Assembly (NCBI GenBank): GCA_037833965.1
Contig: AP031351.1
Coordinates: 18,240,501-18,304,500 of the forward strand
DNA length: 64,000 nucleotides
Direction of reading: 5' to 3'
From: Marchantia polymorpha subsp. ruderalis
Lineage: Eukaryota > Streptophyta > Marchantiopsida > Marchantiales > Marchantiaceae
The notes under the pieces are model-generated. The model was not told the DNA's origin. It searched no databases and saw only the letters and a program-made list of their open reading frames with translations. The position numbers and the translations under genes are program-made. Positions 1 through 64,000 of the stretch are shown in pieces; within the stretch, counting starts at the first letter, position 1, and each line of letters opens with the position of its first letter.

Positions 1-2074
1 TTTGACTGGAATCCATATCAATCCCATTTTGATGCAGAAAGGGGGTCCCTAGAGGAGTCTTTGCATGTTGTTCAGGTGCTGGTATACTCTTACCCTTCGC
101 CGAGGCCCTAACAACTTTTCTTGCCAACTTCTGAAATTTCTCTTGATTTCCTCCAAAATGACCATTCACACCACTGTCTGGCCGCCCCGTTCGCAGATCT
201 TCCGGTGCGTCCAAGCTAGTGGATTCTCTCCCAAGAACAAATTTCTTACCCTTAAGCTGCTTCTTCCTGATGAAGACCTTCCCAACCGAATCTGCAGGCA
301 TCACATCTCTCTCCATGAGTGGAACAATACTGTTTTCCCCTTCCTGATAAGGAGAAAGAGGAAGATCTTCTCCAACCTGTGACTCCTTCTGGAGTACGCC
401 ATTCTTTCGACGTTTCACTTTGTTAACACCACCCTGTAACTTATTAGTTAAACTTGACGACATCTCCAGAACCTTCAGACTTCGATCCATACCAGCATCC
501 ACTACCTTGTGCGGTAAATCGGAGAGTTCTTCCAAAGTCTTCGACCCGCTATTCGCCACAAGTTTCTTATCCAGCTTAGATTTCTTCTTCACAACTCGAT
601 TTTCTCTCTCTGGACTTGACAAGGGATGTGGACTACCCATATACTTGGCAGTGACGGCAACCATTTCTTCAGGAAAGTTGGAAGCCTCTTCTGTACTCAT
701 CGATTGCCTCAAAATTAGACATTCCTCCTTGGCTATCTCAAGTTCTTTTGCAGGACGTAATTTCTTATTCAGGCTTGCATGCCTTCTTTGGCTACCTCCT
801 TTCTGATCAAGAGAGTAGTCTTCATCCCTAACGTAAGTAGCAGAAAGATCACTTGGACAGATGGCCTCTGAGTGGAAGATTATTTTCTTCCTGTCTTCCG
901 CTTCTATTCGACTTACACCAGGTTTTTTCGGAGAACATAGTGACCCATCTTCCGACTCTGGGTCACGATCTACAAGACCCTCTACTTCCACGTCCTTTGA
1001 TTTCACCAACCCTACCAAAGTTTCAAAGCCTTGAACCCTGTTCACATCATTTTGAAACCGAGCTCTTTTGACCAACTCCCGTAGAATTAATTTCCTGTCC
1101 CTAAATGAGGGCCTGTCTACTATATCTGAACTCTTGACGGCAGAAAGACTTGAGGGCTTCTCAACAATATCTACTCTTTCACTACTGTCGGATGTTTTGA
1201 CCTTCCATTTCCTATTCCTCTCACCAAGGCCATCCATCGAATCAGAAAGAGTCTTCTTCTTCCAAGCTTTGACTTGTTTCTTTAGGATCTTCTGCAATTC
1301 GCCACCGACTGCTGACTTCTCTTCGCGGACTGTCTCATTCTCAAGTAGGGTTCGTCTCGAATCATCTATGTGCTCCAATTTGCTTGAAGCTAAAGAGCAA
1401 TCAGGCAGAAGATGAGACACCGACTGGGGATTGCATCCAGGTTTCTTCACGCTAACTTCCTCTTTGACTGTGTCACTCTTACGGTCAAAATCAGGAGTAA
1501 GTTCCCCTTTCTGAACTGTCCCCTTCTCTACCAAGACGCGATTGCCTACAACTGTATGTCCACATATACCTGTGTTAGGTCTCTTCTGGCTGACATGACC
1601 TCCCATCCGAGACTGAGATTTTGCAGCAGAAATGGATAAGCTGTTCAACTTAGGCTCAGAGATATGTCGCTTTACTGGAACGGCCAAATCTCTCCCTGAT
1701 AAGGATTCAGATGTATGCCGCTTCATTGGAACTGCCAGCTCTCTGCCCGATTTCACTTTCTTCAGCTTTAAAAACTCTGCCTCAACACCATTGCAATGAC
1801 CACCCGCCACTACTTTAACTTTGTCCATAATCTTATGTCGTTTGATTGAGAAGTCTTCTGATTTCACTGAGGAAAGAAGTTTGTCCTTCACATCTGTGAG
1901 ATCTGTGGAGCAGCCAACCGTGTTTGATTTGGATGTAATACTCCTCGGAGACACAACAGTGGCCACTTCACTATATGGTGTTATCCTTTTCGTCATCATC
2001 CCAGTGGACTCTTGCCGTGGATCTGAAGGTAGGACTTCTTGTGTGGAAGTTTTCGTTGTTACTGCTTCTGATGC
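1..2074 (-). CDS. Long 3' coding exon of the GYF protein, open to the window edge
   Basis: From an acceptor at 2075-2076 (TTTCTACAG then GCATCAGAAG) the minus strand is open without a stop to position 1, about 691 codons. The product is hydrophilic, rich in Lys, Ser and Glu, with no recognised catalytic domain, as expected for the linker before a SET domain. It contains a 17-residue tandem duplication, SGRELAVPMKRH and SGRDLAVPVKRH, at about 1650-1765. The exon starts in phase 0, matching the preceding exon end at 2296. Confidence 0.75.
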
Positions 2075-5000
2075 CTGTAGAAACAATACCTTGTGAGAAA
2101 TCAATTTTCAACATATTCTCATGAAATATAATAAACAAATGGACTGTTCATCCAAAACAGCTGTGGTTACGAAGTAGAATCCATTAGTACTAATGAATCA
2201 TCCATCAGTATATGTAAGATTCTTTGTTTGCTCTTGTAAATCTTTTTTATTATATTCACGATACTAACTGTTGTTAACGAATGAATTGAGCCTACCGATG
2301 CTCGGTGTTGAGATTGTGACGGTGACTGCCACAATGAAACTTTACATGGAGGACTGCCTTTAGCGTCTTGGGATGTTTCAAAATGTGGACTCCTTACAAA
2401 CTCAAAGCCTGGTGGACATGTTTCAAAGCCAGGAGGGCATGATCCCGCTTCTGATGATTGGTCCTCGTTCAGAAGTCCAGTTAGACAAGTTTCCTGCAAC
2501 TTTTGTAACGAGTCCAAGAGTAAATGATCTCCTCTTGCGTAAAGAAATTTCAACTCCATCTGGAAATAACGTTCGCACTGCACCTAGTAATTGTGATAAA
2601 ATTATCCAAATCTGATTCCAAACAAGACATTGAAAGAAAGATTGAAGAACTTGAATGACATTGGACAAACATACAGCGTGCTCATCCTCCAGATGATGCA
2701 GACTGTTCTACCAAACCGTTTTCAAAACATCCTCTATTTAGTTGTTGTGATCAACATCATTGATTTGGTTATATTATGTTATATTATCTCTCTTACCTTG
2801 TGGTCTTTTGTGGCCTTCCAACTGGTGCGAGGAGTAAGATCCGGATTTCTTTCATCAGCAACAGAACGATCTACAGCTTTCCCCGGAAAGCTCCTGTTCG
2901 TGTTGGCTTCCACAGATTGTGAACCAGAATCTAGTTGTATTCCGGCATGAACTTGACTTGGCTTGCTCGTCAAATGACGAGACAAAACACCTGCATGTGC
3001 CATTGATACCAGATTCTCCAACACTAAAGGTCCTATAGCCAAGAGAGAGTCATGAATCTGCAAAAACATCAGAACAAGATTTCAGTGTAAAATTACTGAA
3101 CAAAGATTATGCCAACATTGTTTAGATTTTACGGGTTTTACAGTAGTAAGCATTTGATTTCATATCACCTTACTTTGAAGTGTGTGAAACTTGTGCCTTC
3201 ATGAGTCATATTCAACAAAAGGGAAGTCTATAGCCTGGAAACAAATATAGACCTTAAAAGAGACTGCTCCATATTGACTAGATCTCTTTTGAGCAAATCA
3301 AATGCAAATCGCTTCATAATAGCTACACTTAGTAGGGTATCAACCATGCTGGCATTGTATCAGCTGAAATTTTATTAGAAATATGTTAGGAAGTCCCATA
3401 AATAACAGAATGTTAACAATTAGCCCACGATTAGCATGGAACTCCATGGAGCATGGGTTATGCTTCTCAACCACATTTCATAAAGGAAAAATGTCTTCTT
3501 CGAGAACGCAGCCACTAGTGAAAACGATCAAGTCACTTCTGGACTGGGCCTCAATGAAAACCTAAGCTGTCAACAAACAAAATCCAAATATGCTCAACAA
3601 GGAGAAACTAGAGATAAACAATACACCCTGGACAGCCTCACTCGCCCCTCAAGCATTTTAAAAGTGAATTATAGAATGTAAAAAACTTGGACATCTGAAA
3701 CATATGTGTATAGGTAAACAAATCATGTTCTTGTTTTCTCGTTAGACAACCAAAACGGTCGTTGAAATTGTCAATGAAAACAACTCAATGTTTCATGATA
3801 CAAGTAAGTCCAATAGCGTCATAATAGCCATATAAAAATGATTAACATTAAATCATACGCTTAAGTTCAAAACACAACATGAAACTGCCCTTTCAAGCAG
3901 TGCATTTGTTTGGTATACAATATACCCCAAGGTCAAAAGAATCAGCCTTTCAATCTTGCAAAGAATTCCTCTGGATGATCAGCAAGATCCAAGAGACCAC
4001 TAGTACAGTTGTTGAGACTTTCGAACTTCAGTCTAAATTCTGTCATCAGAAACAGACCACCATATTTCCAATCTCTTTCAACCAAACGTCACATTTCCGG
4101 TATGGTTGCCTTTGCTCATTACACGCAATTAAATATCGCAAACTATTCCTCTTTATAGATACAAATAAAGTAGTCTAGATACAAGCTCTTGGGCGTTAAT
4201 CAGGCTTATTGTAATATGGGATATATACCTTCAAGGAGTTGTAGAGCTGACCGGAGTGAAACCACTGCGACAGTTGATCGAGAGTAAACGGACCTTCCAA
4301 TCCATTTAGTCCTTCGTACTTCCATCTCGATTCTCTCCATATCTATATTGCAGTACTGAGATTTGTTACCATCTACATGAAACTCCACATTAACTTTACA
4401 CTAATCCTGGAAAACAAACGATGAAAATGGAAAGATTTCCAGAAACAAATGGGAACTCCAAAAACAGTCACATCATTGTTCATAGTCCCTGAAAGTCCAT
4501 AGTTATATAACTTCTACATTTAGTATATATATCCGCACAAGTATACTTGATCATATTATGAACATAACTGAGATGCATTATATAGACAAGAGAAACTTGG
4601 GGAGAAATATCTTACCGGGTCCTTGGTGAAGAGTCCGCTCTCGTGATGTTCTGGCATAGGTGGGAACCTCCTCATGTTCGGTTCCGAGGGTAAACTAGAA
4701 GGTTCAGGAATGCCAATGGCTGTTGGAAATACTGCAGGTGGTTGACCGTAGTACAAAGGAGCAACGTTACCGTTTTGCATGAATCTACCTTCCACTGGAA
4801 ATCCTCCACGATAATCAAAGGAATTTCTAGGCATCTGATCAGGGATAACAGTGTTGATCAGAGGTACAACCCATGGTAATCCACCAGAAGTTGATGCATG
4901 CGGCGCTACTAATGGATGATTGCAGGGAGGTAAAAAGCCGGGAGTCGGAAAGCCTCGGGATTTAGTGTCCTGAGCTGGAACATATGGCATGGTGGAACAA

Positions 5001-8000
5001 CTAGGTTCAGTATGTGAAGTATAACCATGGGATATTCCTGAATTTGGCAGTACTGGAAGACCTCCTGGCGGGAAGTGACCAACACCAGTACTTGGGTACC
5101 ATGCATTCGCCACATTCAACTGCCTTACTGGTGGCCACATTGGTCCGGGCAGCTGAGGCGGCTCTGCGGGGTAGCCCGGAGGAAGAAAAGCCTTGTGTTC
5201 CAGAGAAGAACTGCGACCAAAAAACTTACCATCCTCACATACGGACTTCAAAACCCTCGGCTCAGACAAGTTATCTACATGATAGATTGGTAGGTCCGGA
5301 GGTAGGAATCCAGAACGCAATCCATCGTAAAGCTGGACCAAAGGATGAGGTCCACTCATTCCCCCTGAATTATTACCATACAACCACTGAGGCAAATTCC
5401 CAGGGAGAAACGAAGGTGCTCCTTTTTTCAGGTGACTAATCTGTTCGCCACTGAGCTGATCGCCATTATTCGAGCTTGAGGTGGAGTACGGGACAGGATG
5501 AACGACAGCACCTGAATGAAATTCCATCTTTGGTTCTCCACTGAGGTGATCGCCATTCCTCAAACTCGGAACCACTTCACTTGACAATGACTCATCCGGA
5601 ATGAGTAATTTATGTTCTCTGCTTGCGTTATCGTCGTTGCTCCGTGTTTGATGTATAGTCAAAGAAGGAACAACTTCGGCTGGCCGTGATCTACTTGAAG
5701 GGTTTCCATGAGATTCACTTTTCTCTGACAAACTTGTTTCATCAAACATACTGTCACATTACAAAGATGTGTTAAAAACATCTGGAAGATACAATCAATA
5801 TAAAAAAGGATTTGTTGAACTTATTTTCACAGTAAGCACCACTTCGTGAACCTTAGATGCAGAAAATTAACTCTTATAATCGTTCTGTTTTAAAAGATAG
5901 TGATGAAACCTTAAGCAAAGTTGTGATGACCACTACCAGTACCACAGTAATTGCATCAGGAGTACCAATCAACATAATCTCAACTCCTGGAAAATGCATT
6001 CATTGCGGGTGCGTTTCTGTGTACTAATTTAGACAAGGAGCTAGCTCAGGTTGCTGTAAACTAGAACATCCCACATTCCTTTAAACCTTACCATGCAGTT
6101 TTCTACTTTTGTTGCAAAATTATCAGTGACTGACAGCATGACCTAAAACTCATTAGCATGTAAATTGGGAGAAGATGAGTTAGCCCCTCAAACAAGATAA
6201 CTACAATTAGCAGAGAGGACAAGAGTGTGAGTTTGTATAGAGAGGTGTTCGTAACGATAGGTCTAAGTTTTAGTGTTCTTTGCTTTTCCAATAGTAAAGT
6301 GATCATTAGTGCACGAATCACCATGCACCTGTCCAAAGATGAATAATGAATAAAGCTGGTCTTATATGGTACGTCCACTGCTTAATGTTGAACAGAACAC
6401 CGTGGACCTTTCTGAGAAATTTATAATACCTTGCACAATAAAGTTATCACATAAGTATAGATGATGACAATCAGTGATCAGAATCAACAAAGGGATGGAG
6501 TAAGAATCAGAATGAGTTTATCGAATTTACTTTTGATGGTATCCATTGAGTTTTGAAACAGCAACATCCACAGCTCCTTCATTACGATGACTTCCTGCTT
6601 CTTCATCTATATGATTGGGAGAAGGATGGACTGGATCATATCCTTTTGGAAGAACATTCAGATCTAATCCTGACCTGTGAGGCAAGTCTGATGCCTCAAG
6701 GTTGATGACGTCATCGTTCACAACGATCTGCAAAAAGTATTTGAATGGAGTATCAATAAGATACTGAGACAACTTTTCAAATTTTATTACACAGACTTAA
6801 CTCTTGTCAGTTTGAGTTATTCTTTACTTTCAGACAAACGCTCACAGTGACAGAAGTACACATCAAAGGACATAATGCATGATCTATGATCTGCATTCCC
6901 ACTGTATACTTCAATTCGCCTCTAGACAAATCGAACGAATGAATATCAAATGAATACACGAAGAAGAACAAACGTACCTTTATAACTTCAATGACGCTCT
7001 TAGCTTGATCATTACCAGGTTCTATTCCAAGATTCTCTCTGGTAGTCTCATTTGGAACTTCCAAATCAGCTAACATACTACTGCCACCGGAAGATAAGCA
7101 TGTCGATTTTGAAAAAGTCTTTGATTGTTTCTTAAGAGAAGTGTCTCTGACAGTGAACTTATCCACTACTGCTCCAGATCCTCTTTGAGGTGTTTCCAGA
7201 ACAAACTTCGAACATGCCTCAGTCTGCACTTCACCCCCTACCTTCTGAATTCTTTTCTCTGAACCATTGGATATCTCCAACTCTTTCGATGGTGCATCTT
7301 CACTGGCAGACTTCTTTGTAGGTAGACTGTGTAACTTGTCCTGAAAAGTTCGAAACCACAGCTGCCTCAGTAGTTCACGAGAATATGACCTCACAGCATA
7401 CAAGTTCAACAATTCTTTCAACATCTGATTCTTGCCACATAGTTCTCAAAGCTCCATGAATGACTGAAGCTACACAACTATCGTTTGGCTAGTTGGAAAA
7501 TCCACCTCAGGCTCTTGGCCCCAAGACAATCTTGAAAAAACAGATATGGTCCTTTTCGAACTTCCACCATCTGAAAGATCTGCTAACACAAAGCATTCAA
7601 GAGAAAGTTATCGAGATGTATACAATTGAGCATAAAATATGCACATTCTGTAAAACCTGTAAAACGTTAAAGAAAACAGCCCAGCCCCATAATATACGGG
7701 AAATTCTCGACGATTTATTCGAAATATAAACACTGACTCTACGCAACGACCAACATATCTCATTCGTAACACTCAAGCCCTACAAAAGGTCAATAAACTA
7801 TTAGTTTCACAATATAGTACCAGACAGCTCATCGTAAGCAACCCGAGATCGTTTAGAGTTCGTTCTCTCCCCATGGTCATTCTCTTCTAGATCATTCGCC
7901 TGTGATCTGCATCGTAACACATTTCACTCATGAAGGTAAAGCACAAGACATGATACTGTGGTACTCGATGATAGATTAGAAAACGAAAAATGAATACAAC

Positions 8001-10412
8001 AAGGATGTTCTTGGACTTCTCAAGGAATATTCTTGATCATTCTCGATAATCCTGGAAAACATATGTTGATGTGTCGTGCTCGACGGGTTCAAAGCTGATG
8101 AGTTCAAATACGACTTATTTTGATTTTGAAATCTTTTCTTCAAATATGTAACCACCTTACGACTGTTCGGTGGAACTAAGCAGATGACCAAAAAGCGTGT
8201 AGACATAAGCCTATTAAATCTAATATTAAGTGTATGTCAGTACTATAAACGAGACAACAACATCTACATATAACTTTTTCATAGTGTGAGTCTCCTACGC
8301 TCATTTCCAGATAGCCAACGAATAGATAAATGAAAACAAAAGCAACAAGATGAACTTGTGGCAAGGCGCCACAATCGGAGCAACATGAACTGTGTAGAAG
8401 TCATCTTACACATCTCCGGTCATTATAAGCACACAACAAAGGTAACTCTAACATCTTAAGGAAGCCATTGCACTAGCTCTCGTTCCATGTTCTGAGATAC
8501 ATCCCTACTTTCTACAATCATGTGTGACGAGTTTTGCTTTGCAAATTAAAATGGTAAATAATTCGTCTTTACCCGTTCTTTCAGGTTAACAAAGTTAACA
8601 TGTGGAGTAGCTAGGGAAGGCTTTTATGATTGACACCTGGAACCGACTTACAAGCTCAATCATCAGATCGATTCCTACGACATAAGGGACCTCTTCACTT
8701 TCACAGTGTACTTACTTCGGAGACTATTACTTCCAGCATCGCCCTACTATCTTCAGGTTTTACACGAAAATACTAGTGTATGAAACACTTGCCACTTTCA
8801 AGTAAGATTACCGAGTGGGATGCATATCCAAACACAAACTAATAACAGGTACGATTTTACAGGTTCTCCAATTTTTCACTGCAACGGTCAACTGGAAGTA
8901 GCTTTGTAGAATATAAAAAAGAGGCAGGACAAACCTGGCATGACATTAAAAGTCATCACACAAGGTAGGTATGCACTCCTAGTTACATACCTATAAAGAC
9001 GGCAGGCATACTGGATCACGTGCTCTGATGAACGACCTAAAGAGGTCCTTTACCAGAGCGTTGTGAAAGAGGTGATGATTCCGGTACAAATACAAACCAA
9101 AGAGAGTAACAAGCATATGAAAATAAAACTTGTATATTGAAGCTCCTTAACCTTACGACTCAATACAGCCTCTCCTTTGGCGGGTACGTGATGAAAATCA
9201 CATTTATTGACAAACTGTAATTTCAAAAACAACTTTAACAGATATACGTATAACAGATAAATTCAGGTTTATATAAATTGTGAATATTGTATAGCTTATT
9301 TTGGCCAAAAAAGTACAATACTATTGTAGCTCCCAACTGGTAAGTACCTTGAAGCAATTTCTACCTTGCTGATTAAAAAAAAAAACCTCCTGCATCATGT
9401 CATGTCATTGGGACGAAATGAAGAATATTGCTTGCACTTGCTAGGTCACCAGCACGAAACAAAAAGGACCTAGTAAATTACAACATGCTTAGTCAAGTCC
9501 AATTTTTGAATTGAGTGAGTCTGAATTATATGAGTCTGTAAGTGGATTCAAGATCATTCATACGATTTGAAATGTGTTGAATCATAAAACGGAAGTGAAC
9601 TCAAGATCAGGATATCGCCTGACAAGATGGTATTTGTAAATTCTACCATTCTTTGACTCGTTATGACCACTGATGGCCACTTTAACTTACGAAGAAGGTA
9701 AAAATTGTGGTGAAGCGTACCTAGTCGCACTCGTTGTAGTACCTCGCTGCTCAATCATTCCGTGGGAGACTTGCGCATCTCGAGTATGGCTCTTACCCTC
9801 TATGATGGGCTGATGAGAATAATTTTCACGATTTAAATGACCGCTAAAGCGACTATGGGTTTGTCCCAAAAAACGTCTTTCCTGTTTTTCTCTGCTGTAT
9901 TTGACATTACCTCTACCAGAATCAATGTCATCCTCTCCACCAGGCGTTCGCCATCTACTACTTAACGGAGATGACAGGTCAGTGTTCTTGCCTCGCCCAC
10001 CCCTAAAATTTGAGAAATTCCTACCTCCGAAGTGATTATAACGACCGACATCGTTACGTGTGCGCCACTCCTCCTGGTTAGGGTCATAACTTCGCTCCCT
10101 ACTCCTACTTCTATCATAACTATGTTCCCGGCTTCGGTCAGAACTTATATCCCTCAAATTTTGATGTTTCCGTTTCCCAGGTCGACTTTCCTGCAAATTG
10201 TCCTTCCGATAGTTGCTTCTGTCTTCCAAGCGATCGTAAGGCTTCTCGACACCTCTCACACCAGGAGGACTCCATCTCGCATCCACATCAGTACTCCGCG
10301 GCAGCCAGCGATCCTCGGCGTCCTTCCGTTCGACAGCAACTCCCATTCGACTTTCGGCTACATCTCCAGCATACAATTGCCACCTATCTGTGATTGCCCC
10401 ATCCCCTTTCAT
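1..10412 (-). CDS. ATXR7/SDG25-like GYF-domain histone methyltransferase, N-terminal part (C-terminus beyond left edge)
   Basis: Nine inferred exons, all GT-AG and phase-consistent: 10412-9743, 7570-7506, 7340-6978, 6727-6531, 5750-4616, 4342-4229, 3057-2797, about 2583-2296 (start may be 2577 or 2559) and 2074 to beyond position 1. They give about 1,720 codons. Residues 1-223 are Arg/Ser/Asp-rich. A first GYF-like domain lies near residues 553-592 (WLYG, GPHPLVQLYDGL, GFLPPDLPIY). A second GYF domain occupies exon 6 and the start of exon 7 (WKYEG, EGPFTLDQLSQWF). PPGFE motifs follow in exon 8, then a lysine-rich open frame of about 690 codons. Known family: plant ATXR7/SDG25 (Set1-type H3K4 methyltransferase) has two such GYF segments before a C-terminal SET domain, which here would lie left of the window. 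The RS-rich start resembles other plant GYF proteins (EXA1 type), so the assignment is inference. Intron 1 is about 2.2 kb. Confidence 0.68.
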
Positions 10413-11700
10413 CTCGCCTTATACTCCCCTCGAGAAACCTAGTCTAACTCTTGCCCAAAATGTCCGGACTATCCTGTCCTCCGGAGCACATGTTCCGCCC
10501 TAGTGCTGGTCTCTTGACCTGGACACTAATCTCCTTCAATGATAAAAAAGAGCGATGAGAAGACGTAGCGGAAAGTGAAAGCAGAGAAGTTGCAATTCAA
10601 ATCCAAACCTCGAACCTGGGGAAACAGGAGGCATGAAGGTCCAACCCCGACTGAAGCTGTCATCGTGTGTTCACATTGCTTAGTCTGGAAAATTTGTGTT
10701 GTCACATCCGACTCTGATCGCGACATGCCCTACATCGTTCTCCCTGCACCACCGCACATGATTCTAGGATCTAATCATCCCTCTATTGAAATTCATCCTC
10801 GCTCAAACAACTTCAGAAGCGATGAAGGGAGGGTGATTTCGCTACCAGCATACAGACACACTGGAAGGCTAGGCGTGGTAAGAACAGAACAGGTACGGGC
10901 GGGCTCACGATGGACATTTCTTCCAATCTCTACTTCGAGGCTGTATACGATCGGCTTGCACCCGAGGTTCGACGGTAGGTGGAGCCTGTGTCTAGAAGAC
11001 AAGACGGAGAAGATGAAAACTAATCACGGAGAGTAATGCTGGCGACCTTGCGCACGGCGATATATCGCAGAGACGGAGCCGCGATCGCCAGAAAACTGTG
11101 GAACAACTCGGACTCTGTACAAAGAGAACGACGGAGGAGCAAGTGGATTGTGCAAGCCAAAGCGGGGGACAGGGACACGCGCACATTGCATGGAGAGAAC
11201 TGGACAAGGGGTCGCCGTCCCCTAATACAAGGTTCGCTCATTTAGCCAGGGCTAACTCTGCGACCCTCTGCAAACCGGTTGCTTCCTTTCACCGCCAAGT
11301 TCCCAGGTCGAATGATTTCTGAAAATTGTTGAAGGTTACGGGTAAGAGCCTGTTATCCACCCCTAGTGATTGAGTTCATTCGCTCCGCCGAAGACGGGGT
11401 CCAATTTTAAAATAAATCTCAAATGAAAACTTCAACGGAGTGCGGAGAACGGTCCACTCGTTCACCACAGTCCTTCCTTTGACCCGGGAGAGGTAACCTG
11501 CACCTCGTACACTCACATCTATCCACGTGACCACTGTTGCAATGAATTTCCCCGACATGCGTGTGGAGTTATATTCCGAGTTAGGGCGGCACGCAGAATC
11601 TACGAAATGTAACCAATCTACGATCATCACACTGTGATTACCACGTGCGATATGCCACTCAAAACTTGCTGGCAGTTCATTCAATGTCTCACCGATTCGT
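10413..11700. promoter_or_regulatory. 5' flank of the GYF gene
   Basis: Ordinary-GC sequence directly upstream of the start codon at 10412 of the leftward gene. Open frames here on both strands (for example 10575-11036 plus) have no recognisable domain, repeat shadows of each other and show no splice pattern. The region most likely holds the promoter and 5' UTR. The base composition falls sharply to AT-rich from about 11,700. Confidence 0.35.
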
Positions 11701-14700
11701 TGGGTTTATTTGTAACAAGAAGAAATACAATATGCCAAGTAGATTTTTAAAACCCGTGAGACCGCGTTCTGAAGAAAGTGGAATTCAACCAGAGGCTAAA
11801 ACTGCAACAGTATATATGTAAATATGCATCAAATTGGTGTATAAACATCCTTGAGAGTTCACACTGCTATCACGTCGGAAATGTTCATTATCTCGGTTTT
11901 ATGTAAGATTTTCAATTTACGCTATCTCATCTATATTGATGGCAACACAACATTTTAGACTGTTTCCAAAAAAAATTTATTTCTTATGAATATATCTCAT
12001 ACGTGTAATGTATGAGATACTTGAATGCACTATTATTCATTTTTCCTGAAATTTGACAATAGGCAGTAGTTATTGATACTCCACGATAAAGTCTGCACTA
12101 ATATCCCACTCCATCATTTGATTAAGAATTTGGATCTTATTTTTCATGCACATTCAAACCGCCTACTTTCTATACAAACACAATAATTATTTGTCTTCGT
12201 TCATGCATTTCAAAATTCATTGATCACATGTGAATCCGGTCTACTTTGAATTGCACCATAAGTTTCTTCATTTATTTGTGTACCAATCGGAGTAAAAGAT
12301 TTAGGATTTATAGGAGTCTTTACATAAGATTATTGATATGTGTTGAAATATTACTTATTGTTCAATTGTAGATTAACTTTGTATATTTTGTAATAAAAAA
12401 GGTACAAATCAAAACTTATATTTGATTGATAACAGTCTTTGAAACATCATATGCAACGATCAATGATCTACCTGTGATTACAGATTCATGATTTTATTTA
12501 GAAATAATTTATATATTTCATTGTGATGAATTGATGATTTAAGATTGATTTCAAAGCTTTAAATACATTGTCATATAGATGGATGGGGTGAAACATAAAA
12601 TTTAATCTTTATTTAATATTATACAACTTGCAATATTTCATTCCAAGTTTACTAAGACTGAAGATAATTTAAACATATATTTGATATACAAACATGATTT
12701 ATCAATATATAACTAAGCGTTCATTAATTAAAAATATAAATATTTCTTCCAAAAAATAAAATCCATACAATGGTTTAATAAGAATGAAAACTCATCGATA
12801 CATTTTAATAAATCTTCATCTAAAATAAGCAATTCTTTGCTCAAAAATTCTAAGTTTGTGGTACAAAATTAATTGATTAGTTTTTATACATTACCATGTA
12901 CAAACTTACTTAACAAATCATAAAATAGCTTATGAATATAATAAATAATATAATTTAAATCATAAAAAAAATATTTTGAATTATGTCCTATATAACGTAA
13001 TCTTGTTAAAATTTGTAAAACTTACTTCACTTTTCACAAGATTTAGGTTGATATTACTTTGAATTGTACAAAATTTGTGTAAAGAAGCACAATATGTTTT
13101 AAATTTGTGACTTAAATTTTTTTATGCATCATATGAATTCAATTATTCTTTAATTTTGATAAACTCAATTTTTTTATCAAACATTGCACTTCTTATAAAA
13201 TGTTGTAAATACATTTTAACTCTTTTGTATCATTTGATTTGCTTCAAGATGTGATACAATTAAATCATCACAAAGTAGATTGACAACATCAAGTTTCAAT
13301 TCTATGAAAAATATAAGTTCAATCAATGAAATAAAATAATTTCTGGTTAAATTGCTTTGTAATTTACTTTCAAAGTTGATTTAGCTCTAACAAAATATAA
13401 AATTTAATATTCCTATCATTTATCCATTACTGTATGCATAGAGATAACCAGATATTAATTTTCTTTTGTTCATTGTTGACATCAATAAAGCATGATCAGA
13501 ACTTGATGTTGTACAATTAATTCATTTTGAATGCTCAATTTAGTCAATTTTTTTTTTGAACTTAAAATCTTTATTTTATCAAATTGAGCAATAAATTTAA
13601 AAAATTGCATTTACAGCACATAGTAATCAAATTATCTTGCATATTTTTCTACAATTGATATTTAAAAATATATATAAATAACTTTTTTCATTGTTGAAAT
13701 CTAATCATCAATCTTGAAAAGTTTTGTGGCACGTTTTATTGGTTTTAAACTTGAAATTCAATTTGTCATGAATTAAAGGTTGATAATTTAAATAATCAAA
13801 TAGCTGTAACATTTTATTATCTATACAAAATTAGATGTTGCAATCTATACCACTATTATATCTAAGCTTATTAAAATATTAAAATCTCACAGATTATATA
13901 AGGTTTTATAATACCAACGTATTTTCATAATATTCATTTTGAATAGTTCAAAATATTATTCTTTTAATGATATGAGCTCTTGCATATTAACAAGTTTTAA
14001 CTCTAATCTAATTATTATGTAGCTTATAATGTATATATATTATAAATGATATGCCATTATGTACTTATAGCATATATTCTCCTCACTCATTAGAAACTCT
14101 TATTGGCATTACAAGATACATTGTAGTTTTAAATTTTTTTTTGATGAATAATACATCATGCAAAATATTGTTTGAATTTGCATAGAGGTCTATTTTACAA
14201 GTCTTTATTCATATTCTTTACATTATTACCATGATGTTTTATAAACATAATTTATTTTGACTAACACATTATTTGATATATATGATTATAAAATAAAATG
14301 CTATTTATCTATTTAACTCTCTTACAAGTTTTATTCCTCTTAAATTGATATGAATACATCACAACTATTACATTAAAAATTTTGAAATCTCTATTTTCCA
14401 CTTATTTAATTAAGATTTAGTGCAATGAATTAGAAAAACAACATATGCTTAAAGTATTTTTTTTTTGCTTTTAGATTTAGATAATGATCCAAGACAAATG
14501 ATTATGTTTAGACTTTATTTTTATAACTATTATAATTATTCTGCCAAGTATAAACTTGATGGCTAAGATTAATTATAGTATTTTGAATTAAAAATGATTA
14601 AAAAACTTCTGAATAAATATTACAATTAACACATTCATGAAATTACAAGTTTTACATGGCGCATTGAAGCAATTATTATACTCACATACATTGTACATAC

Positions 14701-15340
14701 TCATATACATAGTTTATACTACTTCATAACCTTGAAACATTGGATCAAGATATAATAAACTAAAAATATTTGGTAGGATTTCAATTTTTTTATACCTAAA
14801 ATATTTATAATTAAATTGTACATGTGTTTGAAAATTAAATAGTATTTTTTAAAAAGATATATCTTATAGATATAAACAAAATATATTGTGTAAATAGATA
14901 GAGCTCAAAATATGTATGATAAACAAGATGATCTCAACATATAATACAATTTGTTCAACATTAGTCATAATATGAAAAACAAAAATTAAATCTCATTTCA
15001 AAATATTCACTACGATAAAATATTGAATGATCTCATAATCTTTGTTGGTAATTGTAAACTATTGAAAATGTACTCTTTGCTATTATCAATGTATAATGAT
15101 CTCATCATATGATTACTTTAATGTTTAATTTGAGCTATCAAACTTTTGAATATTGTAAAAGCTTAGAATTTATGTGTGAAAATATAAATCCACGTGACTC
15201 TTAAATAATATTCAATAAATGCTACATAATATATATTTTTTTCAAAGCAGAAAGAGTTTTTCAGTATCTTCAAATATGATTATGTGTTTACAAATAATTA
15301 AGATCTTTTAATCACCTGAAGTTACCTTAACTCTAATTAG
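11700..15340. other. AT-rich desert, no gene seen
   Basis: Very AT-rich with frequent stops in all frames. No coding domain, tRNA or structural RNA was recognised. By analogy with the adjoining ruins it is probably decayed retrotransposon sequence, but nothing in this stretch itself identifies a family. Confidence 0.6.
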
Positions 15341-15360
15341 TGATGCTTGGTAAAGTGTTA

Positions 15361-15470
15361 TTAAAAAGAGATCTTACGAAAGCTTTTGACAAACATAACT
15401 ATGAATACTTAATCAAGCTTAAAATCATTTATGTACACATCTTTTTAGTGACAAAGCGCGTAACTCTAGC
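15361..15470 (+). pseudogene. Possible non-LTR (LINE) reverse transcriptase fragment
   Basis: One short frame reads RDLTKAFDKHNYEYLIKL, which resembles the D-L-S-K-A-F-D block of non-LTR reverse transcriptases. It is about 36 codons long before a stop and no further RT motif was found around it. The match could be chance, given how AT-rich the region is. Confidence 0.3.
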
Positions 15471-15479
15471 TTGAACTAT

Positions 15480-18400
15480 GACTTTGAATGTGTATAGCTT
15501 GTGTTAATAAGTGTGTGAATGATTACAAATAATGTGTTTTTTTAAAAAAAATATTTTTTGAACAAACTAACATGAAAGTGTTGGAGTATTTTGAACTATT
15601 GTATTGACATTTGAGCTTATTTTAATTTAATGATAGGGTAAATATTTTAAGCTTTACGCAAGCAAGAAAATGAGATAGGATAAGAATTAGATCAATCACA
15701 TATTAAAGACAAGATAAGAGTATAATTTGTGAAAAAGTAAAATTTGTAGATCTATTCACAATTTATCTTGTTTATTGCAAAAGATCCAAGTATTGAAATT
15801 GCTATGTAACTGAGGTTTTGAGCATTGATAACAAGCTGTCATGCATTTTTTTCAAATATAACTCAAGGTATATTGTGAAAAGCAAAGACCATAAATGTGA
15901 GTTTTTTTGACATGTTTGAAATGTAGAATGAAAATTAAAATAAACCGTTAAAAAATAAGATTTATGCTCCTTAGTTTTTTAATTCTTGTATCATAAATTG
16001 CAAATGTTTAGTTGGGTTGGGTCTACAAGTTGGAATTGGAAAGATTTCAACGTTGAGAGTATTGAAAAACATCAAGTTCATCAAGCAGCAAGGATGCAAA
16101 AATTGCTTTAAAGCATTATAAGATATATATCTAATTATTGATTAATTAAAATAGTAAATTTATTACCTCTCATCGATAAAGCAAGTTTGAGATGTAATAT
16201 ATAATGAAAGATTAGGTTTAGTGAATATTGTGATGCAATTGAAGTCAAAAGATTGCAAAACTTTAAATGTGTGACTAAATAACTCAAATGTAACTTTGAG
16301 CATGACAAGCCAAAGCATAAAAACATCCTTGCATTGCATATAATGTAATATATGATTTTTTAAACACTTAAATTTTCAAACTAAAAAGAAAATAAATGTG
16401 GATAATATAATAAAATTAAAGTTTGCATAGCTTACAAATTATTATTATTTTTTACTTGATATAATTATGCTAATTGAAATTCAAAAATTAAAATTAAAAA
16501 ACCTGATTTTAACTAGGCGAATTGCAAATGGTGTTTTTTTAGAAAGATTTAATATATTATACTTGATACTTCATGTAAAGCAAAAAAGAAAAATGTTTAG
16601 ATTTAAAGTTTCAATCTTTGATAATTATTTTTTTGTCTTAAATCCTAAATCTGAGAGTTGTAACTTATATACTTTTGTAAAATTAGTGATGCATGAATTT
16701 TTTACACAAGTAAAAATAGACGTTTTAAATAAAAATAGCTCAAAATATTTTTTCAATTATTTAAAATATGTCATGAAGTGTAAAAAATATGAGTATGACA
16801 TTGTTATATACAATGCACATAATGAGCATTTGCTTTAGAAAAGACAAATCAAAGATAAAAATAAAATCTATAGAATTTTTAAGATTTTGATGTTTAAATC
16901 TTTTGCCTTCAACTACATTAAATAAAAATTGAAGTATTAAGCTATGAATGGATTTATATCACATTTGCAATCTTTGATAATGAAGTAAGGGGATAAAAGT
17001 GATAATTGCGTTATGTTAATTGACAATCTTGACCAATTGATTGTATAAGAAAAAATTGATATATATGCTTACACTATACTTCAAGCTAATCAGCATAAGG
17101 ATGAAAATTTTGATACAACAATTTAAAGTTGTTTTGAAAATTTTGTCATTGATCTATAGTGTAATCAAGTAAAGAAATTAGTTTGTTTTTTGTTATAACT
17201 CATTAACTGCATTTTATTTTTCACGATCATGTGTATTGTTTCATTGCAATAAGGATAAAAAAAAATACAAGTGTTTTTTTATACATGATTTTTATTCTAT
17301 TATGATGCCATAATTTTTAGTATCTTTATCAAATATAATAAAGATTTAAATATAATACAAGTTTGATCATGTACAAGAAATGAATTGGAAGAAATTATTT
17401 TTTTGATCCATATGTAGATACAAATTTACAATAGAAATCTTTAAAATGATATTATAGTTTGTTAAAAAGTAATTCTTTAAAAAAAACAAATTTTTATAAG
17501 TAAAATTGTCTTTCAAAGATCAAATATGATTATAGTTGTCTAAACAATGTGAATCAACAACTTGATTCCAACATGGATGAGTTGCAAACAATGATTAAGA
17601 TAACAAGTATGCAACACAATACAAATGACAATGATGTGTAGATTTTAGATCGTGCTTGTTATAATTACAGGAAAATTATTCAAAAACACTTTTATACTTT
17701 ATAAAAATAAAAAATATATAGTTTTTTTATAAATATCTATCATTTTTAAAAAATTTGAATTATTTGATCGGTTTTATTATTGTAATGTTTAAGTAAATCA
17801 AACTTACGTTCATTCAAGTCAGAATTATATATGATACAAAAAGATCTTTAAATACTTAGATTAGATCTAAAAGTATTGAAGTGAAGCTCTTAAATGAAAA
17901 TGCTTGAGATTGAAACTTGTAACAATCTTATGTTAAAAAATCCAAGTATAATATAAATATATACATATATGCTAAATTCAAAATATTATTTGATAAAGTC
18001 AACAACATCAAATCTTGAATTGTAATAACTCATATGTAACATTGTATATAAGATTAAATGTCTTATACATACTTGATAGTTTTTGGCAATAGAAATTTGT
18101 GACAAAGTATAGTAAAAGTTGAATTAGACTTGTGTGAACATAAGATTATGAATAAGTACAATTTTAAAACGTCTAATGTTTAGCATAAGACGTTTTTCAA
18201 TTGTTGTTTTAAAGCCTTGAATACTATATTTATCAAATGATGTTTGGAGTTCATCTTCAAAACTTTCACTTTCTAGAAAGCTAAATTATAGATAATTGAT
18301 TACTTATAAGTAAAAAGTTGTAGTACTTTATTCTATCACATAAAGATCTAAATTTAAAATAAATTGTTAATTAAATTTTTAAAAAATGGATAAAAGTTGG

Positions 18401-19490
18401 ACATAAAAAAATATTTAAATATACATAATAGAGTCAGTTATAATTGTAAAGATTTTGAAAGTAATTGCAAAATTTAGGTCATTTCATCACAATTATTTTC
18501 TTCAACTGAATATTGAATCTAAAACTCTCAACCAAATAATGTGTGAGAGATAACCTTTATGCTTAGTCAATGTAATTTTGTCATATGAATCTCCGTTGAA
18601 ATTATCAATACTGCAATGTATATGATAAAAGAATACTTTATAATGTAATTTATTTTCTTTACTTAGTTCAATGGAGACTTATACAAATGATTGATTAGTG
18701 TTTTTTATATCACGGCTTATACTTTCATACCTATATATGAAGTAGAATATTAAATCCAATAAGTGAATTTTTTCATTTTTTAACATAAATTAGTTTAATA
18801 ATAAAGCATAGATTGTCTATAAATAAAGTAGAATATTACATCTAATAAGTGTAATTTTTTCTCATTTTTAACATATACTAGTTTTATAAAGGATTATAGA
18901 CTATGCTATACCATATAATCTTAGATGAATGTTAGTTTAGATTTTTTCTATTGATGTATTTGGACCGCTGTTAGTAAAAATTATTAAACAAAATTCTCAA
19001 AAATTATAATAAAATCAATAAATATGTTTGAATAAAAAAATGTTATTATAGATTGTATATTATGACACAAAGAACAAGTACCATACATATTTTATAAATT
19101 TTTTTAAAATAAGAAATTTAAAAAATTTATCATTGATGATACCCAAATGATTACATCAAATGATAAATATCAGTCAAAATTTCTTACTAAGATATTATCA
19201 AATTGAACTAGTTGGACTTACATATATATGTAATATGAATTGAATTATATTCTTTTAAATGTCATGATATTGAAACTAAGTATGATGATGACAATCCAAA
19301 TTTTTTGGTAAACAAATACTTTGTCACTATAAAGAAGTTAAAATCTCTATCAACAAGCTTGAATGAAATAATGCTATAAAAGTTATGATGAATTTTTTTT
19401 GTTGATAATAAAACATAGGAAATAATAAGATTATATAAAATCATATTTTTGGATAAAAAATTAATAATAATTTGTAAAATTTTCTAAATT
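15480..19490. other. AT-rich decayed region, probably upstream part of a Copia element
   Basis: No intact gene. The 123-codon open frame at 16467-16838 is Lys/Asn/Phe-rich with no domain and is likely a chance AT-rich frame. Around 18945-18975 the plus strand reads IDVFGPL, faintly like the integrase D-x-C-G-P-L block, in the right order before the reverse transcriptase at 19.5 kb. A direct tandem repeat lies at 18741-18912. Confidence 0.4.
18741..18912. repeat. Two-copy tandem repeat, period 86 bp
   Basis: The motif AGTAGAATATTA-ATC-AATAAGTG followed by a T-rich run and TTTAACATA occurs at 18741 and again at 18827, with a few substitutions. It is non-coding and lies within the decayed Copia region. 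Confidence 0.7.
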
Positions 19491-19494
19491 ATAA

Positions 19495-20045
19495 TAAGAA
19501 ACAAATTTTCAAAGTTAGATTGAAAGTTGAAGGTTTACATAAGACAAAAAATGTAGACTTGTAAATGTAAATTGTAGAAAAACAGTCTTCATTTATAACC
19601 ATGTAGGCTACAAATGATTCATTTTTATAGTTATTGCGATATTTATTTTGATTATGAATGAGATGTATGTAGTTATGACATTTTTCACGGATTTAAAATA
19701 TAACAATATACACAAGAGAACTCGTTGATTTTAGTCATGAAAACTTAGTTTATAGTTTAGTAAATTTATTACATGAATTGAATCACACTCTTATACAATG
19801 CATAGCGAGGTTTCATGAATTTATAAAAGCACTAGGGTTTTCAAAAGTACTGTGTAATTCTTAATGTGTACATGCATATAGTTGAAAGAGATGAATAATA
19901 AGATTTTAATTTTAGTATAGAATTATCTATGTGAATGATTATGTCACTTTGGTAAAACAATCAATCCAATGCCAACAAATGCAATATCAACTAAAGTATA
20001 TCTTCAAAATAAAGTATGTGTAAAATTTCTAGAGTCTATTATGAA
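19495..20045 (+). pseudogene. Decayed Copia (Ty1) reverse transcriptase
   Basis: The characteristic blocks of plant Copia RT occur in order on the plus strand, in shifting frames with many stops. They are FKVRLKVEGLHKTKNVD near 19511 (family Y-K-A-R-L-V-A-K-G), YVVMTFFTDLKYNNIHK near 19665 (D-V-K-T-A-F-L-x-G-D-L), YSLVNLLHELNH followed by RFHEFIKALGFSK near 19750-19850 (Y-x-L-x-K-x-L-Y-G-L-K-Q and the following helix), and YVNDYVTLV near 19925 (Y-V-D-D-x-L). Most differences from the consensus are changes toward A or T. It cannot be functional. Confidence 0.75.
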
Positions 20046-20555
20046 TGAATGTTTATAGGATTTTGAAAAATTAAATCCATGTTTGAGTTTTTCAAAGTTC
20101 ATATATAGAACTAACAAAAGTGAAATAATGAAACACAGAAGACAAGTACATATATATGAAATCATCAAAATAAATCACAAAAAAAGCAAAAAAAAGATGT
20201 ACAAGGTTCATTCTAAGTCATGGTTACGTTCACAAAAAAATCCCAATCAAATAATAATGAAGTTCTTGGAGTCAAAATAACGAATGTCAACGTTGAGTTA
20301 TATAAGTTGACAACTAATCCTTGCAATTAAGTAGAAGTTACTCAAAACCCGAATTAATTTTAAATAAATTTCCTTTAATTCATGTTGAAGGAAGTGTAAT
20401 ATCCACAACCTATAAAATTATTCTGCAAATTTTTTTAAAAATAAGCATAACAAAAGATCAAATTTTACTATAATTATTAGGGTTAACTATAATTAAGCCG
20501 TAGCCAAAATAATGTAGAGTAATAATATAAAGTAGTAACTAAAATCTTAATAAAT
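20046..20555. other. AT-rich remnant, no recognisable feature
   Basis: This continues the Copia ruin. The 65-codon lysine-rich frame at 20083-20280 has no recognisable domain. A change of element must occur here, because the RNase H fragment that follows reads on the opposite strand. Confidence 0.4.
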
Positions 20556-20751
20556 TTTATCTGCGCTCTTCATGCAAAACGTGCACAATGTTATTTAAAA
20601 ACATTCAATTGAATAATTTTGATCAATGGATTAACTGGATTGAAATTACGTGTTACCTTGACTACCTCATTGTTTCTATAAGATAACGCATGTAGAATAA
20701 ATTATATATGATGTCGATGTGATTCATTATGCTCTCCATCATTTGATATGA
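20556..20751 (-). pseudogene. Decayed Copia RNase H, C-terminal fragment (left of the inserted element)
   Basis: On the minus strand the frame reads TLASYQMMESIMNHIDIIYNLF then YMRYLIE, resembling the block K-H-I-D-I-R-Y-H-F-I-R-E near the end of Copia pol. Stops follow. It is the continuation of the fragment at 21731-22010: both sides stay in the same frame across the 970-bp element, and both contain the duplicated target codons for T-L-A. Confidence 0.6.
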
Positions 20752-20760
20752 AGCTAGTGT
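20752..20760. repeat. Target-site duplication, left copy (AGCTAGTGT)
   Basis: Nine bases, identical to 21731-21739, directly outside the inverted repeats of the 970-bp element. A 9-bp duplication is typical of Mutator-like transposons. An 8-bp reading (GCTAGTGT) would suit hAT elements. Confidence 0.75.
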
Positions 20761-21730
20761 AGACCTCATAAATAGTGACATATGCCACTTTTGCCACTAT
20801 TAACTTAAAAGTGACATCTCACTGTTCTTAAAAGTGGCATATATGATATTTTGTATTGAATGTGCGAGCACTCCACAGAATTGACGCAGATTGGCGAATC
20901 GGATCGTAGTGTACTCTTTTGTTGACGAGATGACATCCCAAGCATCGATGAAGAAAGTCTTCTTGTCGTGGCCGTCAAAAATCTTATTGATTGCAGCATC
21001 ATTCTAGGCAGCATAGACCAGCTACTTGTTGTCAAATATGGGGCAAAAAAGCTTGAGAGCGTTAGCCTTTGAGATCAGTTAGCTATCTTCATTATACTCG
21101 TTAAGTTCAGGCTTGAAGAAAAAATTGCAAATTAACTTGTCGACAATCGCGACATTGCGAATATCAAATTTGGTGGTGTCAACATATGCATGAATTTCCG
21201 ATCGCTGCTTCTAGTCGAAGAAATTCTGCTTCTATTTGGTACTAAGCATCTTGTAATTCAACCAATCTTGCGTGTGCACTATTTCCAGGTGCTTCCGGTA
21301 CAATTTCGGGCGAAATGGTGAACAAAAGAAATGGACGTTTGCGGTGCGTTTGCGCTTGACGTCGAGTTCCTTGCGAGTCTCCCTGACATTAAAATACAAA
21401 AATTGCATTGAACGGCAATCACATTATTTCCATCAGTGTTTTTTTCCACAATTTTCAAGCCGAATTCAAGCTCGTGGCCATAACCAAAGGGCGTATGACG
21501 CTTCATTAGTAGTTGCAGAACGTAATGAAGTGGTGAGGCAGAATGCTAGAGGGTTAGCTATATTCAAAAACGCAGTGTGTGGATTTTAGACATTAGCGTT
21601 CGTGGTCATATAGACCTTCAACTGATGAACTAAGACTTAAATGACTTAAAGTTAACCAGTGACATTTTGGCATTATTAGTAGTGGCAAAAGTGTCATTTA
21701 TTTTTAGAAAGCCAATATTTATGAGTTCTG
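20761..21730 (-). mobile_element. 970-bp terminal-inverted-repeat DNA element with 9-bp TSD, carrying a zinc-finger coding fragment
   Basis: The ends are imperfect inverted repeats. The left starts AGACCTCATAAATAGTG and the right, reverse-complemented, starts CAGAACTCATAAATATTG. Both then contain CACTTTTGCCACTA and an AAAA(G)TG-like block. The flanks carry the 9-bp direct repeat AGCTAGTGT. The inside is richer in GC than the surroundings and codes, on the minus strand, for a broken BED/C2H2-type protein. No transposase catalytic domain is visible, so the element is probably non-autonomous or truncated. It was inserted into an already present Copia RNase H sequence. Mutator-like is inferred from TSD length only. 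Confidence 0.7.
20805..21506 (-). pseudogene. BED/C2H2-like zinc-finger protein fragment inside the TIR element
   Basis: The reading begins MKRHTPFGYGHELEFGLKIV, passes CNFC, shifts frame by one base near 21400, and continues KRKRTANV, SPFRPKLYRKHLEIVHTQDW, then FDIRNVAIVDKLICNFFF and NDAAINKIFDGHD. CNFC with HLEIVH gives a C-x2-C / H-x4-H zinc site. Five in-frame stops (four TAG, one TAA) all fall where Gln codons would fit. From memory, this order of motifs is common in an abundant repeated protein family of oomycetes such as Phytophthora; I could not check this. No nuclease domain is visible. Confidence 0.55.
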
Positions 21731-21739
21731 AGCTAGTGT
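21731..21739. repeat. Target-site duplication, right copy (AGCTAGTGT)
   Basis: Identical to 20752-20760. It is also coding sequence (minus strand T-L-A codons) of the interrupted Copia fragment. Confidence 0.75.
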
Positions 21740-22010
21740 TAAAGTCTTACTCAATTTCACCTTAGTGATAAGCTTATTTAATTTTATAGCTTGCTTTTCT
21801 GCTTCTACTGTCGATACATACTTAGCTCTACTTGTAGATTAAGTTATGTAATTCTGCGAGTTAGATATTCAATTGATGCTTCAATGTAACAATTTATAGT
21901 TTATTAGAACTAAAATAAAAGTTACTCAAGACGAAGTTATAATTACTTTAGAATGAATTAGTTATAATTGCCATTTCTGCAATCATTGTGTTTGGTAAAT
22001 AGAGAGTAAA
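21731..22010 (-). pseudogene. Decayed Copia RNase H, N-terminal fragment (right of the inserted element)
   Basis: The minus strand reads SRAKYVSTVEAEKQAIKLNKLI near 21790-21850, corresponding to the S-S-T-E-A-E-Y-x-A-x-x-E-A-x-K-E-A-I-W-L block of Copia RNase H. Upstream sequence (higher coordinates) is too decayed to align. It is on the opposite strand to the reverse transcriptase at 19.5 kb, so it belongs to another copy. Confidence 0.6.
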
Positions 22011-23560
22011 ACGTCACGTCAATAATATCTTTGCTTGGTAGGTAAAAATTGAGTGTGTTAGTTAAGAGCATCATGTCATCGATTTATATGATTGTTAGTG
22101 TAATCCACCATGCCATATATAAACTAGAAGTGGAATAAATGATAGAGATGAGATTTTATATCTTTGTATTTGTTGATATATTCTATATGAGAGAAATTAG
22201 AACTATTGTTGTTATCTTTTATCTTCAGAGTTTATGTTTTCATCTTCAAGTAAGATAACTCTTTAAATCCTAGTGTTAAAATTATTCATAATCATTGTGT
22301 AAACATCAGGATAATACACACTTCATTAAAAATTTAGTGATTTTATGAATTCATCAAATTGCGTATTACACTGTCTAGTAGTGTGCTTAAATCTTTAAAG
22401 TGATTTTAACAATCTACAAACCAACTTTTACTTATCTTTCACCTGAAAGTTACTTGATTATCTCATGTAAATTTTTTCCTGTAAAGATCCATAGAAAAAT
22501 AGCGAACTATGTACATGTGATCTATAATACGACTAAATATCTCAACCAGTGCACATAACCGACAAATTGTAAGAATTATCCAAATATTAGACTTTACGCA
22601 AATAGTCGTGATTGCCCAAATGTTCCCGACATATCTACAACTGTACGGCCGGCCAACGACAATTTGCGTGATATATTTTTTGCATTTGCTACAAGTAAAA
22701 ATTTTCATAAAATCTCATCTCATATCTTCATCTCAATCTCATCTCATGTCTTTGCTCGGCTACTCCAAGGCTTATACATTATTTTGAATAATTCAAATTC
22801 ATAATCTCACAAAGAAGTTAACTTAGTGATGATTCTAACTATCTAAATATTGTTATCATTCCGATATGATATTCATAGTTTGTGTTTTTAAAGCATCTAT
22901 CGTAATTAACTTTCTTAAATAAAGATCATATTCAATTTCTAGTATTCTTTCTCTGTCTACAATAAATTATGATTCTATTTATTAATGAATGACGGAATTA
23001 ATGAACATGAAAAAGATGCATATGTATTATTTTAACAATTTAAATTATGATATTTAAAAACTGCTTTATTCTAAACTTCTTGTGAAAACAATATATAAGC
23101 AAAATTTATATTGCAGATTGATTGCATTCTTATTACAATTTGAAAAAAAATCTCTTTTTTATTCATATATAAATATTTAGTATATAAAATAATATATGTA
23201 CTTTATTCTTAAATCTATGAATTATGTCTCAAACCTGAAGCATTCCTTCTTATGTAAGTATATATACATACATAAAGAAATCAAATTTGTTTCTTGTTAA
23301 ATGTAAAATGTTTATATATAGTCTTACTTGGAAATCGTAAATATTTACTGCTGAAAAATTTCAACATGGTGCAATGTTGACACTGCAGTGAAGGAAAGCC
23401 AATTGGTATCTTCCGAAGTTGCTCATGACAATATACCATCGCATTTGTAATTATACCTATATTCACTGATATTACATACAACTGGAGGTTGCTCATGACA
23501 GATATACCACCTTCCGAACTATGGATCCTACCTTTAATCACCTAGAAAATATAGACCCCC
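22010..23560. other. AT-rich non-coding region
   Basis: No gene recognised. The stretch 22080-22290 looks LTR-like in composition but lacks demonstrable ends or a second copy. A short direct repeat, TTGCTCATGACA followed closely by ATATACCA, occurs near 23419 and again near 23489. Confidence 0.4.
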
Positions 23561-25512
23561 GTGAATCATGCGTGTTTACTCCAATTTAGAGAAGAATGAT
23601 AAAGGAAGAGGCCAGTGCACTTCACATTTCCTTCCGTTTGTGCTCATGGTCTTCTCTTCCCTAGTTATGCATCCCTAATTCCAGTCACCCACTCTTCGAC
23701 AACCTTATCTACCATTGCTGAGTGATGTGATTTGTTCGCCTACTAGTATATTTTACAGACCCTAAGGCTAGCATTAGATAGTGGCATAAGAAATAAAAAA
23801 TGGAGTGGATCTTGGGTTCCACAAACCTTCTGTGTACTCTGCAGGAAACGGCGATGTTAGTAACCATGTAATACAGATCTGCGCATTGTGATCGTTAACT
23901 TCATGCTCCGCTCTTGTATTTATTTCTGTGTATCTATTCGCGAAAGCTTCTCCGCTCCAAGTCCATCAACGCCATCGGTAAAGAATCATTTTCTACAGAA
24001 ATTTATTTCGGCCTTGTTTTTATTTCAAATTTCAAGTCTCTAGTGTCAGTCCAACGAAGCCTATTTGTAGACATTATGCAATCATGTTAAAAATCAGTAA
24101 ATAGAAGATACCTTGATGCTGTCATAGGATCACCCAATGAACATGTGTTCCAAGTTAATGTCTCCAAGGTACAATATGCTTCGTTCCTCAAGGTATTGGC
24201 ATATAGACCTACCTCCCATGGTGGCCAAGTCTGTGCAAAGTCAGTGATATCGATTGCCCGAAACTGTGCCTGGCAATCAGTGTCTGCCTCGGAGCCTCAT
24301 TGTACGATCACACACTTCGCATTGACAGACTGTAAATGATCCCTCAATAATCTGATGGTAGACGTCACTTTTACGAGGTAAAAGCCACAAGTCAGCATTT
24401 TAACTGTGATCCACACCTTCCATAAATCACTTCCATAAATCACTTGAGAGATACTCGGCCCGAACGCAGAACACGTACAAACTTTGCTGAAAGCAAGCCA
24501 TAGTCACAGCTTACGACGGGAGGGAGGACGTAAGGAGAAATTTAAAACAGCAGTGAGCAATCAGCTGAAAGCGAGATACACATCTTTACATTACGCTTGA
24601 TAAGGCGTGCGATTAATTTACAAACCCGATGTACAGATCAGGCAGGAGAAATGTGCAGAAAACCTGTGAAATTTCCTAGTAGCAGGTGGATGAACATCTC
24701 CCACAAGGCATCCTTCGCTCAAACTAGTTCTTTCGGCCGCAAAGCTCACGCTTAAAGGAAAAATCTGACCCTTGTTGTCACTGAACTCGTCGGCTTCATG
24801 GATGTACGCTTATACCAAGATTTATCTATCCACTACACCTAACCAACCCTTCCAACTAGACCTAGATATATAAATGACTTCAGTGAGGACAGGAGTGTGC
24901 AAGGCCTAAAAAACAAACGTTTCTTCCAGACTGCGCCAAGCTCAACGAAATGTGGCATGAGAATTCACTCGGATACACATGCGCTCAAACAAGACGTTGA
25001 ATTCCGGCGATAAAGCGGGAGACAGGGTACGTTTCACGAAGATCGAAACCTCCCAATCACCTAAGGGGTATCAAAACTAGGGTTTGCCACACATCCACTC
25101 GCTTAACATAGCACATGCATGAGACACACTCTGTACGACCTAGACATTTAATAGAGCAAGATGACCGGAAGACTCACGCCTGAAGTTTTACCCCGCATGT
25201 GGAGAACTAAGAAACAGGGCGAGCTGGATTTATGGACTGAACCATGAAGAGCGTACAGAAGCAGAAACAGGGAGAAAAGATGTACGCTCGAAGCAGTTGC
25301 GACCGATTGTGGGAAATCAAGACCGGATTTTCAGGCGGAGTTTGGTGACAGGGACGTCCTGGTGGAAACTCAAGAAGTAACAACTACTAATGATCCCAAG
25401 CGCAACTGGAAAAACGCATCAAAAGGAATCTTCGAAGAATCGGTCCAGAGTACGGCGTCAACCCAAGAACCACTCAGGGCCTCAACAGACTCCATCCTCG
25501 AAGTGGGATCGT
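23560..25512. other. Intergenic region and probable 3' UTR of the small membrane-protein gene
   Basis: Base composition returns to ordinary values from about 23,600. No open frame with a recognisable domain is present. The part nearest 25,512 should contain the 3' UTR of the minus-strand gene. A 13-bp unit (CCATAAATCACTT) is repeated twice near 24419-24445. Confidence 0.4.
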
Positions 25513-25935
25513 TCAGTAGCGACGCTCATAGTATGGAGGTGGCTGCCAGGGAGCATGAATATAACTATGAAATGGTATAGCAATAAGGAGGCCTATGATG
25601 ATAACGAAGAGAAACATTGATGTGGCGGGATCTTGCATCATTGACTCCACGATAGGAGAGTAAGAAATGCGCGGTCCTGGCGCATTCACTTCAGGCATAC
25701 CCACCGCATGAACGATCAGGAATATGCAAACAGGAATAAGGAGGGCGCCCAAGAAAAAGTGAGACTGTATTGACTCCAGCGTGTGCTGCATGTAACTTGG
25801 ATCCACTTCGAAGAAATTCGAGAAGCTCAACATCACCCCAACTATTGCCAAGATGACAATGGGAATTATTGGAGAAGGCCCCTCCTGGGCCATAGCCATT
25901 TGCCTTCCTTCAGTTGCCATTCCCTCTCCGTCCAA
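25513..25935 (-). CDS. Small three-helix membrane protein, function unknown
   Basis: A 140-codon single-exon frame. Three hydrophobic segments are clear: about residues 23-42 (IIPIVILAIVGVMLSF), 60-79 (FFLGALLIPVCIFLIVHAVG) and 105-124 (TSMFLFVIIIGLLIAI). The N-terminus is short, acidic and Met-rich, with in-frame Met at positions 1, 6, 13 and 15. The tail is aromatic and Pro-rich (APWQPPPYYERRY). No signal-peptide cleavage pattern is obvious. The overall look matches short conserved plant membrane proteins without a known role. The strong hydrophobic periodicity and the lack of disrupting stops in an ordinary-GC island support a real gene. The first Met is chosen for length; Met-6 is the main alternative. 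Confidence 0.65.
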   Translation of the reverse strand: MDGEGMATEGRQMAMAQEGPSPIIPIVILAIVGVMLSFSNFFEVDPSYMQHTLESIQSHFFLGALLIPVCIFLIVHAVGMPEVNAPGPRISYSPIVESMMQDPATSMFLFVIIIGLLIAIPFHSYIHAPWQPPPYYERRY

Positions 25936-28330
25936 CTCTGCGATTCAAATAATCTGTGTCCTCGGAACAAGATCGGCTGTGCTCTCCAACTCGGTCACAG
26001 CAGAATGCGATTTTGAGCCTACTTTCGATCCAGCTGTTGATGGTAAGCTCAGGGCGCATGCACACACGAGTACACTGTTTCGAAAAGTACTTCAATACGC
26101 GACCAAGATGCACCAAACGATTTCAGATCAGCTCAGAAACACAGAATTCCCTCTTTCTTCTCACTAACCCAGTAGCACCGCCAGCGACGTCCAAGAACGA
26201 GTCGGAGCGGAAGCACGCTACACACCACTCCTCAAACGACCTCGAAACAGTGAGAGTGATAGTCGGGATGCGAGAATGAGCCCAACGCTCGGTTCAATCG
26301 ACCAGCTCCCTTTCTGCCGTACAATACACGCAGCTCGAAGGTCTCTCTTCCGCAAATTTTGCTCACCTTTCTACAGCTACGACAGCGATAAGCGCTCCGT
26401 CGAATCTAGAGTCCGTCCGCGACCTGGTGACCAAAGGAGGGCCTGACCAGCCAACACGTTATCAACATCCGACTCAAGCACCGAAAGCAAAAGACTCGTG
26501 GATGTCAATGCTGACTACAGTAGTGCGTGCAAGGGAGGGGCGGGTGGTGGGCGGGCGCTGCAAAATTTCGCCTCCGAGTCTAGAGATCCGCGTGCAGGAG
26601 ACGGCCAGGGACAGACACTGTGAGCGGCAGTAAAGTACCGCGATCATCCGCTTGTGCTTATCGCAAACCAGCGCCAGTGGCAGGGAGCGCTAAATCTGCA
26701 CTTAGAGAGCTTAAGATTCTCACACGACGACCACTTTATCCATCCACCGATGTCTACAGCTCCGGGCAGCGTGCGCGTGGTACGAAAATGCGAGCCCGCG
26801 CCCCGCGCCTTTACAAAGAAGCGCGCCTGTGGAGCCCGGCCGTGCAAGTGTGAACCTCAAGTAAACCCCCCGCTGCGACCCGGGTATCGGGTTCTTTTAA
26901 ATTACAGTTGCGGGTGCAGATGCGTCACATGCTGACTTGACAAGTCGAGGTGGGGCCCACCACGGACGCCATTCCACGGAGCGTGTAAGTCCGAATATGG
27001 AGTTAACGGTTAGCTCCAACGAGATCCCGTAGAGCTCCCTACACGGTGGAGGAGTTGTTGACCCTGGTTCGGTCGCCGAGCAATGGGAAGGCCAGTAAAG
27101 TGCGCGTGGGCGTGAAACAAGTGGAGCAAGCACCTGAAGCCTGACACGAGTCTGGGATCGCCTGGACTGGTCTCATGATCGACCAAGTGTGGTCCCGCTG
27201 CGTGTCTCTGAGACAAAAAGAAATCAATTGTGGTAGGCCGATCGTTTTCGCATTCGCGCTTGCCGCATCGTGCAATGCTTTGCTTGTTCTCCTTGTTTTT
27301 TCCTCAGACTGGACACGGGCACGGCACACCTGCTCTCTCTAATACTCTTCCCAAGATTGTTTTCAAGCTGCTTCAGAGACCGCAAGGAAGAGACCTTGCG
27401 GATGATGATGATGATGATGATTAACACTGAAGCGGACAGACCTAAGCAGATCACGATGACCAGATGACCAGAAGGCGATAAGGTCTCCAGTAGTGCGTCA
27501 GGGATGATGCGTTCGAGATTCAGAATTCCGTTTGTCTGCCTGTCCAAGACAGGCCTCCAGCAGACCTACTCCCAGTTTGGAAGGAGGAAAGTGAAACGCA
27601 CGATCCTGGACTGCCCGTCATCTGCTTCACCAGCTGAGCTGCCGGACAAAAGTTACAACAGAATGCGGTTTCACCTCGTAAATCAATGTTTTGGATCGTC
27701 GACCGGAGTTGGATTCAGGTGTAAAAACTTGGACCTATAACTACTCCAGACACTTTACGTGCTGCAGCCTGCAATCTTGTCGTTTGGTTTACAATCAATC
27801 GGAGAGGCTTCTGAACAGACGGCTTCTCTCGAAGGTTGTCCCTTCGAGACAACGTGCGGAGATGTCACTTGTTCGCAAGGTTTCTGTGACTTCCAGACTC
27901 TAGTAGATTCGACCGGCGAATGATCGAACCAAACAGCCACAGAAAGCTCCTCACTCTCCTACCAGACAATGAAAAGATTCCTGATGAGGGGGGTTTTGCC
28001 ACATGCTTCCCTCGCACTTTCATTAGTCTCGTAGAGAACTTTTGTTCACCATGAGTTGCTCCACTGCTGGGTTTCCTACTGGTATCTCAAACGCTTCACA
28101 ACATGATGGGACGCCGAAGTGGGCAGATTGCAACCACTCTAGCCATTCTTTCCTGTCTTTTTCCGTCTTGTTCTCTACTTTGGTTCCATGCCCGATTAGG
28201 CCCCGCGGCTTGAAAACAATACTCACCCGCTGTCTGTCAGGCATCCCAGACACATCTAATCTGATGAAGAGAGAAATAGCAAAAATAAAATTCGTTTCTA
28301 CTACCGAAATTTTTTGGAGTAGACTCAATA
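25936..28330. other. GC-normal upstream region, no confident gene
   Basis: This holds the presumed 5' UTR and promoter of the membrane-protein gene (25,936 to about 26,700). Many overlapping open frames occur on both strands, but none shows a recognised domain, splice structure or sustained coding bias. A hairpin followed by a GAT repeat lies at 27380-27421. Confidence 0.4.
27380..27421. repeat. Hairpin plus (GAT)n microsatellite
   Basis: CCGCAAGG and CCTTGCGG form a perfect 8-bp stem with a 6-base loop (27380-27401). Its 3' arm runs directly into seven GAT units (27401-27421). Non-coding as far as can be seen. Confidence 0.7.
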
Positions 28331-31300
28331 AATTCTGAGTAAGGAATGATAGCTATTAATATGTGCAATTTATGAGATTTGCAAGTTTATATCGACCATC
28401 AAAGTATCATTATATTTCATACTGATTTATCTATTAAATATTACTTTACTTTTAATTTTAGATGGTATAAACACAATTTTTAAATCTAAAAGCTATTGAA
28501 AGGTAAATGAATTTCCTCCATAATTATCTACACACTCCTTATGTTTCAGTAGTTACAACATTGTTTTGAAACAACTTGAAAAGTAAAATTTAACAGCATA
28601 CTAAAATCATATTCGGCAAAAAATATTTGATCAGATATTTGACTATATGATGAAAATGTTTTAATATGTGAGGTGAATGTATAAATTGGAGGTATAGATT
28701 ACGTAGGTCATGACCCTATGGAAACTGAATATTTAGCGGCCAAAGAGTAACAAAGCGATCAATTTGATTCAATAGCAAAGTACAAATGTGAATGGTGGTT
28801 ACTGAAGTAAATTACACATTCATCGATGATTCATGTCACAACTGCTACAGTTTATAAGTTACACATACATCTCATCAAGAACAGTATGTATGATCCATTT
28901 TCAAAACCCATTGTTGGAATAACAATAGGTTTACGACGGGTCTGTTTGAGTAATAAATATCTCTCCCAAAAATAATGGATACCGGGTCATATTGATAAAA
29001 GTTGCATACCTAAACATATATATCTGAAAATAAATAAATAAATAAAATTACGATATTCGCAAGAAAACCTGGAGTTGAAGAGGTATTTGCGAATTGATAT
29101 GAATGCAATAATGCCGGGTCAGGTTCTTTGCATATTATCGCAAACCGTACATTTAAGAAATCAAACGGGTGACAGGGTAGCCCCATTGGGTCTTCTGCAG
29201 TGGTATACCTGATTTAGAGCACTCAATCCACACTAACAAGTTCGACCGCGAAGTTGTGAGAAATGTAGTGATTAGATCAACTATCCTTTTCCAGACGACA
29301 CTGCGGGACGCCTTCGGATCTGGGGATCCTTGTTATGAATAGATCTCTAACCGTCTGCGTCTAGCGAACATCCTCTTCCGCATATGTTTGTGATTGTTGG
29401 TCATGAATGTGTCGCCGCGTGGGATTTCGTCCGATTGTTTGTTAAATAATTTGCACCATGAATCCGCCATGAAATTTGTGGTGCAGAGATTTTAACAACG
29501 CTCGAACTAAATCCTTTTCGTGAACCATAAGTTTGTCAACCATAGGGAGCGTTTGTATCTACCGACCTGGTTCTGAGAGATTGACTTCACACTCAGGTCA
29601 GTTGTTGTTGTTTGGGATGTTGACATTTGTCTCATCAAACATGATGTGCTGAATCCCGAGCAAATCATATTTGTGGTAGTGAAAGTGGAGACCCGTTCAT
29701 TCAATTTTACTATGTGTTGAACAGTTGTGACAGGTAATCAGCCGAGCAGACAAGCAATATAAAAATCTTTGGCACATTGAAGATTTTTTTAGAAATAATG
29801 GCATGTACGAGGGGGAAGGACTAAGTCCATTCTAGTTGACAATTTAGAACTAGGATGAACGACACTGATTGGGTTAACGTTGCGGCTTACAAGGGACATG
29901 GAGGAGACGAATTCGCGAAGGGGACAGATTAAAAATTTGAACACTGAAGTGGGAGCTAAATTGCCCGGGATCGAAATAGCGGGATTTTGAATCTACATGT
30001 GTGTGTTCACACACCTGTCGTCTGGGAATTAATTTCTCGTTCTTTTTGAGAAGAAAAGTCGTAAGACTCTGGAAAGTAATCCGACGACTGAGTATTGATT
30101 GAACAAAGCAGGAAATCTATGAGGAGAAAGAAGAAGATGATATGCATTTACCTTCAAGATTACGGTTGATTGAAAAGAGATTAGATTAAAGCCAGAATAC
30201 AAGACTAGAGAGAAACAGAAGTTTACCACGAAGATAATTGTTGAGGTGTTCACACAGTTCACATAACTGAATCAATGATCAGTTGTGTTGGACGAGGAAG
30301 TGTATATAAGGAAGTCGTTCACATCTGACAAGCAATGGAGTGTGCATGATTAAAACTGGTTGTTTCTTGAGGTTGCCCTGCATGCCGTATTCAAGATGAT
30401 GGTGTGCGTGGGAGTTGGTAGAAGGAAGAAACGTGCCTCTCGCCGTTAGTTTTCGTTGAGCTGCGAGACAGTCACGGAAGAATAGGGTGAATGTGGCTGG
30501 GTGCAGGCTCCTATTGCTCTGTAATCCAGTCTGTTTTCTGACAGCTCAAAGGGTAGTGGGATCAATTTGCGAATAACACGAGAGACAGCTTTCAGGCGGA
30601 AAGCGCTCTATGGTGAAGCATTCTTTTACGGATTTGCTTACATCTGCAGCATGCGTTTGTAATTTAATTGCTGCCGTTTTCTGGACTGCGGATTAGTGTT
30701 GGATAATTCTATAAGTCTGTACAGCGTTTGAGTTTCGCTTAATGCTCACACACATTTTCCCTATTAAAAAGTTTTTGTCGTTTGCATTGCGTCTTCATCT
30801 TCATCCTGAGCCAATGCAGAATTCCAAAGTCTGGTTAGTCGAAGTTTAGTAAGAAAGCGACTTTCACCATTTCGATACTTGTTTCCCTTTTTTCTCGTTT
30901 TACTTCACCACTCGCCTTTGTAGAAAGACAGAACTCCTATCTCTCCTTCCAGGGGCTGTTACTTGATCACTATTCTTGCACTCTTCAGCTTTCTTTTCAT
31001 CACTACGTGTCACACCGCATTGACACTCGGAATTGTTTCGCATGCTTCCCTGAAGAAGCAGAAGACTCACGGCCAATTCCACTATTTTCTGATTTTCTTT
31101 TTCTTTTCATGAATGTACGATGGAACTCTTCCAATCTATCATCATTCAGGGAATCAAGGGTTTAAGAATCACGAATGCTCACCTTTCGTAAGGTTTCCTC
31201 TAGCTTTTGTGATGTTCGGTTGTTTCCTCGTGTTCATCACTTGGAGGTCTCCGTACTCAGTTGGAGAAGGATGTGAGGGATGACGTCAAGAAGTAGCCCT

Positions 31301-31393
31301 TGCGCTTGAGCTGGATGTCATTCCAGTTTAGCTGGTAGGGTGTTAAAGGCGCCAGAGTTGTTTACAAGTCCAAGATTCAAAAGCAGGTGAATT
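28331..31393. other. Upstream region of the kinesin gene
   Basis: 28,330-29,100 is AT-rich and featureless. From about 29,100 the composition rises. No protein gene was recognised; frames such as 29507-29704 minus and 30029-30262 minus have no domain. The last kilobase should contain the kinesin promoter and 5' UTR. Confidence 0.4.
30302..30309 (+). promoter_or_regulatory. Possible TATA box for the kinesin gene
   Basis: GTATATAAGG lies about 1.09 kb upstream of the start codon in otherwise mixed-composition sequence. The distance would need a long or spliced 5' UTR, so this is only a candidate. Confidence 0.2.
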
Positions 31394-34300
31394 ATGGCGA
31401 GCATGGAGCAGGATAAGAAGGAAAAAGTTTATGTGATAATTCGTGTCCGGCCATTAAGCAGAGAGGAGGCCACGGCGAGGAGCCCTTGGAAGCTTTCTTC
31501 CAAATGCATCGCTTCAAACAAGACCTGTCGACCATCCGTGCCGAGCCATTCCTACACATTTGGTGAGAATTCACTCTTGATATCGACTTTTTGCTCTATT
31601 TCTAACTCTGGAAGGTTTGAAACAGTGGGAGCCAATTGAGATGCGTTTGAGAGCAATTGTAATTGAACCCCAAACCGTTTGAAAGAACTCAGATCACCTT
31701 GAACTCCCTTTTTGAAATCTGAAATTACCTGAATTTACTTTTAGCTGAAGAAATAACGTTGCAATCAAAGCTTCTTTGCGCTGTCTATTCAAACCCCTTG
31801 TTAAGAACTAGATGTAACCAAAGCTCCATTCGCTTACAGTGGGGCTTTAATGAATTCATATCTTGTGATTTTGCTAAATTAACCTTACACTGCGCTCAGT
31901 TTCACCTTAAACGTGTATCCAAACTTAAATAGCATATGAGTAGCTGGCCCTGATATGCATCACGAGCCGATTTACAGACAGGATATATGGCACGAAACCG
32001 CCCACATTGGACATTTACAACGCTCATATCAAGGACATCATCATGACAACCATGTCTGGAATAAATGGTGAGTATTTCTTCTCTTGAGAACACTGTCTGA
32101 CGTTTACGTTGTTCATGTCATTCTGCTTGAAAAAGGTTGAGTGGGCAAGATCTCCAGGATTTGCTCCAGTCATTATAAGAGATGGTTTGAGAGGTGTTAA
32201 CTATGATGTCAAATATCCAAAGGGATATGATTGTAAAAACCTATATTGAGTCAGGTATATTTTGCTTTGTCTGTGTTCCTGGGGACCTAGATCACAATCT
32301 ATCCTTCAACTTTCGCTAAGGATGTCAGGGTTATCGTGGTAGTTTGCACTGTTCAATGCAGTCCATGATTTGCCATCTCAACAGAAATTCAACTTTGGTG
32401 AAGTACATGGTGTCTAATCTTACTTATTATGTACATCACTCTTCATCCCAATGCTAGGAACTGTCATAGCGTACGGACAGTCTCGCAGTGGGAAGACATT
32501 CACTTTGCGAGGATCGTCTGAAGAAGTGGGCATTCTCATGTTAGCCGTGCAGGACATATTTCAAATTGTCCAGGAGGTGGGTAACAATTGCAAAAAGTTG
32601 TGGCCAAAACCATTATGCACCGGTTATGAACAACTTTAGATTCACGTCAAACCTTGTTCTGGGCCTTGCAGTAGATAGATTAAATTTTCCAGACAAGCTG
32701 TCTTTCAAGCTTATGCCATCAATATGCTGTGAAGTGGCAAGCAGGAATATATGTCTCCCAGTCTCAATAGTCGATGGCATAGGTCTTGTAACCCATATCG
32801 AACTCTCATATTACTTCTGACGCCACGTTGAACAACACAGGCCTCCAGCAGAGAATTTCTTATTCGCATGTCCTACTTGGAGGTTGCAAACAACGAACTG
32901 AATGATTTACTGGCATCGAAGAGCCACAAGCTGGATGTCCGTGAAGATTCTGAGGCACGCGCATTTTCAACCTGTTGTCAGCCTTGGCCATAAGCATTAC
33001 TTACAGTTTAGCAATGGGATGGGAAATTGTCCATTTTTGAGATTGGAGGCCACAAGGCTGAGATGAAAGGTCCATGTCTGAGTATTTCAAAATGAAGACA
33101 AATATGTAATTAACCAGAGCAGTTCATGATACAGAATCTGTCTCTGTACAGCTTGGAGTTGTTATTACAGGGTCAAGAGAGGAAATTGTGAACAAGCCGG
33201 AACAAGTTATTTCGCTTCTTGATTTTGCAGAAGGTGAGTGAATATCTCTTTTTGGATGACCTTCATCTTGAGGGTTTGAAGAGTCCAGTGTCGTTTTGAC
33301 AGTCATTTGACCTTGAACAAAAAGTTATATTTTTGGACAAAATAGATTCTAGTCGACGTAGCTATTTCACTCACTTAATACTCCTGGTTTGAAACTCAAG
33401 CTTGTTTGGCAGCACGTCGTTCAGCTGAGTCAACTAACACGAGTTATGGGCTTTCACATTCCGTCTTTCGATTGGTAAGATCTGCACTCCCCATGATCGG
33501 CTCTGAAGACTTCAATTGACACTTTCAGAAACGAAGGTTCTCTTTGCGTGTGAATCTAGTCCCGAGCAGTTCAAAAAGCTTAAATTCTTCATCATCATCA
33601 TTTGCACCTAGGGGTCCACGATGACGATGGATGCTTTGTTCTAATTCTATGGCTTCGATACTTCTAGGGCTTTTATCTCTTGATATCTATATGAACATGC
33701 CGAGAGCAGATTTGTACGAAACTAGTTAACAGATTTGTGTCGTTTACTCTCTGTATGTGCTTTTACGAAATATTTTCCTCTCCGATCATTTGTTGTTATG
33801 TGTTCTCTGGACATTTCGAAATATTCCAGATTCTTTATGCTGCTCGTGAATCATGTATTCCTATGCATTCAAACACCTGCATTTATCCCAATATTCAATA
33901 GGTTTAAAGTTCGCGGTAACATGGTTGACGCGAGTTAATCTGCTTTCGGATTTCTTGACCTCTAATATTCTACATAAGAGCTTCAGAATTACTTTTTATT
34001 GTTTAATTATTGAATTTTAATCTTGTGTGCACACGCAGAATACACACCTGATCATCTGAATTTTGATACCGATTACTATCTGCGGGAACTATATAACCCT
34101 GCATGATGTTTACGTGAAGGCATAGTTTCAGCTGAGATATGGCGAATTGTCGCAGGTCATCGAGAGCAGCAGCCTGGAGCAGCAGAAGAATTCATTCGAT
34201 GCACATGAAAGAGATGGATATCAAATTTCTGTTCTGGTAAGAAGACTCACTCGGAGCCTCACTTCAAATCCATTATCAGAATATTTTATTTCTTTGACAG

Positions 34301-37300
34301 GCTAGGTCTCCGGCCCTCTCTCCAGGCCCTCTTTCTGCTTCTGTGTAGGAACTTTCTTTGTTTGGACATACTTCATTGTTCTCTCCAGGGCTCTCGATGT
34401 TTTAGGTCGTGTCTTAAGTTAAAGGTGTGCTATACCATATCTACAACTAGTCTGGTCCACAGTCCTAGAAAATCTCCGTGGTCTCTGGGGTTTTGAGTGA
34501 TCTTGAACCCCGAGCAGATGTTGATGGCCCCTGGTTCCTTTTCTTGCATCCGATTCGACACATACCGTACTTCCCTCTATCAGCGCGTATGCGCTCGTTT
34601 GAGTCTTTGAACCATGTTATATTTTCTGTATCTTGTACGCGCTTGTCATCCCATGGATTCTGGCTGCCTGCTTTCCATTTCCACAACTCACATGCAGGCT
34701 TCTGTCCTGGATACTCTTTGAATGTTTGTCTATAGAATCCGTCGCTTTCTTCACCAGGATGCTATGCCATGTCTCGTGCCCGTTTTTTATTACAGATCAG
34801 ACCCGAAAGTTGGCAGTTCGAATGAATCAGCTCCTATGGTTCTCGTTATGATTCCACCTCCCGGATCTCTGCTCCTGGGTCTCCCTTCCGTGTTAAGCCC
34901 TTGCGGTGGATCACGTGCTATTTCAGCTGTTTTCTTGATTTCTTGATTAGAAGAAGTTAACCTCTGGGGATTGTCCACTGTATAGGCAACATATCTGTTT
35001 TGTACTGGTTTTCCCCTTTGATAAATGCTTTCACGTTTAAGCTGACCGTCAAATTGCTGGCTATGTTTTCTCTCCGCATATTTGCATCAAAAAATGGTCC
35101 CTTGTGATTATTTGATCCCTAATAAAGTCTGCATGCAAGTATCCGAACTTTATCGTAGAGTTCTATTACCACAATGCTACTAACAGGGATAAGTTTCACG
35201 TAACAGAACCTTGTCGAAGTAGCCGCAGAGAAATCCAATCTTGGGAAGAATGAAAATTCTTCTCAAGTGGGAGTGCAACCTGACAAATGCTTGGCAGCTT
35301 TACATTCTGTCGTCAGCAAGTTGAGCGAGGGTGCTTCGATCGAGGGGTAAGTGAAATATTGGTGGTTTCTGCCGAGCTATTACCTGATTGTGCGCTCTAT
35401 ATCTTAGGCATGTGGAAGGATGATTTTCTTCCCCCGTGTGATATCATTGACGCAGTGAATGTATTCCTTCAAGAGCCAGAATCAGAAGATCTTTATACTA
35501 AAATTGAAACACGAAGTCTTTCCGTATATTGTGGACGTCAATGTTGCTTGTTGTTGGTACTCAAATCACAGTGAAATCAAGAATTAAGCAAATGCATCTT
35601 GTTGCTGACCTCGCTTAATATTAACCTAAGAACATAAGAAGCTCATGGTTTTGATGTGCAGAAATAGTGTGCCTTACGCTGAAAGTAAGCTAACACAAAT
35701 TTTGCGTCCATCACTCGGAGGGAGCGCAAGGACTTGTGTTATTTGCAATATCTCCCCAGCCATGGTCAGCAAGCATACCTTTATCTTAGGAGTCTTTTTT
35801 CTTGACATTTGCTTGTAAATGGTTGTATCGTACTTCTCTTGTGGTTAGTGCCTTACTCATATTCTATGGTAACTGGCAATTCAGCTTTATTCCAACTGGA
35901 TGTTGTTGAATTCTTTGTATTCCTTTATAAGAAACCTGCAATGTTCTAGAATCGTCTCTCTTTCAAGAGCTCAGTACTGCGAACGAATATGGTCCACTCA
36001 GAAACCATAATCCAGACCTGGGACTACAGACTGAGTACATCAGTAAAATTTCTTTAAGGGGCGTACTAAGAGTAGCTGATTTATTCTGGTTATGGTGCAA
36101 CTGGTTTCGTTGTTAATTTCAACAGGGTTTTTTGTCCACTCACCTACACATGTGTCATGGAACCGCGGTAATCGTTGTGTGGCAGGTCCATATGGATGCG
36201 ACAATTGCATCACTAGAGTTTGCTTCAAAAACAACCAAACTGCTGAACTGTTTCAAAGTGAATCAGGTATCCAGGCTTCTGCTTAACCATTGACATGGCG
36301 CGTCGGTTTGGAGGCATCTTTCTTGTTTTATCTTTTCAGCCAATTTGTAAAAGTATTGAAGGTAGGGACGATGACGACAATAACAAGAATGTCGCAATTA
36401 ATTGCTTTGTCCAAGGAGAATGTTATTTGACTGAACTGCTTAAGAGTGGTGGTAGAACATCTCAATAATATTAATTGTCAACGTGAATGAAGTGGTAGAC
36501 TCAACGAGACTGGTCAATTGACATCTGACCTCCAGTGTTATTGATGCTTCAGGTGTGCACGGACAAGGCACTGTTGAAGCGCCAAAGACGGGAAATTATG
36601 GACCTTCGTAGCAAGCTTAAAGTGAGGCGCTTTCTTCTTGCTCTCTGCTGTGGTAGTACTTATTTCAGGAACACTTTGACATATTCTAGCCCTGATTTGC
36701 GAACAGTCAGTTCAGTTATCTTTCACTGAGTCTGGTCGTCGAAGAACGTGGTACTACCTCCATCTAGAACGTTGCTTTTTCCATCCTCACACCATTTTCA
36801 ATAAAAATTACCAGCAATCAAAGTTTTTTAGGGGCAATTTCCTGTGATTGATTGCAGATTTTCAGCACATGATAAGTAAGTTGGGTAAGATGCACGTAAT
36901 CATTCGATGTCAAAACAACCACAGAAAATATACCCCTACGAGCATTTTTTTGACACTGTCCATTTCCATGATACAGGAACTTCGCTTTCCGGACCTGGAA
37001 GAGGAGATCCTTAATCGTCGAAATGCCCTACTAATGGTATTCATCTGGCCTATAAAAGAAGTTCAAGAGAATTGGGTCATTCTTTGGCGGCAAAGTATTC
37101 ACCTTCGCTTTCGTTAAGTTATTCAAACAAAATCTAGGATGTTTAGGGGAAATTACGTTTTCGCATTTTCATTGTAAGTTTGTGAGTTTCATTTTAGGTT
37201 CATTGGTTCCTAATTGTTATTGTATATTTGCTTGTGGGCTAGATTGAATTAGAAAGAGAGCAGATGTCTTTAGAGCTCTTTGAAAGGACTCCTTCAAGCT

Positions 37301-40300
37301 CCCAGGGAGAAAACAAGGAGCATGATCAAGAACCAAGGGGAGAAAACATACCTTTCGAGGGCGAATCTGGATTTGAGAAATGTTTTGATATGCCAATGGT
37401 AACGAATATCACTCAAGCTAATCACGGACCGATCTTCCATTATGGTCAAAGTCCATGAAGTAATTGAATTTATTATGTATCGAGACCGAGATGCTCCAGT
37501 CCCCGCCTGCTCATTTCTGCTTTGAGTTCTCTACTTTTCATTGGTTCTTAATATGAGGAGTTCTGCGTTACTACTGATGAAACATCCGAAGAAAAATATC
37601 AATTAGAAATATTGTTGAATTTCTTCATTTCGTGCTATAAAATGTCTTCAAGGTTCGGAGTGTGACTTCAAAATAGTGAAGTTTCTGTTGACGCCTGTGT
37701 TTCAAGATGAAGTGTATTGGACTTTCCTCCTGTTCTTGTTATCCAGTCTATGTTACCTGCGGAATCAGGGACGGCACAGCAGCGTTTTTAAGAAATTTCC
37801 CTGTCAAAGGATGGGCTTGCCGTTGTATTTTGAGGTAGTAACATCTGTGCATCTGACATCTCATAATTATCTCCTTGTCTACATGTGACAGGGTGAGTTC
37901 AATGATTCATTACAAAAGAAGAACTTGGCAGATTATCTTGGATACTTCAACTCTGCGCAAGGACTCCATGAGTTGGACCTTGATTTGCAAATGAATTGCA
38001 CTGGACTTTGTCTGGGTCCATCTGTTGGAACGAAGAGGAAAAGGAGATCCTATACGACAGCTGTTGCAGATAAGGTGTTGTGGTAGAGCTCTTATAGTGA
38101 AGTCTACTTTTCCTTACACGCAACTAAGCCCAAAGCTAAGGGTTTTTTTGTTGTCAAACTTTCTCTTGGAAAAAGCTTCCTATTAAAGTATTTGAGCACT
38201 GTGCGTCCTTGAGATTGCTCACTGACATATTGACAGCAGCTGGAGCAGGTGGACTTGCTGTTTCAATCGAAAGTGGCTAGAGAAGTCAGCTGGATGAAGT
38301 CAGAAGGTCTAGCAGAACGTCAGAAACTTACAGAATTGCAAGCATTCATTGCTCAAGAAAACAATGAGCAACAGGAGCTTCTCACACAAGGAGATGAGAA
38401 CTGCAGAACCTTGCAACGTCGAGTTGCAGAACTGGAGGCAGATAAAGTATTCAATCAAGACTATTTCATCTTCGTACAGAATCCAGTGGGTTCGTGATGT
38501 GCGCAGAAAACTACATTGTAGCTCTCTTGTTTATGTTTTGGTTGCTCTTTGAAAACATACTAGTAGAATTTGTCTGAAAATAAGTTCCGTCCTATAAGGT
38601 GAAGATCATAGTGAAGCCTTCTCTGTAGAAAGGGCACGATGTACATGTTTCACGAAGGAATATGTGTTAATTATACCTTTATGGTAAGTTTTGTGCTGCC
38701 TTTGTACTCTCAGATAGTACGATAGCTTTGTTAAATTTGGTCACAACACGTGGGGAAGAGGCATTTTAGAAGAGCTTTGTTCCTTTCACGATCTGTAAGC
38801 TAGCTCATCTGCTTCAACTTGAACAGGCATCGTTGGAGAAGAGGTTGAACGAGCAAGAAGTCTCTCACACGAAGGCAATGGAGGCTCTAAAGTATGAGCT
38901 TGCCCTGGAAAAGTCTAGACATAAAATGGTAACAGTGGCGGAGAAGGGAGTTAAGGACGCAGATAAAATTCATACTTCAAATGGTTTGGAAGGTCAACAT
39001 GAGAGTTTCCACGAGAGACGACGTGGTTTGGAAGAAAATGCAGTGAAACAGAATACAGAAACGCAGTCTTGCACGTCACAAGAGGTTGAAGACCAGCAAA
39101 GGCTTTCAAAAGAAAAAGAAGGTCAAACCACCCCAACGAAAAGGAAGGCCTCGAAGGCTAATAAGGTATGCCAACAACGTCCTGAGAATCTGAACTACCA
39201 CATCGATCATTTGCCTCCAATTCATTCTGTACGTAGCAACCCCTCAACTTCCAGTTTACATATGAGTACTAGCACATTAGGCAGGCCTTGCTGAAGTTGA
39301 GGTAAAATTTGAACTCATCAGTAGATGTATGATGATATACCTTCAGCGGTGTGGTTTTTGTGAACTTATTACACATTTTACATTCGCTGAAAGTTGCCAA
39401 CCATCCCTTGTCCTATATTCGAGCTATGAAAACTTGCATGTTCCCCGATAACAGCGCCTTTGGAGTTCATGATATGTGGTTACAGGTATTTCAGAAGTTT
39501 CAGAGCTTCCAAGGTCGGTCAGAGCTGTCTAATGTGCGCAAGGAGCTTGCAGTTGCAAACGAGACGATTACGGTTCTAGAAGATGAGCGAAATAGTTTAT
39601 GGAAAGATTTGAACCAGATGAAATCCAAGTTCAAAGAAATCTTGGGCAAACTGGAAGCAGACAATTTTGAGGTACGTATCGAGCACGGGATGTGTCGATT
39701 TGACACGTCCTTCCTAGCTCATGAAGTTCCCCCCCTGCTGGTTCCAGACGTCGTTTTTGAAAAGATTGGCCTTCATAATTTCGAAGTTCTAATTGCTGTG
39801 CCTACGCTCTCATGCGTCACTGCTGAAGCAGCTCAAAGGAATTCATTCACTTGTTGTGAAGATTTACAGATTTCGGTAGAACTGGCCTTGAGTTCATAAA
39901 AACTATAACTACAGGGATTTGTCAAAGTCTATTCAAGTTGATGTGAACAAGAATCGTCCAGTAGATATAAAGTTTTTAACATTCATTGAATACAACTCAA
40001 CGAATTGTCAAACCTGGATTGCACAGACATGCATCCTGCTGGTTTTAGGATTCGCATTTTCAGTGAGTTTGGAGTGAGGCCTGCGACCTTCAACTGTTGA
40101 TCGAACTCCAAGTTGAAATTCTCATAGCAATCATTTTCAGATACAGTCTGAATATGCTCCCCTTGAACGCGAATGTTTCACAAATCTTTGCAGGAAATAC
40201 CAACCAAGATTCAACGTATGAGAAAAGTTGAATGATTCTACTAATTCTGACTAGATTCAGTTACTATCCTTAGGACATCCTCTGAAAAGTTAGCTGAACC

Positions 40301-43300
40301 ACGGAACCACCAGCTGAAAGTTCCTCTAGCCACCGACCGCTCGCACCCTATATTCTTCACAGAGCTGTAGAGAACCCTGCCAGTCTGATAGGCATAGACA
40401 ACAAAGTCCACTCCGGTGTATTCTGAGCATCATGAGACTAGGATTATCGGCAAGATAGATAGAAATCAAAATTCGTACCTTACGGAGACCTGCTAAGATA
40501 GAAACGGAGACTTTAACACAGATGAAATTTCCCTGCACTAGGAGGACAGCAGAGGTGACCATAAATTTCACCAACAGATGGCTGCTGCTGTGGATACGCT
40601 GAAGGCTGAAGTGGAGTCCACAGCATCCATAACTGATGGTCTACTCGCACTTCTATCGGAGAGCTTTCAAATTTTAGGCGCTGATTTGAAGAGTTTCCAG
40701 GTGTATGTCCTGGGCCTGACTGTTGCTGTCATATCTCATAATATTGACACTTACTCTTAACTCAAGAATGCTGCGGAAGTACGTGTTGGCGAGAGTTTCA
40801 GTCAAGAATCCACGTTCCAATTTAATTTACAACTTCCGTTTTTACAGGAAGGTGTGGCCGAAATCAAGGTTTTAAATGGGGCGCAAGCTGACGTGTCGGA
40901 GTCTTTAGAGTATGCCAAACTGCAACTATCGGCTTTGAGGCACGGGAAGCTCGCATCTGATAAAGAAGTCTTTTCTATGAAGTCCGAGCTTGCCAAGTTG
41001 GAGTGTGTCGTAGAGAGGCAAAGTGGCGTGCTGAAAGTGCTCTCTGATAATGAAAACTTGTTGAATGAGCTTGCTTCCGTGAGGGCAGCTATGAAAGAGG
41101 CTGCGGGAGCTTCTGAACTTCAGATGTCCTCTATTCAACAAGAGTGCGACAGTAGGTTGAAAGAGCTTGAATCTGATTATAAGCATTGGAGACAGGAATA
41201 CTTGCAACTTGAGGAGGAACAAACAAAACTTCAAGACAAATTCTCAACAGCAGAAGCGGAAGTGATGCGGTTGACCCAAGCTCTAGATGAGAAGTCAAAG
41301 CAAGACAAGAGACCCGCAAAGAACATCAAGGCGAGATTAGCAGAAGCAGAGGCTGAACTTGTGCTCCTGAACGGTCAATTGAAAGAGAAATTACTCTTCG
41401 AGGAAGATCAACGGAAGGTTGAAGAAGAACTTGCTGACAGCAAAGCTGAGGTTGAAAAGTTAAAGAAAGAAGTAGAAGAGAGAACTAGGTTGGAAAAGGA
41501 ACACAACCAAGCTTTGAGTAAACTTGCAAAGTTGGAGTTTGAGGTCGCGAGGTTGACTGCTGCAAATGAGGAAAATAAAGTGTTGGATCTCGAGCAAAAG
41601 AATCTCCAGCTCAAGCTTGAGTCGGAAATTGCCAACCTGAATAAGCTACTGGAGGAGAAGTCAGGAGTTGAAGAGCAGCAAAAGAAGATCCAAGCTGACC
41701 TTGCTACCTTGCAAGAGAAAATTGAAAATCTTACTCGAGAAGTTGAGCAGAAGGACATATTGGAGAAAAAGCAGTGCGAGCTTGTCTCTAGACTGGAAGT
41801 TTCTGAGAACGAGGTGAGAAGGCTGACTGAGTTGTTGGATTTTAGTAAGGAGCACTCAGAAGTCTATCTCGGAGAAATGTTGGAGAGATTTCGAATATCC
41901 GAGGCTGAAGTTGTAACGTTCAATGAGAGCCTTCAACGAGAGATTGAAGAGCGACGAAGACTACAGGAGGTGCACTGTAAGGACGTAAGTAACATCGAAA
42001 AGTTAGAGGCTGAGACCAGACGATTGTCTGAAAGCCTGCAACAGGTACTGGTGGAGAGAGAAGGTTTAGAGGAGGAACGCTTGAAACACGTCGACGTTAT
42101 TTCTCGTATGCAGACCGAGATTGAAGGAATGTCACAGAGCGTTACTGCCATAACGGAAGCGAAGGAGTTCCTGGACAAGGAGAAGAAGCAAGCGCTCGCA
42201 GCTCTAGGTACCACAGAGGCTGAGTTGAAAAGCTTGGCTGAAGGCCTCCATCGTGAATCGGGTTTACGGGAGAAACTAGAGAAGGAGCTTACAGGAAGTC
42301 ATGATGAAAATCTCAGCTTACAAGCAGACGTAGAGAAGGTGACTGAAACACTTCGGATAGCAATGGAGGAGAAAGACATGCTAGAAAAGGACCACCAAAT
42401 GAACCTAGAAACAATCGCGATCTCCGAGACTAAAGTTCACAGGCTCTCTGCTAGCCTTCAACAAGTCTTGGAGGAGAAGATCTCACTTGAGGAGGAGCTC
42501 AAAAAAGGCTTAGTTGAAGTTTCCAGTTCAGAGGAAAGGGTCAAAGAACTGACTCAGAGACTTGAAAGGGAAAAGGAGAAATCTAAAAAGCTAGAGGAAG
42601 AGCTGGAAAAGGGGTTCGATGACCACACTAACTCAGAGTCCCGAGTTACCAGGCTGGTCAGATCACTAGACGAGGAAATGGAAGAGAAGGAACAACTTGA
42701 GATTAGGCTCGAGGCATGTACATCAAAGCTTGTCTCCGCTGAAGGTGACGTTGCGACATTGACCCAAAGTCTTACTAAAGTTTTACAAGAGAAAGTGGCG
42801 CTGGAGAAACAACACACCGAGACGCTTGAAACTTGCACTCGCTTGAAATTGGAGGTCGCAAGGTTGTCTGAAAGCATGAAAAGGGAGGCTGAAAGTCGCG
42901 AGAAGTTTGAGAGGGCTGTCAGTGGGGAGTTTGGAGAATGCGCAAGGCTTACTCCAAGCAAAACCCGTAAAGTAAAAGAAAGAAAATGCTCCCAAATGGA
43001 CCGCGATGCAGCCGCTGAAAGAACTGCTAGTTTACAAATTGAGCTTGACGAGCTGAGAGAAAGCTTAGTAGAGGAAATAGAAACGAGGAAGCAACTGGAG
43101 AGGGACCATGCTCATGTCCTTGAGCAGCTTGGTGTGTCGAAGGCAGAAGCTGCAAGCTTGACTGAAAGCCTAACAAAAGGAGCCGAGGAGAGTCGAAGTT
43201 TGATGACTGACCATAGTCATATTCTTTCAAGACTTGCTACCTCGAATTCCGAGATCGCCAGCTTGAGTGATATGCTAGAGGATAAACCGCGCTTGGAGGA

Positions 43301-45829
43301 AGAGTTACAGAACTTCCAGCTCATACTTGCAAGTTCAGAAGCTGAAATAGTGCGGCTGAATGAGGAACTGATTGTCAAGGGTAGACTTGAAAGCGAGCAC
43401 AGACGTACTCAGCGTGAACTCGCTGCGGCGGAGGAAGAAATTAAGAAGTTGCAGGATGAGAAGTCGAGATTGGAGAACTTAGAAAGGGATGTTCTGGTCC
43501 GATCAACGACTCCTGATACTGAATGGTTGAGGTCAAGTGACGTGACAGAGAGGACCAGACTTGCGGAAGAGTTACAGGTCGTACGCTCTGAACTAGCTGA
43601 GACTAAGGCAGAGCTGGCCATTGTGAGAACTGCTCTGAGTAAGAAGCTGGGCCTGGAAGAGGCACAGATCAAAACACAGATGGAATTGGTTGATAAGCAA
43701 GGAGAATGTGAAAAGCTCATGAAAGAAGTGCGTATAAACCGAAAAATGGTGAAAGAGCAGAAGAGACTTCTCCGCAAACTTACTAGCACCCAGTCTGAGG
43801 TTTCCAAATTGAAAACGGCCATTGTAGGAAAGTCTGAAGAGCAGACGAAGGATACACATGAATGCGATAGGGCGGCTGCTGAAGCGACGGGTCCAGTTGG
43901 CACACCTGGTGTTGGAACAAAATTGGACTCTGAGCTTTCGAGGATGCGGGAGAAACTTGCGAGTACAGAAATCGAAGTTAGAAGGTTGACGAACTTATTA
44001 CAAGAGAAGGAAAAACTGGAGGGTAATAGTATTAATGTTCAGCTTGAGCTTGTTAGAGCCGAGAACGAAATTCAAAGGCTGGCAGCTGCCCTAGAGGAAA
44101 CATCCAGTCTGAATGAGCTGTGGAAGGTTTTTCAGCTCACACGTTCAGACGGAGCCGTTTCAGCACCAAGAAACTTAAGCCTAGACGACTTTCTTACAGA
44201 GATGCTGGAAAGGGAAAAGAAGTTCAAAGAGCAGGAGATGGAGTTACAAACGAAGGTAGCTGCGTTCGAGGAAAAGAAGTTCAACGTCCTGGATATGAGT
44301 AAAAACTGGGGGAGAGATTACAAGTGCGCAGATTGTGAAGTATTTCAGACACTTCTGGAGAAGATACGGAAAGAAAGAGATGGGTTCAAGGAAATGTGTA
44401 CAGCTGCTGAGATAAAATTAAAGACTTCGCAAGAGGAACTGGAGAATCAGAAAAAAGCTTTTGAAGTAGCAGAAAGAAACTGGAAGACCAAGGCTCAAAA
44501 GAATGAAAAAGATTTGGCAGACTTACGAACAAAAGTTACGAAAATGGAGGAAGGCACCGGGTGGATTGTAAGGGAGAAGGTAAACTTAATGCTGTTTAAT
44601 GTCTTGCTCTGCTTGCCAGTAGCGTAGTTTATGCTCGAGGAAATATTGCAAGACTTATTGTCGAGAACATTCAAAACCAACGTGCTAAGCTCAATTTCAA
44701 ACCTTACGCTATACCAGAAGGCGCTTGAGGAACGACTGAGTTGCAGCGAATCACAAATTGCAACTTTACGAGAAGCTGCCCGAGCAACAAACAAAGAGAT
44801 GGAGGTGACTAGAAGTTCACCTGAACGGCCTATGGCAGTGTCTCAGTCAATTTTAATGAAATTAAAAAGTAGGAACTGCGTAATATTCGTACTCTTGTAT
44901 GTGTATCAATATTTGAGACACTGCAGTAAAAACTTTAAACAAAGTAGGTCGAACGTGCACTACATTTTGTATTGGGTTTAAATTTTAATATCTAATATCC
45001 TAGTTCTCACCATGACTTAATAAGTTTGTGTTACTTGACGCATTATACAGGCTTCACTAACTCGCTTGATAAAAGCAGAAAGCTTGTTCAATTCCTTCAC
45101 CATCCTAGTTTTTTTTTATTTTTCTTGTTACGGATGACTCAAGGTCTGAATGTATATGTCAATCTTATCACAGATGACCCATCACAAACTCCATCTCCTT
45201 ACGACCCAGCACCAGTCTGATGTTGCTGCATTTTGTAATGAGCTTTCCATGAAAACTGTGAGTACATTGACGTTCATTTGTGTCCCACTACCAAGTTCTA
45301 GAAGCACTGACGTACTTTAATGGAAGTTTCTGAACAACACTTAATACGTCCAAAACTGCAATTTAATCAAAAAGGTTCATACTTGCAGCAACTTGCTTCT
45401 TTATAAGGAATTTGTGCTGGTTAGTTTCATGGTGTGGTTGCAACACTGGAAGTAGAGGGATCTTTGAGAAAAGGGCAGGAGTAATGCTCATGCAAACGAC
45501 TAAAAAGATTACAAGTCAGGTTCTTGGATAGAGTATTGTGAAACAAAGTTTCTGCATATTAAGAACCATGATAGTCGCAGTCCATTCGGACCACTGACAT
45601 TAAGTCACAAATGCAGACACGGATTGCAGAACTGGAAAAGGAAGTGAAGTCTTTCCTAAGTCATCCTCCTCCACCGGCCCCAGCCATGCCAAATGACTTT
45701 TCCAGTTATCTCAACTCTCCATTTAGACCACCGCAATGGCCTTATCCTCCACTGCAGCCACCACAGCAGCAGGCTCACCATCACGATCCCCACTGGGGTG
45801 CTGGATCCAATAAAGGACCACTGAGGTGA
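31394..45829 (+). CDS. KIN-7O/CENP-E-like kinesin with degenerate ATPase switches and long coiled coil
   Basis: 22 inferred exons, all phase-consistent: 31394-31562, 31978-32067, 32458-32576, 32841-32954, 33152-33233, 33413-33474, 34156-34236, 35207-35346, 35662-35764, 36186-36266, 36553-36621, 36977-37036, 37243-37398, 37892-38074, 38237-38446, 38827-39165, 39486-39671, 40578-40700, 40848-44579, 44718-44804, 45210-45257, 45617-45829. Together they encode about 2,148 residues. The motor spans about 1-370: [12 protein letters not shown]-loop GQSRSGKT (93-100), [35 protein letters not shown], then the neck block [18 protein letters not shown] that fits plant KIN-7O. Switch I reads NTSYGLSH instead of NxxSSRSH, and switch II reads EVAAEK instead of DLAGSE. 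Residues 790-2033 are one heptad-rich coiled-coil exon. The tail is Pro/His-rich and ends GPLR. The role is presumably kinetochore or microtubule binding without normal ATP turnover (inference). Intron 4 uses a GC donor. Confidence 0.85.
32955..32956 (+). other. Inferred GC splice donor, kinesin intron 4
   Basis: Exon 4 must end after GAG at 32954 for the product to run from REDSE into [13 protein letters not shown] with the length of other KIN-7 motors. The next two bases are GC, not GT (GAG then GCACGC). Reading on instead meets a stop 13 codons later. The acceptor is the CTGTACAG ending at 33151. Confidence 0.55.
40848..44579 (+). CDS. 1,244-codon single coiled-coil exon of the kinesin
   Basis: Acceptor TTTTTACAG precedes 40848 and donor GAGAAG then GTAAAC follows 44579. 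The exon is phase 0 at both ends. The product is almost continuously Leu/Glu/Lys heptads with recurring E-x-x-R-L-x-E-S-L-x-x-x-x-E-E motifs, spaced as if built from repeated segments of roughly 35-50 residues. This is the rod of the kinesin. Confidence 0.85.
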
Positions 45830-46536
45830 ATCAGAATCACAAGTATTGAAAATGTCTACACATCCCGAGAGAAGGTCAATATCAAGGTAGTATCCAGGTA
45901 GGGTAAGCATTGTTCATCGCAACTAAATATTTGTCTGGGATGGGAGAAAGAAACGCAGTTGCTAGGTTTGTTATTGTTGAGAATCGTCTTATTGTTGAGA
46001 ATCGTGACTTTCGACTTGGTCAGGATTTATGTTGCTCCAATAGCAGTCCGCGGATAGGGAGTGAAGTACATTGGGAGTCTCTTTCCAACGGGCTCTCTGT
46101 GTACCATAATTTATGCAAATTTCTACCGATAGCTTCCTTTACTCGAGTAGCGAAATCATGTTCAGGATCTCTGTGGAAGTTCACCACAATGTATGACCTT
46201 GTAATATGATGTAAAGTAGACTGTCATGTTACATAGTGCTGAAGTATAGCGCATCAAGAATCAATGATGCGTACGTAACTTTCGATTGCAAGATTCAAAA
46301 AGACTCAACTTTCGCTCGATATATCAGGTGAGTGAGCATACTCAATTTTATAAGAGTATCGTTTTCGGGCACCCTTAAATTGTTTCAGACCCAGCTTACA
46401 AAGCCTCTTTTCAACCTCGCAGATTGAGCTTAGATCTTCAAAATTTGTCACGAACTCCGAAATGTACAATCTACAAATGCTTGATTTGAGTTACCACGCT
46501 CTCATAGAACTTGAATGCTTTCTACAGTAAATCTTG

Positions 46537-46562
46537 CTTCGCCCACCAGGTAATGGGCGAAG
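46537..46562. repeat. Perfect 9-bp hairpin
   Basis: CTTCGCCCA and TGGGCGAAG flank an 8-base loop. The stem is GC-rich in an otherwise AT-leaning intergenic region. No U-run follows, so it is not a simple terminator. Confidence 0.6.
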
Positions 46563-46685
46563 TTATGTGATCATTCTCGGACTTAAAACCCCTTCAGTTT
46601 ATAGTTGCACCCATGAATGTTGTTGAATATTGTTGGTTGGTCACAATCGCGGGTTGAACGTGCATCACAGTTACACTGACTTGTG

Positions 46686-46710
46686 TAGTATTGTCAAGGT
46701 GACAATACTA
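46686..46710. repeat. Perfect 10-bp hairpin
   Basis: TAGTATTGTC and GACAATACTA with a 5-base loop (AAGGT). It lies 124 bases downstream of the previous hairpin. Confidence 0.6.
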
Positions 46711-47296
46711 TTAAAGACACGAAGGTGGAAAAACCTCATTTCAACCATATTTCACAGTACATACTGCCCTCGGTGTCACATCATACTCATATTTATTCCG
46801 CACCATTCAAAGGCTGAGGTCCGTCGAGCTGCCTCTACACCGAGAAAGATTCCCAATCCATGCGCTATTTTCGGCACATCGGAATATTTTAAACCGCCTA
46901 CGTCAGTGTTCTTTCTGTTGCACCGGATCAAAAATCTGATAGTGGCAACCAGTAGTTTCTTCTCTACTAATATTCGAGCATTCTACTATACACGTATATC
47001 TTATCCATCATCAATGTTTGCATGCCATGTGACCAATCAGGAAAAAAACTAATCAACGAAATAAATGTCATTAACACATTTAGGAACCTTCAAATGCTGA
47101 CTGAGTCAATGAATATAATTGCAATAATGAATTACACAATGTTAGAATGTGCCACTATTCTTTAGTGTCAATTTCCCTTTCAATATTCTTTCTATTAAAA
47201 GGATAATCATTTGTGGTATTGCTAGTCCAAATCATTACAATTTAGCTAAATGAATGTCAGAAATTTAGAATTTTTTTAGCTACACATACGTGCTTA

Positions 47297-47349
47297 CTGA
47301 TTTTTATGTCATTTTGCTGATTTTTATGTCATATTGCTGATTTTTCAAT
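47297..47349. repeat. Tandem repeat, period 20 bp, about 2.5 copies
   Basis: CTGATTTTTATGTCATTTTG is followed by CTGATTTTTATGTCATATTG and then CTGATTTTT. Simple intergenic repeat. Confidence 0.7.
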
Positions 47350-49542
47350 CTTTTACAGGATCTGAAAGATATGCGTCATCTACTTGTGTCTAGCACTTTG
47401 CGCAAGGACACAAGTTGTTTAATTCTGTTAGTCATATTCAGAATTTGAGGTCAAAAAATATGTGCATAACACAAGTGGATCTTAATCGAGAATTTATGAC
47501 TTGAACATTTTGTGCGAGAAATCTAACTTTCGTATACCATGTATGAAAGACTAAAATTACATTATTTCCCAAAGAGTAGAAGAGCTCTTCCACTCCTACT
47601 GGAACTAAATATGGTTGATGCATCAAATTCACAAACATTAAATGAGGAATGAACGGCTGAGAGGAAAGTAGTTTATGAGTTGGGGATTAGTTTTGTACAT
47701 ACTAAATGAAGAAAATTTGAAAAAAATGAATTATATTAAGAATTATAGCCAATGGATCTAAAGAATATTTCATTTTCCGAAAAAAGCTATCTCCAAAATA
47801 TACTAATCAAACCCAAACGTGATCACGATAGAGACACCACATACTCATCACAAAAAAATTAGACAGCGGGACCCTAAAGTTTTGTACCGCCCCTTGTTCA
47901 TATCTCCACGTCAGCTCCACTTTGATCCAATATACTTTTATCTTTGAATCAGGCTTTATGTGACATAAGATCCAATTTCTTGGAGCCTTATCACCTTGAT
48001 ACCTCAAAGCTGATCGAAGCCTTGTCTAGGTTGAATCACTTGGTCGCCGCTATTAAGGTCTGGTCATCTTTGACTTAGATTTTACTTCACATATAGAAAT
48101 ATAAGTACACCGCACCTGTCATCAACTTCTCTTAGTAGCCTCGTGACAACACGATAGCTTAGCTCAAATTGTTCGATAATACTGCGAACTTCGGATATCG
48201 CAACCTCAACCGACTTATTGTTTTCAGATGTCGCTTCACCGTGAATCTTCTGAGATTTCAATACGTGTTGCACGCATAACTTTTGCATACAGCCCTGAGA
48301 GAATTGAGGGCGCTTTTTGGTAGGTCCAGATCCTTCGCAAAGTTACGAACTTGTCTTGGATCAACTCATATGTGAGAGGTATACTGTAATTTTCCTATCA
48401 ACTAATCCAGACTCATGAATCCTTTTTTTCACTTTTGGTTAGTTGACGTGAGGAGTACCTTAGGCTTGAAAATCGGATGCATCCATGTTTTCAAAGCTAT
48501 CTTGCATATTGAAAATATTTTGTATGACATTTTTCAAGATGGCTTTGGGAAGTCGTCGAGGCTTACAGTTATTCTTGTATGAGCTTTGTATTTCGCTGTG
48601 TGTGTTGGTGTATTGGACGCTTTTGTTCGTTGGAAATTGAGGAGCCATGATGGAAAACACTTAGTGACTACATCGACAGGAACTTGGCTGAATGCGAGAA
48701 GGGAAGACACGACGTTCAAACAAAGAGGTTGACCACTTTTATAACGATCATCCAATTCACTTCACTGGTGATTTCGCACTAAAGGATTGCACTACGTCTT
48801 CTTGACTGGAACCAGCTTTCCATCCGGAAGGCGTTAATTCAAAACGAAAGAGTTAAGTGCACGATATATCTGACCACGCGTCTGATGTTGTGTGCGTCTC
48901 TGCAACCTCGAAACCTTAATTCCTTGATTATTAGAACCCTAGGTCAATCAACTTAACTCGTGGATACTCTGCTCGTTCCGTTCATATATCTTTGACGTAC
49001 CAAAGAAACCACCTCTATGAGTGCGAGTCTAGAACCGAAGTGCCCAAGAGGGTTTGCGGACAACAGCAAAAGAGAAATTTAAAACAGGTAACGATTCAAG
49101 TATCGCGATCTCATAAGGCATGTGAACAACACAGAAATCATAGAGTTCAACAGCGCACACAACGGAGTAGACTCTCTTTAACAACCAGAATAGTGTAACC
49201 TTCACGAGTTTAAGACACTATACTCAGTTTCTCAATACACAGCAGATTTCTGTAGAACAGAGGCAAATAATCACGTAGTGAATTTTGAGTGACGAAGAAT
49301 CTTCGACCGTCCAAATATTTAAGCACTTAAGAACCGTTAAACAGGAGAAAATTAAGTCAAGGATCCTCGTTTTCAAGCCTCCTCGAACACCATCAAGGAA
49401 GCTTGCCATGGAACATCGGAATGCATTATAAAAAATTGAGACAGGTGACACATAAAGACGTGAGAAGACGTGGACACTGAGCAATAACGAACGAAAGCTT
49501 GTTTGCTGCCCAGTACTAGGAATATACATGGAATCGATTTGT

Positions 49543-52500
49543 CTAGTACATTTCGTCTCTGCGATCCCTTCTATCGTCTCGCCTATCATCCCTCCTGTTG
49601 TAGTACTCCCTGGACAGACTTCGTACGGGCGACCTGCTCCTCTCCCTCGCATCCCTTCCCCATCTAGCTCTCGGAGGAGGACTGAATCGCCTCTCACTCC
49701 TTGGGTCTCCTCTCTCAAGGCTCCTCCTCTCCCGATACCGATCCTCCCGTTCTCTATCTCGTGGACCAGGACTGCCATACAAAGCCCTCGATTCGAACGA
49801 AGGCCTTTCAAATCTTTCTCTGTCTCTGTAGTCTTCACGCTCCCGAAAATCCTCTCTATCTCGAGGGTGTCGCCCTGGCCTGAAGTCCAATCTGTCTGCA
49901 AGACGGGTAGGAAGACCATGATCCCCAAAGCGGTCACTGATGCGCCCGGGTAATCCGTGGTCAAAATCTCGAGGTCCACCACCTCCACCTCTACCACCCC
50001 AGGGTCCAGGAGGACCACCAAATCCACCCATGCCACGCTCGATACCATGCCCCAAAGGAGGACCGCCCATGAAAGGAGCATGCGGAGGTGGTCCCCGGAA
50101 CCCACCCCCGCCAGGACCTCCCACTCCGAGGCCTATGACCATATCTCTTCGAGGCTTGTTGCAGTTGTTGCAATGGGTCCTTCGCGCAAAATTGAGATTC
50201 CCACATCTGCACATGACGAGATCCGCTTAAGACTTCCTCCTTGTCATCAATACGTTACATCGTCCAGACGTAGTTAACAAGCCTGAAATCCGGATCTTTG
50301 ATGCAGCACAGCGAGCATACGGACGCCTATCATTTGACGGGTACCATACTGTGGATCAGAACGAAACGAGAATGGACAGGGGGTAGAGCTAAAGGAACAA
50401 ACGTTGGTTCAGAACAAATCCAGTCTCCTTCTCGTGGAGTCACATTTGGGTTATTTCGCCCAAAGCTCTCTCCTCCGGCTGGGAAGTCGTCGACTACGCC
50501 GCCATACACACCTCCGAATCCTCTTCCAAACGGTGGCAAACCCTGCCCAATTCCCAACTGGGGCGGCACATGTGGGGGACCAAATCGGTCGGAGTGTCTA
50601 CCGCGTCCCCTTCCTCCGCGATAACCTCGCCCTCTTGGTGGGATATCTCTGTCTCTGTCATAATCGCCTCCGTATGAACTAGAGCGCCTGTCTCGAAAGG
50701 GACTAGCGCCAGGAATAGGGGCCTGTCCGAGTGAGACCTGTATTTTACTACCCTTGTACTCATAACCTGAAAAATACAATCAACCAACTCAATACAATAT
50801 GTGCTTGCCTAGTTGTAGACAGCTTGTTTCGGCGAGGCGAGGCGACAAACTACCCTAAAACTCAAAACCTGAAAGATACAATCAACCAACTCAATACAAT
50901 ATGTGCTTGTCTAATTGTAGACAGCTTGTTTCGGCGAGGCGAGGCGACAAAGCAGTCCTTGGTGCTTGGTCTTCTTACAGTAAAAAAATAATTAATTTGA
51001 CCCAAAAATCACTACAACAAATACTTTAAGCGATTTAGCAGTTGTAACAGGTAGTAATTTCACAATACCATTGAACCAGCTAACAATTCCCGTTGCTGAG
51101 CGCGGGTCGTCCAAAACCACTTCCGCTTCTTGTGCACCCGTTTCCTTGTCTCTGAACAGCTTCACCATTGGCAGCCCCGACTTGCGCTCCACCTAAATAA
51201 CACATGACGTTCGTCAGAGGTAACACCATATGAAACGAATGGTTCCTGCTTGTCTCCCCAAATAATACTATAGATGAAATCTACCAGATATCCCAGTTAC
51301 TTTTCCACTAAAATTATTTTCAAACTTCGCATACGAAAAAAAGTACCAACCTTGTGCTCCAGTACAAATGGACTTCAACATGCTAACAAGGTACAACAAA
51401 CGGCAACTCCATGGGTAAAGAGGGAAAAGTAAGATGAATCCATTCCTTATGCGGAATTCGGGAACTTGCATCGGTTCCAAAGCCCCGCAATTCAGAAAAC
51501 GACTCGGAACGTAGACTGAAAGATAGACAAACGAAAAAATGGAAGGAACGCAGCAATCTCAGATAATAACAATGGTGGTCGGGGGTGTAAGCATTCAACC
51601 TTGATGGCACCGGCTTCGGCAAGTAAGGCTGCTAAGCCCTCCTCAGTCACCGTTTCGGGTAAATTAGTAATGAAAATTGTGTCTGCTCCTCCGCTGCCAT
51701 TTCCTGCGCGAAAAGAAAACACAAACTATTCAGAAAAGAAAGGAGGCATGAATCTTTGTTACACTACTGACTCGGCAGTTGACTTGACCAGTGACGGGGA
51801 GGAAAGAGAAATCGTGGGCGCCTTAATGCTCAAGAATTACTGTTCTGGACAAGCAGGTCTTTCAAAGCAAGCCAACAAACAAACATAAAGCTGAAAGCAA
51901 GCTGTCGGGGCATTACAAGAGGTACTTGAAATAGTCTGTGGCAGCAGCGAGTGCCGAAAGTGACTCTGCTGCTAGAAACTCAAACGTCTGCTCGGCCTCA
52001 TTGTGGCGGCACCAGCCTATATCAAGCTCCGAAGGGCCAGTGCTAACAGACAACCATATGTAGTAGACAACATTTGCCATCTCTTTTAAACAACCCACTA
52101 CTTCGTTGCCCGAAGCTCACACAATGCCTCAACCAAGATGGTTCCCATTTCCCTACGGTTCCCTAGAATAATGCGATATTCCTTGCGATGATTTGCAAGC
52201 TCCGCTAGTTGATGGACGAAAGGTCGTCATTTCTCGAACAGACAGCTCTGAACCAGAGGCTCTTCACACCATTAAAATGCGCACACAACCTTTCGTCCAT
52301 CCGACCATTGCCCCACGACATACACGCTAATCCATTGACTGACCGGTAGATGTCCTCTTCAAGACCTAAAAATACAACCATTTACACAGCCTCGGGTAGG
52401 CGACAAACTGTTACTGTTATCTTGAGCTCAATGGCCCAGCGACGGCGAAGCACAACTTACACAGTCCTCCGATCAATGTCAGCAAAGCGTGCTATAATTT

Positions 52501-53677
52501 TCGAGCCGAATGTTCCTACGACGATGCCTATCCGGTAAAACAGCCTACCTCCATCTTCCACCCAGGTATTACCGTCCAGTTTTCCAATCCAAACCACAGA
52601 CCCATCCTGATGAGCAGAACTTCATGTCAATGAGAAAAGGCCAAAATAATAGGAACTGTAATTCTCTCCAAATATATCCGGCATCGTGCCAAAGGATGCC
52701 TATATATCGATTTCGAACCCAAATCCCCGGCCCTCCTTTCCTTCCCCTCCAACCCGGCCGTGATGCCCCAGAACATGCATGTTGGACGCAAAATCAAGCA
52801 ACTCAAATTAGCCGGCAGCTCTAGTGGACATTGCTTCCAGCAATCTTCCAACACTAGTCGACTTCGTGGACACCTTTGGCCATAGCCTGTATACCCTCAA
52901 TTCGAAGCTGTACAGGCTTTTGATGGAAGCTCTGAGTGATAAAGGATTTTAGACCGCTCGCAAACTCTGCGGAACCGTGTTCGGAAACCAGACCAGAGGA
53001 AGGGGAAACCGATGGCTAGGGGAGGCAATAAGGCGCAAGGGGAAGCTATTGCTTTTGTTAGATACAACCATACGTGTCAGCGATTTCTTCCAGTTCCTTT
53101 GTCAGGCTAAGTGAGACCTTCAGCATCAGTTAAGGTAAAAGTAGTCCATGAGAGGAGAGGAGAGCTAGACTGCCGCTTGTAAACCAGTTGAGCTACAAGA
53201 AGTTACTGGCCTTCCAACAACCGCTCGTCCTATCAATAAACCACCAGCCAATATCGACGAAAGATCCAATAGCCATTTGAGCGATTTGAAAGGCAAACCT
53301 GCAGAGCCATATCTGTGATCCCGATCATAGCCATCGTCAATGTGATCAGCGTCATCCCCCTCATAAGCCGTCTCTTTGCGAAATCCAACACCGGTCTCCA
53401 CAATTCGGACAATGCTACTTGGCACACCGTGCCCATGCCCATTCCGGTCCCCGTACACCTCCCTCTCTCTATTCCGATCTCTCCCGCGTTCTCGGTCCTT
53501 CTCGTGATCTCGTTCGCGTGAACGGTCCCTATTGTCTCTCTCTTTATCCCTATCCTTGTCGTGGTGCGTATCGCGTTCACGGTGATGATGCGAGTGGTGG
53601 CCATGATGATGCCCACTCGACACCCCGTGATCCGAATGCACATCCCGATCGGCCATTCTCTTCTCCCTCGAATCCAC
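49543..53677 (-). CDS. TAF15/FUS-like RNA-binding protein: RRM, RanBP2 zinc finger, RGG and Arg-rich tail
   Basis: Five inferred phase-consistent exons: 53677-53299, 51703-51600, 51192-51069, 50766-50403 and 50206-49543, giving about 544 residues. The N-terminus is His/Asp/Arg-rich (RERD and DKDRDK repeats). An RRM spans exons 2-4, about residues 133-217: IFITNLPE (RNP2 region), LFRDKETG, SWFNG and YKGSKIQVSLGQ. An RGRGYRGGRGRGR box follows. A RanBP2-type finger crosses exons 4 and 5: [24 protein letters not shown] (C-x4-C-x10-C-x2-C, split here at the intron after codon 323). The tail is RERR/RRDD-rich and ends DEMY. The family acts in transcription and RNA processing in the nucleus. Exon 1 joining rests on phase; an earlier donor at 53428 fits equally. 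The exon 4 donor is GTTTGT, a weak site. A duplicated acceptor precedes exon 4. Confidence 0.8.
50747..50950 (-). repeat. 102-bp tandem duplication containing a 3' splice site
   Basis: Copies at 50747-50848 and 50849-50950 differ at only about ten positions. Each contains, on the minus strand, the last part of intron 3 including the pyrimidine tract and CAG acceptor, plus about 20 bases corresponding to the start of exon 4. The proximal copy gives the functional acceptor before 50766. The distal copy has an equally good acceptor (CTTTCAG) before 50868. Confidence 0.85.
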
Positions 53678-54700
53678 ACTGAGGATCTTAGTCCACGCGG
53701 CCTTCTCTGCGACTCGGTGCTCCCCCTGCCTCCCTACCGGCCTAGCACGAACTCAAGAAACCGCTCGGTCGAGACCCTGCACTGCGACCGACAATCGAGA
53801 ACCCACAAAAGTCAGATACCACGCTCCGGGTGCCTGCTCTGCGCGTCGACCATCATTCTTGCCCTGCTGCAACTACCGCCCCTGCCGCTGCTACAAAGAT
53901 CGCCGGTGGCACCCAAACGAACGAATCGAACCGCAAGATCTACAATCACAGGATGCACCAGCTTCGACTCGGCGACCACACTTTCATCCCTCAGTCGCAG
54001 GCTCGCTGGCTCGCGGCGGCAATGGACTCCGAGCAAAGAAACAGGCAAATGCAATGAACCTTCCACACCTTCCTCTCTCGTCTCGTCGCCCTCGGCCCTC
54101 GACCTCGACTCACTTCGTGCGCTTCACTTCGTCGCTCGCTCGCTCCCTCCGCGGCCGCTTCATTTCGCCTCCCTCGCGAGTCTCGAAGCAACTGGAATCC
54201 GCTCCGCCTCACAAACCGAACGTTCCTTCCCTCCGCTCCGCTGCTCCGCCAACGCCAAGACAACCGGCCGCTGCTTGGCTGCAAACGGAGCTCTCGTGCT
54301 GGCGCCTAATCCAACGGTACGTCACCTCTAAGACTGCGGAGCGTGCACGCCCGCCGTGCGATGCCGCTCATCTTGCCCTGGACGATTCGACCACCAGCCG
54401 CTTCCGGGCTGCTCAGGGACTCACACGCGCGGGCGGCGAGCGGGCGGGCGGGCATCGTCTACCAATTTCTTCGTCCGTCCCCATGATTGGCTCATTTGGG
54501 CACAACCCGTCTTCATCGACGGCCGGATTCGCCATTGCCCCTTCCGTGCACATGTGTCGTTCCTGTCGACCTGGCGCGCTGATGTGCGTAGATATTTGCT
54601 TCCGGCCCCCACTCGCCAGATGGTTAAAAGGCTTTGCAACCGACGGCTCCGATGGACAACACGCGACCGATTAGGGCCCGGCTTTTAAGAAAAGTGCGCT
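53678..54700. promoter_or_regulatory. GC-rich 5' flank of the TAF15-like gene
   Basis: Strongly GC-rich, ending in GCGGGCGG-type repeats near 54430-54455. Long open frames (for example 53561-54331 plus) run straight across the antisense of exon 1 and have low-complexity Ser/Arg/Pro content, as expected for chance frames in GC-rich DNA. It is most likely the promoter and 5' UTR. Composition collapses to AT-rich after 54,700. Confidence 0.4.
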
Positions 54701-56988
54701 TTTCTCATTCTATACAATTTTGACGCATTATGAATTCTTGTGTCAGTTGCGAATCCCTTAACACGCATAGTTCATGATCCTTCCCATGTGGATCAAACTC
54801 TTGAATGCTTGTTTCGAAGTTATTGCCTTGTGTGTCGATGGAAGGAATAAAAACCTAAAGGCCAAAGACAACATTCTTTTCCGGTGCAGTCTTTTCTTTT
54901 GGCACGGACTAACCGACCGACAACCAGGAGTGGATTGAACAATTATGCACCCTCTTCCTCTTATTGATTTATATATAGGGATTAACAAGGATTAATAATT
55001 AATCCCTGCTTATCCAAGAGTAACTATTCTCATTGCAGGGAAGATAAACTATCAACAAATTCATAGATTTGGTACTTATTTACTCAATGCCAACGTTCCA
55101 AAAACTAAATTTATCGTTGTTTTCTTTACATGTTAAAACTGGATGTACAAGTGTTAACTTTGTCTGCTACATACGATTCTTGTAGAGCAGAGTAGTACTC
55201 AAAAGACCACCCATTCGAAAGAGGAGATCTTGATAGAAGAAATGCCTGATGAACAATCATTGCTCATAAACTCCAGTAGTTTAAAGAAATGAGATTCAAG
55301 ATATATGATTTAATTTACTCGATTCTAAACAACCCAACCGTAACTTCACATTCAACTGCCTTGAAATGGTATGATTTTTTTTGAAATACAAACATATGAT
55401 GGTCGCAAATGATTCATCACATCTATATTATTGTGCATCTACATCAAACTTCATATAAAAGAAAAGAAGAATATAATCTGATAACAAAAAAATTATAGTT
55501 GAATCACCCATTTAAGTACTTCAATCATTTTAGTTTCAACGTTTCTAGTGTAATTTAAGGGTGTCAACAAATCGTTAAAAAACATCTAAAAAACACTAAA
55601 TGTATATAACTTAGTAGATTTTTCTTTTCAAAAAAAATAATTTTCAAGGAATCATCTCAATCATATTAGTTATATCTTTGCTGTTAAAGGTAAAAGTTTG
55701 TGGGGTACATTTTCCCAAAAACATTCGAAGTTATGAGATAATCAATCTTCATGAAGCTTTTATATATCATCAAACAAACTTGTTAAACATGCGATTAAGA
55801 CAATTTTGAAATTTGAATTTTCGTGTCTATTAATTTATGAAAGAAATATAACACAATGAAAGTTAACACTCGGTTTTTTGTTCTAATAATTTATATTTAA
55901 CCCAAAAACTCATTAAATTTGTAAATATCCTAAAATAAACACAATTTTTGTTAATCTCATTTATCGAACTGCATTCAAAATTTAAAAATATACTCCTTAG
56001 TAACAAACATAAATGAAAACATTTCAAATTTTTATTATCTCAAAAATACTTTTTTATCAGATTTTTTAAGTGAATAGAGTTTCTTGTGCTAAAAATGTAA
56101 AGTATAATGCAAAAATTACTGTAATATAATTAAAGATATTTATTAAAGTTTTGAATCTTTTCAATTTTTTGAAATTCATTTTATTATTACTTTCAGTAGT
56201 TCAGATTTTCTGATTAATATATTTAACAATTTAATAAAAATATTTTCTATATAGTATTTCAACACTAATATGTGCACATACTAATTTTGATCATCATACA
56301 AATATAAAAGATACTGTATAACAGTAGATAAACTTTGATATCTTTTGATACAATCTTGCATTGATGATTTTTCATCTCTGATAATATTTCAATGAATGAA
56401 TTTCAATATATCTTTAGTATAAAATAAGTAAAATTTTATCTTTTTTATAAATTCAATTATTATTCAATTTCTAATTTTTATTGTATTCCAAATCTCACTA
56501 AAACTTATTTATATTTGCGATTGCTTTTATGATGCTTTCAGATCAATACATACAATAATGAAACTAACAAATCATGGGAAAAAATTCTAAAAAATTAATT
56601 GTATCAAAGGTCAACATGTATATCATTGTAATTATTGATACTCTCAAAAAACATGTAGAAATTATTGTTTTTTGCAATTTTGATATTCACATATGTAATT
56701 AAAATTTTTCGATTGTTCATATCATACCTACATCATTCAATTGTGAATTAATACTAATTTTTATTCATATATTATTCTAATTTATTTATAACTAATTTTG
56801 ATTAAGAGTTAACTTAGATTTTTTTATATTTAAGTTTTCTTTTCCCTAGTTAATAAATATGTTTAAACTTTGAATACATCAAATAGCTCACAAAATCTTT
56901 CTATGACGATTGAAAGTTTTTAATTAATAAACTTTTTGGTTTTTGTGAATGTAGATAATGGAGATGAACTTGTATGTTAGATGTTGGA
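54700..56988. other. AT-rich desert, no gene seen
   Basis: Dense stops in all frames and no recognised domain. Probably decayed transposon sequence. Confidence 0.5.
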
Positions 56989-57430
56989 TGTTATAAAAAT
57001 AAGATATACGAAAAAAGTTCACTTGAAGATACAACATAAACTTCAAAGATGAAAGTTAAGTTCAGTGGCTAAAATATTCTTTACACACATATTTTCAAGA
57101 GTTAAATTTTCAAAAGATCTCACATGACTAATCCATTAAAATTTTAGTGGATTGATGACAAGACATATCTACTTCACAAGAATAGAAAAAAATCACATTC
57201 TGAATATCCATTTCACTTATAATGAATTGATGACATGACAGATATATCTAACACACATGAACGTATGACGTGTAGTTTTTTAATAACACATTAATTTATA
57301 TTTAGCAAAAACATATATTACCGATGTGTCTATGTTGATTTATACATGTAAAGTGTATAAAAACATGAAAAATATGAATAGTTTAGTATAAGTCACTACA
57401 ATCTAAATCTCGATTAATCTCTAGGTTACA
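56989..57430 (+). mobile_element. Decayed LTR related to the solo LTR at 61955-62322
   Basis: It begins TGTTAT and ends CTAGGTTACA, against TGTAAC and ATGGTTACA in the younger copy. Internal shared blocks in the same order and orientation include AAGTTCACTTGAAGATACAAC (younger copy AAGTTCACTCGAAGATAGAAC, shown in part) and TAGTGGATTGATGAC. Differences are mainly C to T and G to A. No target duplication is recognisable. Confidence 0.5.
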
Positions 57431-60400
57431 TCTAACAAACTAAAGAAGTTAAAACTATGATTAAGAATGTGCATTTTTGTGTTCGTGTGAATATTTGTGC
57501 ATTTGAATATGTAGTTTGATTTTCCTTGTGATAAAAAATTCAAAATATATAAAAAAAGCTGAATATAATAGTTTTCAAAATATTAAAAATATAATTTAAA
57601 TAGAAATAATTAATAAAAATATTTTTAAAATAAAGAAGGAATGTTCATATATTCAATTGCGTAATAATTTTTTATAAAATAGTAAATTGCTGGAATGAAA
57701 TTGTGAAAATAAATCACACATTTAAAAAATAAAACATTATACGTAAAAAAATAAAGCTCATCACACAAGTTTATTCTAAAATATGTTAGAAATGCATGAT
57801 TAAATTTTGAATATATTAATCTTAATTCACAATATATTATAAAACTGCTTATTAAAAAAATAAATTCATTATCAAATAATGTTATTTTTTTATGAAACGT
57901 AGTTTTAAAAATTTGCAACAGATTTATATAGTTTGATAATATTATTATGACTTAAAATTGTTATTTTTTATAAAATAATTTAAACAATATTTATCATAAT
58001 TTAAGGTTCAATCTGTATATTATAGCTACAAAGACTTGAAATTTATATTTACGTTAATTTATCGACTCATCAAAATCTGTCTGTAATATCATTGAGTAAG
58101 TTCATATACATTCATGTCAATCAAACAAGATTTTTTAGATTACACGTGTATTAAAAATTTAATATCATGAAGCATATGATAAATATATGCTTTCATAGAA
58201 AATGGAATGCTTAAATTTTGAGTCTTTCAATCAATTCACTAAGATTTCATAGTTGATTTCAACTAGTGATAAGAGTTATAAAATTATTGATACAAGTTAA
58301 TTGTCTGGTTTTGTTTTGATTGATATCAAGTTTTATCCAAATTTTTCGTTTGAATCTTGTATTCGAAATAAACTATTACAACTTGACATATTTGTTTGCA
58401 GGTAATACTGATATATTTATTTTATTTTAATAAAAACTACAGATCGCGCGTGAAGAATAAAGGTCTACAAAGGTTGCTTCAATGTCTTTATAAAACCATT
58501 TATATATTATCATTCTAATGCTACTATATATGGTGTTCAAAATTTTCTAATTATGATATTTTTGAAACAGATTTTTTAATTAAATACATACATATTTGGA
58601 CATAATTCAAATATTTAAATATATATTATCATATTAATTATATTAAAATTTCATTCAAATAAATATTTTTATAATCTGATACTTTCATTAAAATTTTAAA
58701 ATTTATTATTTCACTTTTTTAATAGTATTTGTTATAAGAATCTTAAGTTTGAATGAAAACTTTCAAAATCGTCAATAATCCTAGAATCAAAAATTTAAAA
58801 TAGAAATTTAGTAATTTTGTGTGAAAAAAATTAGCGATATATTAAATTTTGAATGATTGCAATTATCAGCATAAATATTAAAACTAAAATCCAATAAATA
58901 TACTGTATTGTATCATTTTATTCTATGATTAAGGTTCAACTATTGTGCAAAAAAAAAGTGCTTCAACAATCCATTGTTTCTTAGATGCCATATACATGGA
59001 AGTTGATGTTGTAAGCTGTTAGTATATTAAGTAATATAATAAAGTATTATAGATCTTTATGTAAAATTACTTTGTTGGTATTATTTATTGTATAAATAAA
59101 AAAAAAGTCTGTTCAAATTCATGAAATCTATTCTCATGCAAATTTTAGAACTATGTAGTGATCTTTGAATATTTTAAATATATATTTGAATGAAAAAGGG
59201 TTAGATGATTTGTAATCTTGATAGATAAAAGAATCAAAAGACCCTTTCAAGAAGCCATCATAGTGTGTGCGATTGAGTTACAATGTGCAAGCTTTTGTAC
59301 TACACATTTTGAAATTTAGAACAATCAAATAGTGTTAAGAATGTCATAGATAAAATTAATTGATTATACTTTATTTGAAATGTGAATATCAAAGACATGT
59401 TGTCATTCTTTTATGCATACTAATATATATGTAAGTATGAATTAATGCTGATTTCATGTAGTTTTTTAAAAATAAAAATAAGTACATTCAAGATGAAATG
59501 GAAGCCATATGTACTATTTTTTAACAAATGATTACATGTTCAAAGAGGTGTTCATAAATTTTTGATTTAATATTGAGCCATACTATGCAGTTTCAATTTA
59601 CAGATAATTATAACAGAGTTATTTGAAGGTATCAATTTCTGATACATCTTATAGTATTATTGTTGATATTTCTTTAATAATACAGCTTCATGCTCCAAGC
59701 TTGTTATATCAAAATTTGTGATACATTTTGAAGAAACTATTTATTAATGATATTCCTTAAATATGTGTAATGAAGTTGTTATAAATTACTTATAGAAGAT
59801 TTAAAATAGAAAATTATGTTAATTTATTTATTTTTATTTTTGTAGAAATTATGTATATATTTGATTGTTTATCATTTTAAACAATCATCATTAAATTCTT
59901 TTCATATGAAAAATGTATTAAAATTTTACATTTGTTCGTATGTGGTAAAAAGTTTCACTTTAAATTTTGAAATATATTTGAAATGTTACTAATTATTAGA
60001 TAAAAATTCAATAGATACATACTTGGCATAAATTGTTCTTGACAATTGCTAAGTTAGATTAAAAAAATTGAATAAATTATGTAGATTTCAATTTTTCTTC
60101 ATACTTGCAACTAACTCTTTATATGTGTCACTTTCATTGTCATTTTTGTGTAATATAAAAAGTCCAATATATTGTTCACGCTTCTCTTTTATATTGATAT
60201 TAGCTTATGATACCATATTGACGACTAAAGCGTGAACAATTTGCTTATAACTTACTTATTTCTTTGATTTCATTGATTTTCACATTTTGAATATAGTCAA
60301 ATGTGAAAATCAAGTGTTGGGAAAGTTTAATAAATTAGAGTTTGATAATATGTAATTCAGTTAGCTTTTAGAAGAATAATACTTATATGGTTACTAATCT

Positions 60401-61070
60401 CAATGAAAAAAACAATAATTTTCAGTCCAAGAATAAAAAATGTATTTTAACATGCTAATTTTCATGTTTCAAGGTTGCACTATATGAATCTTAAATTATC
60501 CAAATCATTTATATACTTGTACTCATAGTTTAGGATGTGAATTTGGTTATACAATAGTATTTTTTTTTTCTAATTTGAAGTTTGATAATTTGAATTGTAT
60601 TTCAAAATTTCTTTTAGTTACAAGAGTAAAAAACTATATATGGATCCACGTTAAAGTATATTGACAATTGAAAAAAAAACCTTTTTGTTATTTATATTTT
60701 AAAGTTAATAATTATTAAAGTTAACTCTAATGATTTGCACACAAAAGTTCATGTTACAAACTCATTATATTATAAATCGTAATACATAAATCAAATGGAT
60801 TGTTAGTAACCATACATAGTTCAATGATTTTGGAAAAAAATCTAATGTAGATTTCATTAAAAGTGGCATTTTATAAGATGTCAGTTTAAATGAAATCTTT
60901 GCCACAATAAAATTGAGCCTATTCTTGTACAATAATTGCAATTTTGGCTTTAAATTGTTAATCTTTAGAATTTGACACACATTGTGTAAAGTTTACAAAG
61001 TGCGTGGCGAACTCAAAAAAGCTATTGCGATGTGTCAATGTTTCAACTATTCAACCTTCTAATGTTAAAT
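57431..61070. other. AT-rich desert, no gene seen
   Basis: No coding signal. The open frames at 57625-57918 minus and 60765-60980 minus are Phe/Ile/Asn/Lys-rich without any domain. A 15-bp perfect inverted repeat lies at 60273-60313. Confidence 0.5.
60273..60313. repeat. Perfect 15-bp inverted repeat
   Basis: TTGATTTTCACATTT at 60273-60287 pairs with AAATGTGAAAATCAA at 60299-60313 around an 11-base loop. Intact symmetry in a region that is otherwise heavily mutated. Confidence 0.65.
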
Positions 61071-61104
61071 GTTTCAACGTTTGATGCCAACAACAATCCT
61101 CAAA

Positions 61105-61914
61105 TCAAAAGATGTCACTTTCAAATTGCGTGGCGGACCAAGAAAAATTGCGATCAAGAAGGTATGTGGCACAAGTAGCTCCTTTGCTTGGAAATTTTGA
61201 TCTCGTTGATTTTACTTTAGCACATGAAGTGCAGAAAGTAGTAGCTACAAAACATTTTTCCATCCCTTTCACCATGTGATTCTTCTTCATCCGCAGAATC
61301 CGTGGAAGATTCATGTGGCAGAGCTTCAATTGCTATTGGTAAGTATTATGCTCATCAATGTCGGAAATCAAATAATTGACATTGAGTGGAACAGTACCTG
61401 GATTCAAAAAAGTTGTTCCCAGCCTATACAACTTGTTGTGACCGATGCGCTGAGCAATGACGCTACCCATCTTGTCTTTCAAGATGTATTGATCAGGTTG
61501 AACAAGTAGATTCCCTCCTTGAAGAACAAGCTGATTAATTGAAAAGAGATTCTTTCTCAGAGGAGAAACATGTAGGACATTAGGTATTATCCTTTCCTGA
61601 ACATCATTCAAAGAAATGAGAAAATTCTCTTAACTTTGAATGGGTTGGCGACTGTCATTGCCCAAATATACGAACTCTTCTAATAGGAGTTGAGTATATG
61701 ACACAGATTCATTCTTGTTGTAGGCCATGTGTTGGGTAGCGCCCGCATTCACGTACCAAGCAGGATCCATGCCGATTGTTGAAAGCGCAGTGACATATAG
61801 ACGCTGCTGGATATTTGTTGTAGAATGTGAAGCATATTTATCCTGTTTTTTCTTCCAGCACTCGTTAGCAAGGTGGCCTTGCTTCTTGTAGTAGAAGCAC
61901 TTCACTTTTTTCAT
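61105..61914 (-). pseudogene. Copia zinc knuckle, protease and pre-integrase, broken by two stops
   Basis: One frame is kept from 61914 to 61105 with a TAA at 61630 and a TAG at 61333. The knuckle reads CFYYKKQGHLANEC, with the second Cys changed to Tyr. The protease reads WYVNAGATQHM instead of W-x-V-D-S-G-A-T, so the catalytic Asp is Asn. Then come NVLHVSPLRKNLFSINQL and the CTSCAKVKSTRSKF cysteine pair of the pre-integrase region. Cys-to-Tyr and Asp-to-Asn both fit G-to-A changes. Confidence 0.7.
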
Positions 61915-61949
61915 GGGAAAAGGGGTTTCTTAGAAGGTGCTTGCCTTGA

Positions 61950-61954
61950 TGAAG
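61950..61954. repeat. Target-site duplication of the solo LTR, left copy (TGAAG)
   Basis: It matches 62323-62327 exactly; 5 bp is the usual duplication made by plant LTR retrotransposons. Confidence 0.75.
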
Positions 61955-62322
61955 TGTAACACTCGGATTTAGAGAGAAGTTCACTCGAAGATAGAACTCT
62001 TCCTTATATAGCTCTCACCAACAAGTACAAAGAGATAAGATCTTATCCCCACCATCCATCCCACTCATAGTGGATGGATGACGTGATGGATAACCCTAAC
62101 AATCACACGGATCGTTGACGTGGCGCCCTCAACTAACACACTCAATCCTTAACTACAAGCACACAGATTGCTAACGTGGCACTGTCAACTAACACATCCA
62201 CTCTATACCTATCAAGTGCGCGGATTGCTGACGTGACAGCTATGACTAGTGCACATTAAAGTATCTATATCAATATTCAGAGTAACCTTTACTTTAGTTC
62301 TAACTAACTAAAGATGGTTACA
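61955..62322. mobile_element. Solo LTR, 368 bp, inserted in the Copia gag region
   Basis: It starts TGTAACACTC and ends GATGGTTACA, giving the standard TG...CA ends within a 6-bp inverted repeat (TGTAAC/GTTACA). It is flanked by the perfect 5-bp direct repeat TGAAG at 61950-61954 and 62323-62327. It contains repeated blocks around GCTGACGTGGC/GTTGACGTGGC. It has no coding content. It is one LTR left after recombination between two, or a 3'-end remnant. Orientation is uncertain. Confidence 0.8.
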
Positions 62323-62329
62323 TGAAGTC

Positions 62330-63042
62330 CGTGTCTAAGGGTTGCTTGAATGCATGTTCCTTGGTGTTGAGATTGTCCATCCACGTCTTGGTGCAGTGAA
62401 CATGGCTGCCATTTCATCCGCCAATTCTTCTTCCTGGAGTTAAGATTCCTCAAGAAGAATGCTTGCAATTAGGGATGCGTCGTCCACGCATGTACTGACC
62501 TCATGGAATGAATGAAGGATCTATACTATGGGGGTAGATTCATGAGAAGTCAAATGTATGCTTCGGTCTCCGTAATGGTCTGTCCTATAGTAGCTTGAAA
62601 CTTGATAATATGCTGAGACATTGACTCACCCGTTCGTTTCTTTATAGTGTAAAGGGCATCTCGGAGATGCATCTGCATGAAGATGTCATGTGACTCATAA
62701 CCTCTTTTCAGTTCTCCCCAGACCTCTACTGTTGTTTCACAACGAGCAATATGTGGTTGCTGATAATCGTCAAGCAAATTGTTCAACATTGTCAAGGAAA
62801 AAGATTTCAGTCGTCCCATTCCCAGATCCTGACGCGGATGTACAAGTTCAAGATCCAAGAGTAAAGGTTGGCCGGATCTTCTTGCCCTCAATAATGTTCA
62901 TTAGTCCTCCAACTAAAAGGATCCAACCCATCTTGTTCTTCCAAGAATGGAAGTGCTCTCCACTGAATTTGGGGAGGGGTTCTTTCCATATGCCTCGTGT
63001 TGAAGCCCTTGGAGATGTCATCTTCATAGAACACATACACAA
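62330..63042 (-). pseudogene. Copia gag (UBN2-type) with a frameshift
   Basis: The minus strand starts near 63042 with LPKFSGEHFHSWKNKMGWILL and GGLMNIIEG, the N-terminal block of plant Copia gag. After a frame change near 62860 it continues VEVWGELKRGYESHD, LRDALYTIKKRTGESMSQHI and KFQATIGQTITETEAYI, then a stop at 62550. Beyond it ILLEES and LQEEELADEM are recognisable as the C-terminal gag block. Confidence 0.65.
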
Positions 63043-63269
63043 CTCTTGAAACGCTGTAAAAGTTCTTGAAATTTCAAAAGTTTCTTGCTTTCTTGAAATT
63101 TTTGTACTACTCCCTCAATTTGACTCTTGAGGCACTTAATATCGCCCAACAGTTTATCTAGCGTTTGCAACAGTGTGGGTCGGTGCAGAACTTGGACAGT
63201 AAGTGAACGCGTTCAGAAAGGAGGTGCAGGGGCAGAGGAGAAGCTATCAAGAGTTAAAAAGGAAGTGAA

Positions 63270-63281
63270 GCTCTAATATCA
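63270..63281 (-). other. Decayed Copia primer-binding site
   Basis: On the minus strand TGATATTAGAGC differs from the usual plant initiator-tRNA-Met primer site TGGTATCAGAGC at two positions, one G to A and one C to T. It lies about 230 bases before the gag start, where it should be, so the 5' LTR must lie to its right. Confidence 0.55.
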
Positions 63282-63283
63282 TA

Positions 63284-64000
63284 TTAAAGACCAAGAAAAA
63301 TTGCTACGTGTCTAGAATAGATACATGCAAATTGTTTGATAGCTATTGTTATATATATCAACGTTCGATGCCAACAACCGTTTCAAATTAGATGATATCA
63401 CTTTCAAATTGCGTTGAGTATCAAGAAAAATTACGAAGTGTAAGGTATTGATACATGCAAATTATTCAATGTCAAATTCATTTTATCTCTCCCTCGTTCT
63501 ATCGCTCATCTTAAATCAATTGATCTTTCTTTTTGATGATTTTGTAGTGCATACAAATCTTATTTTCAACCACAACACTAAGTTCAAAGTCATTATCTTT
63601 CTTTCTTGAATCTCACTTCTAATTTGCTGACAATGTTGCGTTATTGATTTGGTTTTTTCTTGTCCTAGTTGTCATCTATGTCTATGACTAAGTCTTTTCA
63701 TCCGGAGCTAGATGATTTTTAGATCTATATTTATCTACTCTCTACATGTCAAATCAAAGTAGACATTCTTCAACAGATGTAGTGGTATCACAACAACGCG
63801 TTTGAAGTATGTAAGTATAATGATAAAGTACATTCAGATTCTACTAAACACAAAATGAAAAACAGCTGTTGTCACTGCTCAATTTGAATAATTTCCTCTC
63901 TTGCTTTTTTCTTCAGTAACCATGAAGAAATTGTGTACTATCAAGTTTGTATTGTTTCCTGTTTGAATAGCTGAATATTCATCTTTGTACACGCTTTATG
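63284..64000. other. Probable decayed 5' LTR of the Copia element and flank
   Basis: A block CCAAGAAAAATTG followed by ATACATGCAAATTGTTT is present at about 63287-63345 and again, diverged, at about 63418-63470. The block at 63359-63436 matches 61075-61153. These repeats are expected for LTR sequence right of the primer-binding site. The outer LTR end could not be placed. No gene is seen to the window end. Confidence 0.4.

Follow-up and report, generated by a model that had tools for sequence, protein, structure and literature searches.

A CENP-E-class kinesin gene of Marchantia polymorpha with a kept P-loop and both ATPase switches replaced: a probable retained pseudo-motor

Non-catalytic kinesins are already known from kinesin-14 (KAC, Vik1/Cik1) and from KIF26 and Smy1. 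The KAC proteins belong to kinesin-14 V and are linked to actin. Arabidopsis KAC1 and KAC2 are described as having no microtubule binding and no detectable ATPase activity (PMC3472504), KIF26A/B (kinesin-11) of animals and Smy1 of yeast lack motility driven by ATPase activity (PMC3387196), and Vik1 and Cik1, the partners of Kar3, combine a motor-like domain that lacks catalysis with a coiled coil (PMC4338441). Among the plant kinesin-7 proteins, a long coiled-coil tail is described for moss class III (PMC3472504), and Arabidopsis KAK1 and moss kinesin7-III represent classes III and IV (PMC11794483). No non-catalytic CENP-E-class kinesin was found among the matches listed for the open-licence literature.

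We analysed a window of 64,000 nucleotides of Marchantia polymorpha subsp. ruderalis (GCA_037833965.1, contig AP031351.1, positions 18,240,501 to 18,304,500), which contains a gene that we consider likely, from its sequence, to encode a pseudo-motor that has been retained as a protein, with a dead head on a coiled-coil molecule of the CENP-E class. The gene resembles CENP-E and the kinesin-7 III-IV proteins in its closest solved motor, its clade and its long coiled-coil tail, but unlike them it is without the catalytic switches. Vik1 and Cik1 are described as lacking the elements for ATP binding and hydrolysis (PMC4338441), whereas this gene keeps its P-loop. Kif26b, which belongs to another kinesin family, is without DLAGSE and also without the IFAYGQT stretch of the P-loop, yet is associated with microtubules (PMC3387196). 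A CENP-E-type head that is dead yet retained, in a gene-editable model plant that also has two intact paralogues, would allow a direct test of whether a motor domain can be kept for a structural or regulatory role only.

Gene model and motor domain

The motor is encoded on the forward strand by 11 exons at 31394-36621, which amount to 370 codons in frame with zero stops. The kinesin fold is complete (PF00225, E 1.4e-70, profile positions 1-325 of 327; 238.3 bits against a curated cut-off of 29.3), and the best PDB match is CENP-E (1t5c, E 4.1e-52). Exon 1 (31394..31562) carries the start Met and the adenine-side RVRP motif, kept as IRVRPL, and is followed by exon 2 (31978..32067; DRIYG...MSGIN) and exon 3 (32458..32576), where the P-loop reads GQSRSGKT and so retains GxxxxGK[ST], T85S apart (residues are numbered here as in L015, an intact paralogue). 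Exons 4 (32841..32954) and 5 (33152..33233) lead to switch I in exon 6 (33413..33474), in which NTSYGLSH replaces NMNLxSSRSH; the changes are S195Y, S196G and R197L, and the Ser-His pair is kept. After exon 7 (34156..34236), exon 8 (35207..35346) holds switch II, loop 11 and alpha-4, with EVAA-EK for the DLAGSE form of DxxGxE (D237E, L238V, G240A, S241E, E242K) and PDKCL for INKSL. Exons 6 and 8 measure 62 and 140 nt, against 68 and 146 nt in both intact paralogues, so each has lost exactly two whole codons. In exon 9 (35662..35764; loop 12 and alpha-5) the loop 12 arginine has become Ala (R288A) and a further R of the paralogues has become Q. Exon 10 (36186..36266) contains the end of the motor and the start of the neck, and exon 11 (36553..36621) a neck coil that is well kept relative to the paralogues. 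In the 28 other kinesin locus models of this one genome, SSRSH is present in 25 and D[LV]AG[SN]E in 23; switch II reads DMAGSE in L021 and DLAGTE in L033. A first-pass annotation had described a kept P-loop with both switches lost and PDKCL for INKSL, and placed the switch exons where we find them; each of these observations was reproduced.

Beyond the motor, still on the forward strand, exons were joined by choosing in-frame splice sites. The open frame of 2,073 codons across 20 modelled exons (0 stops) therefore looks better than warranted; only in the motor and in the rod exon of 1,244 codons does the model largely escape such choices. Exon 12 (36977..37036, coil) and exon 13 (37243..37398) can be compared by eye with EILNLRNELL of the paralogues and ELEKERLFLEL of L029. 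They precede predicted exons 14 (37892..38074), 15 (38237..38446, coil) and 16 (38827..39165), then exon 17 (39486..39671, coil), which is weakly similar (40% over 57 aa, E 0.022) to a stretch on the same strand as the L015 motor and 6.7 kb downstream of it, and predicted exon 18 (40545..40700). The rod itself is a single coiled-coil exon at 40848..44579 (3,732 nt), confirming the 1,244-codon rod reported earlier, with periodicities of 7 and 35 residues. It has no match in Pfam at E up to 0.01 and none at the L015 and L029 loci, and its first 332 residues have no non-self match at E up to 0.001 among the 121 of 843 first-look candidates that were scored. Predicted exon 20 (44718..44804) is probably separated by another short exon from the probable last exon (45593..45829), a tentative assignment with a Pro-rich end, read from the open frame outside the joined model.

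The frame and all splice sites had been described as intact. The frame bears this out, and the splice sites do so with one exception, since the intron 4 donor is a non-canonical GAG|GC. An alternative intron at 32941-33134, with a GT donor after 32940 and an AG acceptor before 33135, also keeps the frame. The GC donor could be early decay.

Relatives in the genome and conservation of residues

Whether the genome also holds an intact paralogue had been raised as a question, and two were found, L015 and L029. Ten motor intron positions with their phases are common to the three genes, the intron 4 donor (GC) being the point of difference; because these introns are shared, a retrocopy is ruled out. 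A recent duplication of L015 or L029 is likewise ruled out by a motor identity of about 46% to either of them, compared with 70% between the two, and 116 of the 255 motor columns on which the paralogues agree differ in this gene, gaps counted. The three form a clade (support 95/96) nested in a five-row clade (100/99) that we read as kinesin-7; L024 and L035 were labelled kinesin-7 by their motifs. Together with the CENP-E match, this upholds the initial assignment to the KIN-7/CENP-E class. Membership of kinesin-14/KAC was rejected, as the gene groups with L015 and L029 and away from the cluster of L009, L010 and L014, read as kinesin-14. The tree favours L029 as sister (98/93), but the AU test rejects neither a clade of the gene with L015 nor one of L015 with L029 (P 0.07 each), a nine-row tree gives no firm placement inside the kinesin-7 clade, and the weak match of exon 17 lies near L015. 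All the other kinesin models were built from one query, L015; five of the 28 (L021, L024, L028, L031, L034) contain one stop each, entered as X in the trees, and in some of them the stop is probably a model error.

Of 39 residues that are near-invariant among 23 other kinesins of the same genome, the gene keeps 24, and each of the 23, when left out in turn, keeps about 90% or more. This core leaves out L010, L020, L021, L033 and L034 because their models are without D[LV]AG[SN]E, so the invariant positions stand out more cleanly than they would across the family as a whole; the L020 model is probably wrong at switch II. Losses affect 12 of 18 positions in the switches, alpha-4 and loop 12 against 3 of 21 elsewhere (Fisher P 0.001, with the split made post hoc); in all our conservation tests the segments were picked after the sequence had been read. 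Loop 11/alpha-4 is the main microtubule-facing element of kinesins, and with 6 of 23 paralogue-agreed residues kept it is the lowest of ten segments. Since this is the worst-kept segment, and given R288A in loop 12, the earlier suggestion that the protein holds microtubules is weakened; binding of a partner through the well-kept neck is possible on sequence grounds.

We propose that this gene adds a third, rapidly evolving member to the CENP-E-like plant kinesin-7 branch (moss classes III/IV), and that it arose by duplication together with its introns. Its motor still has the fold of a kinesin, with the adenine-side motif and the P-loop, and much of the neck coil is preserved as well. Gone are the relay helix and the gamma-phosphate-sensing switches, both of which serve to couple ATP to microtubule binding. 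We infer an absent ATPase, dimerisation and retention by selection. The product is most likely a long coiled-coil dimer whose head may hold nucleotide without hydrolysis or stepping, and which would serve as a scaffold or tether, or as the partner in a dimer.

Selection and competing explanations

Codon models give an omega of 0.13 on the branch of this gene against 0.017 on its relatives, consistent with lower constraint; the values are rough because synonymous change is saturated, and branch lengths lie at or near the fitting bound. A neutral branch fits worse (lnL -3513.6 against -3508.3). The chance that 2,073 codons stay open is 4e-7 at 0.05 neutral changes per site and 0.003 at 0.02. No disabled frame was found, the non-consensus donor being the single irregularity. 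These results agree with the early view that this is not a simple pseudogene: neutral decay is insufficient to explain so heavily changed a motor in a gene whose frame has stayed open, and the intact frame suggests that the gene is kept as a structural part, even though the genome has two normal copies of the motor. A young pseudogene, a relaxed duplicate that lost its motor and then became non-functional too recently for stops or frameshifts, nevertheless deserves weight, as a loss more recent than about 0.02 neutral changes per site would in many cases not yet show a stop. The lower constraint, the intron 4 donor and the long end branch (1.02 changes per site, where L029 has 0.23 and L015 0.073) would all fit such a history, but the open-frame chance at 0.02 means that most motor changes should predate any loss of frame-keeping, exons 6 and 8 have shortened by whole codons, and the losses cluster in the switches and alpha-4. 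We regard this explanation as unlikely.

Somewhat less probable still, and argued by analogy, is that the dead head acts in trans, pairing through its neck coil with L015 or L029 and altering that motor much as Vik1/Cik1 alter Kar3 in yeast, which provides a precedent (PMC4338441). The neck and coil start keep 17 of 23 agreed residues, and none of 233 equal-length windows keeps more, but the enrichment has a P of 0.04 before allowing for ten segments, IRVRP (5/5) and the P-loop (6/8) are kept equally well or better, and the rods differ, as the rod exon is without a match at the paralogue loci. A more specific version, in which a neck-paired, nucleotide-holding head that does not cycle would tune or tether an intact kinesin-7 paralogue at the acentrosomal spindle of liverworts, is distinctly improbable; if true, kinesin-7 would have its own equivalent of Kar3-Vik1, independently evolved and with losses much as in KAC. 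Very improbable, finally, is a working if unusual motor, which would hydrolyse ATP slowly or have its catalytic residues hidden by alternative exons or annotation errors. The P-loop, the Ser-His of switch I, IRVRP and the strong fold score would suit such a motor, but the Ser-Ser-Arg of switch I and the Asp, Gly and Glu of switch II are replaced, and spliced alignment of 30001-38000 with L015 and with L029 as queries returned identical switch exons both times. In the six frames of 31001-37000 there is no SSRS, SR[SA]H, D[LV]AG, AGSE or NKSL; the bare tripeptide SSR occurs there ten times, SH never being next. On the alignment and the motif search together, we reject alternative splicing that restores the motifs.

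Comparison with a KAC-like gene of the same genome

A retained pseudo-motor would have a parallel in L010, which we take to be KAC-like from its motifs and its place in the tree rather than from a database record, a place made unsure by its own long branch. L010 also keeps 24 of the 39 near-invariant residues, and ten of the 15 lost positions are common to the two genes (P 0.006). Both keep the P-loop and have both switches changed. These shared losses suggest a common route, in which the fold and the P-loop would stay while the switches and the relay helix go. In L010, however, switch II still has its Asp and loop 12 its Arg, both of which the kinesin-7 gene described here has lost.

Gene structure and intact paralogues

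Rebuilt base by base, the motor of the kinesin gene in the window comprises 11 exons (31394-36621, forward strand), whose 370 codons lie in a single frame with no stop. On these exons the motif readings of the first-pass annotation are correct (YGLSH for SSRSH in switch I, EVAA-EK for DLAGSE in switch II, PDKCL for INKSL), and the intact frame that it claimed is upheld. Its claim of intact splice sites holds for the motor introns that are GT-AG and fails at intron 4, where the donor reads GAG/GC. The Pfam kinesin motor profile PF00225 matches over almost its entire length (238.3 bits, E 1.4e-70), and among solved structures CENP-E (1t5c, E 4.1e-52) is the best match. The modelled frame runs on to 44804 and has no stop in its 2,073 codons, 1,244 of which form the rod exon at 40848-44579; the exons after the motor are predictions, joined by hand from open frames and splice consensus.

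A survey of the genome (241,466,482 bases, nine contigs) with PF00225 gave 97 matching stretches, which were grouped by position into 29 loci, the window gene among them. Two of these are the kind of intact paralogue whose existence the first-pass annotation had asked about: L015 (contig 7, 11.78 Mb) and L029 (contig 7, 5.02 Mb), each with GQTSSGKT, SSRSH, DLAGSE and INKSL. All ten motor intron positions and phases are identical across the three genes. The paralogues share 70% motor identity (255/363), and the window motor is 46.9% (169/360) and 45.7% (165/361) identical to L015 and L029, respectively. Compared with both paralogues, the window gene is 6 nt, or two whole codons, shorter in exon 6 and again in exon 8, exactly the two exons that carry the switches.

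In a tree of the 29 motors the window gene groups with L029 (98/93) and then with L015 (95/96), within a five-row clade (100/99) that we read as kinesin-7; its end branch is 1.02, against 0.23 and 0.073 for the two paralogues. A grouping with L015 is not rejected (AU P 0.07), and a nine-row tree leaves the sister paralogue unsettled. In moss, PMC3472504 names classes III and IV as closest to CENP-E and describes the coiled-coil of class III as much longer.

No other exons restoring the motifs emerged from a purpose-written spliced-alignment program run on window positions 30001-38000 with the L015 and L029 motors as separate queries. Both returned identical exons apart from intron 4, which is GT-AG with the L015 query (32941-33134) and GC-AG with L029, the frame being kept either way. 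Run with the L015 query, the program recovered the L015 and L029 models built by hand. The window scored 721, compared with 112 for the reverse strand. Translation of 31001-37000 in all six frames gives no SSRS, SR[SA]H, D[LV]AG, AGSE or NKSL; SSR by itself turns up ten times, and in no case does SH follow it.

Pattern of lost motor residues

SSRSH is present in the models of 25 of the 28 other kinesin loci and D[LV]AG[SN]E in 23. Across those 23, the five loci whose models lack the latter motif (L010, L020, L021, L033 and L034) being excluded, identity reaches 95% or more in 39 columns. In leave-one-out, retention of these residues is about 90% or higher in every one of the 23 (lowest 0.90, median 0.97), and the excluded L020, L033, L021 and L034 keep 35, 32, 31 and 28. 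The window gene has lost 15 (L015 numbering: T85S, Y132A, G180A, S195Y, S196G, R197L, D237E, L238V, G240A, S241E, E242K, E256V, I260P, N261D and R288A). Twelve of these losses sit among the 18 columns assigned to the two switches, alpha-4 and loop 12, and three among the remaining 21 (Fisher P 0.001, the column split having been made once the data were known). Within the P-loop, G83, G88, K89 and T90 are retained and T85 is Ser. The switch losses look less sharp by segment than by near-invariant column: where L015 and L029 agree, the window motor keeps 139/255 residues overall, 4/12 in switch I (P 0.11) and 4/10 in switch II (P 0.27).

A second locus resembles the window gene in keeping 24 of the 39 near-invariant residues, with the P-loop (here GQSGTGKT) kept and both switches changed. 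This locus, L010 (contig 4, 4.17 Mb), is KAC-like and has its motor in one open frame; ten of its 15 lost positions are common to the window gene (hypergeometric P 0.006). It groups with L009 and L014, a cluster that we read as kinesin-14, although its own long branch makes the placement unsure. Because of this grouping, the kept P-loop and the altered switches, L010 is probably a KAC, a name we infer. For the Arabidopsis KAC proteins, PMC3472504 reports no microtubule binding and undetectable ATPase activity.

The residues on which L015 and L029 agree bear on what the motor might still do. In kinesins, microtubule binding depends centrally on loop 11/alpha-4 and on the loop 12 arginine. Loop 11 with alpha-4 is the least conserved of ten segments (6/23 agreed residues, P 0.004; of 233 windows of that length, 12 score as low), and the earlier suggestion of a pseudo-motor that holds microtubules, possible in itself, is therefore not favoured by the sequence. 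The neck keeps 17/23 (P 0.04), a level that none of the 233 windows exceeds; IRVRP is kept at 5/5 (P 0.05) and the P-loop at 6/8 (P 0.21). Pairing through the neck would be at least as likely a role as microtubule holding.

Decaying pseudogene or retained protein

If the gene were drifting neutrally, its 2,073 codons would be expected to carry 5.9 stops on average at 0.02 changes per site, with a chance of none of 0.003, and 14.8 stops at 0.05 changes per site, with a chance of none of 4e-7. The motor differs at 116 of the 255 agreed columns, gaps counted, well beyond what neutral change at 0.02 per site could give. Most of the change should therefore have occurred while the frame was maintained. 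A codon model of the window gene, L015 and L029 (359 columns) put omega at 0.13 for the window branch and at 0.017 for the two others (lnL -3508.3), compared with lnL -3513.6 for omega fixed at 1 on the window branch and -3514.0 for one ratio. With synonymous change saturated and branch lengths on or close to the fitting bound, these omegas give direction only: relaxed rather than neutral.

The window gene is genuine, and so is the patterned loss of its ATPase machinery; most likely it encodes a pseudo-motor that has been retained and belongs to the CENP-E class. A kinesin without catalysis is a known type; the lineage and the combination found here appear new. Among the matches listed in the open-licence literature, which leaves many journals outside, no title or abstract describes this gene or a non-catalytic CENP-E-class kinesin.

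Possible rod relatives and other features

Exon 17 of the window gene weakly matches a stretch 6.7 kb downstream of the L015 motor on the same strand (40% over 57 aa, E 0.022; the sole other outside match has E 0.36), and the rods of the two genes may thus be related too. For the first 332 residues of the 1,244-codon rod exon, no match outside the gene reached E 0.001 among the 121 of 843 first-look candidates scored. The first 144 residues of that exon gave two weak matches (E 0.45 and 0.47), the former lying some 3 kb downstream of another kinesin motor, that of L028. A 35-residue period (peaks at 35, 70 and 105) is superposed on the heptad across 40848-44804, as if the rod had grown by internal duplication.

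Elsewhere in the genome, L033 (contig 6, 26.09 Mb) and L034 (contig 6, 22.66 Mb) are a closely related kinesin pair on a long common branch (1.84), with SNRGH/SDRGH in switch I. In L034 the P-loop is also broken (GQECSAKT), DLAGT is replaced by DLAAT and the model contains a stop, as if one copy were decaying. In the window, sharply AT-rich islands (GC 20-23%) lie at 12001-20000 and 56001-60000, the remainder being about 31-53% GC, and a 102-base unit stands in two tandem copies, 93% alike, at 50747-50951. An open frame at 49543-50214 on the reverse strand starts MCRCGNLNFARRTHCNNCNKPR, which we take to resemble a RanBP2-type zinc finger, and continues into Gly- and Arg-rich sequence that looks like that of RNA-binding proteins.
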